The notes below the pieces were generated by a model that had not been told where the DNA came from, made no database searches, and saw nothing but the letters and a program-made list of their open reading frames with translations. Positions 1 through 64,000 of a stretch of DNA of 64,000 bases are shown piece after piece (the first letter of the stretch is position 1; every line of letters starts with the position of its first letter). The stretch is taken from assembly GCA_027923505.1 (NCBI GenBank), contig BROI01000014.1, positions 434,001 to 498,000 on the forward strand, written 5' to 3'. The position numbers and the translations under genes were made by a program. Source of the DNA: Mayamaea pseudoterrestris (taxonomy: Eukaryota > Bacillariophyta > Bacillariophyceae > Sellaphorales > Sellaphoraceae).

Positions 1-14
1 AGGTACATCATCGC

Positions 15-496
15 CTAAATCTCAATTTGCGTGCTTGTCGCTTTCGCTTTCCCGGACGACGACGGTGGCACGGGAGATCGTGGTATGCCAAGAGGCGGCG
101 CCGGAGGAGGACTTGCTGCAGCTGCTCCGTTGAGTGAGTTTGGACGATGGTTGCCATTGTTCAAAATGGTTTGCTTGTCAATGCCAGCGTCGTCGGCTAG
201 TTCGCTGACGTGCTGCTCCAGTTCGTCAATCCGTTTGCCAAGCTCATCCATTCTTCCGTTAATCTTGCTTCCAAGTTGTTGGAATCGATCTTGCTGTTGT
301 ATTTGCGAAACCAGAAGGAATGCTTGTGAGAGGCAAGGTCGAATGTCGGAGGGGCAACTTTTGATGCAAAAAGGTTACGCACCATTTCTTGGAGGAGCGA
401 ATCGACAAAGGCTGTCAAATCATTGGCATTCTCAATAGGCCTAGCAGCTGCAGTAGGAGAAGACTGCGAAGCTTCTTGGGTGGGAGACTGCGCCAT
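15..496 (-). CDS. Heat shock factor-binding protein 1-like protein
   Basis: Small coiled-coil protein of the HSBP1 family, which is known to bind trimeric heat shock factor and dampen its activity. Two exons on the minus strand, 496-383 and 293-15, give 130 residues. The intron (382-294) starts GTGCGT and ends ACAACAG. Splicing joins the first half of the family signature (DLTAFVDSLLQEM) to the second (QDRFQQLGSKINGRMDELG), which matches the usual order DLT..V..LLQQMQ.KF. A heptad-rich segment (GKRIDELEQHVSEL) follows. The tail after residue 75 or so is a Pro/Ala/Ser-rich extension, longer than in animal HSBP1 (about 76 residues). The gene ends with TAG. It is divergent from the V-ATPase gene, sharing a 274-base upstream region. 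Family assignment is firm from the motif; regulation of a heat shock factor here is inferred. Confidence 0.85.
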
Positions 497-770
497 TATA
501 AAGTATAGTACTGTATAGCCTTGGTGTGAATGTAAACAACAAGTGAAGCGTCTGTGTGTTGTAAGGCCGACGCTTTTGGTGCGCTTTGAAAATCAAAGCG
601 GCACGCGCGCATGTAGTTAAGAAACGTCACTTTGTCACATCGCGTTTGAAAACTCCATCGTGAAGGGCGATCGCTCCGAGGGTCTGGCTCGCCAACCAAC
701 GGACGGCACAACCCTCGACCTCCAAGCGTCAAACAAACTCTTTACATCACGCTGCAGCAGACTTGAGACC

Positions 771-1520
771 ATGGCGGACGACGACGGCAACTACAACTAC
801 TTTAACGAGGGCAATGTCAGCAATTTGTGTACAAGCTGGGCGCCTATTTTGGGCATGACTGGAATTGTAGCGTCCGTGGCATTGGCGAGTGAGTAAATCT
901 TGAGGAACAGCCAAGTGGCAGCAATAGAATGCTACTGCTATTGCCGAGACACAAGCGTCTATACTTGTAGTCGGATGTACTGTTAATCTAACAACTCTTT
1001 TTGTCATTGAACAGATCTCGGAGGCGCCTACGGAACAGCCAAGGCTGGCCAAGGCCTCATGGCCATGGGGATTCGATCGCCGGAACTGCTCATGAAGAAT
1101 ATTATTCCAGTCGTCATGGCTGGAGTCTTGGGTATTTACGGTCTCATTGTCGCTGTCATTCTCAATGGAAAATTCAGTCCTCCGACGCAAGGAACTGGCT
1201 ACGCGACATACTCGCAATATAATGGATTTTCGCACTTGTCGGCTGGTCTTTGCTGCGGACTATGCTCGTTGGCGAGTGGCATTGCCATTGGAATTGCAGC
1301 AGATGCTGGAACAAGAGCGGTCGGAGCGCAGAGTGCCATGGCAGCGTCGTGGAAAAAGATGGGATTCACTGGAGATGCTGGAGGTCAAGTGACGAGCAGT
1401 GGAGATGCGCTCTTTGTCGGCACGATTTTGATTCAAGTCTTTGCGTCCAACTTGGGCTTGTATGGACTTATTACGTCTCTCATTTTGTCACAATCCGACT
1501 ACCAATGCCAACCAGAATAA
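771..1520 (+). CDS. V-type ATPase proteolipid subunit c-like, lacking the canonical glutamate
   Basis: Membrane proteolipid of the V0 rotor ring. Exons 771-888 and 1015-1520 (intron GTGAGT...ACAG) give 207 residues with four hydrophobic helices. The family is clear from LGGAYGTAKAG in helix 1, IRSPELLMKNIIPVVMAG before helix 2, and YGLI repeats. In canonical subunit c the last helix reads IFAEVLGLYGL and the E carries the proton. Here the same place reads VFASNLGLYGL, so the E is replaced by S. The loop before helix 4 is also about 25 residues longer than usual. Helix 2 has no acidic residue that could stand in. This is either a divergent paralogue working alongside a normal subunit c, or a non-translocating ring member. 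Start ATG is in the context ACCATGG. Ends with TAA. Confidence 0.88.
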
Positions 1521-1656
1521 ACCGAGGCTTTTACTATTAATTAACAAGTCTCAAATTAAAATTTCTATAATAATTTATCTGTCTGTGATTACAAAAGTGG
1601 ATGGCAACTAACATACAAGCCGCACACGCACTAGCATTGTGCGTTTACCGCTCTCC

Positions 1657-4182
1657 TCAATCATCGTCCTCAACGTCAAAGCGCTTCAAGTACTTTCGTA
1701 GCTCAATCATGGCCTTGCTTCGTTTCGCAAGTGCATTCGAAAATCCCTTGTTGTGGTAATGCAGAGATCCATAGTATCGATGCTGCCGCAATACATCCGT
1801 CCGCGTCACCATGCCAACCAGCTGCTTGGTACCTTCCAAGACGACTGGAATACAGCCAACGTCAGTTTCAAAGAGAAAGGACTCTACCTCGGCCATGGTT
1901 TTTGTAGCTTCCACGGTTTGAACATTGTTCAACATCCACGCCTTGACTGGAGTTCCTAGTTTGCGTTCGTCGGTTACCTTTTGGTCCACAGGGATTTCTA
2001 GTCCCTTTTCGGCCGCTGCAAGTTGGCGACGTAGTCGCTTTTGCTCCTTGTTCCACAAACGTTGTTTGGCGGCAGCCACTTCCTTGTACGTGACAATGCC
2101 AATGACATCGTTATTGTCGTCGCAGACGGGCAGTGCCCGAACGTCGTAGCGAATGAACAACTCTTCCACTTGCTTCTCCGTCATGTGCGGCTGCGCCGAC
2201 AAGACCGGCGATGTCATGAAGTCGCCAACGAGTGACTGTGCCTTGAGACTTCCGGAAATGAGCTCATCCACAAGACCTTGGAGGATTCCATCGGCCTCCG
2301 ATTCATCGTTCAAGCGGACCGTAGCAGAAGCTGCTTTGGGATGCCCACCGCCGCCGTACTTTTCAAACAGCTTGTTCAGCTTGACGGAGCGAATGTTCAT
2401 GCCAGCCTTGACGCGGCCAATGACAATCATGGTGAGGGAGCGCTTGCCTGCGTTCTCGTCCTCTTGATGCTTCTCGGCTGCATCAGCGCAAACGACGAAT
2501 TCTGGAAAGGATATTTTACCGTCCTCGTTGGTGTCAACATCCCTTATCATGCTACTTATTGCTTGGCCTGAAGTGATCATTCCGGAGGATGCCAAGGCAG
2601 AAACCACTTCCCTCTTGTCCAAAAAGCCTGATCCATCTCTGTCAATGCGGTCAAACGCTGCCCGCAAACGTTTTCTTCGCAAGCCTTCCTCGCCACCACG
2701 CCAAGCTTCCGTATACATGATGCCAGACGCATCCGTAACATTCGACTTGCTTTGCTCCTTGGAGGTGGACAAAAGTCGTCGCGCCAGCAAGCCTGGGGTC
2801 TCGTCATTTTGCTGCTGCTGTCGCTTCTTGGCCTTTCCACGGCCACCGGCACTAGCTTCATACACCAAACCTAGCAGAAAAATGTCACTACTGCTCAGCT
2901 CCAGCGCATCATGCGTCACTGCCGCCAACCCATGAATGAAGCCATCGGCTGACAGCAACACAGTCGACAGCGTGACACCATGCACCCGCGTCGTGTTGGC
3001 ATTCATGAGTGCCTGCGTCAAAACTCCCTGCTGCTCGTTCGACAAGGACGAGTGTGCATGCTCGGCAATGGCTGCTTGGGAAGCCCCCTGCTCCAAGCAC
3101 CAGGCTAGTGCTATTGCGTCCCGCGGCGTGGTCGAGTCGAAACAAAGTGAACCAGTGTCGGCATGAATGCCCAGTGCCAGCAAGGTTGCCTCCGCCTCCG
3201 ACAGTGCAACGCCATCTCCAGCTGCCTTTAGATGCTCGACAATCATGGTGGAAACACTACCAACCTTGTCGACAACATAGTCAGTCGCCGATATATCGGA
3301 ATCTTGATCAATGTGATGATCAACAACGGTAATACGCTTGGCGTGCTGCAGCAATGGCTCCGCCGGTCCCAGGCGATCCCGCCGCTGCGCATCCACGAGC
3401 GCCAGTCGATTCAAGTTGGACAGATCGCTCGGCAGCGACTTGAGGCTGCGAATGGGAAACAAGTGCTTGTGCAGCGCCAGAAAGCGATGTACGCCAGGAT
3501 GAGCGCCGCGGGGAAGCACGACAAAGGTTGGTACGTGACTGGCCGAGTCAAACGACGTGGATTGTTGCTGCTGCTTGTTGGCGCCATAGTTTTGCCGACT
3601 CGTCGTTGCCAATGTGCTGTTTTGGCTCCATAGCTTGGCCAAGCCAACGGCGCTGGCGAGTGAGTCAAAGTCGGCCGTGCAGTGCGTCAAGACCACGTTG
3701 AAACCAGTTGTTGGAACAATGCGCGCGGGAAGATCAGCAACTGGTTGTTTTGGATGTTTTATCTTGACAGTCGTTGCGTTTGATTTTACCGGGCTTGCCA
3801 GTGCTGCTCCGTTGATTGCTGGTGATGGTTGAATAGTCGTCTTTTCCAAAGGTCGTGCGGTAATTTTGCCTTGTTTATCACTCATAATCTTTAGTCCATT
3901 GTCATACATTTCCCTTGCAGTATACGTTCGAGTCTTTCGGTTTCGCTTCTTTGGCTCAGGATCGTCCGCTGCTGCTGCTTTTTCTCGTAATTGGTGTAGA
4001 AATGGTCGGAACAAAAACCGAGGTGCGGAAGATGTAGATGGTCTCAAGTGCCGCTTTCGAGTCGGCGTTATCCAGGCTGAAGTGGAAATGAGTAGCACCG
4101 TCGTATATACGATAGAAACTCGTATTCTAGGCGGTCTCATTGCGATAGTGATGATGGCTGTAGCAAGATGAAAGCGATCCAA
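1657..4182 (-). CDS. DHH-family phosphoesterase with inserted EF-hands and two CBS domains, probably plastid-targeted
   Basis: Single-exon protein of 841 residues. An N-terminal hydrophobic stretch ends in STSAWITP and is followed by basic, Ser/Thr-rich sequence, resembling a stramenopile plastid presequence; the ATG at residue 15 is an alternative start. The DHH core has ADFDSL at 170-175 and VVDHHID at about 286-292. The DHHA1 end motif YGGGGHPKAAS is near 609-619. Between the first DHHA1 strands and that motif (roughly 445-580) lies an insertion holding two canonical EF-hand loops, starting at D514 and D550, each ending in E at loop position 12. Two CBS domains follow (about 650-705 and 745-800). 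DHH-DHHA1-CBS order is known from bacterial DHH/CBS/poly(A)-polymerase-type proteins; the nucleotidyltransferase part is absent here. DHH members hydrolyse phosphodiester or phosphoanhydride bonds with Mn; the substrate here is unknown. Calcium plus adenylate control is an inference. Confidence 0.85.
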   Translation of the reverse strand: MDRFHLATAIITIAMRPPRIRVSIVYTTVLLISTSAWITPTRKRHLRPSTSSAPRFLFRPFLHQLREKAAAADDPEPKKRNRKTRTYTAREMYDNGLKIMSDKQGKITARPLEKTTIQPSPAINGAALASPVKSNATTVKIKHPKQPVADLPARIVPTTGFNVVLTHCTADFDSLASAVGLAKLWSQNSTLATTSRQNYGANKQQQQSTSFDSASHVPTFVVLPRGAHPGVHRFLALHKHLFPIRSLKSLPSDLSNLNRLALVDAQRRDRLGPAEPLLQHAKRITVVDHHIDQDSDISATDYVVDKVGSVSTMIVEHLKAAGDGVALSEAEATLLALGIHADTGSLCFDSTTPRDAIALAWCLEQGASQAAIAEHAHSSLSNEQQGVLTQALMNANTTRVHGVTLSTVLLSADGFIHGLAAVTHDALELSSSDIFLLGLVYEASAGGRGKAKKRQQQQNDETPGLLARRLLSTSKEQSKSNVTDASGIMYTEAWRGGEEGLRRKRLRAAFDRIDRDGSGFLDKREVVSALASSGMITSGQAISSMIRDVDTNEDGKISFPEFVVCADAAEKHQEDENAGKRSLTMIVIGRVKAGMNIRSVKLNKLFEKYGGGGHPKAASATVRLNDESEADGILQGLVDELISGSLKAQSLVGDFMTSPVLSAQPHMTEKQVEELFIRYDVRALPVCDDNNDVIGIVTYKEVAAAKQRLWNKEQKRLRRQLAAAEKGLEIPVDQKVTDERKLGTPVKAWMLNNVQTVEATKTMAEVESFLFETDVGCIPVVLEGTKQLVGMVTRTDVLRQHRYYGSLHYHNKGFSNALAKRSKAMIELRKYLKRFDVEDDD

Positions 4183-4645
4183 ATGGAATTGATGAACGAA
4201 ACTGAGCCTATCAATATCAGCAAGACGGATCGTCTCGCAGCTTCGCTTGCTGAAAATTTACAAACACTACTTTGGGACTTAGACTGATTGCTTTGAATGC
4301 TGCAATACAGGACAATTCGATACATGCAAGCTTCTACAAGAGCAGGATCAAGCCTTGCTTGGTCAAGAGGCTGTTTGGCTGTCATGGTTGGGCGCGATCC
4401 ACGACTCGAGCAACGCGGGACACAACACGCGTCGCATCAGTACTCACGCGAGGCTCACACCATGGTCGAGTTTCATGCAAGGAAAACGACTTCCATCTTA
4501 CAACCTGCTGATGTGAAGCTAAAGTCGTTCCAAAAGAGACTATATAACAATGGAAGCAACCGTCTATTTAAGTTGCCGGTTGGTCAGACAAGATCGCATC
4601 TTGTCAAGGACGCCTCTTTGTCGATTAGCTCACTGTCAATTCAGA
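4183..4645. other. Intergenic, no gene seen
   Basis: This gap holds the upstream region of the DHH/CBS gene and the 3' end of FabG. Open frames on both strands are short, have no recognisable motif and look like noise. Confidence 0.6.
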
Positions 4646-5735
<1,090 letters not shown>

Positions 5736-6033
5736 ATCTCTCTTTAGTAGCTAAATGATGCAATGGCGAGTGTGTCGACGACTGAATGTCCTTTGCTTGG
5801 ACGACGACGATGAGTTTTACGTCGACCTTTTGATCATGGACGTCGTGGATCGGCATGCGTCGCAGAATCATGATGATCAAAATCGCACCGGTTTCAACGA
5901 CTGACGTCAGTTCCCAGTCTAGCTATCTGGTGTCGCTCTTTTCAGCCTTTGCCTGTCAGACCAATGCATCCACATCGTACAGATATTGCGTCGCTCAACA
6001 CATTTAAGTCTATTAAAACTATCTCCGTTGAGA

Positions 6034-6873
6034 CTAATTGTTTATGCTAGCACTGTCGTCCTGCTTCTTTCGCACCTCTTCAAAGCGACTCTCCAAGTCA
6101 GGTTTGCCTCGCAAGAATTCTCGAAGTTGCACTGCTGGATGAAGATACCCTCGCGTCTTCCAGTTTGTATAATATGGTTGCCACTTAGGTGGAGGTCGGG
6201 CTTGTCGAATGTACTTGTCTTCGTAACGATGCGGTCGCAGTAACACGCGAAGCGCCAAGCGATTGTAATGCACGGTTGAAACTTGACCACCGGCTTGTTC
6301 AACGGCGTCGATGGCTGCTTCGGATGCGCGGCTAATCAACAGGTCCAAGGGTTGTTTTATGTTTTCCTTTCCATCGGCAAGTAATTTGACTCCGTGTTTC
6401 ACTGCGCTCGCTTTGTATATTCCTGCCAGTTGTAGCTCTCGCAATGTAATCCGTTGACTAGCATCGATACGCCCCATATCAATGTAATTTTGTATTGTAT
6501 TCAAATTGAGTGGAAACATTGGAGACTCGTGTCGTTTATTGTTCATTCCGCGCTTTGGAAGTAGCTTGTAAAACTTGGTTTGTCCGCCCTCAAACGTCGG
6601 TGGAATGGAACCTCCGCTGCGACTCTTTTGACCCTTGTGACCGCGCCCACTCGTCTTGCCCTTGCTGGAACCTATACCTCGGCCGACGCGTCGCTTCTTC
6701 TTGACAGCGCCAGGATTATCTTGCAAGTTATTTAGGCGCACAAATTCTACAATTTGTGGCGATCCTTCTTGCTTGATCGTCGAGGCTGTTGATAGCCGAG
6801 ATGCTATTATAGTCTGCAGTCGGTTAGGAAGCGACCCAGTCCGCAGTATACGACCAGGAATTGCTTTCCACAT
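6034..6873 (-). CDS. Mitochondrial large-subunit ribosomal protein uL15m
   Basis: Mitoribosomal protein of the L15 family, 279 residues in one exon. The core has the family signature RVGRGIGSSKGKTSGRGHKG and a later GGQTKFYKLLPKRG. The N-terminus (MWKAIPGRILRTGSLPNRLQ) is basic and lacks acidic residues, as in a mitochondrial presequence. The C-terminal extension with PPPKWQPYYTNW is typical of mitochondrial rather than bacterial L15. An in-frame ATG 25 codons upstream is possible, but the chosen start gives the better presequence. Ends with TAG. It is divergent from the small gene at 7243. Confidence 0.9.
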   Translation of the reverse strand: MWKAIPGRILRTGSLPNRLQTIIASRLSTASTIKQEGSPQIVEFVRLNNLQDNPGAVKKKRRVGRGIGSSKGKTSGRGHKGQKSRSGGSIPPTFEGGQTKFYKLLPKRGMNNKRHESPMFPLNLNTIQNYIDMGRIDASQRITLRELQLAGIYKASAVKHGVKLLADGKENIKQPLDLLISRASEAAIDAVEQAGGQVSTVHYNRLALRVLLRPHRYEDKYIRQARPPPKWQPYYTNWKTRGYLHPAVQLREFLRGKPDLESRFEEVRKKQDDSASINN

Positions 6874-7242
6874 GATATTTATTAGACACAAGGACAGTCT
6901 CGTCTTCACTGCATAGTAATGGTGTTTGGAGCTGAGCAAGCAGAACAATCGGGTGGTTTCTCCATGGGTGGGATCGATCGGCTGTCAAACATCGTCTGTC
7001 CGCCGCATCGGTACCGAAGCGATTGACTATTCATCCTTGCAATATGTGGTTCAACGCATCGAGTCATGTTAGCTCATTTCGGACAAGACCCAACAAACGA
7101 CTTGCAAGGCTTGACAAAAGATTGCTTGTCCATACTATGCTTACGATACTGCTTTGTGCATGGATATAGTGCTCTTCATTGGCTCTATCCCAACCACATT
7201 ATCCAATACCCAAGTCATTTATTTGTTGACAGGTCTGCAACC
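6874..7242. promoter_or_regulatory. Divergent upstream region (uL15m / small protein)
   Basis: A 369-base region between two divergent starts. It contains a CGATCG hexamer at 6975-6980, which recurs in other upstream regions of the window. No TATA-like box stands out. No gene is seen. Confidence 0.5.
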
Positions 7243-7551
7243 ATGGGCGCCTCAGCATCCACAATTGCCACCGTTGTGAGCACGCACAGGGAAATTAACC
7301 AAAGTATCGACGATTTTAATGGCGCTGTTGAAAAACATGAGCGAAACATATTTGACGGCTATTGTCCCGAAGTCATTGCCAAGGCGCAACGAAAGAAGCA
7401 ACTAGAGGAAACTTACCGTGAGAAGCTTCGGGTGCGGCAGGAGCGCAAGTCCAAGATTTTGGAGCAATTCATATACAACCAGCGGCAACAAACTAATCCA
7501 GTCATTGAAGCAATCATGGGTCGAGCAGCGGAATGTGAGGTGCAACATTGA
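7243..7551 (+). CDS. Small protein with N-myristoylation-type start, unknown
   Basis: Unrecognised protein of 102 residues. It begins MGASAST, which fits the N-myristoylation consensus (Gly2, small residue at 6), so membrane attachment is plausible. The start lies in a strong context (ACCATGG). The frame is open upstream to 7066, but that part looks non-coding. Residues 40-80 are highly charged and probably helical (AQRKKQLEETYREKLRVRQ), which suggests a coiled coil. No catalytic motif is seen. It ends with TGA. Function is unknown; membrane tethering is inference from the first seven residues only. Confidence 0.6.
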   Translation: MGASASTIATVVSTHREINQSIDDFNGAVEKHERNIFDGYCPEVIAKAQRKKQLEETYREKLRVRQERKSKILEQFIYNQRQQTNPVIEAIMGRAAECEVQH

Positions 7552-7778
7552 CAAGGCCGCATGGATTGCATACGACAGTCACCCAAAATTGGAAATTTTC
7601 TATAACCATTCAATATGCTAGTGTGTCCGTAAACTGCGGTATACTTATGTACTAGCCATCTTTGCAGACTTGGTCATGTGCTAACTCGTTGTACGTATGA
7701 ACTTTCGATAAAACAATAGCTCAATGTCGCAGTAGTACTAAACAGAGCAAAGAATCGGATCGACACGTCATTTGTTCC

Positions 7779-8630
7779 ATGGATTCCACCATGGCGGCAC
7801 GATCAGTTCAGTCATTGTTTCGCCTATTGATATGTCTACTTGTCGCATCAACTCTTGACTGCATTGCAAAGGCACTGGCTTTGCACCAAACGATAACCAT
7901 GGGTCTTTCACAGCCACAAAATCAGCGACCGACGGATGTTGTTTCGTCGCCAATAGCCTTGCCGAAAACTATCTTTGCCATTCGCCATGGACTTTCCACT
8001 GCGAATGAATACATGAGAAAACCTGGTAATCAATGGGGAGACCCTGACTTTAACGACAAGACGGATATTGACGCTCCGTTAAGTGAGGTCGGGAGACGGC
8101 AAGCTCGTCTTCTTTTAAACAACAAGGAGCTCTTCGAGTCTGTCGATTTGGTGCTCGTGAGTCCGTTGCGACGTTGTTTGCAAACATATTTGGAAGGAGT
8201 GCAGCCAGTTTGCGCAAAGAAGGCAATTGTGCTGCCTTTGCTGCGGGAACGAGTGTATACTCAATCCGATACATCATCATTCTCCCTCCAAGAATTGTCG
8301 CGACAACATCCGTCGCTTGATTTCTCGGAGGTTTTGATACACGAGAATGAGCCATGGCACTATACACCATCAGCCCTTGATGGTGAATATGAGGAATGGC
8401 GACCGAACGATGCACAGCAAACGTATGCAGTCCCTGGAGAACCAGAGCACATTTTTGAACGGCGAATGAATGAGCTTGGGCATTGGCTACAACAAAGACC
8501 AGAGACAAGAATACTCATCGTATCACACTGGGGTGTAATACGGCATTTTACGAACAAAGAGGCCGGGAACTGTCAAGTGGTGCATTTTCAGTTAGAAGCG
8601 GGAAGTGAGAATGCTAAACCGAAATTGTAG
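7779..8630 (+). CDS. Histidine phosphatase (phosphoglycerate mutase-like) with N-terminal membrane anchor
   Basis: Member of the histidine phosphatase superfamily, 283 residues. The catalytic RHG is in FAIRHGLSTANE near residue 68, and the second catalytic His is in VSHWGVIRH near 250. PLSEVGRRQARLL and SPLRRCLQT are also typical of the family. The first 35 residues contain a hydrophobic segment (LFRLLICLLVASTL) that could be a signal anchor or signal peptide. Members of this group range from broad phosphatases to fructose-2,6-bisphosphatases; the substrate cannot be told. Ends with TAG, 54 bases from the convergent SHQ1 gene. Confidence 0.85.
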   Translation: MDSTMAARSVQSLFRLLICLLVASTLDCIAKALALHQTITMGLSQPQNQRPTDVVSSPIALPKTIFAIRHGLSTANEYMRKPGNQWGDPDFNDKTDIDAPLSEVGRRQARLLLNNKELFESVDLVLVSPLRRCLQTYLEGVQPVCAKKAIVLPLLRERVYTQSDTSSFSLQELSRQHPSLDFSEVLIHENEPWHYTPSALDGEYEEWRPNDAQQTYAVPGEPEHIFERRMNELGHWLQQRPETRILIVSHWGVIRHFTNKEAGNCQVVHFQLEAGSENAKPKL

Positions 8631-8684
8631 ATAACTCGAAAACATTGTTTATAATTCTTGTTATCACATTTACTTCTATCAAAT

Positions 8685-10517
8685 TTAATCCGGCAGTATC
8701 TCTATGATAGGCCTCCCGACTATATGGGTAGATGCGTTCTCCCTTTCGGTAAGTCTTCCTTGCGGAATGACCCCCGAAATATTCAATGAAGCAACACCGA
8801 GACTGCAATTTAACAACTCTGTCGAGCGTAAGGGTTGCAACTCTGCTTCTTGTTTCTCTTTTAAAGTGGCTTTCTGTGTTTCCGACGAATCACTTGCATC
8901 GGCTTCACCGTCCGAGCTGTCCGAATCGTCACCACAGTCGCTGTCCTCGTCGCCATCATCACTTTCTGCAGCGCTATACCGCTCTTCCTCGTTCACTTCG
9001 TCGCTCTGAAGATATGCATCATAAACGGTATTTTCAATTTCCGCCAAACCAAGTTCCAATCGATCCCGCAAATCATCATCGGCAGCCACCACTTTGAGCT
9101 TGAGCTGTTCACTCAATTCTTTCATTTTTCGTTCCAGATCCTGGCTACCATGTGACTGTTGCAGCCATGCCAAGTATGGATCCACAAGTAGCTTATTGTT
9201 CAAGTAGTACAACTCGCTTTGGTGCAAAATTTCCCGCACTTGAAGCAAGCAGCGAATCGCACATCGACGACCGCGCGCCAAGATACATCCAACATGCTGC
9301 CATATTTTGACGGCAAAATGTAAATTACGGAGATAGGGATAAATGAGGCTTCGACGAGTGGATGACAAAATAACTGTGTCAAGTGTTTCGCTCAAACCAC
9401 TGCTGCACTTGTCCAGTATCCAAGCGTCGTCAAGCCAGTCGTTCAGCCAACTGAATGAAGCACTAAGTATGGATATGGTCCATGCTGATTCCACCGTCGG
9501 GTCTCCATCCGTCATCAAATGATCGTAAGCATACGCGAAAAGTATGTCCAAAAGACCGAGCAAGAGTCCATCTTCAAACGCTGGGTCGATTGGCGGCAAT
9601 AGCGGATAAGGAATAGAAGCGAGTTGTATGGACTCGTCTTGCGTAAAATACTGGACTTTCAAACACGATTCTTTGTTATCCACAAGTGACATAGATTGCA
9701 ATAGGTCGGGCAAATTGTCTTGGTTTGTTTCATCATTGGTAATCCAATGTGGACGCATTGACATGGCACTCATGTACAAATAATCGTCCTGACATTCCAT
9801 GTCCTGTAAATATCGCTCGCTATCAAACGCTTCTTGCTCCACATTTCGACGCTCCTTTCGTCGTTGCGAGCGTATGTTGCTGTCGATCGTTATTGTTGCG
9901 CCTTCCTCCGGCCAGGGTGACTCGTACATTTCCTTGGCGAGTCCATCCCGAGTCCAATCAACAAAAACACCTTGAAACATGCGCATGAAACCATAGCTCG
10001 TGTTCGACGAGGACCATGATGACTGATACGAACCAGCAATTGCGTGACTGTCACTGGCTGCTGTAGCTTCTCCGTCGCAACCATTGGAAGCGGTCTTCGT
10101 CGTCGTCGACTCTTTGACAACTTGCTGTATCCATTGACTCGTCGTTTGTCGCGCATCCTGCTTGATCGGCATGAGCTTACCCAGCAAGTCCAAATCCGTC
10201 CACGTCAGGTTAGGTTGCGCCTTGGCAAGCATAAGGCGCAACGTTCCATTTTGAATCATTGGATGAAAGGTTGCCGCAGCAGCCGCCATTGCTGCTGCCT
10301 CCGACTCGGCTTCGGCTTGCTCCGCCGCCGTTTCAGCCAGTGCGCGCTCAAAGTTGAGTATCAGCAGATATGGCGGACATGCCCAGTGTAATCGGTGGTT
10401 CGCTTCCGATAGTGCCAAGTGCATGGAATCAAGGTTGACCCGCACATGAGGGACGGAAATGTCGAGGATGATATGCGAGTCAGTCTGCGATAGGGTAAAT
10501 TGAGGGGTAATTGGCAT
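8685..10517 (-). CDS. SHQ1: SHQ1-like H/ACA ribonucleoprotein assembly factor
   Basis: Chaperone that holds Cbf5/dyskerin before H/ACA snoRNP assembly, acting in nucleus and cytosol. The single exon gives 610 residues. The N-terminal CS domain starts MPITPQFTLSQTDSHIILDI and contains VPHVRV and CPPYLLIL, as in SHQ1 of yeast and animals. The helical Shq1 domain follows, with YGFMRMFQGVF near residue 190 and CQDDYLYMSAMSMRPHWI, a recognisable block. An acidic low-complexity stretch (about 515-560, rich in D, S and E) precedes the C-terminus, which is longer than in yeast SHQ1 (507 residues). Ends with TAA. The upstream gap to the next minus-strand gene is 627 bases. Confidence 0.85.
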   Translation of the reverse strand: MPITPQFTLSQTDSHIILDISVPHVRVNLDSMHLALSEANHRLHWACPPYLLILNFERALAETAAEQAEAESEAAAMAAAAATFHPMIQNGTLRLMLAKAQPNLTWTDLDLLGKLMPIKQDARQTTSQWIQQVVKESTTTKTASNGCDGEATAASDSHAIAGSYQSSWSSSNTSYGFMRMFQGVFVDWTRDGLAKEMYESPWPEEGATITIDSNIRSQRRKERRNVEQEAFDSERYLQDMECQDDYLYMSAMSMRPHWITNDETNQDNLPDLLQSMSLVDNKESCLKVQYFTQDESIQLASIPYPLLPPIDPAFEDGLLLGLLDILFAYAYDHLMTDGDPTVESAWTISILSASFSWLNDWLDDAWILDKCSSGLSETLDTVILSSTRRSLIYPYLRNLHFAVKIWQHVGCILARGRRCAIRCLLQVREILHQSELYYLNNKLLVDPYLAWLQQSHGSQDLERKMKELSEQLKLKVVAADDDLRDRLELGLAEIENTVYDAYLQSDEVNEEERYSAAESDDGDEDSDCGDDSDSSDGEADASDSSETQKATLKEKQEAELQPLRSTELLNCSLGVASLNISGVIPQGRLTERENASTHIVGRPIIEILPD

Positions 10518-11144
10518 TGTTGTAAATGGCGAAAGACTGTTTGGTGCAGAATTTAGAGCATGAAGGCGTTGTGTTGGAAGTTTATGGAAAAATGAATGGC
10601 GATCTCATGGTGATCTCGTGGTGATTGTTGTTGACGATGTGCGCGTCGCATCGGTTTCTTTTGGCGAGGGCCGGCCGCAAACAATGGAACGTCCGTTTCC
10701 GGCGAAAGTAATCATCAAAGCGAAGAGTGCGCAGCGAGAGTCAACATATACCATTGACTCTATACCTTGCACTATCATTAAAAGAGATCATTTAAATACC
10801 ATTCAAAATGAGGCGCAACGAGCTCAATGCGTTGGTTCTCCTCCATGAAGCAGGTGCGCTTCATTGCATTGCCAGCAAAGCAGTGCAGCAAAGAAGTCAT
10901 GTAAAGTTTTCGAGTCGAATAAAAAGCTTGAAATAAAGCTTGCTATTGAGTGAGACGAAAGCGAAAGAGCTCAGCTGAAGGTGGCCGCAAAGTAAGTCCG
11001 CACATCGTCGTAGAGTTTAGGCGCTGAACAACTGCTTGGTGCGCATAACTGTCGCTGTCGCCAAGAATTTAAATAAGAATCCACGAAGTATTTAATATAG
11101 TAAAAGTAAAGTGTGCAAGAGTTCGACTGGATATATGACGCAAT
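10518..11144. other. Intergenic, no gene seen
   Basis: Upstream region of SHQ1 and 3' flank of the cysteine-rich gene. The only open frames are under 80 codons and have no motif. Nothing recognisable is present. Confidence 0.6.
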
Positions 11145-12486
11145 CTACTGTCCAAACGTCATTTGACTCTGGCATTGCTGATACCACGCCATGCAACCGA
11201 GCGGATCTTTGTCGAAGCAGTATTCATTTTCATCTTCCGACATGCAGCATTCCATGGTCGTACAAAGATCCGTACAGCTCGTAGTGTACTGACCCTCCGA
11301 AGCTCGCGAATCGTCGCAAGCATTGATAATGTCATTGGGTGGCTTGGGCAAGACGGAAAACTGCGGAGGCAGCACAATATCTGTCTTGGTTTCGTTCGTG
11401 TAGCTGCAGGCCGCGTACGACAAGCACGAAATGAAATTCTCCTGCAAGCAACTCTTTCCCGTAACGTCGGGACCAATGTTGCAGCATTCCGCCTTGTCAC
11501 AGATTATTTCACACTCCTTGTCGTTGTTGAAGCAAAGTTCATCCAAATTACTTGGCGCAGCAGGAAGTGGCGTTCCTTCCCTCAAGTTTTGGCACGACGC
11601 GTAGTCAAGACACATGTCAAACTTGTCCTCCAAGCAGTTGCGCGGGTACGAGTTGCAGCAGCTAGCCACTTGACAAATGGTCTGGCAACTGGTGGGATCC
11701 TGCGCGAGTCGCTCCATGGAGCAGTAGTCCGCCAAACCGGAAGGCGCTGGATCGTAAATATTTTCACTCGCTTGGCACTTGCTGTAGGAAACGCATCCAC
11801 GGAGTTCGCGATCAAGTGTGCAGTTTGTGCCGTTTGGAAAAATGGAGCCGTTAGTGTAGAGACGAGATTCCGAAAAGGGATCGCAGCAGTCATGAAAGGT
11901 TGGCTCGCACAATAGTTGACAGCCTTGTCCACCATCCTCCTTAAAGGCATTCGATGAGCATGTTCCATCCACCGCTTGCTTGGATCCAGGAAATGTACTG
12001 TTATCCACTGGCGCAAAGGGTTGTTCGGTTGATTCCTCCTCCTTGAAGAACACCTTGTCAATGAGAATAGAAAGGCCAATTCCAAAGGCGACGAATAGTA
12101 GAAACATGAGACAAATGCATCCATACTTTCTCCAATTTCCCGATTGACGTAGATTGGCAGTCGAGTACTTTGCTTGTCGGGGTGTTTCGTAGCTAGACGT
12201 TCCGGCGCCGGGTTCATTTTCGTACGTGTCGAGCTGCTGCGACGGCGGAGGTACTACGGCGGTTGATGGAGGAGGAAGAGCTTGGCCAGGATATCTTGGC
12301 GGACCTAGAAGGATATCACAATGAGTCAGCAATGAAAGGCACATTCTAAGTGTTCAGTAACTAGTCAGTTACAAGATGCTTACCAGTCGGTCGTCCCCTC
12401 GTCGGTGGACCAGTGGGTCTTCCGCGAAGAGGAGGCCCCGTTGGCGGACCAACAAAGCTTTGATTGGGGTTGTCGCTGTATGGCAT
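11145..12486 (-). CDS. Single-pass membrane protein with four cysteine-rich repeats, unknown
   Basis: Two exons (12486-12384 and 12304-11145; intron GTAAGC...TTCTAG) give 420 residues. The N-terminal part is Pro/Gly/Arg-rich with repeats of RGRPTGPP. One membrane helix lies at about 97-117 (CICLMFLLFVAFGIGLSI). After it come N-glycosylation sites and four repeats of the pattern C-x3-C-x4-CC-...-C-x7-C-x2-Y-x2-C (examples CQTICQVASCC and CEIICDKAECC), each ending in YxxC. A disulphide-rich luminal or surface domain is likely. No enzyme motif is seen. Proteins with this repeat are not assigned a function that I recognise. The proline-rich tail would face the cytosol. Ends with TAG. Confidence 0.75.
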
Positions 12487-12716
12487 GCTGTGTAGTTGTA
12501 TTACTGTCAATAAAGTAGCTCTATTGTATGCAAGTCCGTGATGAAGGTTGTGAGTGATTTGATGGTGCTTTCTTTCGGATTTGAAAGTCGATCGTCACGG
12601 CGCGGCGGTCATGGTCATTTTCGTCAATCGTGCGTGCCAGAAATGAACCTTAACTACAACATTGAAAGGCTACTTAGGGTTCTCGTCGTGACTTCGCGTT
12701 TCTCGCCTTCGCTGCC
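12487..12716. promoter_or_regulatory. Divergent upstream region (cysteine-rich gene / RBR ligase)
   Basis: Shared 230-base 5' region. It contains CGATCG at 12589-12594, the hexamer found in several other upstream regions here. Confidence 0.4.
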
Positions 12717-15700
12717 ATGGAACAAGGATCCACAAGACCTTCGCTTGAAGACTCGACTGATCCAAACAGTCTTCACCCTCTTATATCCAGTCTGTTACTC
12801 AAGCTAGACATGGAAGACACCGAAGCAGCAGCTGCTGCCGCGGCAATCAAGCACGAAATCGAGTCAACGTCGGATGCAGTCGTGCTAGGCAGCCTTCGAA
12901 AACATCTTTGGCACGCTCTGGTTTCCGAGGACGGAGACGCTGCCCTATGCGTCCTCAAGGCCACGCGAGCCGACTGGGAAGCATGGAAACTGAAGGAAAT
13001 ATTGTTGAAAAGTAGGAGCAACGCCAAACAGACTTTGTCCAAGCGAAGATTGTTTTCAAAGAAGCAAAGCAAGACTGACGAAGCGACTCATGCTCCAGCA
13101 GCAGTCGTTGCATTGACTCCCACTGGAATTGGACCAGGGCTCTTGCAGATGCATTTGAATCCGACGGAGCCATTTGCGCTGAATGATTACAGAGATTTTA
13201 GCGATGACCAAATCGTATCATCGACAATATTATCGCAATTGACGACACCTGCAGCTGCAAGCAAGCAACGGAATATTTCCAAGCGCGCTTCTCCTCGCCA
13301 AGCCTTTGCTTGGGCGCGCCATGGAAGAGTCACGGAAAGCAGCAGTTTCGAGCAAGACATGCCAGATGCTTCCATAGCAGTGCCAGCCGACTATTTAATG
13401 TCGCATTCAAACATGACAACGCCGCTCCACGAGGCGGCTCGCTTGGGCCACTTGGGTTTGGTGGAATGTATTTTGCAAAATTCGTTGGTGGATGTCAATG
13501 CTCGCAATGGAGCGGGACGAACGCCACTCATAATGGTTGCTGGAGGCGTTACTGGACGAGAATGTATAGAGTTTGATGGTGAGGGTAGCAGCAGCGACAT
13601 AGCAAATAACCCTGGTGCAGAATCGAATGCAGGTCCCACTGTTTTGGGCATTCGCAAGCCGCAACCAGTTCCATTGCCGGCGCCGCCGGAAGATTTGCAA
13701 GCAACCCCTGAAACATCTGCGAAAAAGGCGACTCGAGCTGTTCGAACGTTTTTACGCAATACGAGTGAGCGTTTAAAGCACAACAAGTCTGAGGAACAGT
13801 CCCTAGCAACAAACCAAACTTCTTCACAGCAATCCACTTTGCAACACGATTCTTTTTTGTCAAACAAACTTGCAAACTCTCGCATGGCTACTGCAATGGC
13901 CATTATCAATTATTCCCATCCCGACGATGGAACGGAACGTTTCGGCCAAGGTCCGTCCATGAATTCCGTCGACTCGATTCTAGGCCGCACCGCTCTCCAC
14001 TACGCGGCTGAACTTGGTCGCACGCAGGTTTGCCAGGCGATTGCCAATTCCTTTGGCACCATGTTGACGGTGGTGGATGACTTGTCGCAAACACCCATGG
14101 AACTGGCGGGCCGGCGTAATCACAAGGAGTTGGCGGCGTATTTGGAAGCGCGCGCGTTATTGTATATTGATCCGTATGGTATGGATGAGGAGTTACTTGC
14201 GGCGGTGGAGCAGCGACAGCAACGGGAGCAGCGTAAGCTTAGTAAGAGTGGTGACTCTGGCGAGCACCAGCAGCAGTACTTGGCGCTGCCGTTTGCGTGG
14301 TATGAAACATGGTCCATGGTGCAAGTGCAAACGGAACGAAGCGCGCGGTTGGACCGATGTTTGGAAGCGATGCGTCGGGTCACTCGCGCCAAGGTTCAAA
14401 GTGAAGAGGCTCGCAAAAATATACTGGTCGCGGCAGATGCGTTGCAAGGTGAAATGCCGTGGTTGCTGGATGCTGTAAAACGGGACGACGACGAGAGTTC
14501 CGATGAAGATAACGATGCGAAGGACAAACTACCGGTGGCGGTTAATGATAGTGAAGAAATTACGGCGATTGAAACGGCGTCAAAGCTAATTAACGACAGC
14601 TGCGAAACATCTTCGGTCCCCGCGTCCGGTGCTGACGATCAATCGCAAAAACCAGCTGTAATAGAACATGTGAGTGAAACGTTCGATGAGGCCGACGGAC
14701 GACTTACAGATCAAGACGACGTTATTTCGCCTCGTAGCATACTCGGCCAATTAGAAAGCGAGGACCATTTAATATCCGGCGAAGATGACGCATTGTCAGA
14801 CACTGAAGCAGGAGAGGAAGACGACGATATTGATTCGAGTGCTGCAGTGAACTTACCGAAGATCGATGCTGATGATGTAGACTCAAAGAAAATTAATTTG
14901 ATAGCTTCGCGGACAGACTATGAAGTCTTTGATAGCATTCACAAGACTCATGCCGAGTTATATTTGAAGCATCACAAGTGGGACGAGAAAGTAGCCATGA
15001 AAGCGTTTGAGGAAGATCCATTTACCTCTTTCATCGAAGCAGGCATTCATGTTCCATGTGGTGCGGTCACTTTTTCGGTAGATCTCGAAACTGAAAATGA
15101 TGCAGTTACTTATGAATCTATTTGCCTCATCTGTTGTGACGAATTTGAGGCTCAAGCACCCGAGTTTAGACGTTTGACGGGGTGTCATCACTCATTTTGT
15201 TCCGATTGTCTCGGCGAATTCCTGTCACAATGTTCCAGCACCAGGTCAACAGGGTTAGCCATTTTGTGTCCCCATCACGAGTGCTCCGCGCCGCTATCAC
15301 CAGTCGAGATTGCTGAGCTCGCTCCGTCTCTTGATGTGTACGAATCCCTCCTCAAAGCGGCGAACGAGGATTTTATTGCGACCGCGTTGGATTTCCGATA
15401 TTGTCCTCATCCAGGTTGCGAAGGCATTGTAAAGTTTAACGTGCCCTCATTCATTACTTCGTCGGATCTGAACCCGAATCTTCTCGAGACGGTTGGCGCG
15501 GTATGTACCGAGGCATGCGTTGATCATGAAGGTCCCTGTACTTATGAAGGCATGTCCGATGCAAATTACTGCAACGCCAAGAGCGCAACGCAACCTAGCA
15601 TGGCCCATCGATTTTGCTTTTCATGTGGTGAAGGTAACGTACATTGGCCCTGTCCTTGCGATCGTTTGGAGGAGTGGAAGGCTGTCATCGAAGAGCGTGT

Positions 15701-16913
15701 AAATGAAGCGCGAGAAGAAGGGGAAGATGTGGAAAAACATGACGACATTGCGCAAAAGCTTTGGCTGAAGACTAACACAAGGCCTTGCCCGAAGTGCAAA
15801 GCGCCCATTCAGAAGAATGAGGGATGTAATCACATGACATGCTCCAATCCACAATGCAAGTTTGAGTTCTGCTGGATTTGCCGCAACGATTGGAAGTTGC
15901 ACAGTTCCGAAACTGGTGGCTTCTTCCGTTGCAATCGCTGGGTGGAACAAAAGGAGCACGACGCTTACGATGAAGCTCCGACCGATACCGATGCCGCTCT
16001 GACAGCTTTGCAGGAAGCTATAACAGACCCACATGCCATGGCGAATACGTACGGCACAGCGATGCACGCCAGTCGCACTTTGCATAAAAAGAGCCGTGAC
16101 GTTGCCAGATTCATCCACCATTATCAGCGATGGAGCGCTCACGCGGAAAGCTGTGCGCTAGAGCAGCGTATGAGTGAAACTGTATGCACACGTTTGGCCC
16201 CAGTCATCCTGGAAGCGATTAAATACAGCGGGAAGCCATTTTTCAATTTCGGAGGAGGAGGAATTTCTTTCTTACATTCTGCATTTGTGGAATTAAAAGA
16301 ATGTCGAATTATGCTGCAACACAGCTATGCTTTCTCCTTCTACCGATACAAAGGCGGAAGCAAATACTACAAACAGATGAAGCGGCGATTGAACGAGAAA
16401 GCAGCCTTCGAACAAATGCAATCTGAACTTGAGCTCTTGACAGAGCAAATGAGCGACGTTGTTGCTCGGGCGCACCTGCGGGCTACTCAGTCACAGATTT
16501 TATTTCTCACTGCATCTGCAGCGGAACGGCGTGGAGAGTTTACAAAGCTAATGGTCGAAATTTTACACAAGGAGCGAAAAGAGTCGACGCATTCAAAGTC
16601 TAAAATTGATAGCAGGCGCCTCACCGGACAAAATGAAAGGAATGTGAGCTCGGCCGCGAACATTTTCGATGCCCTTGCAAACGCTGCTCGAAGCGATGTC
16701 AGACTTGTACTTGCACCCCAAGTTGATACTGACGATGACGACGATTTGGAGGAGGCCATTCGTGCAAGTTTGCGAGATTTTAGATCAGCTGACAACGCTT
16801 TCATTGACGACCTAGACTCAGCCGCTGAGCCAAGGGACTGGTCATGCGCTACTTGTACCTATGTTAACTCGGTAGGAAGGAGCTGCTCAATGTGCGGCAC
16901 TCGCCAACAGTAA
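12717..16913 (+). CDS. Ankyrin-repeat RBR E3 ubiquitin ligase (ANKIB1-like)
   Basis: Single-exon protein of 1,398 residues. Ankyrin repeats are seen at about 233-265 (TPLHEAARLGHLGLVE) and 422-455 (GRTALHYAAELGRTQVC). A RING1 starts near 803 (CLICCDEFE), followed by an IBR (FCFSCGEGNVHWPC) and RING2 (CPKCKAPIQKNEGCNHMTC). The Cys ending that motif, near 1041, is the expected thioester-forming residue. An Ariadne-like helical region follows, then a UIM-like segment (LEEAIRASL, about 1344) and a RanBP2-type zinc finger at the C-terminus (CATCTYVNSVGRSCSMC). Order and length match ANKIB1, an Ariadne-class ligase activated by neddylated cullins; the final zinc finger is an addition. RBR ligases take ubiquitin from E2 onto RING2. 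The central region (500-760) is acidic and disordered. Ends with TAA, 36 bases from the convergent CDC5L gene. Confidence 0.92.
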   Translation: MEQGSTRPSLEDSTDPNSLHPLISSLLLKLDMEDTEAAAAAAAIKHEIESTSDAVVLGSLRKHLWHALVSEDGDAALCVLKATRADWEAWKLKEILLKSRSNAKQTLSKRRLFSKKQSKTDEATHAPAAVVALTPTGIGPGLLQMHLNPTEPFALNDYRDFSDDQIVSSTILSQLTTPAAASKQRNISKRASPRQAFAWARHGRVTESSSFEQDMPDASIAVPADYLMSHSNMTTPLHEAARLGHLGLVECILQNSLVDVNARNGAGRTPLIMVAGGVTGRECIEFDGEGSSSDIANNPGAESNAGPTVLGIRKPQPVPLPAPPEDLQATPETSAKKATRAVRTFLRNTSERLKHNKSEEQSLATNQTSSQQSTLQHDSFLSNKLANSRMATAMAIINYSHPDDGTERFGQGPSMNSVDSILGRTALHYAAELGRTQVCQAIANSFGTMLTVVDDLSQTPMELAGRRNHKELAAYLEARALLYIDPYGMDEELLAAVEQRQQREQRKLSKSGDSGEHQQQYLALPFAWYETWSMVQVQTERSARLDRCLEAMRRVTRAKVQSEEARKNILVAADALQGEMPWLLDAVKRDDDESSDEDNDAKDKLPVAVNDSEEITAIETASKLINDSCETSSVPASGADDQSQKPAVIEHVSETFDEADGRLTDQDDVISPRSILGQLESEDHLISGEDDALSDTEAGEEDDDIDSSAAVNLPKIDADDVDSKKINLIASRTDYEVFDSIHKTHAELYLKHHKWDEKVAMKAFEEDPFTSFIEAGIHVPCGAVTFSVDLETENDAVTYESICLICCDEFEAQAPEFRRLTGCHHSFCSDCLGEFLSQCSSTRSTGLAILCPHHECSAPLSPVEIAELAPSLDVYESLLKAANEDFIATALDFRYCPHPGCEGIVKFNVPSFITSSDLNPNLLETVGAVCTEACVDHEGPCTYEGMSDANYCNAKSATQPSMAHRFCFSCGEGNVHWPCPCDRLEEWKAVIEERVNEAREEGEDVEKHDDIAQKLWLKTNTRPCPKCKAPIQKNEGCNHMTCSNPQCKFEFCWICRNDWKLHSSETGGFFRCNRWVEQKEHDAYDEAPTDTDAALTALQEAITDPHAMANTYGTAMHASRTLHKKSRDVARFIHHYQRWSAHAESCALEQRMSETVCTRLAPVILEAIKYSGKPFFNFGGGGISFLHSAFVELKECRIMLQHSYAFSFYRYKGGSKYYKQMKRRLNEKAAFEQMQSELELLTEQMSDVVARAHLRATQSQILFLTASAAERRGEFTKLMVEILHKERKESTHSKSKIDSRRLTGQNERNVSSAANIFDALANAARSDVRLVLAPQVDTDDDDDLEEAIRASLRDFRSADNAFIDDLDSAAEPRDWSCATCTYVNSVGRSCSMCGTRQQ

Positions 16914-16949
16914 TTTATAACACAAATAAACCGTGTACTATAAATATGG

Positions 16950-19667
<2,718 letters not shown>

Positions 19668-21053
19668 ATGGCTCGTTCCATCCGCCGCATTTGTATAGGA
19701 GCTGTAATTTTAGCAATATCAACTTATCAAATCATGCAGAGTTCGCTTCAAACCTTTGTCATGTGGAACGAGAGCGATCAAGACGAGCAACTCATCATTA
19801 AAGATTTTGTTGCTGTCTCGTTCACAGATACAAGTAAAACTAGCATGATGAGCGCTACAAATTCACTCCGTGCTGGAAGAAGAAAGAAACTTGACCAATA
19901 CGGAAGCAAGTTGATCAAAAAGCGACCAAGGAGATGGCAAGATCAGGGTACTGATTGGGATCCTTTCATTCCAAGACACAGCCATTCGAGAAATTTGAAT
20001 AGTACAACCACGGAAACAATTACTTGCACTACACGCGACGGCAAAACAGTACACTTACCACGAAAATTACCCAGTTTCATCATTATCGGAGCGCAAAAGG
20101 GCGGAACGACAGCCTTGGCAAGAATTCTTAGTCAACATTCGCACATTGCGTCAACATTTAAACGGGAACCCCACTTTTTTGATCGAAACATTTCGCACAA
20201 TGCCAGTTTGAGTGCCAAGCAAGCATGCAGCTTGCGGTTGAGGTATCTGCAAGAAAACTTCAACGTGAACGAGTATTTCGACAGTCTCGACCAAGGCAGA
20301 ATGCTTCATTATTTTGAAAAGACACCAAGCTACATTCGACACCCCGGAGCGGCGCAACGAATGCATCAAATACTTGGCAATAACGTTAAAATTATTGCCG
20401 TGTTGCGCAATCCCATTGAAAGGTCATATTCGCACTACAAGATGGAAATGCAACGAAGTGTCCGCATGGCAGAGTCGTACGACAAGCTCGTAGCTGCCGA
20501 GGTGGAAGCGTTGCGAGAGGCTGGTTTAACCAAGGCTCTTCCATTGAAACAGTTTGATGAAAACTTTGCGGATAATGGCAACCATCAAACGCCCTATAGC
20601 TTTGGGCTGCAACACCATATACCAAGTAGCTTGGACGAACGCCGCAAACTTGTTGTTAACTCCACCATCCACCACTTGCACAAGACTGCGCCAATGACGT
20701 CCAACTCGCTGTACACTGGCATGTATGCCACGCAACTGGAGGAGTGGGTCAAGTACTATGCGCTCGATGAATCGCTGCTCGTGGTGCAATCCGAGGAGCT
20801 TTTGGTGAATGCGTCGGCTGTTTTGAAGCGAGTGCAAGCGTTTCTTAGTGTGCCATATCAAAAGTTTAGTCACTATGTCATGGCCAACGACTACAATCCA
20901 CTCAAAGGAGGGAAAGGATGGAAGAATGGCACCGCAGTTCAGGTGGATGAGCCAAGCGAGCATACACTCGCCTACTTGCGACGCTTCTTTCAACCGCACA
21001 ACGAGGAATTGGCGGCTCTGCTGGGAAGTGATTGGAAGGCAGTCTGGCAGTGA
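19668..21053 (+). CDS. Type II membrane carbohydrate sulfotransferase
   Basis: PAPS-dependent sulfotransferase of the heparan-sulfate N/3-O-sulfotransferase fold, 461 residues in one exon. A short cytosolic tail is followed by an N-terminal anchor (ICIGAVILAISTYQIM), as in Golgi enzymes. The 5'-phosphosulfate loop is GAQKGGTTALARIL near residue 141, and the 3'-phosphate site is VLRNPIERSYSHYKM near 245. EPHFFD and EKTPSYI are family blocks. Near the C-terminus GGKGWKNG matches the conserved Lys/Gly loop. The acceptor is probably a cell-surface or secreted polysaccharide, which is inference. Ends with TGA, 109 bases before the duplicated segment. Confidence 0.88.
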   Translation: MARSIRRICIGAVILAISTYQIMQSSLQTFVMWNESDQDEQLIIKDFVAVSFTDTSKTSMMSATNSLRAGRRKKLDQYGSKLIKKRPRRWQDQGTDWDPFIPRHSHSRNLNSTTTETITCTTRDGKTVHLPRKLPSFIIIGAQKGGTTALARILSQHSHIASTFKREPHFFDRNISHNASLSAKQACSLRLRYLQENFNVNEYFDSLDQGRMLHYFEKTPSYIRHPGAAQRMHQILGNNVKIIAVLRNPIERSYSHYKMEMQRSVRMAESYDKLVAAEVEALREAGLTKALPLKQFDENFADNGNHQTPYSFGLQHHIPSSLDERRKLVVNSTIHHLHKTAPMTSNSLYTGMYATQLEEWVKYYALDESLLVVQSEELLVNASAVLKRVQAFLSVPYQKFSHYVMANDYNPLKGGKGWKNGTAVQVDEPSEHTLAYLRRFFQPHNEELAALLGSDWKAVWQ

Positions 21054-21134
21054 TTTCGCAATAAACATTATGGATTTGTTGCATAAAGAGGCTAGGACGT
21101 GTGTGTATCTACGGTAAAGGGTCGGTGTTTTTCG

Positions 21135-21142
21135 GCGATCGC
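21135..21142. promoter_or_regulatory. GCGATCGC palindrome upstream of asparaginase copy 1
   Basis: Eight-base palindrome in the sulfotransferase-asparaginase gap, 109 bases before the asparaginase ATG. The same octamer occurs at 667-674 and 54787-54794 in other upstream regions. It lies just outside the duplicated unit, so copy 2 of the asparaginase lacks it. A regulatory role is inference. Confidence 0.35.
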
Positions 21143-21250
21143 GATCAGATCCGAAGAAGAAGCTGTCGCACCACAACTCGTCCGTTTCGTGTCACGCTCA
21201 TTCCTTCGATGTTCGACTCATAACGAGTCGAAACCCTTGACATTATCACC

Positions 21251-22609
21251 ATGCTGAAGGCATTGCATCGCAGCTGCAAAAGGCCACTTTTGCAGAGACA
21301 TGTCAATCGAACAGCAGGGATTCGCTGCTGGGCTTCGACGGAAAACAATACTATTCGAAAACTCATGGGCGAATCGCTCCAGCCACCAGCAGGCCAACTT
21401 TGGAAGGCAGTAGACAATCACATTGCAGCTGACAAGCAACTAGACCAATCATTTATTCCCCAAGTACCACTGCATCATCGCGACGGAAGACACCGAAAGC
21501 GAGTCCTTGTGCTTTGCACCGGCGGCACTCTTACCATGGCACCAGACCCAAAGCAAGGCGGTGCACTGGCGCCAGTGCAAGGCTCGCTGTCAAAGTATAT
21601 GCGGGAAATGAAGGAGCTCCAAAACGACGACATGCCGGAAGTGACACTTCACGAGTACGCGCCGTTTGTCGACTCCTCCGACCTTGGACCGGCCGATTGG
21701 GCGAGGCTGGCCCACGACATTTACGACAACTATCTGCACTTTGACGGCTTCGTCGTTATCACGGGGACGGATACCATGGCATACGGTGCAACCGCCCTAT
21801 CATTTATGCTTGAGAATCTTGGTAAACCAGTTGTGTTTACGGGAGGTCAGATTCCGCTATGCGAACCGTACAATGATGGACGTAACTTGATCATGGCATT
21901 GATCTTTGCGACTCGAGATTCCATCAATGAGGTGACAATTTTCTTTCACGATCGTTTACTGAGAGCATGTCGATCCACCAAGGTCAATACGCATCAGCTA
22001 TTAGCGTTTGACTCGCCGAATATTGATCCACTGGCAACGATTGGCATTACCATTGACGAGAACGAGCATCTGTTTCTGCCACCAGCCAAGGGTGCGCTGC
22101 GAGTTCATTCTCGCATGGAGACGCGCTTGCTCACGATTCGACTAGTTCCAGGCTTTGACGACGGCATGCTGACGCAAATGATCAAACACAATGTGGACAG
22201 CGAGTCACTCAAGGCACTTGTGTTGCAGTTATATGGAACTGGAAACCTTCCATCAAACAAGCATGCATTCATTCAACTGCTTGCGGATGCGAACGAAAAG
22301 GGCATCTTAGTGGTTGCAGCTACGCAGTGCTACACTGGCAACGTTCTAATGGGCCACTACGCTGTGGGCAAGGCGCTTGAAAGCGCTGGAGTGATTTCTG
22401 CGGGCGACATGACGGTCGAAGCCATTGCTGCCAAGGTTGGCTACTTGTATGGTCGCGGTGATTTGAGTCAGCAAGAGATTGCATCATTGTTTCCCGTGCC
22501 GCTGCGAGGAGAAGTGACTCCGAAGGAAGCCTTGTCGCCGCCGCCCCTCTCGAGTGCTTTTCAGCGAGGTATGAGCCAGCATGTCGGTGGTCGGTTCCGC
22601 TCCTACTGA
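21251..22609 (+). CDS. L-asparaginase (bacterial type I-like), copy 1
   Basis: Hydrolyses asparagine to aspartate and ammonia. The 452-residue single-exon protein has the two threonine catalytic blocks: LVLCTGGTLTM near residue 85 and TGTDTM near 170, the latter followed by AYGATALSFMLENLGKPVVFTGGQ. The first 28 residues are rich in Arg/Lys and lack acidic residues (MLKALHRSCKRPLLQRHVNR), suggesting a mitochondrial presequence. The C-terminal domain contains YGTGNLP. It is convergent with the LRR-like gene. The start is 88 bases inside the duplicated unit. Identical protein in copy 2. Ends with TGA. Confidence 0.92.
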   Translation: MLKALHRSCKRPLLQRHVNRTAGIRCWASTENNTIRKLMGESLQPPAGQLWKAVDNHIAADKQLDQSFIPQVPLHHRDGRHRKRVLVLCTGGTLTMAPDPKQGGALAPVQGSLSKYMREMKELQNDDMPEVTLHEYAPFVDSSDLGPADWARLAHDIYDNYLHFDGFVVITGTDTMAYGATALSFMLENLGKPVVFTGGQIPLCEPYNDGRNLIMALIFATRDSINEVTIFFHDRLLRACRSTKVNTHQLLAFDSPNIDPLATIGITIDENEHLFLPPAKGALRVHSRMETRLLTIRLVPGFDDGMLTQMIKHNVDSESLKALVLQLYGTGNLPSNKHAFIQLLADANEKGILVVAATQCYTGNVLMGHYAVGKALESAGVISAGDMTVEAIAAKVGYLYGRGDLSQQEIASLFPVPLRGEVTPKEALSPPPLSSAFQRGMSQHVGGRFRSY

Positions 22610-22956
22610 TCGGCATACCGACGAGACCGCATGAATGTGACATAAATTGCTGTGGAGTTGTTACAATGCCAGTCTTCAAGCTTACATGGGTGACAAGCTG
22701 CCAATTTAAGGGAGTAGACATGGAGGGAATGTCTGCATAGTTCTGCATCTTGAACCTTGGCCACTACCTATGGACTAATTAATCATGGCACTTAAATATT
22801 GCCCAGCATGTTGAAGGGGCCGTCTCCAAGATCAAGTGGTGTGCATATTGCTGGACTGACAAAAGCGGACGCGGCACAAAGTGCTTACAAAACAACAAAG
22901 CTAAATAAAATGGCAGTCCTAATGAATGTACTATAAACGTGACGTGTCTGACATAT
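22610..22956. other. Convergent 3' gap, no gene seen
   Basis: 347 bases between the stop codons of asparaginase and the LRR-like gene. Only short frames occur. An exact copy lies at 26851-27197. Confidence 0.6.
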
Positions 22957-24780
22957 TCATCGCTCAAATAGCACTGGTATATCATGCAGATGCAGATAGA
23001 CCAATTCCAGGTCACTATTAATCGTCGCCAAAAACTGGCACGCTTTCTGCCGGAAACCAGGTTCGTTCGCCTGCCTTATGTAGCGACGACCAAGGCAGTT
23101 TAAAAGCACGAATGAGAATACACTGCTTGATACGCGCAAATCGTCCGCTCCCGGACAGTGCCAAAGGTATATACATTCGAGAGTCAGATTAGCTGCAAGA
23201 GCATCAGTCAGGCGCTGATATGCTTGGTTGAAGGAATCGACTGTGCATCTTGGTCCTTTTCTCAGGCAACTGTGGTCCTGGCTACTCGCATCAGTAATGC
23301 ATTCGAGATGTTTCAAAGTCTGGTTCAGGCGCAAGGCATGCAAGACTTGACTGATAGTTTCAAGCGAAAAGTCCTCACTCGTCAGAAAGAGCCTTTCAAC
23401 CGACTGGTTCATTGCGACCCCTGCAGCGATTCCAATGATGTCTGAATCGGCAGTCAAAGTAAATTGAAGTTCTTTTAGTCTGCATCTGTTTAAAGCAGAC
23501 TTCAAGCAGATCAAAGCAGTTGAGCCAACACGCTCCCAAGTTCCCTTCACTTCCAATCTGCGTAAAGGTGTGGTCGCACTTAAATAGCTTGCCAGTAACG
23601 TCACCAAAGGGTCTGTCCAGGAGAAGTTGATTAGTCGGACATCATAAAGGCTTGAGGCACGCATTGCCCCACTCAGGATTGCGAGCTGGCATTGCTCACT
23701 GCCTACTCCCCCTGCGCCATCATTCTCCTGACGATCCCAGCTACAACCAAATGCAAGGGTCAGAGATTCGAGATCCTCCATTCGAGGCAAGCTTTGTCCA
23801 ATTGCTCCGTAAAATTCATTAGATCTTGCACCAAGGAAATAGTCGCCTAGGCGAAGCTCTTTCAATCTTAAAGAAACGGCGATTGAGTCGGACATCGTTG
23901 TCGACACCTCATTATCAGACAAAATCCAAGAGCATATGGCCAACCGCTCCAGCCGGTTCCGCTGAAAGAGTCGCGACAGCTCTAGAGCAACGGCTTTTGA
24001 AACAGGTTCCCTAACTCCCACGCCCATGCCCGACCCTTCCTGCCATGTAAAATCTACCATAGTCTCGACTTCTACAAGATGTCGAATGCACCTTTGATCA
24101 AAAAGATCATTTACTCGATCAAACGTGAAACTTTCGAGACGGTTCATCGACTCAATGTGACGCAAAAACACCGACGGAACGTATTGAGCGTCGGTAGATG
24201 TAATGGACACCACCAGCTTTCTGACATGCGGTATGAAGCGAATAAGTCTTGTATACGCTTCTTCCCTATCATTTGAGTCCACATGTGTATAGATGGTAAC
24301 GTCAGACAGGTGTTCGCAAAGACCAAAGGCACGTCCTAGGTCATCGAGACAGCGCAAAATCTCCGACACGTTGTCGTCATCCAAATAATCATCAAACAGA
24401 TAAGCAATATGTAAAGTTTTTAATGAAAACTTCCCTTTTGTTTCAATCGCGGTAATAAATTCTTGCCGAGCGGCTGATCTGTAGATAAGTGGAAGGAATA
24501 TCTCACTTAATGTGATGTTTCTGACATTTCCATTTTCCTCGAAGTGCCAAAGATAAGAAGCATTGCATTCCAAATAATCGCCATTTATCTTTTGGATAAG
24601 AGGTTTCAAGTTCGTTTCGTAAAGGCGATCAATGAAATCATCCCAGCCTTCGTCATCGTCCGACATCATCATGTTCGCATCTTCATCACTACCGTCATCG
24701 CTCGTATCGTCCTCGTCCCTGTCATCAACAGGATCGAAGAAATCGCCGCGGTTGATAATATCGTCGTTATTTTCTTCCAT
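22957..24780 (-). CDS. Leucine-rich-repeat-like protein, copy 1, unknown function
   Basis: Single-exon protein of 607 residues. The first 50 residues are strongly acidic (runs of D and E, then MMMSDDDEGW). The rest carries irregular leucine-rich units resembling the ribonuclease-inhibitor type, with spaced LxxLxL patterns such as LRRLEVKG, LKELQFTL and LKHLECIT. No catalytic motif, signal peptide or membrane helix is seen. A protein-interaction scaffold is likely; partners are unknown. Divergent from the truncated RING fragment at 25183. Protein identical to copy 2. Ends with TGA. Confidence 0.75.
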   Translation of the reverse strand: MEENNDDIINRGDFFDPVDDRDEDDTSDDGSDEDANMMMSDDDEGWDDFIDRLYETNLKPLIQKINGDYLECNASYLWHFEENGNVRNITLSEIFLPLIYRSAARQEFITAIETKGKFSLKTLHIAYLFDDYLDDDNVSEILRCLDDLGRAFGLCEHLSDVTIYTHVDSNDREEAYTRLIRFIPHVRKLVVSITSTDAQYVPSVFLRHIESMNRLESFTFDRVNDLFDQRCIRHLVEVETMVDFTWQEGSGMGVGVREPVSKAVALELSRLFQRNRLERLAICSWILSDNEVSTTMSDSIAVSLRLKELRLGDYFLGARSNEFYGAIGQSLPRMEDLESLTLAFGCSWDRQENDGAGGVGSEQCQLAILSGAMRASSLYDVRLINFSWTDPLVTLLASYLSATTPLRRLEVKGTWERVGSTALICLKSALNRCRLKELQFTLTADSDIIGIAAGVAMNQSVERLFLTSEDFSLETISQVLHALRLNQTLKHLECITDASSQDHSCLRKGPRCTVDSFNQAYQRLTDALAANLTLECIYLWHCPGADDLRVSSSVFSFVLLNCLGRRYIRQANEPGFRQKACQFLATINSDLELVYLHLHDIPVLFER

Positions 24781-25182
24781 AGTTAAGTCTGATTAGTATG
24801 AATGAACGTGTCGATTGTCAGCAAGAGCGAATGACCTTTGCTTGCTTGCTTCGCATTCGCATCGATGATGCGCATCATGCAAGAATCCTACCGGTACTCA
24901 ATGAGTAACGCTCCGACGCGTGAAATGGCGCGGCAGACATGGCGAAACCGTCGCGACGAAAGCAGTTACAAAGTCGGTTACCATGGAGGCGATTGCAATG
25001 AGCGTGGCAATGCCACCAAACAAATAACTGCCATTGTGTCTACTTTATAACGAGCATGAAAAGATCGTTACAAATGTGCCGAGATGCTGCCACAAAAAGC
25101 CGAGGACAACGGCCGCAGCGTGACAACATGCGAAAGAACGAATTAGCATCACCGTCGTTCGATATTCTGTAGCAGCACCATT
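24781..25182. promoter_or_regulatory. Divergent upstream region (LRR-like / RING), copy 1
   Basis: 402 bases between divergent starts, duplicated at 29022-29423. It has no CGATCG motif and no gene. In this copy the RING side drives only a truncated fragment. Confidence 0.4.
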
Positions 25183-25464
25183 ATGTCACTCCGTGGCAGT
25201 CATAGCAGCATAAACAGCAGCTCTCTCGAAAATCTGGCCTTTCGAGCTCTCCAATCCGATCCACGTGACGACTCGACATGGTTGATTCAATCCATTGTCG
25301 CACTGATTGCCTTGTTCTTTGTATTTAGCGTCTATCAGTTTGTTCTCAGTCGGTGCTGTCAAAAGTGTCTTGCGAACATTAGCACCAATGCTGACAATGC
25401 CGACTGTCGCACCACAACTCGTCCGTTTCGTGTCACGCTCATTCCTTCGATGTTCGACTCATAA
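25183..25464 (+). pseudogene. Truncated chimeric copy of the membrane RING gene
   Basis: The first 221 bases match the start of the RING gene at 29424 except for one base (25376 A, giving Asn for Ser). At 25404 the duplication junction switches to the sequence upstream of asparaginase copy 2. The open frame then runs 61 more bases to a stop at 25464, giving a 93-residue chimera. It keeps the membrane helix (SIVALIALFFVFSVYQF) but none of the RING domain. The stop lies 28 bases before the asparaginase ATG at 25492, so any transcript from its promoter would run into that gene. It is either a dead fragment or an upstream frame on an asparaginase transcript. Confidence 0.85.
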
Positions 25465-25491
25465 CGAGTCGAAACCCTTGACATTATCACC

Positions 25492-26850
25492 ATGCTGAAG
25501 GCATTGCATCGCAGCTGCAAAAGGCCACTTTTGCAGAGACATGTCAATCGAACAGCAGGGATTCGCTGCTGGGCTTCGACGGAAAACAATACTATTCGAA
25601 AACTCATGGGCGAATCGCTCCAGCCACCAGCAGGCCAACTTTGGAAGGCAGTAGACAATCACATTGCAGCTGACAAGCAACTAGACCAATCATTTATTCC
25701 CCAAGTACCACTGCATCATCGCGACGGAAGACACCGAAAGCGAGTCCTTGTGCTTTGCACCGGCGGCACTCTTACCATGGCACCAGACCCAAAGCAAGGC
25801 GGTGCACTGGCGCCAGTGCAAGGCTCGCTGTCAAAGTATATGCGGGAAATGAAGGAGCTCCAAAACGACGACATGCCGGAAGTGACACTTCACGAGTACG
25901 CGCCGTTTGTCGACTCCTCCGACCTTGGACCGGCCGATTGGGCGAGGCTGGCCCACGACATTTACGACAACTATCTGCACTTTGACGGCTTCGTCGTTAT
26001 CACGGGGACGGATACCATGGCATACGGTGCAACCGCCCTATCATTTATGCTTGAGAATCTTGGTAAACCAGTTGTGTTTACGGGAGGTCAGATTCCGCTA
26101 TGCGAACCGTACAATGATGGACGTAACTTGATCATGGCATTGATCTTTGCGACTCGAGATTCCATCAATGAGGTGACAATTTTCTTTCACGATCGTTTAC
26201 TGAGAGCATGTCGATCCACCAAGGTCAATACGCATCAGCTATTAGCGTTTGACTCGCCGAATATTGATCCACTGGCAACGATTGGCATTACCATTGACGA
26301 GAACGAGCATCTGTTTCTGCCACCAGCCAAGGGTGCGCTGCGAGTTCATTCTCGCATGGAGACGCGCTTGCTCACGATTCGACTAGTTCCAGGCTTTGAC
26401 GACGGCATGCTGACGCAAATGATCAAACACAATGTGGACAGCGAGTCACTCAAGGCACTTGTGTTGCAGTTATATGGAACTGGAAACCTTCCATCAAACA
26501 AGCATGCATTCATTCAACTGCTTGCGGATGCGAACGAAAAGGGCATCTTAGTGGTTGCAGCTACGCAGTGCTACACTGGCAACGTTCTAATGGGCCACTA
26601 CGCTGTGGGCAAGGCGCTTGAAAGCGCTGGAGTGATTTCTGCGGGCGACATGACGGTCGAAGCCATTGCTGCCAAGGTTGGCTACTTGTATGGTCGCGGT
26701 GATTTGAGTCAGCAAGAGATTGCATCATTGTTTCCCGTGCCGCTGCGAGGAGAAGTGACTCCGAAGGAAGCCTTGTCGCCGCCGCCCCTCTCGAGTGCTT
26801 TTCAGCGAGGTATGAGCCAGCATGTCGGTGGTCGGTTCCGCTCCTACTGA
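25492..26850 (+). CDS. L-asparaginase, copy 2
   Basis: The 452-residue protein is identical to that of 21251-22609, with the same catalytic blocks (CTGGTLTM and TGTDTM) and the same basic presequence. Only the last 88 bases of the original 5' flank are kept. Upstream of that lies the truncated RING fragment instead of the sulfotransferase gap, and the GCGATCGC motif present before copy 1 is missing. Expression of this copy is therefore likely to differ, or to depend on the RING promoter at 24781-25182. Confidence 0.92.
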   Translation: MLKALHRSCKRPLLQRHVNRTAGIRCWASTENNTIRKLMGESLQPPAGQLWKAVDNHIAADKQLDQSFIPQVPLHHRDGRHRKRVLVLCTGGTLTMAPDPKQGGALAPVQGSLSKYMREMKELQNDDMPEVTLHEYAPFVDSSDLGPADWARLAHDIYDNYLHFDGFVVITGTDTMAYGATALSFMLENLGKPVVFTGGQIPLCEPYNDGRNLIMALIFATRDSINEVTIFFHDRLLRACRSTKVNTHQLLAFDSPNIDPLATIGITIDENEHLFLPPAKGALRVHSRMETRLLTIRLVPGFDDGMLTQMIKHNVDSESLKALVLQLYGTGNLPSNKHAFIQLLADANEKGILVVAATQCYTGNVLMGHYAVGKALESAGVISAGDMTVEAIAAKVGYLYGRGDLSQQEIASLFPVPLRGEVTPKEALSPPPLSSAFQRGMSQHVGGRFRSY

Positions 26851-27197
26851 TCGGCATACCGACGAGACCGCATGAATGTGACATAAATTGCTGTGGAGTT
26901 GTTACAATGCCAGTCTTCAAGCTTACATGGGTGACAAGCTGCCAATTTAAGGGAGTAGACATGGAGGGAATGTCTGCATAGTTCTGCATCTTGAACCTTG
27001 GCCACTACCTATGGACTAATTAATCATGGCACTTAAATATTGCCCAGCATGTTGAAGGGGCCGTCTCCAAGATCAAGTGGTGTGCATATTGCTGGACTGA
27101 CAAAAGCGGACGCGGCACAAAGTGCTTACAAAACAACAAAGCTAAATAAAATGGCAGTCCTAATGAATGTACTATAAACGTGACGTGTCTGACATAT
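26851..27197. other. Convergent 3' gap, copy 2, no gene seen
   Basis: Repeat of 22610-22956. Nothing further is seen. Confidence 0.6.
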
Positions 27198-29021
27198 TCA
27201 TCGCTCAAATAGCACTGGTATATCATGCAGATGCAGATAGACCAATTCCAGGTCACTATTAATCGTCGCCAAAAACTGGCACGCTTTCTGCCGGAAACCA
27301 GGTTCGTTCGCCTGCCTTATGTAGCGACGACCAAGGCAGTTTAAAAGCACGAATGAGAATACACTGCTTGATACGCGCAAATCGTCCGCTCCCGGACAGT
27401 GCCAAAGGTATATACATTCGAGAGTCAGATTAGCTGCAAGAGCATCAGTCAGGCGCTGATATGCTTGGTTGAAGGAATCGACTGTGCATCTTGGTCCTTT
27501 TCTCAGGCAACTGTGGTCCTGGCTACTCGCATCAGTAATGCATTCGAGATGTTTCAAAGTCTGGTTCAGGCGCAAGGCATGCAAGACTTGACTGATAGTT
27601 TCAAGCGAAAAGTCCTCACTCGTCAGAAAGAGCCTTTCAACCGACTGGTTCATTGCGACCCCTGCAGCGATTCCAATGATGTCTGAATCGGCAGTCAAAG
27701 TAAATTGAAGTTCTTTTAGTCTGCATCTGTTTAAAGCAGACTTCAAGCAGATCAAAGCAGTTGAGCCAACACGCTCCCAAGTTCCCTTCACTTCCAATCT
27801 GCGTAAAGGTGTGGTCGCACTTAAATAGCTTGCCAGTAACGTCACCAAAGGGTCTGTCCAGGAGAAGTTGATTAGTCGGACATCATAAAGGCTTGAGGCA
27901 CGCATTGCCCCACTCAGGATTGCGAGCTGGCATTGCTCACTGCCTACTCCCCCTGCGCCATCATTCTCCTGACGATCCCAGCTACAACCAAATGCAAGGG
28001 TCAGAGATTCGAGATCCTCCATTCGAGGCAAGCTTTGTCCAATTGCTCCGTAAAATTCATTAGATCTTGCACCAAGGAAATAGTCGCCTAGGCGAAGCTC
28101 TTTCAATCTTAAAGAAACGGCGATTGAGTCGGACATCGTTGTCGACACCTCATTATCAGACAAAATCCAAGAGCATATGGCCAACCGCTCCAGCCGGTTC
28201 CGCTGAAAGAGTCGCGACAGCTCTAGAGCAACGGCTTTTGAAACAGGTTCCCTAACTCCCACGCCCATGCCCGACCCTTCCTGCCATGTAAAATCTACCA
28301 TAGTCTCGACTTCTACAAGATGTCGAATGCACCTTTGATCAAAAAGATCATTTACTCGATCAAACGTGAAACTTTCGAGACGGTTCATCGACTCAATGTG
28401 ACGCAAAAACACCGACGGAACGTATTGAGCGTCGGTAGATGTAATGGACACCACCAGCTTTCTGACATGCGGTATGAAGCGAATAAGTCTTGTATACGCT
28501 TCTTCCCTATCATTTGAGTCCACATGTGTATAGATGGTAACGTCAGACAGGTGTTCGCAAAGACCAAAGGCACGTCCTAGGTCATCGAGACAGCGCAAAA
28601 TCTCCGACACGTTGTCGTCATCCAAATAATCATCAAACAGATAAGCAATATGTAAAGTTTTTAATGAAAACTTCCCTTTTGTTTCAATCGCGGTAATAAA
28701 TTCTTGCCGAGCGGCTGATCTGTAGATAAGTGGAAGGAATATCTCACTTAATGTGATGTTTCTGACATTTCCATTTTCCTCGAAGTGCCAAAGATAAGAA
28801 GCATTGCATTCCAAATAATCGCCATTTATCTTTTGGATAAGAGGTTTCAAGTTCGTTTCGTAAAGGCGATCAATGAAATCATCCCAGCCTTCGTCATCGT
28901 CCGACATCATCATGTTCGCATCTTCATCACTACCGTCATCGCTCGTATCGTCCTCGTCCCTGTCATCAACAGGATCGAAGAAATCGCCGCGGTTGATAAT
29001 ATCGTCGTTATTTTCTTCCAT
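27198..29021 (-). CDS. Leucine-rich-repeat-like protein, copy 2
   Basis: The 607-residue protein is identical to that of 22957-24780: an acidic N-terminus followed by ribonuclease-inhibitor-like LRR units. Its full upstream region is retained, so both copies should be expressed alike. Function unknown. Confidence 0.75.
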   Translation of the reverse strand: MEENNDDIINRGDFFDPVDDRDEDDTSDDGSDEDANMMMSDDDEGWDDFIDRLYETNLKPLIQKINGDYLECNASYLWHFEENGNVRNITLSEIFLPLIYRSAARQEFITAIETKGKFSLKTLHIAYLFDDYLDDDNVSEILRCLDDLGRAFGLCEHLSDVTIYTHVDSNDREEAYTRLIRFIPHVRKLVVSITSTDAQYVPSVFLRHIESMNRLESFTFDRVNDLFDQRCIRHLVEVETMVDFTWQEGSGMGVGVREPVSKAVALELSRLFQRNRLERLAICSWILSDNEVSTTMSDSIAVSLRLKELRLGDYFLGARSNEFYGAIGQSLPRMEDLESLTLAFGCSWDRQENDGAGGVGSEQCQLAILSGAMRASSLYDVRLINFSWTDPLVTLLASYLSATTPLRRLEVKGTWERVGSTALICLKSALNRCRLKELQFTLTADSDIIGIAAGVAMNQSVERLFLTSEDFSLETISQVLHALRLNQTLKHLECITDASSQDHSCLRKGPRCTVDSFNQAYQRLTDALAANLTLECIYLWHCPGADDLRVSSSVFSFVLLNCLGRRYIRQANEPGFRQKACQFLATINSDLELVYLHLHDIPVLFER

Positions 29022-29423
29022 AGTTAAGTCTGATTAGTATGAATGAACGTGTCGATTGTCAGCAAGAGCGAATGACCTTTGCTTGCTTGCTTCGCATTCG
29101 CATCGATGATGCGCATCATGCAAGAATCCTACCGGTACTCAATGAGTAACGCTCCGACGCGTGAAATGGCGCGGCAGACATGGCGAAACCGTCGCGACGA
29201 AAGCAGTTACAAAGTCGGTTACCATGGAGGCGATTGCAATGAGCGTGGCAATGCCACCAAACAAATAACTGCCATTGTGTCTACTTTATAACGAGCATGA
29301 AAAGATCGTTACAAATGTGCCGAGATGCTGCCACAAAAAGCCGAGGACAACGGCCGCAGCGTGACAACATGCGAAAGAACGAATTAGCATCACCGTCGTT
29401 CGATATTCTGTAGCAGCACCATT
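29022..29423. promoter_or_regulatory. Divergent upstream region (LRR-like / RING), copy 2
   Basis: Repeat of 24781-25182. This is the ancestral setting, between the LRR-like gene and the intact RING gene. No gene is seen. Confidence 0.4.
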
Positions 29424-30904
29424 ATGTCACTCCGTGGCAGTCATAGCAGCATAAACAGCAGCTCTCTCGAAAATCTGGCCTTTCGAGCTCTCCAATCCGA
29501 TCCACGTGACGACTCGACATGGTTGATTCAATCCATTGTCGCACTGATTGCCTTGTTCTTTGTATTTAGCGTCTATCAGTTTGTTCTCAGTCGGTGCTGT
29601 CAAAAGTGTCTTGCGAGCATTAGCACCAATGCTGACAATGCCGATGATGAGGAATCTGGTGCAGCTGCAAATGCCAACAAGATCTTTGCACTTTCGGATA
29701 ATCAAAGACGAGCCGTACTGGAAGCAATCTACGCGGAAAACAGCAAATTAGCCAAGGATCTTGGACTTCTTGCAAAACCTCAAGAGCAAGACAAGCATCA
29801 GCTAAAGCTACCTGATGGACAAGTTACCAAGGCCGCAATGCGCGCTGGACAGCCGGAGACTTGTCCGAGAAGCGAAGATGATCAGTCAGAATCGGACTCC
29901 ACTTGCATCGAAGTCAGATTGAGATCGAGCAACATCACTTCCGCGAAATCCCTGGAAGATCATACACATACGACTACTCAGGAGCACCTGCTGCATCCGT
30001 CAACTTCATCAGATACACCGGCTGCTATAAACGCGGATGATGGGGACCACCATGCCGTTCTTCCTGCAGTCCATGCAGACGAGAAAACTGCTGAAAACCA
30101 TGTCAACGCAGACGGGCCTTTGCATCACGATCGCAAACCTACCGATACCCATTCCGCTTCGACGCTACCGTATTTTAACTGCTGCCAGGAAGATGATTTA
30201 TCAAATCTCGCCAATGCGTCAAGCACGGACATTCAATTTCCAGTCGACATTTTTGACGCAGAAGGAGTAGTTGCTGAGCAAGTTTCACCATCGTACTCTA
30301 CTGTGACAGCATTGTCAAACACCGATGCATCATCAGTTATTGAAGAAGACGAAATTGCGACTGGAGATGATATATGGTACGTTTACCGTGCCCGCACTGG
30401 AGTACTGTACATACCATACGTTTGCCGTTTGACTCATGGCCCCTCCTTTGGTTTCGCAGTTCCATCTGTTTGAGCGGCTACGTGACACGGGATCTTTTGA
30501 CCACGTCAAAGCATTGCTCGCATGTGTTCCATAAGGTACGACCTGGTAGGGGAAGCATACGTAACAACTTGAACGGCAGCTTGACGCTAAAGTCAACTTA
30601 AATTTTATCTCCCTTGCATCTCTCATTACAGGATTGCATTATGGAGTGGCTGCAAAAGAATGACGACTGCCCCATTTGCCGAACCCGCATGGTGACCGCG
30701 TCGGAAGTCAGTCAAGCGGCTTCGACATTAGTTGGAAAAACGCGCATGGTTAGAGCGGTGGCTGCGTCTGTTGCCACTCAGCAGCAGAGAAGGCCTTCTG
30801 CTCCCTCTCGACGAATCCAAAGGGGCTCGTCGTCCAATATTCAAGCGCATGTTACCCCGCTGAGTGGAACGGTCCTAAGATCAGTGTCAATTACCTTTAC
30901 TTGA
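29424..30904 (+). CDS. Membrane-anchored RING-H2 E3 ubiquitin ligase, paralogue A
   Basis: Three exons (29424-30376, 30460-30535, 30632-30904; introns GTACGT...GCAG and GTACGA...ACAG) give 433 residues. One membrane helix lies near residues 30-50 (STWLIQSIVALIALFFVF). A conserved block LSDNQRRAVLEAIYAENSK follows at about 90-108. A long polar linker leads to the RING-H2 finger, split over the exons: CSICLSGY, then KHCSHVFHK, then DCIMEWLQKNDDCPIC. All eight zinc ligands (C3H2C3) are present after splicing. Such proteins ubiquitinate membrane or luminal-pathway targets; the substrate is unknown. Its 5' end is duplicated in the truncated fragment at 25183, and a paralogue lies 423 bases downstream. 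Confidence 0.87.
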
Positions 30905-31327
30905 TGCGTTCAAATTTTTAAGGTTCATAAAACTCTTCATTTTGTAACTCTAGCTGCTTTAGCTTTGACCCGGCGAGACTACAAGTACCGTACCGTAGCC
31001 AACATCGCACACTGGTTCACTTCTGGTAGCTAAGCAAGATCCTGACGTCAATGCTGACTTAGCGGTACTCAATTGCGCCTTCGAAAGAACACGCTGCCAT
31101 GGCCGCTCTGCGCCTCTCGCGCACCTCTGGCAGTTGTAACCGTCTCGCCGCGGAGCGCGGTCCACAGCAGTCAGTAACTTGCTCACAAGTTTTTGCGCTC
31201 GCACAAGAGACGAGCAAATTCATGGAAAGCTTGGATTCGGTTGCTTCTGAATCGATCCTCCAGTCAGCAGTCGCGACGATTTTTTCGAACCATTGCTCCA
31301 CCATACAAAGCCAAAATTTATTCCAAG
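30905..31327. other. Intergenic gap between the two RING genes
   Basis: 423 bases with the 3' end of paralogue A and the upstream region of B. The frame of B is open back to 31193, but homology with A starts at 31328. A stretch near 31027 recalls the AGCTAAGCA box of 5S rRNA, too short to call. Confidence 0.5.
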
Positions 31328-32943
31328 ATGACATCTGCATTACGAGGCGGACTCGCTTCTACATCGCGAGACCTCGAGTCGAGTCCAGACTTGTCGTCGA
31401 CTTGGTTCATTGGAGTCATTGTCGCTCTGATTGTCTTATTTTATCTCATTTGCGTATACCAATGCCTCATTAGCTACTGCCGCAAACTCTTTGGGCGCGA
31501 ACCGATTGCGCCTCAAGCAACAACCGGCACAGTCATTGTCCACGATGGAAGGGTGTTCAACTTGACGGAGGATCAGCGGCGCGCCGTTCTTGAAACAATC
31601 TACGCCGATAATAGCAAGCCAGCGACGGATCTTGATGTATCGCCAAAAGGAAGAAGGAAACGACGACAACGAGGTTTTGGAAAGGAATCTGCTTCCGATG
31701 ATGAGCATGTTGACGTAGAGAAGGAAGAAGAGGATGAGGATGATTTTCCAGTCGACGTGGAGATACCAGAGATTGCAAAGAATGAAAGCTTGATTGCACA
31801 TCCCGACGAGCTGGACGTTGAAAATATTGACTCCTACCCTGACGTCCAGTTCCGACTAAGCACCGACATGGACGATTTTGAATCCGACTATAGCGACGCT
31901 GACGATGGACACATTGATCGAGAGTTTATTCGCGCTCGAAGCTTTAATGCGGAGGGTTCGCCGTCATCAAAATCGGATCAATCCGGGAAGCACTTGTCAC
32001 AGAGTCCGATCAAATCTGCTGTGAAACACGAAACTGAAACTGACGTTACTGCTCAACTTTTGGAAAGCGCTACTGCTATTGGTGCTGGATACAAGGTCGA
32101 GTCTCCACAAGAAGCTCCCATTCCGGAGCGCTGCGAGTCGATGGATTCGTGGGATAATCCTGAACAATCTTCAGTCCTTCTAACGTTACCGGATTTAAGC
32201 AATAGACGCTCCCGTTATGCACAAGCTCCCGACGCAGCAAATGAACCTGCAGGGACTATAGACGAAGTCGTTGAAGAGAATGATGATGCAGTCATAACTG
32301 ATAGCAATTCATTGAATAATTATCAAACAGAAGCTACCGAGAGCGCTCTGTTTGCTAATGCTCCATTGCTACGACGAGAATCATTTACAACGCAAACATC
32401 CGAATACACGTACGACGATGACAGTTGCACAACGGGCGATAACATTTGGTGAGTGAACGTGCAGACTGTGGCCCGTTTGTTTCTGAGCGGCAACTAACGT
32501 GCTCTTTTTCTTCAATGTCTCAGCCCCATTTGCTTGGGCGGATACGTCATGGGTAACATTTTGATCATGTCCAAGCACTGCTCACATGTTTTTCACAAGG
32601 TGAGTGAATGAGTGTCCTTTCGTTGCTCCGCTACGTTAACGAAATATGCGTGTGTCGTTAACCAGATTTCATTGCCACTATGTAGGAGTGCATATTGGAA
32701 TGGTTACAAAAGCACGATGATTGCCCCGTCTGTCGAGTAAGCATGGTCACAGAAACGGAAATGAATCGAGCCGCCACGTCCTTGGTCGGCAAGACGCGCA
32801 TGTACCGAGCCGTGGCCTCGATGCGCACACAAAACTTGCACCTTTCTATACCGCCATCCAACCAGAGCCCCAATGCTCGCCGATCTGACACTTCACCTTT
32901 CACTGGAACAGTAAGACGATCCGCGTCCAACTATGCCAGCTGA
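31328..32943 (+). CDS. Membrane-anchored RING-H2 E3 ubiquitin ligase, paralogue B
   Basis: Three exons (31328-32448, 32524-32599, 32686-32943) give 484 residues. Both intron positions and phases equal those of paralogue A, and the middle exon is 76 bases in both. The start was set at the ATG aligning with A (MTSALRGG against MSLRGSH). Helix STWFIGVIVALIVLFYLI is followed by LTEDQRRAVLETIYADNSK, the same block as in A. The linker is longer and acidic (EKEEEDEDDFPVDVE). The RING-H2 reads CPICLGGY, KHCSHVFHK, ECILEWLQKHDDCPVC. Linkers have diverged far more than the domain and the block, so the gene pair is old, unlike the adjacent segmental duplication. Ends with TGA. Confidence 0.88.
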
Positions 32944-33080
32944 ACATTGTAGACGTAATGAACGCTACAGGAACGTTTTTCATGACAGCAGATTTCACCG
33001 CATTAAAGCGATGCACAATTAGCAAATGAGCACGATACTGCGTTAAAGAAAGTTATAATTCACATGTACTGACATTAGAA

Positions 33081-34831
33081 CTAATGATAGAGGTCTGAAA
33101 CTTCGCTCTTTATGCGGCCTGCAACAATTTTGTGGACAAATTGCTCGGGAATTGCAACTTCCTTCTGATCATCGCCATCCGGAAAGCTGACATTCATTTC
33201 CGAGCTGAGACTTGTAGTAAAAACGGCCAGATCGAGAACTTCCTTGCTCATGAGGTAGACTGTAATGTTAGTAGTCTTGTCAATAGTAAAGACTGGAGAA
33301 ATTCCATTAACTTGTAGTTGAATTCTCTGACAATTCACTACCTCTGTCGACGAGATCAAGTCATCGTAGAAAACGCTACACTTTGTGCATTGGTCTAGAG
33401 CTAGTGACTTGAACTTGCCGGTAACCTTGACCGTCACACCGTCGCAGTTGTACAAGTAAACTTGCTGCTTTGGATCAACAATGTTGATTGTCAAGACACC
33501 ATTCTCGTGAGACTCTCGCAGCACTGATTCACTAGTGTGATTTTCAATGACCCATTTGAAGCCCCGATCCTGATATTCAAAGACAGGAAGCCCTTTCAGT
33601 GGCTTTTTCTTCTGCGGAATCTTCTGCGGTGCAACTGGTTTTGGAGCAGCTGCTGAAGCCTCGTCGCCTTCCTTTTTAAATTCCTTCCGCCAAGTCTGCA
33701 TGTCTTTGGAGACCTATAGGTGATGCAAAGTTATAGCGCTTGCGTGAGTGCACGTTCATTCGTCCGTGTACCGTACGCACTTGCTCAAGTGTGCACAATA
33801 CTTACATGCTTCAATCCAGTCGCAGCAGAATTTCCATCCTCTGTTCGTTTCTTCGACAGCTCGCCAATTAGGCCAGCCATATTGGGAGTTGCCGTCACAC
33901 CAAGAGTTGGGCGTTTCGATGTTGGAGTCTTGGGGTACTGATCTTCATCGTCAGGCTCGTCGCTCATGCGAATCAACGTTTCCTTGAAGCTCAATCCCTT
34001 GGGATTGAACGTGAGACCAGTCTTGTGATAATCGTCAATGTATGCAATGAGTCCATCAATCATCTTCTTGAGAGCATCGCAAAACTCAATCTGCTTTTCA
34101 TCCTTGCCTCGAAAGTCTTTGCGAATGCGGTTCGTCCAATACTCGGCACTCCCAAACGTGTCGCGAACCAACGTTGCCGGACGCATGGGCGCAGCGACCC
34201 AAGAAACACAGCCAAGAGCTTCACTAACAGCCTTTTGATGAGGATCAAATGCTCGATCTAGTTTCAAGTCGCGAATTTTCTTGAGCGCATCCAGCGTCGG
34301 CTGCATCAACGGCGCAAAGGCAGCCGGCAAATCTTCCTCTGGCTTCTTTGATTTGCTTGCCAAGGTGATAATGGAGCGAAGTCCATCAAAGGCCGCAACG
34401 ACGAAACTGCCCATGCTTTCGAGCCCCTTGAGATCGTCGCAGGCATCGGCAAAATTGACAACGGCTTCCTTACAAAAGTCATCGTAGGCCTTGACGGAAG
34501 GGTCATCGCCTGCTTCCTTTACTGTGAAATCGTAACGAGAAATGGATTATCAAATGATTTGAGTTCCTTGTCAGATATACTACAACACCACTTTATCAAA
34601 CGTACAGCTCCGAATGGACAGCGCCCGGACGGGCGCCGGCTTGTTTGACGCTGTCGACTCGCTCGGCTTGACGCTCGTCGTCGTTGACGGCGGAGGCGGT
34701 GGAAGACCAACTTTGGTTTCCAACGTGGCAAGTCGACTCAGCACATCCTTCAGCAAATCCCGGAGTGGGTCGCATGCAGCATCTGGAATCGTCATGGTGT
34801 CGATAGTAATGCTGTGCGCGTCCAAGACCAT
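33081..34831 (-). CDS. CAP: Adenylyl cyclase-associated protein (CAP/Srv2)
   Basis: Actin-monomer-binding and cofilin-recycling protein. Three exons (34831-34606, 34521-33806, 33713-33081) give 524 residues; introns start GTACGT and GTAAGT. The N-terminus is a predicted coiled coil (DLLKDVLSRLATLETKVG) followed by a Pro tract. After splicing, SVKAYDDFCKEAVVNFADACD opens the helical folded domain. The join GLKHV-SKDMQTWRKEF is the usual end of that domain. A short Lys/Pro linker (KIPQKKKPLKG) leads to the beta-helix CARP domain (VYLYNCDGVTVKVTGKFKSL to the end), which binds ADP-actin. A clear WH2 motif is not evident. An alternative start is the ATG at 34795. Ends with TAG. CGATCG lies at 34852 just upstream. 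Confidence 0.9.
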
Positions 34832-35732
34832 TGTGACGGTCCGAGCGGTGCGATCGACGGATCTTGCGAGAGAGGCGATCTGTGACTGTGACCGCGAGTC
34901 ACGCTATGACTTTGCTTTGCACGATTCAATCGCCCGTTCCGCGTTTTGGTCCACTTTACAACGCAGGGGATGGGATGAGAGGCACTATAGACAGTGTAAA
35001 CGTTGAATGTATCAAGTGAACGAAAAAGATGAGCTCATCTGATCAAGCTAGTAGGGACGCGTCATACAGCCGCTCCAAAGGAATCCGTCACGCTATGTGC
35101 ATTGCGCATTGTCACGATGGCGCAGCCCCATGTGTGAGCGTCCGTTGAGCACGCAGAGACTATTTCTTTGACATGAGAACGCTAAAAGGCAAAATACTTT
35201 CAGCTTTGGAGGCATTCGCTGTGGAATATCCTTCCGAAGTTGAGTTCCATTTGCGTGTTGGCGTGCACTTTGCACTTTGCACATACCGTAGTCGTCATTA
35301 TAACTATGGATCGAAGCTGTGTATTGGCAGCTGGATGTCAGGCATCTTTTTATCTTGATCATGATTTATCTAAGAGCATTGATTTAAGATCCTAGCAATG
35401 GTACCGGTGTGCTATACGGTATTAGCTGCATTGCAATCTTTCGCGTCTGCCATGGCGGTGTCAGACCGCACGGGGCTATTGATGGGGCTCCAGCTGGCAA
35501 TAGTAAAATCGAACAATGCAGCGTGGTTTCTGAGGAGTGCGAATTCTGGAGTGTACCCTTTAGTGTACAGATTGTCCACGTCACACGCTGACATCGCATG
35601 CGGTGAGTCAGATGAATCGGATTCCGATTGGAACAAACATCGAAACGGTGCTGCTCCCCGTCAAAGTGCCCAAACACCAAGCATCTGTGTGTTTAACTTC
35701 TGTAGTTTAAGCCGGCATCTCATTCATATACC
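34832..35732. other. Intergenic, no supported gene
   Basis: Upstream of CAP. Plus-strand frames near 34614-35006 overlap CAP exon 1 and are shadows. A 232-codon frame from 35398 has no motif and an uneven composition. I see nothing I can name. Confidence 0.45.
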
Positions 35733-36125
35733 ATGTTCCAGGTCAAAACTATTCCGCCAGCTGCCATGTACTCTTCCGTGTTCACCTCGCGACAGCACGA
35801 GCAAATGGACGAGTCGACGACAGACTGCGCCCCGCGACTTCCCCGACGTACAAGATTCGAACCAAATTGCGACACTGCTCCACGGATCCCCTTGCGATCA
35901 TTTCGAACCGTCGATATGGGGCAGCTGTCACGAGCGCCTCCAAAGAGAGGCGTATCTCGTTGCAACTCGAGGGTTGGTGCGACTTCGCTCAACAGGCTTC
36001 ACATTCCTGGTCAAGTATCGGCGGCGAATCCTTCACAAGACGCACAAGTCTTTAATGCACTGCCTTTTACGGAGAGCCAACGAGCAACCATTTTGAAGTT
36101 CTGCATAAATTGGTGGGAAATGTGA
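35733..36125 (+). CDS. Possible small protein, unknown
   Basis: An open frame of 130 codons. It is rich in Arg and Ser (PRLPRRTRFEP, FTESQRATILKF) and has no recognisable motif. The sequence just before it (TATACCATGTTCCAG) could be either a start or an intron acceptor linked to a donor-like GGTGAGTC at 35602. Competing frames on the same and the opposite strand are nearly as long. Treat as weak. Confidence 0.25.
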   Translation: MFQVKTIPPAAMYSSVFTSRQHEQMDESTTDCAPRLPRRTRFEPNCDTAPRIPLRSFRTVDMGQLSRAPPKRGVSRCNSRVGATSLNRLHIPGQVSAANPSQDAQVFNALPFTESQRATILKFCINWWEM

Positions 36126-36257
36126 GCTATTAAAAAGCGACTCCGAGGTTGCAAAAAACACAGCCTAATTAGTATATATAAGATATGGAAAATAGTTAAG
36201 CAATAAGTGCCCTCTCTGCGTAACTACGAAGGCCATATCATACATGCGTTGTCGTGA

Positions 36258-36329
36258 AACGTTGATGAGGTGCGCTGCTGAACGCATCATTACAACGTTG
36301 ATGAGGTGCGCTGCTGAACGCATCATTGC
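36258..36329. repeat. 36-base tandem repeat, two units
   Basis: AACGTTGATGAGGTGCGCTG... is repeated once with a period of 36 (36258-36293, 36294-36329), nearly exact. It lies just downstream of the tRNA-Leu gene. Role unknown. Confidence 0.9.
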
Positions 36330-36350
36330 AATGCTAGGGCATGCAAAACC

Positions 36351-36355
36351 AAAAA
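36351..36355 (-). terminator. RNA polymerase III terminator (T5)
   Basis: On the minus strand TTTTT follows one base after the tRNA-Leu discriminator A, as expected for a Pol III stop. Confidence 0.75.
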
Positions 36356-36356
36356 G

Positions 36357-36434
36357 TGACTGGGACGGGATTCGAACCCGCGCCCAAAGACAACGGCCTT
36401 AACGTTGCGCCTTAGACCACTCGGCCACCCAGTC
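36357..36434 (-). tRNA. tRNA-Leu (anticodon AAG)
   Basis: A 78-base cloverleaf. The acceptor stem GACTGGG pairs with CCCAGTC, with discriminator A. The D arm is GCCGAGTGGTCTAAGGC (A box). The anticodon arm is CAACG-TTAAGGC-CGTTG, giving AAG. The T arm contains GGTTCGAATCC (B box). No intron is seen and CCA is not encoded. The variable region has only nine bases (TCTTTGGGC), shorter than the long arm usual for leucine tRNAs. A Pol III terminator follows. Confidence 0.93.
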
Positions 36435-36614
36435 GTGTTCAATCGTGTACAATCGGGTGTCGGTCTTCCTGGTCATAAACGCTGTGGCAGGGGCATGGCA
36501 TTCGGCATGACATCGCCAATTCATGATCGCGAACATCACAAACAGAACAAGACGGAGCATCAAGAATCTGGCGGAAATCAAAGAACTTATAAGAGAGACA
36601 AACTAATCATCAGC

Positions 36615-38134
36615 ATGCTCTTTAACATGCTCACTCGATCTTGGCAAAGAAGTCGCTTTATGAAACGAGCAACATCTGGAGGTGTTTTCCGTCAGGTTCG
36701 GTTCGTTTCGACTGTACATCACGTTGACAACACCATTATTTCGAAACACGTCAAGGCAAGCTGCTTCAAGTCTACGCAAGCCAAGATGATGCATAGTGAC
36801 TCGGATGTAGCGTACGGTGAGAATCCACGAACCTCAGTGCTGATGGAACTTAAAGACCGCGTCGGGGTGCTTCATGACATTTTGCGATTCTTTTGGAAGT
36901 ACGACGTGAACGTCTGCCGCATCGAGTCGCGTCCATCGAAAGGACGAGGAAGTGACAAGCGATTCGACTTTTTTGTTGACTTTGAGGGATCGCTGGATGA
37001 TGATCATGTCAGGTACGCATGAGTGGCATTTAGTAAGACGTGTCAATCTAACAAGTCTCATTCAATGTTTCAATTCCTATGTACAGCAAACTCATGGCCG
37101 CTTTGAACCAAGAATGTACAAAGTTGCTTGTCCTGGACGAGAAGAATGTCCATTGGTTTCCTCGCCACATTTCCGAGCTTGATCTAGTCGCGAATCGAAC
37201 ATTGGACGCTGGAACGGATCTGGAAAGCGACCATCCAGGCTTTCACGACTTGGAGTATCGCCAGCGTCGTGCCATGCTGACCGAGAGTGCCTTACAACAT
37301 ACGTATGACGCGCCAATTCCCCGAATCGATTATACTTCGGACGAAATTCTTGTTTGGTCAGCCGTTTGGGACAAGTTGGATGGCTTGTGGAGCAAGTATG
37401 CATGCAAGGAATACTTGCATTCACTGGAACTCATGCGAGAAAACTGCGGTTACGATCGCACTAACATTCCTCAGCAGCAAGATATTTCCGAATTCCTGAT
37501 GGACCGGACAGGCTTTCGCATGCGACCCGTTGCTGGACTGCTTTCATCGCGAGACTTTTTGAATGGGTTGGCCTTTCGAGTATTTTTCTCGACGCAATAC
37601 ATTCGGCATCACTCCAAGCCGCTCTACACTCCAGAACCTGATATTTGTCATGAGTTGCTTGGACATGCACCCATGTTTCTTGATCGCGACTTTGCAGACT
37701 TTTCACAAGAGATCGGACTTGCATCGCTCGGTGCATCGGATGAGGACGTTGCTAAACTTGCTCACTGCTATTGGCACTCTGTCGAATTCGGCCTATGCAA
37801 GGAAGGAAACGAGCACAAGGCATATGGAGCTGGGTTGCTATCATCCTTTGGTGAGCTTGCGTATGCCTGCTCGCCCGAGCATCCCGGCGCGGACAAGCCG
37901 CCCGCTATCAAGCCATGGGATCCAGAGGTGGCGTCGACACAGCAATTTCCAATCACAACGTACCAACCAGTGTATTTTATAGCCGAATCGATGCAGGACG
38001 CCAAACTAAAGATGCGGACATTTTGCGAAAACTTGCCTCGGCCGTTTTTTGCGATGCACAATACCCACAGCGATACAATTCAAATTGATCGACCAGTCCG
38101 TCGCACCAAGGGTGTTCCAGGCGAAGACGTTTGA
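36615..38134 (+). CDS. PAH: Phenylalanine 4-hydroxylase
   Basis: Biopterin- or folate-dependent iron enzyme converting phenylalanine to tyrosine. Exons 36615-37012 and 37087-38134 (intron GTACGC...TACAG) give 481 residues. An ACT regulatory domain sits near 75-140 ([18 protein letters not shown]). The catalytic domain has the iron ligands in [11 protein letters not shown] (about 320) and the Glu in SVEFGLCKE (about 366). [14 protein letters not shown] and [18 protein letters not shown] are family blocks. The open frame extends upstream into the tRNA, so the first ATG with a basic leader ([18 protein letters not shown]) was chosen; that leader suggests mitochondria. An ATG at 36495 is less likely. 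Ends with TGA, convergent with the next gene. Confidence 0.93.
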
Positions 38135-38202
38135 CCAAAAGAAGATATATTGCGAATCAACAACTCTAGAAAAATCCTATGTTATCAGTCGAGTTTGACT
38201 CA

Positions 38203-39312
38203 CTATCCAAATAGCTCATCGAAAAAGTCGCCTCTGGTACTGGTCTTTTTAACCTTCTTTCCTTGCCGCGCTTCACTGTCAGTATTGCCACTCTTTCCAT
38301 CTTTTACCTTGCTCTTTCGTTTCTTATCCTTCTTCTTGCGAGCAACTTTTTGTACCAGCTCGTGGTTTCCATCCATTTCATGTCGACTTTGCGACTGGTC
38401 TTTACTTCCATTAGACCGAAGAGTGTCTGTTGACGTTGCTAAAACATCATCATCGAGTGCAAGTTGCTCCCCAAGGTCATCGTCGGGTGTGCTGCTGCCA
38501 GATAGGACAGCAGAGTTGAGCTCAACGACTGTAGTTTCGGTCTCATCCACAGCAACTGGCCCCTCTTCCGTCATTATTGCCACTAAAGAACTTTGTTCCG
38601 TATTAAGTACGTCCCCTTTTGTCAACCCAGGTAAATCGCTGCCCAACTGCATCAAGGATCGATTTAACATTGCCTCCTTGGACGGAGTTTCTTCTGCAAA
38701 CGTCGCTGACATGGCATGAAACACTGCCAGCGATTCTTGAAGCTGCTGCGGCGTCCATAGTAATTCCTTGTTGCAAACACTGATATAGTTGGATTGAAGC
38801 GTCGGCATGGACTGCAGCGTTTGAATTGCCAGTCGGAGTGACAGGGTGCGAATGCGAGCAGCGGCCGCCACCGCCACAGAGTTGAACGGCAGAAAGAACC
38901 CCCGCGCAATCTCGGCAAAGATTGCCTTGGCGGAATATTCGAGACGAGAGATGATTTCAGGAATGTGTTTGAATGTTTGCAATCCGATTGTTTGCAGTCG
39001 ATTTCGAACGTCAACATGTTGTGCATCGGCTCGTTTGGCATCCTCCCCTGACAAAGCAATCTCCCAGAAGACTTGTTCTCGCTTCCTCCTCTTTTGCTCT
39101 GCTAGCTTCAACTCGACTAGCTCCGCTTCAAGGGTCTGAACGTTGCTATAGAGTTCCAGCAGCGCGTAACGTCGAATGCATCGATGCGCCATGGAGAGGC
39201 GTTGGAAGTACTTAGTGCGTCCATGGCTGCATCGATTTCGCTCCAGCAGTGCCGTTACCAAGTCAACTTCCAGCTCGAAGCAGTCTTGATGATTTTTAGA
39301 GTAGGAGGTCAT
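38203..39312 (-). CDS. Nepro/Rmp1-like nucleolar protein (tentative)
   Basis: 369 residues from the ATG at 39312 (the frame is open 50 codons further, but that part is Arg-rich and lies in the upstream region). The N-terminal helical domain starts with LLERNRCSHGRTKYFQRLSM, which resembles the opening of Nepro (DUF4477) and yeast Rmp1, proteins tied to RNase MRP and pre-rRNA processing. The C-terminal third is low-complexity with Lys-rich nuclear-signal stretches (KKKDKKRKSK) and ends GDFFDELFG, like the acidic-aromatic tails of that family. No catalytic motif is seen. The assignment is from memory of short blocks and is moderate. Ends with TAG. Confidence 0.5.
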   Translation of the reverse strand: MTSYSKNHQDCFELEVDLVTALLERNRCSHGRTKYFQRLSMAHRCIRRYALLELYSNVQTLEAELVELKLAEQKRRKREQVFWEIALSGEDAKRADAQHVDVRNRLQTIGLQTFKHIPEIISRLEYSAKAIFAEIARGFFLPFNSVAVAAAARIRTLSLRLAIQTLQSMPTLQSNYISVCNKELLWTPQQLQESLAVFHAMSATFAEETPSKEAMLNRSLMQLGSDLPGLTKGDVLNTEQSSLVAIMTEEGPVAVDETETTVVELNSAVLSGSSTPDDDLGEQLALDDDVLATSTDTLRSNGSKDQSQSRHEMDGNHELVQKVARKKKDKKRKSKVKDGKSGNTDSEARQGKKVKKTSTRGDFFDELFG

Positions 39313-39545
39313 GGTAATGGAAAAAGAGTTGGCTTGTGGATCCGTAGAAAGGTGATGGCGCGGCGCGCGTCGACTTTTGAAACCAGTGCGACGTTCGTCA
39401 CGCTTGTCACGCCGCGATGTTGGCTCGATCGTCGTCAGAGCATGAAGACGACTATGATCCATGGATGTATCTAATCACAGCTCCAGTCTCTTTCGTCGCA
39501 GTAAACTCCTTTATTGTCTTCATAGATTTGCCGAGAATCTCAAGT

Positions 39546-40955
39546 ATGAGTACCATCAATTCAGGATGCACCTTTGCCATTCTTACAGACTGCGTTGACA
39601 AGACCAATGACAATGAGAACGACGACGAACGCTTGATGCTACCCTTGTCCAAAGACGAGGAAGAATGGTCCAAGACGTTGCTACAGTCACCATTGCTTTG
39701 CGACCTTGACTTTGCTTCCGATTCTCCGGCAATGATGCATGACGCAGCCGCAGCACCATCCATTTTCAGCTACTCGAACCGCCAGCTGACTCCCTGCGGA
39801 TTGAACTCTGTCTTTGTCGTTCAGCAGCTGTCCGCCAAACAAGCCTTGATCGACGTTTCCAACTGTCGCTTGCAAGTCAGCGATGAACTGCTACTGCCAA
39901 TGTCAATCAAACAGACGACTCTGCAGTGGAAGACTGGAACGGGCCATGTGCGCGTCGACATTGACGTGTCGAATGCCAAGAAAGATTACTTGACAATGCT
40001 GGAGGAGGCGCAACTCGAAGCTATTCGAATCGAACAAGCGTTTACAAGCATGAACGATCTGAAAGGAGAAGAAGGAGCGCATCGCCAGCAGGATTCATGT
40101 ATCGTTGGCAACGTTAGTCCAAACGAAGCAGTGACCATGATGCATCCGCATCATGCATTCGACAGTACCGACGCCTTGCACAGACTCAAGCTCATGGTAC
40201 AGGATGAAGTGGACGACATGCATCACCTACTCGTTGCTACGGGAATCACTGCCATTGCTCTTGTGCTTGTCTTCATCTGGACGGTTTGGCAGATCCACAA
40301 GCCCAAAAAGATCAAGCAGGCGGTTCCATCAGTTTCAACTAAAGAATCGTTCCGCCAGCCGCAGCAGCAAGCCATGCTACCGATAACTCCTTACCATACT
40401 CCAGCACGCCATCAAGCGGCCATGGTGTTAGCCAGCGTGTCTCCTGTCTCGCCGGAGGGCAGCAGCAGCAACATTCCTGACCTCGATTCTTCAACGTCGA
40501 CCCTATCGCCATGCAGCAAGCTGCAGCTGCAACTGGCCGAGCGCCGACGCATGCGCCACAAAGAGAATAGCAATAACAGCAGCCACTGCATCAATAACTC
40601 CAAGAAGCGAACTATTCCGGTGGCGGCGCGACGCAAGAATCCGTTTGCGGCGGCAACGAACGGGCAAGTCGTCGTGGTGACGCCTCCGCGCACGCAACTG
40701 CAGGCAATGCCGACGACGCCTCCACTTGTGCACGACGCGACGAAAAGTAGAGACAAGGAAAGCGATCACACATGTACTTCTCTACAGGAATCCAGTACAT
40801 TGCCATTGTTGGATTGCCGCGACGAGCAAACGATCAAGACGGATCATGGAGCTATGTCAAAAACAAAGGACACCGACGGGGCGCGAGATGAAACTGAGGA
40901 CGACAACAAAAAAGAGGCGGCTGAAAGCTTTGTTCAAGACTACTGGGGCTTTTGA
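39546..40955 (+). CDS. Single-pass membrane protein with disordered C-terminal tail, unknown
   Basis: 469 residues from the ATG at 39546; the frame is open to 39417. The N-terminal half has a beta-rich pattern (LQVSDELLLPMSIKQTTLQW). A helix-rich segment follows, then one membrane helix at about 227-250 (ATGITAIALVLVFIWTVW). The C-terminal 200 residues are polar, Pro/Ser/Gln-rich and basic, ending DYWGF. Neither domain is recognised. Topology suggests a luminal sensor-like domain and a cytosolic disordered tail, which is inference. CGATCG at 39426-39431 precedes it and supports the downstream start. Confidence 0.65.
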   Translation: MSTINSGCTFAILTDCVDKTNDNENDDERLMLPLSKDEEEWSKTLLQSPLLCDLDFASDSPAMMHDAAAAPSIFSYSNRQLTPCGLNSVFVVQQLSAKQALIDVSNCRLQVSDELLLPMSIKQTTLQWKTGTGHVRVDIDVSNAKKDYLTMLEEAQLEAIRIEQAFTSMNDLKGEEGAHRQQDSCIVGNVSPNEAVTMMHPHHAFDSTDALHRLKLMVQDEVDDMHHLLVATGITAIALVLVFIWTVWQIHKPKKIKQAVPSVSTKESFRQPQQQAMLPITPYHTPARHQAAMVLASVSPVSPEGSSSNIPDLDSSTSTLSPCSKLQLQLAERRRMRHKENSNNSSHCINNSKKRTIPVAARRKNPFAAATNGQVVVVTPPRTQLQAMPTTPPLVHDATKSRDKESDHTCTSLQESSTLPLLDCRDEQTIKTDHGAMSKTKDTDGARDETEDDNKKEAAESFVQDYWGF

Positions 40956-41127
40956 AAAGGAGCACTATGGTCATATAGAACGTCTCTCTTTGTTTTAAAG
41001 CTTTACATAACATATATTTTGCAAACGACTTTACTGCAACGAGCCGCCATTTCCTTGCAGTTTATTCGGAATAAAGACTGCGATAGGACATACATTGTCA
41101 ATATCATTCGTCGATACTGAAGTAAAC

Positions 41128-41690
41128 TTATCCCAAGGTAATGGAGCAATGACCGCCTGGAGGCGCCAAGACTCGACTCGTCGGTCGTCCCGTCATGACA
41201 TTGGCACCGTTCGAGCGGGCGCCAGACGCAAAGGCATTGGCCGAAACAGGCTGAGCTAATGCAGCAGGCTTGGCTTTTTCATTTTGTACCAAAACTTCTG
41301 TCGAAGAAACTGCTGGCATGGTTGGTAAAGGTGCTGCGAGAGTTGTTGTTTGCGCTTCCTCCTTTTGCAATGGTTCGGCTACAACCTTGGCGACTGGTAC
41401 TTCTGGCTGCTGAACAACTACTGGAGCTTCTGGAATACAAAAAAGGATTGAGACGTTGCGGAAGAAAACAGTGGATAGCATACTTGCAAATTCTACAAGT
41501 GTCAAGCTTTGGCGACTCCTGCAGCTGATGCAATGGACGATATTCATCACTCACCTGCAGCTTCGACTGGTTTCTTCGACGGCGGCGGCGCCACTCCAAA
41601 GGTAATGGAGCAGACACCTCCGGGAGGCGCCAAGACGCGAGAGGACGACCGGCCGCGGCTTTGAACGTGGAGGTTTTGGTTGTCGTTCAT
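41128..41690 (-). CDS. HN1/Jupiter-like small protein
   Basis: Two exons (41690-41555 and 41429-41128; intron GTGAGT...TCCAG) give 145 residues. The HN1/Jupiter signature SRVLAPPGG.CSITFG occurs twice, near the N-terminus (SSRVLAPPGGVCSITFG) and at the very C-terminus (TSRVLAPPGGHCSITLG). The middle is a low-complexity stretch rich in Ala, Pro, Val and Glu. Animal members (HN1, HN1L, Drosophila Jupiter) are microtubule-associated or cell-cycle-linked disordered proteins. Having one motif at each end suggests a two-site binder. The longer frame upstream of 41690 is 5' leader. Ends with TAA. Confidence 0.75.
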
Positions 41691-42298
41691 GGTGACTTGG
41701 TGCAATGGAAGATTGCAAGGAGACCGTTGCTTGACGCGCGCGCTAGATTTGACTTTGAGCGCGCACGTGCCGACTCCCACTCGTCTACTCTGTGGCGCAG
41801 AGTGACAAACCAGCATCTTACTCCTTGGCGCTCGATCGCCTGACTTCGTGACGACGGAGCTCAATCGCGGTTCGCCGCCGCCGCCGCCAAGCAGTTTTTC
41901 CATTCAACCAAAAAAGTGTCGGTTGCATCATGGTGAGTTTGGAAGTGTTAGAGATGATTGAGAGTGTTCATACAGTATAGAGATGGTGTATGAGAGTATG
42001 GGCTGCGTATATGGGAGCTTGGAGAAGTTGAGCAGAGTGTTAAGTATCTAAAATCGACCTTGAAGCGACACGTCGTGTCGTACGTGTCGCTGCTATATGT
42101 GAGGCGAAGCAGCAGCAAGACGTCGCGCTTTTGGCGTACAGTCTTTCACTTTGAGCTCATGAGCTGACAGTGGAAGCATGGGTGCAGAAACGCAAGGAAT
42201 AGTACAGTCTTCTAGATTTTCAAGTTGAAGCTTTTTTTGTCACCCATATTGATCGCCAGTGTCTCACGTTTTTGTCCGTACTTTTCCATCTCGTTTAG
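41691..42298. promoter_or_regulatory. Divergent upstream region (HN1-like / SIN3)
   Basis: 608 bases. CGATCG occurs at 41833-41838. A possible 5' leader intron of SIN3 is visible: ATG|GTGAGT at 41930-41938 and an acceptor TTTAG ending at 42298, directly before the SIN3 frame. No separate gene is seen. Confidence 0.5.
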
Positions 42299-45200
42299 AT
42301 GCGCGAACTGAAGGTGGAGGATGCCCTCCTCTATCTCGACCAGGTCAAGGTTGAGTTTGGAGACCAGCCACACATATACAATGCATTTTTGGACATTATG
42401 AAGACGTTCAAGACGCAGCAGATTGACACGCCAGGAGTCATTCGTCGCGTGTCGGATCTTTTCCAAGGAAACCCACGCCTCGTGCTTGGCTTCAACACTT
42501 TTTTGCCGGAAGGCTACAAGATTGAGTTGCCGGACGGAGATGGTCCGGCCATTGCCGTCTACCGCGCGCCTGGATCCAACGTGACGCACGTTTTGACGGA
42601 AGGAGTGCCGCACCATCCAGCGCCGCCTCTACCTCAACAGCAGCAGCAACTTGCTCCGCCCATGGCAGCGTCGCAACTGCAGAGACCTCAGCCAGCGAGA
42701 CAGTATTCGTCTGTCATGTTGCCGCAGTCCCATGCGCGACCCAATTTGCCGCCGATGCAGCAGCAGCCGCCCATGGATCATCAGCAAGCCGCGCAGCAAA
42801 AGATTGCAGCCATTGCACAGCCTCCTCCTCCGCCTGCTGCTGCTGGACCACCGCCAGCAGCTGCACATGATGTTTCTGGCGGCTCACCACCTGCAGCGGC
42901 GGCGTCAACGCGTAACTATGAGGAGCAGCAGCAACAGCAACAGCAACAAGGTTCGCCGCAGCAAGGTCCGCTCGAGTTTGACCACGCCATTTCCTACGTG
43001 ACGACGATCAAGAAGCGATTTGCACATGAACCATATACGTACAAAAAGTTTCTCGAGATTCTACACACGTATCAAAAGGAGCAACGAGGTATCAAGGAGG
43101 TTTTGGACGAGGTGTCGGCCCTCTTTGCGGATCATCCAGACTTGTTGAAGGAATTCACCTACTTTTTGCCGGATACGGTGCAGGCGCAAGCCAAGACGCA
43201 GCTTGACGCGGCCGCCAAGGAAGCGGAGGAGCGAAAGCGATTGCGGCAAGCCAAAGCGTCTCGCGCGGGTCCGTCGCCAGTGCAGGCGCAGCAGCACTTT
43301 CGCGAGGATGCCATGATGCGCGATGCAAATCAGCCGCGGTCCTCTCCTCCCGAGTATGATCGAACCGCGCCACCGCCGCAACCATTTACGCAGCATGGAC
43401 GTACTCCGGAGCAGGAGCATGAAATTATTAGGAGCGCTCGGTATGGAATTGTTTCGTTTGCACCGATCAAACCACCTCGAAAGAATGAACTGGCGCCAGC
43501 GCAAGCTGTCATGAAGAAGGGTCGACCAGCGACAATTCCAGAGCAACCTTACGTTCCAAATACGTTGGAACTTGCCTTTTTTCAGCGCGCCAAGGCTCAC
43601 TTCCAGCGCCGTGAGTTGCAACCGGAGAAACCATCCAGCAACAAGCGCCACACGCCCTTTACGGAATTTCTCAAATGCCTTCACTTATTTGGCGCTGGTA
43701 TTTTGAGCAAAGAAGAACTACTTCCACTACTAAAGAGTCTTTTGATGCATGGACATGCACCCAAGACGACTGCGGCGAACGTTTCGCCCGCGATTGTACG
43801 AGAAGGCAATGAGCTCCTGCGCGACTTTGAGGAGCTTTTGCGTGGTCGAGGACCGTTTGCAGGGCAGGAGACATATATGAAGGATAAGTCAAAGTATGGC
43901 GGCTTGAGGACCCGCGATTTTGATCTAGATAGTTGCGAGCATCCAACTCCGTCTTACTGGACATATCCCAGCGACTATCCGCAGAATTTGTTTCTTTCGA
44001 ACACGGCACAGTCCGACGAAGATCGCTCTGTTTTAAACAACGCAGTCTTTATCTTCGGTCAGAAAGTGGACGACAACAAGTCTATCAACAGTTCGCTGGC
44101 GTCTTACGACGCGAGTCGAGCGCGACGCAACGCCTATGAAGAGACCTTGTTTCGCATTGAGGACGAGCGATTTGAGGTGGATATGGCGATTGAACGTAAC
44201 TTTCAGGCAATGCGACAGATCGAGCCACTGGCGGAGGAAGTGCAGGCTCTACGAGAGCAGGAAGAAAAGGATCGACAGCCAATTGGGCGTCTGCAATACC
44301 AGTTAAATCGGCATGCTTTGAATACAATTCACATTAATGCGGTTGGCCGCCTATATGGCGACAAGGGCGACGAAGTACTTCAACATCTTGCAGAAAATCC
44401 GTACATTGTTCTTCCGATTGTTTTCCAGCGGTTGAAGCAAAAGGACGCGGAATGGAGGAGTATCAAGAACGAACTGCAGGCTGGCTGGGCCGCGCTTCAA
44501 GCTGCCAATTATGAAGGATCATTGGATCTGCTCTGCGGGGCCAACAGAAGAGAATTAGAGCGTCGCTTTTCAACTGCCATGCTTGAAGACGAGTGTAAAC
44601 GAGCTCGAACCTATTGCAGATATCCCGAGCGAGTCAAGCATAGCTCGATAACAGATCCATTTTATCCGACGTTTGCCATGAGCTGCTCGGACCCCGGCGC
44701 ATTGCTCTATCAGCCATACTCTATCGTCTCTTGTGCTATAGACGCGACACACAAGGACGCAATGCGATTGATCATGGATTTTGTGGGTTTGAATCACAAA
44801 ATAAAGGCGTTTGATCGGGAGCGTATTGGCCGAATCTGGGCCGAATTTATGGTACCTTGGTTTGGATATCCAGTCCAATGGGTGGCGGAAGAAGTTCGCA
44901 AGAGTTTTGGCGGCAAAATGAGTCCAGGTATTGTGAAATGTAAGTTCATTGTTATAATTTCGAGTCAGTTTGTTCGTTTGCAATGGCTGACATTATTGCT
45001 TGGCACGTCAAACAGTCGTCGCAGGCCAACGCGTCATGACCATATTCGGTGAAGGATTCATCCTTACTTTCCAGGATTCTCAAGGCGGCGTTAATGGTCC
45101 GAAATATCGAGTCAAACTTCCTTTTGCGACTGCATACCTGTCGCCAAGCGCCATTCTCTTTGCAATTGCCGTGAAAGATCAGCCGTATGTTCGACGTGAT

Positions 45201-45926
45201 GGAGTAATGGCTCGAGAGGAGTCATTTTTGAACCGAAGTCCTACTTCAGCGAGTCAGAAGCTTGACCCGCGATACAAGCTTCTTTTTGGAACCGACAATA
45301 TTTATTTGTTTATCCGCCAGTATACTCTGGTCTGCTCCGTTTTGGCCAGCACCCGGCTACATCAGGAAAGCCTCAACGACCCACCAATAAAGTACAGCAA
45401 CAGCGTGCGAAAGACTTCGACGCCCGATATTACACCAACGAAAGTAGATTACGCGACGGTGTTTTCCGCTTTGAGAAAGGTTCTTTTGAAGAAGATGGAC
45501 TCTAGAGATTTTGAGTCCCTGGCGCGACGACTCACAAAGACTCACGTACACGAGTTTGCCGCGCTTCCAAAACTGATTGAACGATGTGCTGAAACTCTCA
45601 TTTTGACAGCCAAGGAAGACTGCCTCTTACATCTTTATGACTATTGCAAATATAGTCAGGCGGATCCAGTTGTCGTACGAACTCGGTGTTTTGCGGTTGC
45701 GTCGGAAGCGGCGTACAGGATCCAATACGACTTAAAGGCAAAGGCGCTGTATTTTAACTACCTGCCCAAGTCGGTTGATCTGTTGTCCGTTCCTCGCCAC
45801 GATGATGACCGGATAGAGGATTATGATGGCCAAGACTCGGCTGACATTCCAATGGAGGTTGATGATCCAATCCAAGATGCTGACGACTCTGAAGATCGAC
45901 CAAACAAGCGATTGCGAGTGGACTAG
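42299..45926 (+). CDS. SIN3: SIN3 transcriptional corepressor scaffold
   Basis: Scaffold of the Sin3-histone deacetylase complex. Exons 42299-44939 and 45016-45926 (intron GTAAGT...ACAG) give 1,183 residues. The first paired amphipathic helix domain opens the protein (LKVEDALLYLDQVKVEFG). A Gln/Pro/Ala-rich linker with runs of Q follows. PAH2 is at about 220-295 (FDHAISYVTTIKKRFAHEP...LFADHPDLLKEFTYFLP). The HDAC-interaction domain begins near 540 (YGGLRTRDFDLDSCEHPTPS). In the C-terminal half, GQRVMTIFGEGFILTF...YRVKLPF...LSPSAIL looks like a small beta-barrel insert. A tiny first exon with ATG at 41930 is possible. The tail is acidic. Ends with TAG. Confidence 0.9.
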
Positions 45927-45992
45927 ATTGCTTTGGAATTGGTTTGCCAAATACATTATCAGTATAACTAAAATTTAAGTAATACACGCTTC

Positions 45993-46755
45993 TCATGCCC
46001 ATTCAACTCTCAAACCCGCCATCATAAAGTGCCGTTGTAAGCGTTGCGCAATCTCCAACTTGACAGAACTGAGACTAGCACTCGAGCCTTCCATCTTTAG
46101 CCATATTGTAGGTTGCAACCCATCAACGCCTTCAATGCGATCAGTGAAAATAGTTCCTCCTGCCACTTGCAAAAATGGTCGAACACCTTCCAGTATAACT
46201 TCCACTTGTTCCTCATTGAGAGGAGGACCTTCCGGCATGCTTTGCACAACCTCCTGGATTTCCGGAATCTTCTCCTTCAAGCCACGCTCCAAACCCATCT
46301 TCATGGTTTGCGTAGAGGACGGACATGTTCCGCATGCACCCTGTAATGCGATTGTTGCGAAATGTAAGCGTGCATGTGATAAATGGTTTGCTCACGTTTG
46401 CACTACAACGTACCTGCAGCTCCAGCCTGACAACCGGTCCATCAATCTCCTTGATTGCCACATTTCCTCCATCCTGAATCAAGAATGGTCGCATTTCATC
46501 CAACACCTTTTCAACATTGTCCCATGTCAGCTCTAATGGACCTTCGGAGGAACCTGTTCCTGATGAACCGCCGTTGCCCGACTCGTCAAACGGCGAAACG
46601 ATCACTGCGTCTTGGTCAGTGCTGCTACTGCTACTAGTAATTACAGTAAGAGTATGCAATCGCCTTGCTGGTAGCGGCGTAATAAAGCATGCTGCCGACG
46701 AAATACATAGGGCGACTGCTGTTAGCAGCAAGGTTTGCTGTGATTGAACCCTCAT
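45993..46755 (-). CDS. Plastid Nfu-type iron-sulfur cluster scaffold
   Basis: Carries Fe-S clusters to target proteins. Exons 46755-46414 and 46340-45993 (intron GTACGT...TACAG) give 229 residues. The leader is a signal peptide ([20 protein letters not shown]) with an aromatic residue at the predicted cleavage site, then a Ser/Thr-rich transit region, pointing to the plastid. The first Nfu domain contains [19 protein letters not shown] and, across the intron, [10 protein letters not shown] with the cluster-binding CxxC. A second, degenerate Nfu domain lacks CxxC ([11 protein letters not shown]). One active plus one degenerate domain is the known layout of plastid NFU1-3. Ends with TGA. Confidence 0.9.
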
Positions 46756-46982
46756 GGTGACGAATGAATGGAACGATGGTGGAAACGGAGAGAGAACATT
46801 GAGTAACGCTGCGACTATCGGCTTTCGTCATGTCTCACACAGTTAGTTAGCTACGGAGTATATCTGAGCGAGCTATTTATGCTTGCATCGAATAGAATGC
46901 TATGCATAGCAAGCCAACGATCTTCACGTTGTAAAAAGTGACCGGAGTACGAGTATATGAAACAGTGTCTACTGTACATCGA

Positions 46983-48284
46983 TTACTCCTTGTGCCGCTT
47001 GCCGTTTCGTTGCATTGCACTTGGATCTGGATTCGTTTCACCCGCCTTGTGTTCACTATAGTCGTGAACTTCATTCTTATGCACCATGGTGTAAAAGATG
47101 CGGAGAAACATGCCGAACCATGTGACATGCAGTAGAATCAAAAATGCCAAGAGGCTGTAGAAAAAGTGTCGATAGCAAATGTAAATCAGCGGCGACAAGC
47201 CTTGATCAATGACATGATGACTCTCCGTCAATGCAGCTCGAAAGACGATAAACGGTAGTGCATATAATCGCGTCGCAATCCAAACAAGAACCATCATGAC
47301 AAAGCAACCAATCGTCGTCTTTTTATACTTGACAAAGTTGGCCAGCTTGGAGCAATCCACTGGAATGTCGGATAAATCGTGCACCAAAAACACCATGCTG
47401 CCAATGCGCGTCAGTCGACAAAAGCTGGACCCCATGACGAGTAGATTGGTGACAACGTGGTGGACAAACATTTCCTGGAAATCGCCACGCACGGTGGGAC
47501 TCCATTCGATTGAAAATGGCAGTAAGCTCCACTGTTTTGGCTTTTGCTGCTGCTTTTGCTTCCACTTGAAAACAAAGGATATTTCCAGCAGGCTCACCAA
47601 GGCATCCAAATTATATGCCGACTGCAGCAAGTAGTACCACGCCATGCGTGGCTCAATGGCGTGGTACGGAAACCCTTGAAACAAGCTTCGCGTTCCCGAT
47701 TGCAACCACCACTTTTTTTTGGAAAACGCCCAAACACCGTAGCAACTAATCAGCGAGTGATATAATAGTCGAAACACATATTCTCCAAACTTGTGAATGC
47801 GAATTGGATTGTCACGTATCCAGTCCGTGCCATGCGTTTGCTTGGCAGCCCTGACGCCAATGTTTCGAAAGAGCGGCAGCAAAATGCGTTTGACAAGTCG
47901 CAGCAAGAGTATGAGTATCAGCAAGACGAGGCAAGAGGTTGGAGTGGTCAAGTCGCCGAGGGCAGTCGATGATGTTTCAAAGCAGTACTTGTAGAGTGAA
48001 GAAAATAGTGAAGACTGGTCGGAGGAAACTGCTGCAGCTGCATTCGACGCTTGCTGCATGTTTCGAAAGTCATCAAACTCTAGTAACTTTGGAAGTGACT
48101 TTGGCAATGACGGTACTCGTTGCATGATCCAATCATGTTCGTCATTGGAAGAGAAGAAGGTGCTTCTCCAGTCGAATGGAACGAAAACGTCCAACACGGA
48201 AGTCATCCACAGCACTGGAGCTGGTGGGTATTGAGTCCAATCAAAGTCTTCATTCAAAGAAACATTTCGATATGACTCTACCAT
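46983..48284 (-). CDS. Ceramide synthase (LAG1/TLC domain)
   Basis: ER enzyme joining acyl-CoA to a sphingoid base. 433 residues from the ATG at 48284. The frame is open to 48437, but that stretch holds two CGATCG motifs and looks like an upstream region. Several membrane helices are present. The LAG1 motif is clear: RGDFQEMFVHHVVTNLL, with the two catalytic His residues, followed by RIGSMVFLVHDLSDI (about 260-310). No homeodomain is seen. The C-terminus is charged with KNEVHDYSEHKAGE. Ends with TAA. Confidence 0.88.
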   Translation of the reverse strand: MVESYRNVSLNEDFDWTQYPPAPVLWMTSVLDVFVPFDWRSTFFSSNDEHDWIMQRVPSLPKSLPKLLEFDDFRNMQQASNAAAAVSSDQSSLFSSLYKYCFETSSTALGDLTTPTSCLVLLILILLLRLVKRILLPLFRNIGVRAAKQTHGTDWIRDNPIRIHKFGEYVFRLLYHSLISCYGVWAFSKKKWWLQSGTRSLFQGFPYHAIEPRMAWYYLLQSAYNLDALVSLLEISFVFKWKQKQQQKPKQWSLLPFSIEWSPTVRGDFQEMFVHHVVTNLLVMGSSFCRLTRIGSMVFLVHDLSDIPVDCSKLANFVKYKKTTIGCFVMMVLVWIATRLYALPFIVFRAALTESHHVIDQGLSPLIYICYRHFFYSLLAFLILLHVTWFGMFLRIFYTMVHKNEVHDYSEHKAGETNPDPSAMQRNGKRHKE

Positions 48285-48650
48285 GCTGCAAGATTTGTCG
48301 TGCAAGTTAGAAGAGGCGAGGACAAGCGAAATTGAGTGGGTTGAGCAATTCATCGGATCGATCGCTTCGATCGGCCGTCCGTCATTTTTTTGGTCGTGCG
48401 TCACGCGCGACGGTGATTGCGGTGCGACAGTTAGCAAACGCTTGCGAGCAGGAAGACGTTTTCACCTCGGCAGATCGACCATGGGACATTCTTTGAGGTG
48501 CGAGACGATCATAAAACAGAAACAGCTCTAGAAGCTATCGCCGGATCAATACATGCACCCTATTGCAACTAATATACAGAATACATATGGTACAAGACTC
48601 GTCACGCTAACTAAGCAGTCAGCGATCTTGATTGGTTAAATACGTTTGAC

Positions 48651-50486
48651 ATGACCTTGTCGGCGTCGCCCTTTTTGCGCAAGCCAATCTACATTGTTCG
48701 CCTGCAGCAGCTGCAGCAAAAAGGAGGAGGAGGAGGAGGAGGAGGAGGAGGAGGACTCGAAGACGAAAACACTAATCAAAGCACTAATCAAACTCATCGT
48801 CACTTGTCGCTGCTTGACTTACTCGTGATTGGCGTGGGCGGCACCGTCGGAAGTGGCTTGTTTGTGCTGACGGGTCAGATTGCGTCACACTACGCGGGCG
48901 CCAGCACCTACATTAGTTTCGCCACGGCCGGACTGGCTGCTACGACGAGTGGATTGTGCTTTGCGGAACTATCGGGTCGGTTGCCCGTGGCGGGCAGTAC
49001 CTACGTGTATGCGCACGTATGTTTGGGGGAATTGGCAGCCGTCCTGGCGGCGGCGTGCTTGACGCTGGAGTATGCCGTATCGGGGGCGGCTGTTGCGCGG
49101 AGCTGGGGCGATAAAGTGAGTGAATTCATAGCCGCGATGCGAAATGCAGACGTTGCAGCGACTGCGAATGAGCAAGCAACAGAGGAGCAATCAGTCAGTA
49201 TCGTCAATCTACCTGCCTTTTTGGTCAGTTCCATTGCCACAATACTATTACTTGCTGGAGTGAACGAAAGCAAGTCTGTCACCAATATTATTACAGCCTT
49301 CAAAATGTCCATTGTCGCTTTCATGACGGTCGGAGGTTTCGTCCTGTTTCAGCGCCAAAACATGACACCGCTCGCCCCCTTCGGATTTCAGGGTGTTGCG
49401 CGAGGGGCAACCACCTCCTTCTTTGGCTACTTGGGCTTTGACGAAGTCTGCTGCGTGGCTTCCGAGGCGCTGCATCCGGAGCGCGACATGCCGCGCGCCG
49501 TGATTGGGACACTTGTCATTGTGACTTGCTGCTACATTGTGGCGAGTGTGGCACTGACCGGCATGCTACCCTATGACGAAATTAGCGCAACGTCGGGCTT
49601 TCCAGCAGCCTTTTACGCGCGGGGAGTATCTTGGGCTGGTACTTTTACAGCCATTGGCGAAATTGTGACGCTACCAGTCGTGGTGATTATCTCGCTCATG
49701 GCGCAACCGCGACTGCTGTCTTCCATGGCACAGGACGGACTGCTGCCGCCTATGCTCGGCAAAACTGATGACAAGGGAAACTTATTTGGAGCTACAGCAG
49801 TAGCTGGCGTTTTCATGACTCTGCTTGCGACTTTTGTGCCATTTACGTACCTGAATGACTTGGTCAGTGCAGGCATACTTGTTGCCTTTTGCATGACATG
49901 TTCCTGCTTGGTGCTGCTTCGATGCGAGTCGCCAGCCGGAAAGACTAAAGTTGTAGAGTACTGTTTGGCGCTTTACAACGCAACTTGCTTCGTTGCGGCA
50001 ATACTCTGGAGCCATGAAATTTGGTGGCTTCCACTGCAACGGCTCTGGGCGTCGCTTTTGACGCTGGCAATGATTGGCAGCGTCGTTTACATGGCCACGA
50101 CTTGCCCCAGATCCGCTCAGTTTGGGGGATCAATTTTGTCGAGCGAAGGTTCTACGTACACATCCTCTATATCCTACTTTCAAACTCCACTCGTTCCATA
50201 TTTGCCGTGCATTGGCATGGCAATCAATTGGTATCTCATTGCACAGCTCGACGCATCGGGAATACTCTTCTTGGTACTCTACCTCGGAGCGACCGCTGCG
50301 ATGTACATGTGGCAATGTGCACCCCGCTCCGTCGGCCACCGGTCGCAGTGGACTGCAGCCATGTCATCATCATATCATGGTTTGAGTCACGGCGATGACG
50401 GAGATCAAAATGAACATGACGATCAAATTGAGCTGAAAGAGTATGCAGTTACATCTACAAACGAAATATCAGGGGTTTTGTCGTGA
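48651..50486 (+). CDS. Amino-acid/polyamine permease (APC superfamily, CAT-like)
   Basis: Transporter of 611 residues with 12 or more predicted helices. The first helix carries GVGGTVGSGLFVLTG, the substrate-binding glycine motif of the APC fold. FCFAELSGRLPVAGSTYVY-type sequence (CFAELSGRLPVAGSTYVYAH) and FFGYLGFDEVCCVASEA are CAT (cationic amino acid transporter) blocks. The cytosolic N-terminus holds an 11-glycine run from a GGA repeat at about 48722-48755, likely to vary in length between strains. The C-terminal tail is polar and acidic. Substrate is probably basic amino acids; this is inferred from the subfamily. Ends with TGA. Confidence 0.87.
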   Translation: MTLSASPFLRKPIYIVRLQQLQQKGGGGGGGGGGGLEDENTNQSTNQTHRHLSLLDLLVIGVGGTVGSGLFVLTGQIASHYAGASTYISFATAGLAATTSGLCFAELSGRLPVAGSTYVYAHVCLGELAAVLAAACLTLEYAVSGAAVARSWGDKVSEFIAAMRNADVAATANEQATEEQSVSIVNLPAFLVSSIATILLLAGVNESKSVTNIITAFKMSIVAFMTVGGFVLFQRQNMTPLAPFGFQGVARGATTSFFGYLGFDEVCCVASEALHPERDMPRAVIGTLVIVTCCYIVASVALTGMLPYDEISATSGFPAAFYARGVSWAGTFTAIGEIVTLPVVVIISLMAQPRLLSSMAQDGLLPPMLGKTDDKGNLFGATAVAGVFMTLLATFVPFTYLNDLVSAGILVAFCMTCSCLVLLRCESPAGKTKVVEYCLALYNATCFVAAILWSHEIWWLPLQRLWASLLTLAMIGSVVYMATTCPRSAQFGGSILSSEGSTYTSSISYFQTPLVPYLPCIGMAINWYLIAQLDASGILFLVLYLGATAAMYMWQCAPRSVGHRSQWTAAMSSSYHGLSHGDDGDQNEHDDQIELKEYAVTSTNEISGVLS

Positions 50487-50555
50487 ATAACGGCCTTTAA
50501 AACCGAAAGTCGTCAATCTACACAAGTGACATGCCGTTATTGGTTATTGCTACTC

Positions 50556-51613
50556 TCATGGCGGATAAATGACATGTTTCAGCAGCACTTGCTTCTCATG
50601 CGTTACGCCATGCTCGTCCGCGTCGTCAAAGAAATGAACAGTGACCAAGGCATTGTTGCTAGCGGCTGCTGTCTTTCGCGGCGCCTGCACGACGGTTGCC
50701 TGATAAAACGAAGTCGTCTCGGGGTAGACGGCATATATTGTATCACCTTTCTTCAAGCTATCAATCTGCCCACTGAGTATCACTTGCTCCTCTGGGAGTT
50801 GAAAGACTGGGAATGGGAGATCGCAGGAAAGCAGTTTCATGAGTGACGTTGTTTCACATGAACGATTGTAACGGCGAGCTGTACGAGCTTCCTTGCTCAA
50901 ATTCAATGCACATACCTTTGTTGCTTTCCGTGTCCTCATCAGCGACTGTGTATAGACCAGTTGCAGTGTCAAAACCCAATATCTTGGACAAAATCCACTC
51001 GGACCCGGGAGTCGGCTGGCAAGCAGCCAACTCGTTGATTTGTCCGACAACCTTCGTCTGAAAGCCTCCGTTCGACTGCGTAACAGACCATAAACCAAAC
51101 GATTAGTCCAAAATACTAAAAAATCTTGCGAGCATGAGTTTCCTTTGCATGAAGTTTGTATTGAGTACGCACCTGTAAAAGCTTTTCCATGGCTTCCAAG
51201 TCACGCTCGAGGCGTTGCACAGTGACATCGACCATTTCGTAGGCCTGCTGCGCGACTGATACTTTTTCGTCCGATTTTTGCATCGTCTCCTCCTGTAAAT
51301 GTTTAATTTCGCGATACATGTCTTCATCGTACGTGTAATCCATCATTTCCAGTGTGGTCGGCATGATGATTTCCTCGCCGTTGAGCGTTCGCACGCCCGT
51401 CTCTCCGTTTGGTTGCTGGTACACAATTTCCAGATCCAGAACTTTCGCCTCTGCCTGCTTGATATATTCTTGATGCAGATAACGCATGCGCTCGCTGTCG
51501 ACTGTGCAGGACGAGTCAAGGTCACGCAAAAGATCCATGTTTCGTCGAACTTGGTGTGGGAGTGTCGAAAGTGTCTCCATAAAGGCTTCTAAATATGTTT
51601 CTTCGCTAGACAT
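50556..51613 (-). CDS. ING-domain protein fused to an SGF29-type tandem Tudor domain
   Basis: Three exons (51613-51173, 51075-50916, 50878-50556) give 307 residues. Residues 1-147 match the ING N-terminal domain: YLEAFMETLSTLPHQVRRN at the start and SDEKVSVAQQAYEMVDVTVQR at the end. ING proteins normally continue to a PHD finger that reads H3K4me3. Here the second exon instead opens the SGF29 tandem Tudor (VGQINELAACQPTPGSEWIL) with the acidic ADEDTE patch. The third carries YAVYPETTSFYQA and VHFFDDADE, holding the Tyr, Tyr and Phe that form the methyl-lysine cage in human SGF29. SGF29 reads H3K4me3 in SAGA. The first intron is 97 bases (GTGCGT...GCAG); the second only 37 (GTATGT...ACAG). Role as an acetyltransferase-complex reader is inferred. 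Ends with TGA. Confidence 0.8.
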
Positions 51614-51983
51614 GGTAAAGAAAAAGACAAGTCTGATGAGGAGAGTGTTGAATGAGGTAGCTGTGAGTTTTCCTCGAACGTGTAGGCCGGAGGGCAGGCT
51701 TGATGGCGGAGTGAAAGGAAGTGCCATGGTGACAAGCGCGGTCGTCGTCGTCCGTTGTCTCGAGTACCGGAAGGACCTCAGCTGTGTCTCACGATGGATC
51801 TTACATGGGCAGGTACGATATACAGTATCGGTAACGACATCCATTTCCCAATGAAGCCCTAGTATTAAAGCATATGCACGAATGTGAAAGTAAATGCTAA
51901 AGCAACGGGATCGAGCACCGAGCAACTGCTTAGCAATGAGTCATAAGTCGCTCGCTCGCCGCTGGCCCGCACATTTCGGCACC
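51614..51983. other. Intergenic, no gene seen
   Basis: Upstream region of the ING-SGF29 gene and 3' flank of the next gene. The frame upstream of 51613 is open to 51925 but has no ING homology and is judged leader. Confidence 0.55.
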
Positions 51984-52943
51984 TCACTTATCCAAGCACG
52001 GCAACGACCACTTTTTAATGCCTGGCTGATATATGCCAGGCATATGCGAGGTATTACTATACATGACCAAGTCCTTGCCTGTAAACTTGGTCACTCCACC
52101 AAGCGCCCAAGGACCCAGTTTCGATTCTGCAACCGATGCGGTACCTTCCAAATAAAAGGCAATAGATTGGTCGCATGGTGCATGGCTAACAATGCAAATA
52201 TTACTTGTTGGTTCCTGCTTTAGAATCAACTGCATCGTCTTGGCGCATCGTGCGAGCAATTGCTCCTCCGACTCTGGAAAGCAAGGTGCATGTGCGCTTT
52301 CATTCGCCGGATTCGCCGACTCATACGCAACATCAATGGTATCAAAGAGCTCGGCTAGCTCCTGCGTAGACTTTGGAAAAGTTTGCCTTCCACTCTCGTC
52401 GACAAGAAGCGACGGAATTTGCCATTCCGTGAGACCCTCCTCGACACGGACCGAGCAGCCACATGCCTTGGCAATATAATGAGCTGTTTCGGTTGTTCGC
52501 AGAAACGGAGAAGTGTAGACGACAGAAGGCTTGTCGAAAGCATCTGAAATGGATTTGGCAATGGCTTGCGCGTGTGTTACGCCTTCGAATGGATCAATGG
52601 GGCCTGAGAAAGTTCGAAGGTTGAAGCGATTTGATGAGCTGAGACTGCAGATGGCCAAGACTAATCGCACGATGAAAAGATTTTGAATTGCAATATCGAA
52701 AAAGCAAGTTCATCATTCATTGCTTTACGTGTTCATCGATGCTATTTTAATAATCCGCGCATGTCGATTGATGCGTTATGAACTAGCAATGAGCTGCCTC
52801 GCCGTTTGCAATTAACACGAGAATTCTCCCCGTTTTCGGTCATATTTTCACTCACTGTCATACGGTCCTACATTCTCCTGGAGTGGATACTTTGTCAAAC
52901 CGTATCTGACGATCCAAACACTCTGATTTGGGGCTGCCATCAT
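51984..52943 (-). CDS. Histidine-phosphatase-fold protein with RYG in place of RHG
   Basis: Two exons (52943-52856 and 52603-51984; intron GTGAGT...CTCAG) give 235 residues. The first exon supplies the N-terminal strand SVWIVRYGLTKYP; the join reads GPYDS-PIDPFEGVTHAQAIA. The fold is supported by VVYTSPFLRTTETAHYIA and ICIVSHAPCDQSIAFY, which holds the second catalytic His. In the superfamily the first His of RHG is the phosphate acceptor. Here the codon is TAC, giving Tyr. The protein is therefore probably not a standard phosphatase; a pseudo-enzyme or altered chemistry is possible. Start chosen at MMAAPNQS, just before the first strand. Ends with TGA. Confidence 0.75.
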
Positions 52944-53317
52944 GGTTGCATGTGTAATTCGTCGCAAAAAATAATGGCGTCGGAAGATCCATTCTCGTCT
53001 TACCGGCACTAATTCATCACACCGGTAATGGCTGCGACATTTTTCATGCTGTGAGCGCAAGACTACCCGCGGTGGAAGCAGCATTGCGTTTCTACCAGCT
53101 TGTACTTGTACATCCTAAATAGTAGCTAATTTCTTATAGCCTAGCATACGTACTGTGCTAGTAGTATGATTCGTAGCTTGTGGCATCATTTCTGATAAGC
53201 AGGAAAGTAGAACTACAATATTTAATCATTTTGTTCTCGGCCTAACAGCTTGGCCTGAGCCTGCATAACATCATGCCCAGCTATGTTATCGTTCTTCCAT
53301 CTCAAATTACTTCTCCT
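52944..53317. other. Intergenic, no gene seen
   Basis: Upstream region of the RYG protein and 3' flank of the armadillo-like gene. Short frames only. Confidence 0.6.
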
Positions 53318-54607
53318 TTACACCAACACCTCCAGTGCCGCCCTGGCAGCGCATCCGACGCGCCCATCCGGATGCGTTTTGGATATTCGAAAGACGGACG
53401 CATATCCTCCATGCTCCAGTATCAAGTGCTTGCGCAGCGTACTCCATTTGGATAGCTTGTACAAGGCCAAGGCTCCACCTTCACTCACTTTGGCATCTTG
53501 CCAATGCAGATTCAAGCTTTGAATAATGGCAGAAATGGCACCAACGTGAGTCATAATGTGAGCCAGTGCCAAGTTGCAACTCAAGTTTCCCAGCAAAAAG
53601 AGCACCTCCACCTGAACCTCTGCGTCGTCCAAGTGCTTGAGAAGAATAACATGCACCAAAAAGTGCAGTGTCTCCTGTTGAAACAAGCCTTCATGGTAGA
53701 AAAAGTGAGCGCCCATGTGAATGAGTGTGGCAACGGCCAGCGTCACAAGTTTCACGTTGCTACGATGCGTCTCCAAACAGTCCAAGACGGCGCGCACCGC
53801 TTCACTCGACGAGGTGCACTGCTGCGGCGTGAGTGCGACGGAAAGCTTGCCGAGGTGGCACAATATGCGGAGCGCATCCAGTTGTAGTGTGACTTGCTTG
53901 GGAAATGACACCATGATTTGCACAATGGCGCCCGGGACGTTGAGCTTGGCCACCCACTTGTCGAGCAATACTTCCAAATCAGCTTCATCATTGTTGTTGC
54001 CGCTTGGCATTCTGGTGACATGCTCGACAAGGTCATGCATGGCCGACGCAAGCAGTTGCATGGAATGCATGCGACACTCAAAGCAAAGCGTCACAAGGCG
54101 ATGAACCACCAATTCATCCGGCAAAAAGCACAACGCAGGGCCTGTCCAGGAGCCTAAGCTTTGGCGTTTCACATCCAATGGAAACAGGGCGCGCATGGAA
54201 GACTTGCTGGTGGTGTACAAAGGAACGCTGCTGCCAGTGGCGCATGGACGAGCTGACGGATCTCGCTGCTGCACCATTACCTCGTGGGGAACAATAGCCG
54301 TTTCGTCTCGCCTCCTTTGCAACGTTTGCATGTAGTCAGAATTCGAATCAACTGCTTGTACGTAACTATACTTTCTCTTTGGGGTAACGTGGCGTTGCTC
54401 GTGTTGTTCGTATCGATGGAATTGGATGCCGTCAGCTTTTTCGGGCGGCGATGCATCCACCGGCACGGCTGCAAATCTTTGTCGAATAATGTCATCGTTG
54501 GCTTCGATATTATAATTGAATGGACCAAGAAAGACTGGCGGCGGAGAATGTGCTGCGTCATTTCGCCCTTGCCTTGGAGGCGACGGCGACGTTGACGCTG
54601 ACCTCAT
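53318..54607 (-). CDS. Armadillo/HEAT-like repeat protein, unknown
   Basis: Single exon, 429 residues. The first 150 residues are Pro/Ser/Gln-rich and probably disordered. From about 165 to the end the sequence is helical, with Leu-rich units resembling armadillo repeats (LVEHVTRMPSG, LDALRILCHLGKLS, VLFLLGNLSCNLALAHIM, GALALYKLSKWSTLRKHLI). Such solenoids bind partner peptides. No catalytic motif, signal or membrane helix is seen. It is divergent from the GCNA gene. Ends with TAA. Confidence 0.65.
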   Translation of the reverse strand: MRSASTSPSPPRQGRNDAAHSPPPVFLGPFNYNIEANDDIIRQRFAAVPVDASPPEKADGIQFHRYEQHEQRHVTPKRKYSYVQAVDSNSDYMQTLQRRRDETAIVPHEVMVQQRDPSARPCATGSSVPLYTTSKSSMRALFPLDVKRQSLGSWTGPALCFLPDELVVHRLVTLCFECRMHSMQLLASAMHDLVEHVTRMPSGNNNDEADLEVLLDKWVAKLNVPGAIVQIMVSFPKQVTLQLDALRILCHLGKLSVALTPQQCTSSSEAVRAVLDCLETHRSNVKLVTLAVATLIHMGAHFFYHEGLFQQETLHFLVHVILLKHLDDAEVQVEVLFLLGNLSCNLALAHIMTHVGAISAIIQSLNLHWQDAKVSEGGALALYKLSKWSTLRKHLILEHGGYASVFRISKTHPDGRVGCAARAALEVLV

Positions 54608-55189
54608 GGTGGCTGCTTATGGTTGCGTTTCTTTTGCTGCTTGCTTGATGGAGATTGTGACCAAGAGGTGCTGCAGCGATTGCTGACAGAGTAGACACAT
54701 ACTAGCAATCGCCGCTGACGAGCACTGCCAGTCGCTCATTGATAGTTTTGGAATTTCAAACCAGTCTCAAGGTCGTTGATGGCACGAGCGATCGCTCGCT
54801 CTCCTTGAGACCTGAATGAACGAGCGGAACGAGGCAATTTCATTCCATCATTTTAATAAGCTTCAGCAACTTGTCATTCTTAGTCTACTAGCGTGTTCCA
54901 TCGAGCAGTGACATATATTATGCATTACTAATGACCTAAATGGAATAAAGGGGACGAAAATCACAAGCGCGACGATGCCAATGAACAGTAAGTACCGGTA
55001 AGACGTTCAACGAACGTTGTCGCATGTCGTTCCGAGCAATGGACAATGGACGAGGGACCGCAAATGATCATTCGATCTTGCTGCGCAAGAAGAGCACTAT
55101 TTCTAGCAGCATCACCATTAGCGACAAGAGAATCTGTCCGTTCCTTCTCCCCTTTTCAGCTGCGCAGTCTCTCAAAGCAGCCGCTAGTC
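54608..55189. promoter_or_regulatory. Divergent upstream region (armadillo-like / GCNA)
   Basis: 582 bases. It contains the 14-base palindrome CGAGCGATCGCTCG at 54784-54797, with GCGATCGC at its centre. The GCNA frame is open back to 55046, so the start there is uncertain. Confidence 0.45.
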
Positions 55190-57139
55190 ATGGACACGAA
55201 CCTTATCGCTGTCGACGACGCCAATGACAGTTGCAACGACTTGTCCGACGGCGAATGGGAGCATACCAAGAAGCTGTTTCGGAGGTTGCGAGACGAAAAG
55301 TACAAAACAGTATGGGAGTCCATTGCGTCGAGGGACCGAGCGAGTCATGTTTTGCGTGACGAAACGAACCGCGTCGTACCAGTGGCTACCACAACATCCG
55401 CTCGCCAGCGTCATGCGACAAGCTCTTGTCAAGATGGATGCTGCAATGTGAATCCAAATGCCTTTCTACCGACGACAAGTGATTTAGCCTCCCGTCGAAA
55501 TGACGAGCTTACGGAAGGCTTGGCTCGTCTCGACTGGGATGCCAGTGCTGATCATTGCTATCCAACCGCAGACAATAATCAGGATCTAGGGTCCAGTCCA
55601 AATGGAGAAGCTAATGGTTATTTCGAGCAAGATGACGGATCCAAGTCTACAATTGGATACAATGGTGAAAGTGATTTAGATGAATCATCGGACGAGTCAG
55701 TCGGCAAATCCGATCAAGTTAGCTTTACCGATTCAACACCTGAACCGGAACGCGGCGCACGCAGAGGCACAGCGCCACGCTCCTCATTTGCGACATCTTC
55801 GCCAAGAACATCACCAGCCATTCAAAACGACAAGGGCGCATCTAGCAGCGAAACTGATGCTAATAGATTCGAGGTTATTGAAATCTCGTCAGACGAGGAT
55901 GACGATGATTTCGCGGCCCCAGCTGAAACTACTCGTGGTACAAGTACTTTCACTCGCTTACTTCAATCCAAAACTCTACCAAAATCACAACTTTTGATCA
56001 AGGAAAGGTTAGCCCCGATCGACAAGCGAAGGATGCACTCGCTGGCGCCTGGATCCGACTCTTCGGAAAAAAGCGATGATGAGGAGACTGATGGCATGTG
56101 GTTGTCGCCTCCCAACTGCACGTCGCCCCGCTTTGCATCTAACCACGATGAACCAAATAATGAAGTAGACGAATCTGATGAAGAAGGCGACGGCATATCT
56201 AGCTACAATGAGCGTCCAGCAGGTTTCTCCGACGACGCTTCGTCTGCTTCATCAGTTGAAAACAGCTGGGATGGAAAGTTGAGCGACGAGTCAGAATCCG
56301 AAAGCTCCGTCGAGGTCCCAGCAGAGACAGAATTTATAGTCTTGGACAGCGACAGCGATGATGAATTGATGCTTGTCACTCAGCCAGTTGACCAGCCCAT
56401 CAGATCGCGCGAAACAAAGTCACAGTCGTCAAGGAGCAAGACCACGTTTGCCAAGATACGCGAACAATTGGCATAGACAATTTTCAATGATTTTGATCAA
56501 CGCGTCTTTGACGGCAAGCTTAAAGCATCTGGAGTCCAATTGACTTGGAACATGCGCCTTACGTCAACGGCTGGCAAGACAATTGTGACGCGCCGCCGAA
56601 GCAATGATCAAGACGTTTACAGGGCCGACATTGAATTGAGTGCAAAAATTCTTGACCATGAAAACCGCTTACGTTCCACCTTGCTGCACGAAATGTGTCA
56701 CGCGGCTGCTTGGATTGTCGATAAGAATGCCAAACCGCCGCATGGACCCGTCTTTAAAAAATGGGCCAAACGTGCCAGGGCGAGAACGGGAGATACTGTC
56801 ACGACCACTCACACGTACAACATTGCAAAGTACGCTTGGGCGTGCACAACCGTTGGATGCAAGGTTAAAATTTTAAAGCCGACGAAATCCTTCAAGGCGC
56901 ATGCCTACGTTTGCTCCAAGTGCAACGGCAAGTTTGTCGAAGTTGATATTTTGACGGGTGAACCATTGCAGGCTCGCGAAAAGAAGCCACCATCCAAGTA
57001 TAACTTGTTTGTTAGAGAGCATTCTCAAACTGTGCGCAAGAATTTGGAAGGCAAGAGCAACGGGCGAAAAGTCTCGCAAGGAGAAGTAATGGCTGAGATT
57101 GCCCAGCGCTGGAAGAGGCAGATCGACGGTTCGGTGTAA
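55190..57139 (+). CDS. GCNA-like protein: acidic disordered region, SprT protease domain, HMG box; interrupted by one in-frame TAG
   Basis: GCNA/ACRC proteins are SPRTN-related proteases linked to repair of DNA-protein crosslinks. The first 429 codons are acidic and Ser-rich with repeated SDED/SDSD motifs such as VIEISSDEDDDDF. This part ends in AKIREQLA and then TAG at 56474-56476. The same frame goes on as TIFNDFDQRVFDGKL...LTWNMRLTSTAGKT, the expected opening of the SprT domain. The zinc site LLHEMCHAAAW (HExxH) and a zinc ribbon (CTTVGCK, CSKCNGKF) follow. An HMG-like box closes the protein (SKYNLFVREHSQTVRKN). Acidic region, SprT, then HMG box is the GCNA order, so the TAG splits one gene. 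No intron that removes it in frame was found. Alternative start 55046. Ends with TAA. Confidence 0.82.
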
Positions 57140-57338
57140 AGCTGAGAGAGAGTCAAGAAACATTTTTATTAATACTGCTATTTCGCGTAAACCTCCCCTG
57201 CCCGTAGTGACAGCTGAAGCGGTAGTTCTATAAGCATGTAGTTACACTATTCTTAAATGGCCCTTGGCCTAAAATATATTTACTTTCTGCTTTTCTGACG
57301 TACACGTCGATGCGAAACGAGGCAAAGCGCATTACAAA

Positions 57339-58106
57339 TCACGCCTTCTCATCCACTGGCCGCTCCAACGACGGAGACGGCACAGCCGTCCCCTTGACGA
57401 CGCCAACCTCCGCCACTGTGCTGTTACCATCGGGCAGTTCGGTTCGCTCATACGTGACTGTTTGCGTCTCGGGAGGCGGTCTCGCTGGTCGCTTGGGTGC
57501 GCCGTTGCGCAACATGACAACGCCCGTCAAGAACCACAGTAACGTAGCAATCACATTGGCAGTCGAGCCCTGATCCCATACACATTCCGCCGCATATGAA
57601 TCCGTTAATCCATACGCATTCAGAATTGAATTGTTTGTGCAAAAGGAGCTTCTAAAGATCAAAAAGGTCAATCCTTGAAACAGCGTCAAAATGACGATAA
57701 AAATGATTGCGACAAGCTTCCAAGTCTTTTCATTGACAAAGTATAAACATGGCGCCAAGTACAGGAACCACACCAAGAGTCCTCCAACAATCAACACGAT
57801 GATTCCAAACGCTCGCACCGTTTTCAGTTTCGCGTCCGCATCCAGGGCGCCGCGCGGAAAGGACGCGCAGTAACTCTGTTGCACGTAGTACTGCGTCCCG
57901 CCAGCGGTGGCGTTGGTGAGAATGGCGGCGCTCCAAGGACCGATGCGAATCGTTTGCAAATTGGCTGCTGCGTCATCGGGAACGAAGGCGACCGACTGGC
58001 ACCAAAAGCTAAAGAGAAAGCTTGTCAAAAAGGCAAAGGTGGCGAGAATGGCCGGAATGAGCGAAATGGCCCTGTAAATATAGTAGATGTGTGAGAAATG
58101 GAGCAA
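57339..58106 (-). CDS. Four-helix membrane protein of a stramenopile-type family, unknown
   Basis: 255 residues with four predicted membrane helices (about 17-37, 98-120, 129-150, 183-200). Conserved-looking Cys residues sit between helices (FWCQSVAF, SSFCTNN, AECVWDQGS). The C-terminal tail is Pro/Thr-rich and cytosolic if topology is claudin-like. I recall similar proteins in diatoms, without known function. A strong acceptor (TATATTTACAG) ends at 58072, so the gene may have an upstream first exon not found here, and the residues before RAISLIPAIL may be intron. Confidence 0.6.
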   Translation of the reverse strand: MLHFSHIYYIYRAISLIPAILATFAFLTSFLFSFWCQSVAFVPDDAAANLQTIRIGPWSAAILTNATAGGTQYYVQQSYCASFPRGALDADAKLKTVRAFGIIVLIVGGLLVWFLYLAPCLYFVNEKTWKLVAIIFIVILTLFQGLTFLIFRSSFCTNNSILNAYGLTDSYAAECVWDQGSTANVIATLLWFLTGVVMLRNGAPKRPARPPPETQTVTYERTELPDGNSTVAEVGVVKGTAVPSPSLERPVDEKA

Positions 58107-58265
58107 GATTGTAGATGAATGAGGTGTCTATTCGGGTGTTGCTAGATCTCTGCTCGACCCTGAACCATTGTCTCGTCGAGAGCTTCGCTCCCGCGCCCGT
58201 ATCATCAGCGGTTCACGCACCATTTCCAATTCATTCTTCTGTACTTTGCGCAAGTATTATTTATT

Positions 58266-58343
58266 ATTGTGGTAGGATATATCCGGACATGCTTCACGAC
58301 ATTAATTGTGGTAGGATATATCCGGACATGCTTCACGACATTA
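58266..58343. repeat. 39-base tandem repeat, two units
   Basis: ATTGTGGTAGGATATATCCG... is repeated with period 39 (58266-58304, 58305-58343), essentially exact. It lies directly before the 219-base repeat. Confidence 0.9.
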
Positions 58344-58346
58344 ATG

Positions 58347-58786
58347 GGTGTAACTTGGTGCGACATGCCGTACTTCTTGGCGTTCGTGCATCTACTCCAA
58401 TGACCCATAAATGACTGGTGGTTCTGCGACATCATCTACCCGGGCCAGTCAATTTAGCATACTGCGTCTGCTATTTGGCAATGTTTGTGCGCGCGTAGCG
58501 CGCAAGTCGTTGCAGACATTGTAAAACCATTGATCCTACCACCTCCCCGCCCCGCGAATGTGTTTGGTGTAACTTGGTGCGACATGCCGTACTTCATGGC
58601 GTTCGTGCAGTCTACTCCAATGACCCATAAATGACCGGTGGTTCTGCGACATCATCTACCCGGGCCAGTCAATTTAGCATACTGCATCTGCTATTTGGCA
58701 ATGTTTGTGCGCGCGTAGCGCGCAAAAGTCGTTGCAGACATTGTAAAACCATTGATCCTACCACCTCCCCGCCCCGCGAATGTGTT
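58347..58786. repeat. 219-base tandem repeat, two units
   Basis: Units at 58347-58565 and 58566-58786 start GGTGTAACTTGGTGCGACAT and end CCCCGCGAATGTGTT. They differ by a few substitutions and 1-2 base indels. Each contains the palindrome GCGCGCGTAGCGCGC. No protein or tRNA-like feature is seen. It could be a remnant of a non-coding mobile element. Confidence 0.88.
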
Positions 58787-58875
58787 ACTTCGGTGCTACA
58801 ATAGAACCTTGATCGTTGTGTTCGCCTCGTAGATGCGCTTTTGCTGCTTCGCGCGCGAGGACGCATTCACTTTGT

Positions 58876-58936
58876 CGCTCCGGGAATGGTTATCACTCAG
58901 GGAATGGCTGTCACTCCGGGACTGGTTATCGACGAT
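58876..58936. repeat. Short degenerate repeat (about 21 bases, three units)
   Basis: Units of the type CTCCGGGAATGGTTATCA / CTCAGGGAATGGCTGTCA / CTCCGGGACTGGTTATCG follow one another. It lies just left of the Copia LTR. Confidence 0.7.
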
Positions 58937-58964
58937 GACCATCGCGCAGTTTGCTGCTGCTGGT

Positions 58965-59079
58965 TGTTGAATCTAGAATATATCTTGCGCGCCCTTGAAG
59001 CGACACTAATGATTAAGCAGAACAGAGTCAATAAAACCACTTTACTTATTTTCTCCAAGAAGTGATCGTCCTCGATCCA
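58965..59079 (-). repeat. 3' LTR of the Copia element (inner boundary uncertain)
   Basis: Starts TGTTGAATCTAG on the plus strand (CA end of the LTR in element sense). Its first 52 bases equal 63949-64000. The inner boundary is set at 59079 from a TG after a purine-rich stretch; 59038 is an alternative. The LTR is thus short, about 75-115 bases. Confidence 0.7.
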
Positions 59080-62000
59080 CTCCTTCGGTTGCCGCTTACC
59101 GCGCTTACTTAAACGTGACCGTCTTCGTGACGTCACCGCTGTCGCTTCGGTTTGGGTTCTCATCCATGCTCAACACACTCCTTTGGGCCGAGTAGTACTT
59201 ACTGCTCGAGGCCAGATTCATAACCAGGTTGCGGAGCTTTCCAAACTGGGCTCCCTGCAATGGTTTCGTAAAGAAATCCGCGACCATGTCTCCGGTCGGG
59301 CAATGCTCAATGTTGACTTCACCAGCAGCCACGCGATCCTTCACAAAGAAGTACCGAACATTCATGTGTCGCGTGCGCTTTGTACTTGAGCTTCTGCCAT
59401 TCTTTTCCAACAGCATTGAACTCATATTGTCTTGATACAATTTCGTGTCCTTGACCCCGAAACCTTGCGCCTTCAGAAAATATCCTGTCCACAGCAACTG
59501 CGGTAGCACATCATGAACTCCCACGACTTCACTCTCCGTCGAGCTTCTTGTTACCAACTTCTGTTTAGCCGACGTACTGTACACTGATCCTTGACCAAGT
59601 GTCATTGTTCCACCAGTGTGACCCTTCATGTCTGGGTGTACCGCGTACGACGCATCCACCCACCACTGGACTATCCCGGACTGGTCCGCCTTCAGCGTCA
59701 ACACCATGTCCACGCTTCCGCGTAAATATTTAATCACTCTTGCAGCCTTCTTATAGTCGTCTTCGTCAGGCTGCTGCAGCCTCGTGCTCAAGAAAGAAAT
59801 CGCTGTGCGAATATCCGGTCGCGCTCGCTGACTCAGATACAGACACTGCATCACAATCGTCACAAAAATCTGCTTCTTTGCTTCGCTCAACATGACTGGA
59901 TTTTCCGAGATCTGAAACAAGTGACTGGCGGCCGGAGTAGCTGCCGTTCCATCCATGTCGTCCGGCGCATGATGAAGGATGTTCTTCACATAGTCAACCA
60001 TGTTGATTGCTACTTCTCCAGGCTTAGTATAGTCCAATACCATGCCGAGGTAGTCGTGCACTTTTCCGCGTGACTTATTCATTGGAGTCTCCTTGCCGAA
60101 CTCCTCATCCATCTGCGCGATGAACTCATCCACTACGCTCACGTCGACGTGTGAAATCTTCAAATCGTCCACGTGCCATCCCACGGTGATTTGCTTTCCA
60201 TTGACAATCTTGTTACACACACACGGATTGTACGGGTTCTTCTCGAAGCCCCACTCAAGCAATTTTGCAGACAGCTTCTCCCAGAATAGTCGTGCTGCTC
60301 GAAGCGTACCATAAAGCGCCATGAGTAATTCGACGTATATGACTTTCTCGCCATTCTCCATTGTGACGCAAGGCTCGTACATCTCGCGATCAATTTCCAA
60401 CAGTAGCTCCACCATCTTCCCAGTGAAACGTACGTGCACCAACTCATCCATTTCCGCTTGCATGAAAGCGCCTGGTACATCAACTACAGCAACCTCGCGC
60501 CCTTCCATAGCGTCAATGATAGCCGTCAGAAATATGGCCTCTGTCGCTATCGTTGGAGATGCTGCGTCTTCCTTTGCAGTGTATGCTCGTTGCTTGCGTC
60601 CATCCGCGCAACCGCGTCCCTTCACTGTCCCGCATCGCTTGCGCTTGAGAAACATCAAATACGCCAGCGCGTCCTTGCGCTGCTGCGGAGTCAGAGTGCA
60701 CTGGGGGACTGCCTTCATGACGTGCCTGTCGTGTAGCTGCTGCATTTCCTTGCGCACTGCCTCCACTCCAGCATCGCCGAAAGCCTTTAAACCTTGTCGC
60801 ATGTTCATCTGTGCCGTGACGAGTGGCTCCGACACTTCCTCTGCAGCGTCGAGCGTGAACAAATGAGCGAACGATCGAGGTTTGCGCGCACGCAGGCCAT
60901 ACCGACCAGTGCGTGGGCCATAGCGCGCATCGAAATCCTCTTCGTCTGCAGCAGCTGGCACTCCTTCAATTTCGCCTTCATCGGGCACTCCTTCAATTTC
61001 GCCATCATCCACGGCCGGCGCGTCGTCAAGTTCGCCGTCAATGGCCTCACCATCACCAGCCTCATCGCCCGGCACTCCTTCGATTGCGCCGTCAGCACCA
61101 TCGTCGTCGTCGCTGTCATCGTCATCGGTCGCATTCACTCCTTCGCTTCCGCCGGCAGAGTCGTCGTCGCCGCGAGAAGCGTCGTCATCGTAATCAGAGT
61201 CATCATCATCCTCGTCGTCATCATCGTGCCACATGACGGGCTCAGCAGCCTCCGCAACACGGTGGCGGTCCATGAACACGATGCCCGGATTGGCCTTCTG
61301 TTGACGAGCGAGACGATGCACGCGCTCAATGACATCATCAGGCATGGGCAAAGGCGTAGCGTGGCCACGATTCAGAATTTTGCCCGAAGACAAACTGAGG
61401 AAATAAAACCCACCCTGCACATTACCAGTCGGGCGCAGAGCCAGCGCACCAATCGTGCGCGCCTGCATGTCATTGCTGTGCGACTCATGCGTTTGCACAT
61501 ACTGACCGAATTCATACTTGCAATGTCGATTAAAGTCAACTGTCTGACCAGTCACAATGGTGCGTGGACTGAGATCCTTGGAAATGCCACGCTCGTGCGG
61601 AAACGCATTCAACCAAAACACGGCAGACTTCGTCATTTCGATAACCAAGCGTGCTGGCACGTGCTTAAACGGTAACGTGTTGTATGTCGCGCGCACCCGT
61701 TCCTTCACGACACGGATAAACCGTTCGATTTCGCCAACGTGCTCATCCTCAGACGTCGCATTGAGCGCCACTCCGAGATCAGCCAACGCGCCCAGCATTG
61801 GAGCAAACTCCCCATCCATCAGAGCCGCGACGACACGGAACCCACCGCGTGCGTAAATCTTCAACACAGACTCGATTGCCTTCAACATAACCGGAAGCGT
61901 ACGGTTTTGAATCACCTCGACCGTAGCAAAACGAATGCTGCGGGAGAACGTCACCAACATAGGGACCTTGTTGATATACATGATGTCAGCACAAAGAGTA

Positions 62001-63948
62001 ACGTCTCGATAGCGACTCATGATAGCCGGTGGAAGCTGCTCAACAATTGCTGGCTTCACCAGATGCGACGCGCGACGCGTCGTCTTTCCTTTTAACGAGC
62101 CAACATCTGGTCCAAAGATGTGCTCAGCAGCCAGGATGTCGGCTTTCGTCACAGGACAGTTCGGCAACTGATTGCTAGTAACGATGCGCAGGTAATCCTT
62201 GAGGCTTGGCCGTCCAATTTTGATTTGCAGTTCCCTAGCTCTAACAGCGCGTAAATAGTCATCATTGGTGTAGTTAGTACGGTTATCGTCTACCGTAGTC
62301 AACATCGCCACTCCATCCTTGACATCACCGCGCTTGCCCTTCGAAAAGCTCTCGCAAACATACAGCCCAGAGTCAGTCTCGACAAACTCGCGCTGCTTAC
62401 CGTCCGGCTTCTCCACGACAAACATTGGACGCTCCACGCCGTGCATGAGATACTCCACGGTAAACTTCTTGCGGACTTGCGCCAAACTCAAAATGTTCGC
62501 CAGTCCCTGCGGATACCACCACACCGGACCATAGCCCTCCAGGTCGCCCATCATGTTCGTCCTTACTGTACCGGCGTTGCACTTGATCACCATCCACGTT
62601 GGCACCGGGCGAATGTTCGTCAGCATCTTGGCGTTGCAGAACAGATCCACTGTCGACTGATTGTCCAAGAGCACAGCCTTCTTCGAGATGTTCACCTTCG
62701 GCGGCTGCGCGAACATGTATCCGACCTCGTCGTCGTCATCGCTATCTTCCTCGCTACCCAGCGTGAAGTGCTGCGCCCCGCTAGCCTCTGCAGCCGGCGC
62801 ACTCTCCGTAGACTCCGTTCTCGTAGGACAGTCTCGCTGCACATGACCAACCTGTTGGCAGGTCCAGCATCTAGGAGGGTCACGCGCTGTACCAGTCGTG
62901 TGAAACGCCACGCCCTCGTTCGTTGGCAACGTGGCTTCTCCATCCGCATGCTCACGACGCTGCATGATGTTGTATGCATCGTGGATTGTCAACGGGAAGT
63001 TGTCGTGCCCGTCGAGGTAGCAGTTGCGCAAGTGCTTGCAATACCCAGCGTATTCGCCCGTTGCGCCACGCACGAAAAGCATCGCAAGCTCGAGCTCTTC
63101 GGCGGCCTTGATATCCTCCTTGTTCGCCTTGTTACGATTGTCATCCTTGGCAATGTTCAATGCCACGATCTCGTTGTGCATCGTGACGCCAACCGCCTTC
63201 GCCACGTCTGCCAGCGTGACCATGCTTTCGTAATATTTCTGCAGGCTTTCGCGCGCTCCTTGAGTACGTCCGAACAACTCAGCTTGAATGTCCACGACTT
63301 GATCCACAAGTTTGCAGCGCCCTTCGTACGTATGCGAGATCTCCTTGATAATCGCCAGCAACTTAATTCCGTCCGTGTCCTCCTCGGCGTCTCGGAACTT
63401 GGCGTGCGACTTGACACGATCCTTCATACGCTCCGTGCATTGTCCATACAACACGGCGTAGATACCAGCGAGGAAGTCGGAGTACACACGCACGCGCTCG
63501 ACATGCTCTTTCTTGTCGGCCTTGTATTCCTCGAGCATTATGGACCAGTCCGAGTCCGTCGTGTCGGCATCCTTCGTTGGACGCGCAGGCTCGTCAGGAA
63601 TCTCCAGTTCCACGTTGCGCATGCCCTTGAGCAGCTCCTTGGTATATTTCTTGTAGGAGCGCCCGACGAAAGTGATGATCTCGTTCGTCGTGCGGATGAA
63701 TCCATCGGGATCGCGCGAACCGTTGTAGTCGTAGATGAATCCAGCGAGCGTCGGCTCGCTTCCTTGGAAATTTCCACTCGGCGCACGACTCGGTCCGTTG
63801 AGTCTGCTACCATTGCCTTGATTCCCGGAACGATTCCCAGCACGATTCCCACGACGATAATGACGGTTGCGTCGGTTTCCTTCGCTTGCTGGCGGAGCGG
63901 GAGGCGCACCTCCACCGCTCGACGCCGCGCTGTGCAGTCGCGAGAAAA

Positions 63949-64000
63949 TGTTGAATCTAGAATATATCTTGCGCGCCCTTGAAGCGACACTAATGATTAA
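63949..64000 (-). repeat. 5' LTR of the Copia element (partial, cut by window edge)
   Basis: These 52 bases are identical to 58965-59016. The rest lies outside the window, so target-site duplication cannot be judged. Confidence 0.8.

Follow-up and report, generated by a model that had tools for sequence, protein, structure and literature searches.

The 64,000-nt window (the whole stretch of DNA analysed here) contains a three-exon gene model on the minus strand (51613-50556) that yields a spliced protein of 283 residues, in which an N-terminal ING domain is joined to an SGF29-type tandem Tudor. Both domains, joinable exons and the conserved binding residues are present, and no PHD finger was detected in the protein; what we infer from the sequence is that the exons are spliced in the cell and that the protein binds H3K4me3, dimerises and belongs to a complex. 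On balance, we lean towards a single gene for a chimeric chromatin reader, that is, a subunit of an ING-type complex that would recognise H3K4me3 via a Tudor pair rather than a PHD finger. Because both domains score far over their cut-offs, lie on one strand and occupy joinable frames, their combination is not a product of chance.

The ING part is encoded by exon 1 (51173-51613; residues 1-147), which includes the start codon and was assigned by Pfam and phmmer. Searched alone, this exon matches the Pfam ING profile PF12998 with an E-value of 5.5e-17 and 62.6 bits, more than twice the curated score (cut-off 23.9), which bears out the 147-residue ING N-terminal domain noticed in an earlier, sequence-only reading of this DNA. 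The match falls into two stretches, which by our own division are separated by an insert of ~36 residues (61-96) that could alter docking. The best phmmer matches in the PDB were the N-terminal domains of ING5 and ING4 (E-values 1.2e-7, 1.9e-7 and 2.3e-7), with ING3 far weaker (E-value 0.2). A single-sequence AlphaFold2 model of exon 1 placed helices at the anticipated positions (residues 3-35, 41-60, 97-111 and 117-146) and gave the insert short strands, at a confidence (mean pLDDT 55.3) too poor to support the fold. An upstream in-frame ATG at 51727, in the context CACCATGG, would add 38 residues to the ING protein, and the choice of start codon between 51613 and 51727 is uncertain.

Residues 169-280 of the spliced protein match SGF29_Tudor (PF07039; E-value 2.1e-17, 63.8 bits, cut-off 23.8), confirming the claim that both halves of an SGF29 double Tudor follow the ING domain after splicing. 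The first half, with D193 and D195, is encoded by exon 2 (50916-51075; assigned by Pfam and by alignment with human SGF29), and the second half, with Y228, Y235, F259 or F260 and the following Asp, by exon 3 (50556-50806), which ends in the stop codon. Searched separately against the same profile, the exon 3 stretch 50804-50556 gave an E-value of 2.8e-12 (47.2 bits), and the stretch 51075-50859, comprising exon 2 and some of intron 2, an E-value of 0.0048 (17.4 bits, below the cut-off). Human SGF29 was matched in the PDB by phmmer with E-values of 1.7e-4 to 2.4e-4, and the exon 3 motif YPETTSFY aligns with YPQTTCFY of the human and YPETTTFY of the yeast protein.

According to PMC4589357, the K4me3 cage of human SGF29 consists of Y238, Y245, F264 and D266, and H3A1 is bound via a negatively charged pocket. 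In the phmmer alignment, Y228 and Y235 of the fusion protein correspond to the human cage tyrosines Y238 and Y245. D193 and D195 correspond to human D194 and D196 (numbered by counting from Y238), which we take to be the H3A1-pocket residues. The human SGF29 alignment stops at 245, and the third cage aromatic lies past its end; alignments with yeast Sgf29 pair F260 with F and D261 with D, and manual placement of F259 with D261 fits the human SGF29 spacing, leaving D261 or D262 as the candidate acid. The aromatic and the acid of the cage are kept under the F259 and F260 readings alike. As judged from these alignments, the residues that form the H3K4me3 cage and the H3A1 pocket in human SGF29 are thus conserved in the fusion protein, in agreement with the Tyr/Tyr/Phe cage and acidic patch described previously.

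The domain boundary coincides with intron 1 (51076-51172), a 97-nt, phase 0 intron (GTGCGT...ACGCAG) placed by its frame-keeping join. Exon 1 is open over 147 codons and reaches the donor as CAG/GTGCGT, and exon 2 continues in phase 0 after the acceptor ACGCAG, so that this intron stands as originally proposed, with GT-AG borders and the frame kept. Since 97 mod 3 = 1, exon 2 occupies a genomic frame other than that of exon 1, and an unspliced intron 1 would end the ING frame 18 residues further on. With this donor, acceptors at a distance of 115 and 157 nt would likewise preserve the frame, and four frame-keeping candidates per intron remain in a scripted scan, from which introns shorter than 38 nt, including the 37-nt 50915-50879, were left out by design. 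That 37-nt interval had been put forward as intron 2, probably wrongly; we prefer 50807-50915 (109 nt, GTATGT...TCCCAG, phase 1), mainly because of its length and its pyrimidine-rich acceptor CTCCCATTCCCAG, since the Tudor scores are barely apart (63.8 bits with the 109-nt intron versus 62.4 bits with the 37-nt one). The shorter intron would leave 24 additional residues inside the Tudor; both versions keep the frame and give an identical domain architecture. The 97 and 109 nt of the fusion gene are close to the intron lengths inferred from the sequence of three neighbouring genes, for each of which we chose short candidates: 76 or 85 nt in SIN3 (2 of 4 candidates), 92 nt in CAP (the shortest of 10) and 74 nt in phenylalanine hydroxylase (the shorter of 2). 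A frameshift or pseudogene was set aside, all three exons being open and the frame being restored exactly.

Could the two domains nonetheless come from neighbouring genes, one encoding ING alone and the other a truncated SGF29-like protein, that merely look spliced together? The exon 1 ORF does run 18 residues into intron 1 before its stop, and the second Tudor half is contained in two unspliced ORFs, one of 127 residues from an ATG at 50939 and one of 94 residues from an ATG at 50840, from either of which a half-Tudor product may be made. The gap, however, is just 97 nt, the exon junction restores the frame exactly, and the intron lengths are near those inferred next door. Moreover, of the 13 ATGs between 51172 and the stop codon, the five in the exon 2 frame open ORFs of only 15, 10, 19, 1 and 1 residues; none opens the full Tudor frame, and translation of a complete Tudor from this region would therefore require exons not seen here. 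A separate gene for the whole Tudor is accordingly unlikely, and we consider the two-gene arrangement as a whole very improbable. Even less probable, in our view, is that two genes were joined by an assembly error. The window does hold a perfect 4213-bp tandem repeat (21163-29616), itself perhaps an artefact, but this lies ~21 kb from the fusion gene, and a misjoin would need to have hit a 97-nt intron with its splice signals intact and its phase matching.

A PHD finger was sought in several ways. For the spliced protein, Pfam at E-values up to 1 returned only ING and SGF29_Tudor, the domain search that had been proposed as a check thus giving both domains above their cut-offs, and the protein has 2 Cys in its 283 residues. 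One hand-made PHD pattern gave zero matches in the six unspliced frames of the whole window and, the fusion apart, no PHD, ING or SGF29 match was found by Pfam in the 27 ORFs searched among the window's 41 of at least 200 residues. On the 3′ side, the fusion gene is bounded by a convergent amino-acid permease ORF (48615-50486, plus strand; AA_permease_2, E-value 9.5e-41) that ends 69 nt from the fusion stop codon, so that no PHD finger could fit in between. The earlier proposal that the PHD finger had been swapped for another reader is therefore sustained as regards its components, an ING scaffold with an SGF29 Tudor and without a detected PHD finger; "replacing" goes further, since replacement of the SGF29 coiled coil by an ING domain would give the same architecture, and the exchange may have run in either direction.

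A SIN3 homologue is indeed located ~5 kb away (42299-45926, plus strand), as two ORFs joined by an inferred intron, the first matching the PAH repeats (E-value 5.9e-40) and Sin3_corepress (1.2e-13) and the second giving no Pfam match. The caution that this linkage may be chance was well placed: the genes adjoining the fusion (permease, TLC-domain, NifU-like and histidine phosphatase, by Pfam) have no evident chromatin tie, so that the linkage is weak evidence and was set aside as a functional argument.

Several other features of the window were recorded. The two copies of the tandem repeat (21163-25375 and 25404-29616, spacing 4241) each contain an asparaginase gene and an ORF of 611 residues that gave no Pfam match; they are 100% identical, which suggests that the duplication either happened very recently or is an artefact of the assembly. 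The NifU-like ORF (46213-46827, minus strand) and an ORF at 1657-4257 (minus strand) with DHH phosphoesterase, EF-hand and two CBS stretches (DHHA1 below the cut-off), identified by Pfam, begin with hydrophobic N-termini followed by SAACFITP in one and STSAWITP in the other. These presumably resemble the plastid-targeting ASAFAP motif known from photosynthetic stramenopiles and would fit a stramenopile origin, although this is only a hint. An ORF of 1411 residues (12678-16913, plus strand) combines ankyrin repeats, IBR and Ariadne matches, with RING matches below the cut-off. The only tRNA gene found in the window, tRNA-Leu(AAG) (36356-36434, minus strand), overlaps the 5′ end of a stop-to-stop ORF with an ACT domain.

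If the fusion protein is a subunit of an ING-type complex, the helical bundle of its ING domain would dimerise or dock on the scaffold of a histone-modifying complex (MYST acetyltransferase or Sin3/HDAC), and the H3 tail would be bound by the C-terminal tandem Tudor, with H3A1 entering the acidic pocket of the first Tudor and K4me2/3 the aromatic cage of the second. The complex would thereby be brought to active promoters, which is the job of the PHD finger in ordinary ING proteins. ING1 and ING2 are described as recruiting the Sin3A HDAC complex and ING3-5 as recruiting HATs (PMC6896041), and ING4 and ING5 as dimers, held together by the ING domain, that read H3K4me3 bivalently with two PHD fingers (PMC7072245). 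Should the ING part dimerise as in ING4/ING5, the result would be a two-headed H3K4me3 reader.

The protein might instead be the lineage's own SGF29, a subunit of the SAGA HAT module and not of an ING-type complex, in which an ING domain packing on ADA3/ADA2 constitutes, or has taken the place of, the N-terminal coiled coil. Its Tudor is specifically of the SGF29 type, and known SGF29 is a member of the SAGA/ATAC HAT module together with ADA2, ADA3 and GCN5 (PMC3720948). We take this as a possible but doubtful identity, given that the N-terminus scores as ING at 62.6 bits, that yeast Sgf29 gave no ING match, and that complex membership is assumed to be set by the docking part. The yeast comparison is a single control, in which Pfam matched SGF29_Tudor, Tudor_3 and Agenet and no ING at E-values up to 10, with HMMER filters dropping most matches above an E-value of ~0.1; residues 113-259 of the control sequence equal PDB 3mp1 bar one residue, and its residues 1-97 are provisional. 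To the extent that a single example is informative, SGF29 proteins do not generally match ING. The sequence-only reading had gone on to link SAGA-type with NuA4/Sin3-type complexes in one subunit. One domain from each family is present, as would be expected of a subunit that SAGA and an ING-type complex share or that bridges them, but we found nothing in direct support, the HAT-module docking part of SGF29 is unrecognised in the fusion protein, and we judge such a role quite improbable. Less far-fetched, though still unlikely, is that the fusion replaces both the ING-PHD protein and SGF29 with one docking mode, or that it shows a common origin of the N-terminal helices of SGF29 and ING. Were both replaced, one subunit would supply H3K4me3 reading to acetyltransferase (perhaps also deacetylase) complexes that elsewhere rely on separate readers.

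Both ING and the SGF29 Tudor are known domains, and their combination appears undescribed among the literature matches listed, although it may already show in InterPro or UniProt architectures. Searches for relatives, for which the Tudor alignment, exon 1 and the whole spliced product served as queries, confirmed none in viral contigs (6, 43 and 9 pattern matches) or in genome contigs (20 and 16 pattern matches); these collections are not eukaryotic, and the result is silent on the spread of the fusion. The ING-PHD and SGF29-Tudor modules are two unrelated solutions for H3K4me3 reading, and a natural exchange of readers on one scaffold, if true, would mean that the reader module is interchangeable and that the docking module fixes complex identity. 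The fusion would thus offer a ready-made test of the separate contributions of docking and reading and, if lineage-wide, would bear on the diversification of SAGA and ING-type complexes in lineages other than animals, fungi and plants.

Compared with known systems, the chimeric reader resembles ING4 and ING5 in its N-terminal ING domain, in which the YEMVD..RL..DL motif is kept, but differs from them in the ~36-residue insert within that domain and in having an SGF29 Tudor pair as the reader in place of a detected PHD finger. With human SGF29 and yeast Sgf29 it shares the tandem Tudor (28% identity to the yeast domain), including the aspartates of the H3A1 pocket and the residues of the K4me3 cage. 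It differs from SGF29 in its ING-like N-terminus; SGF29-type proteins dock in the HAT module through an N-terminal coiled coil.
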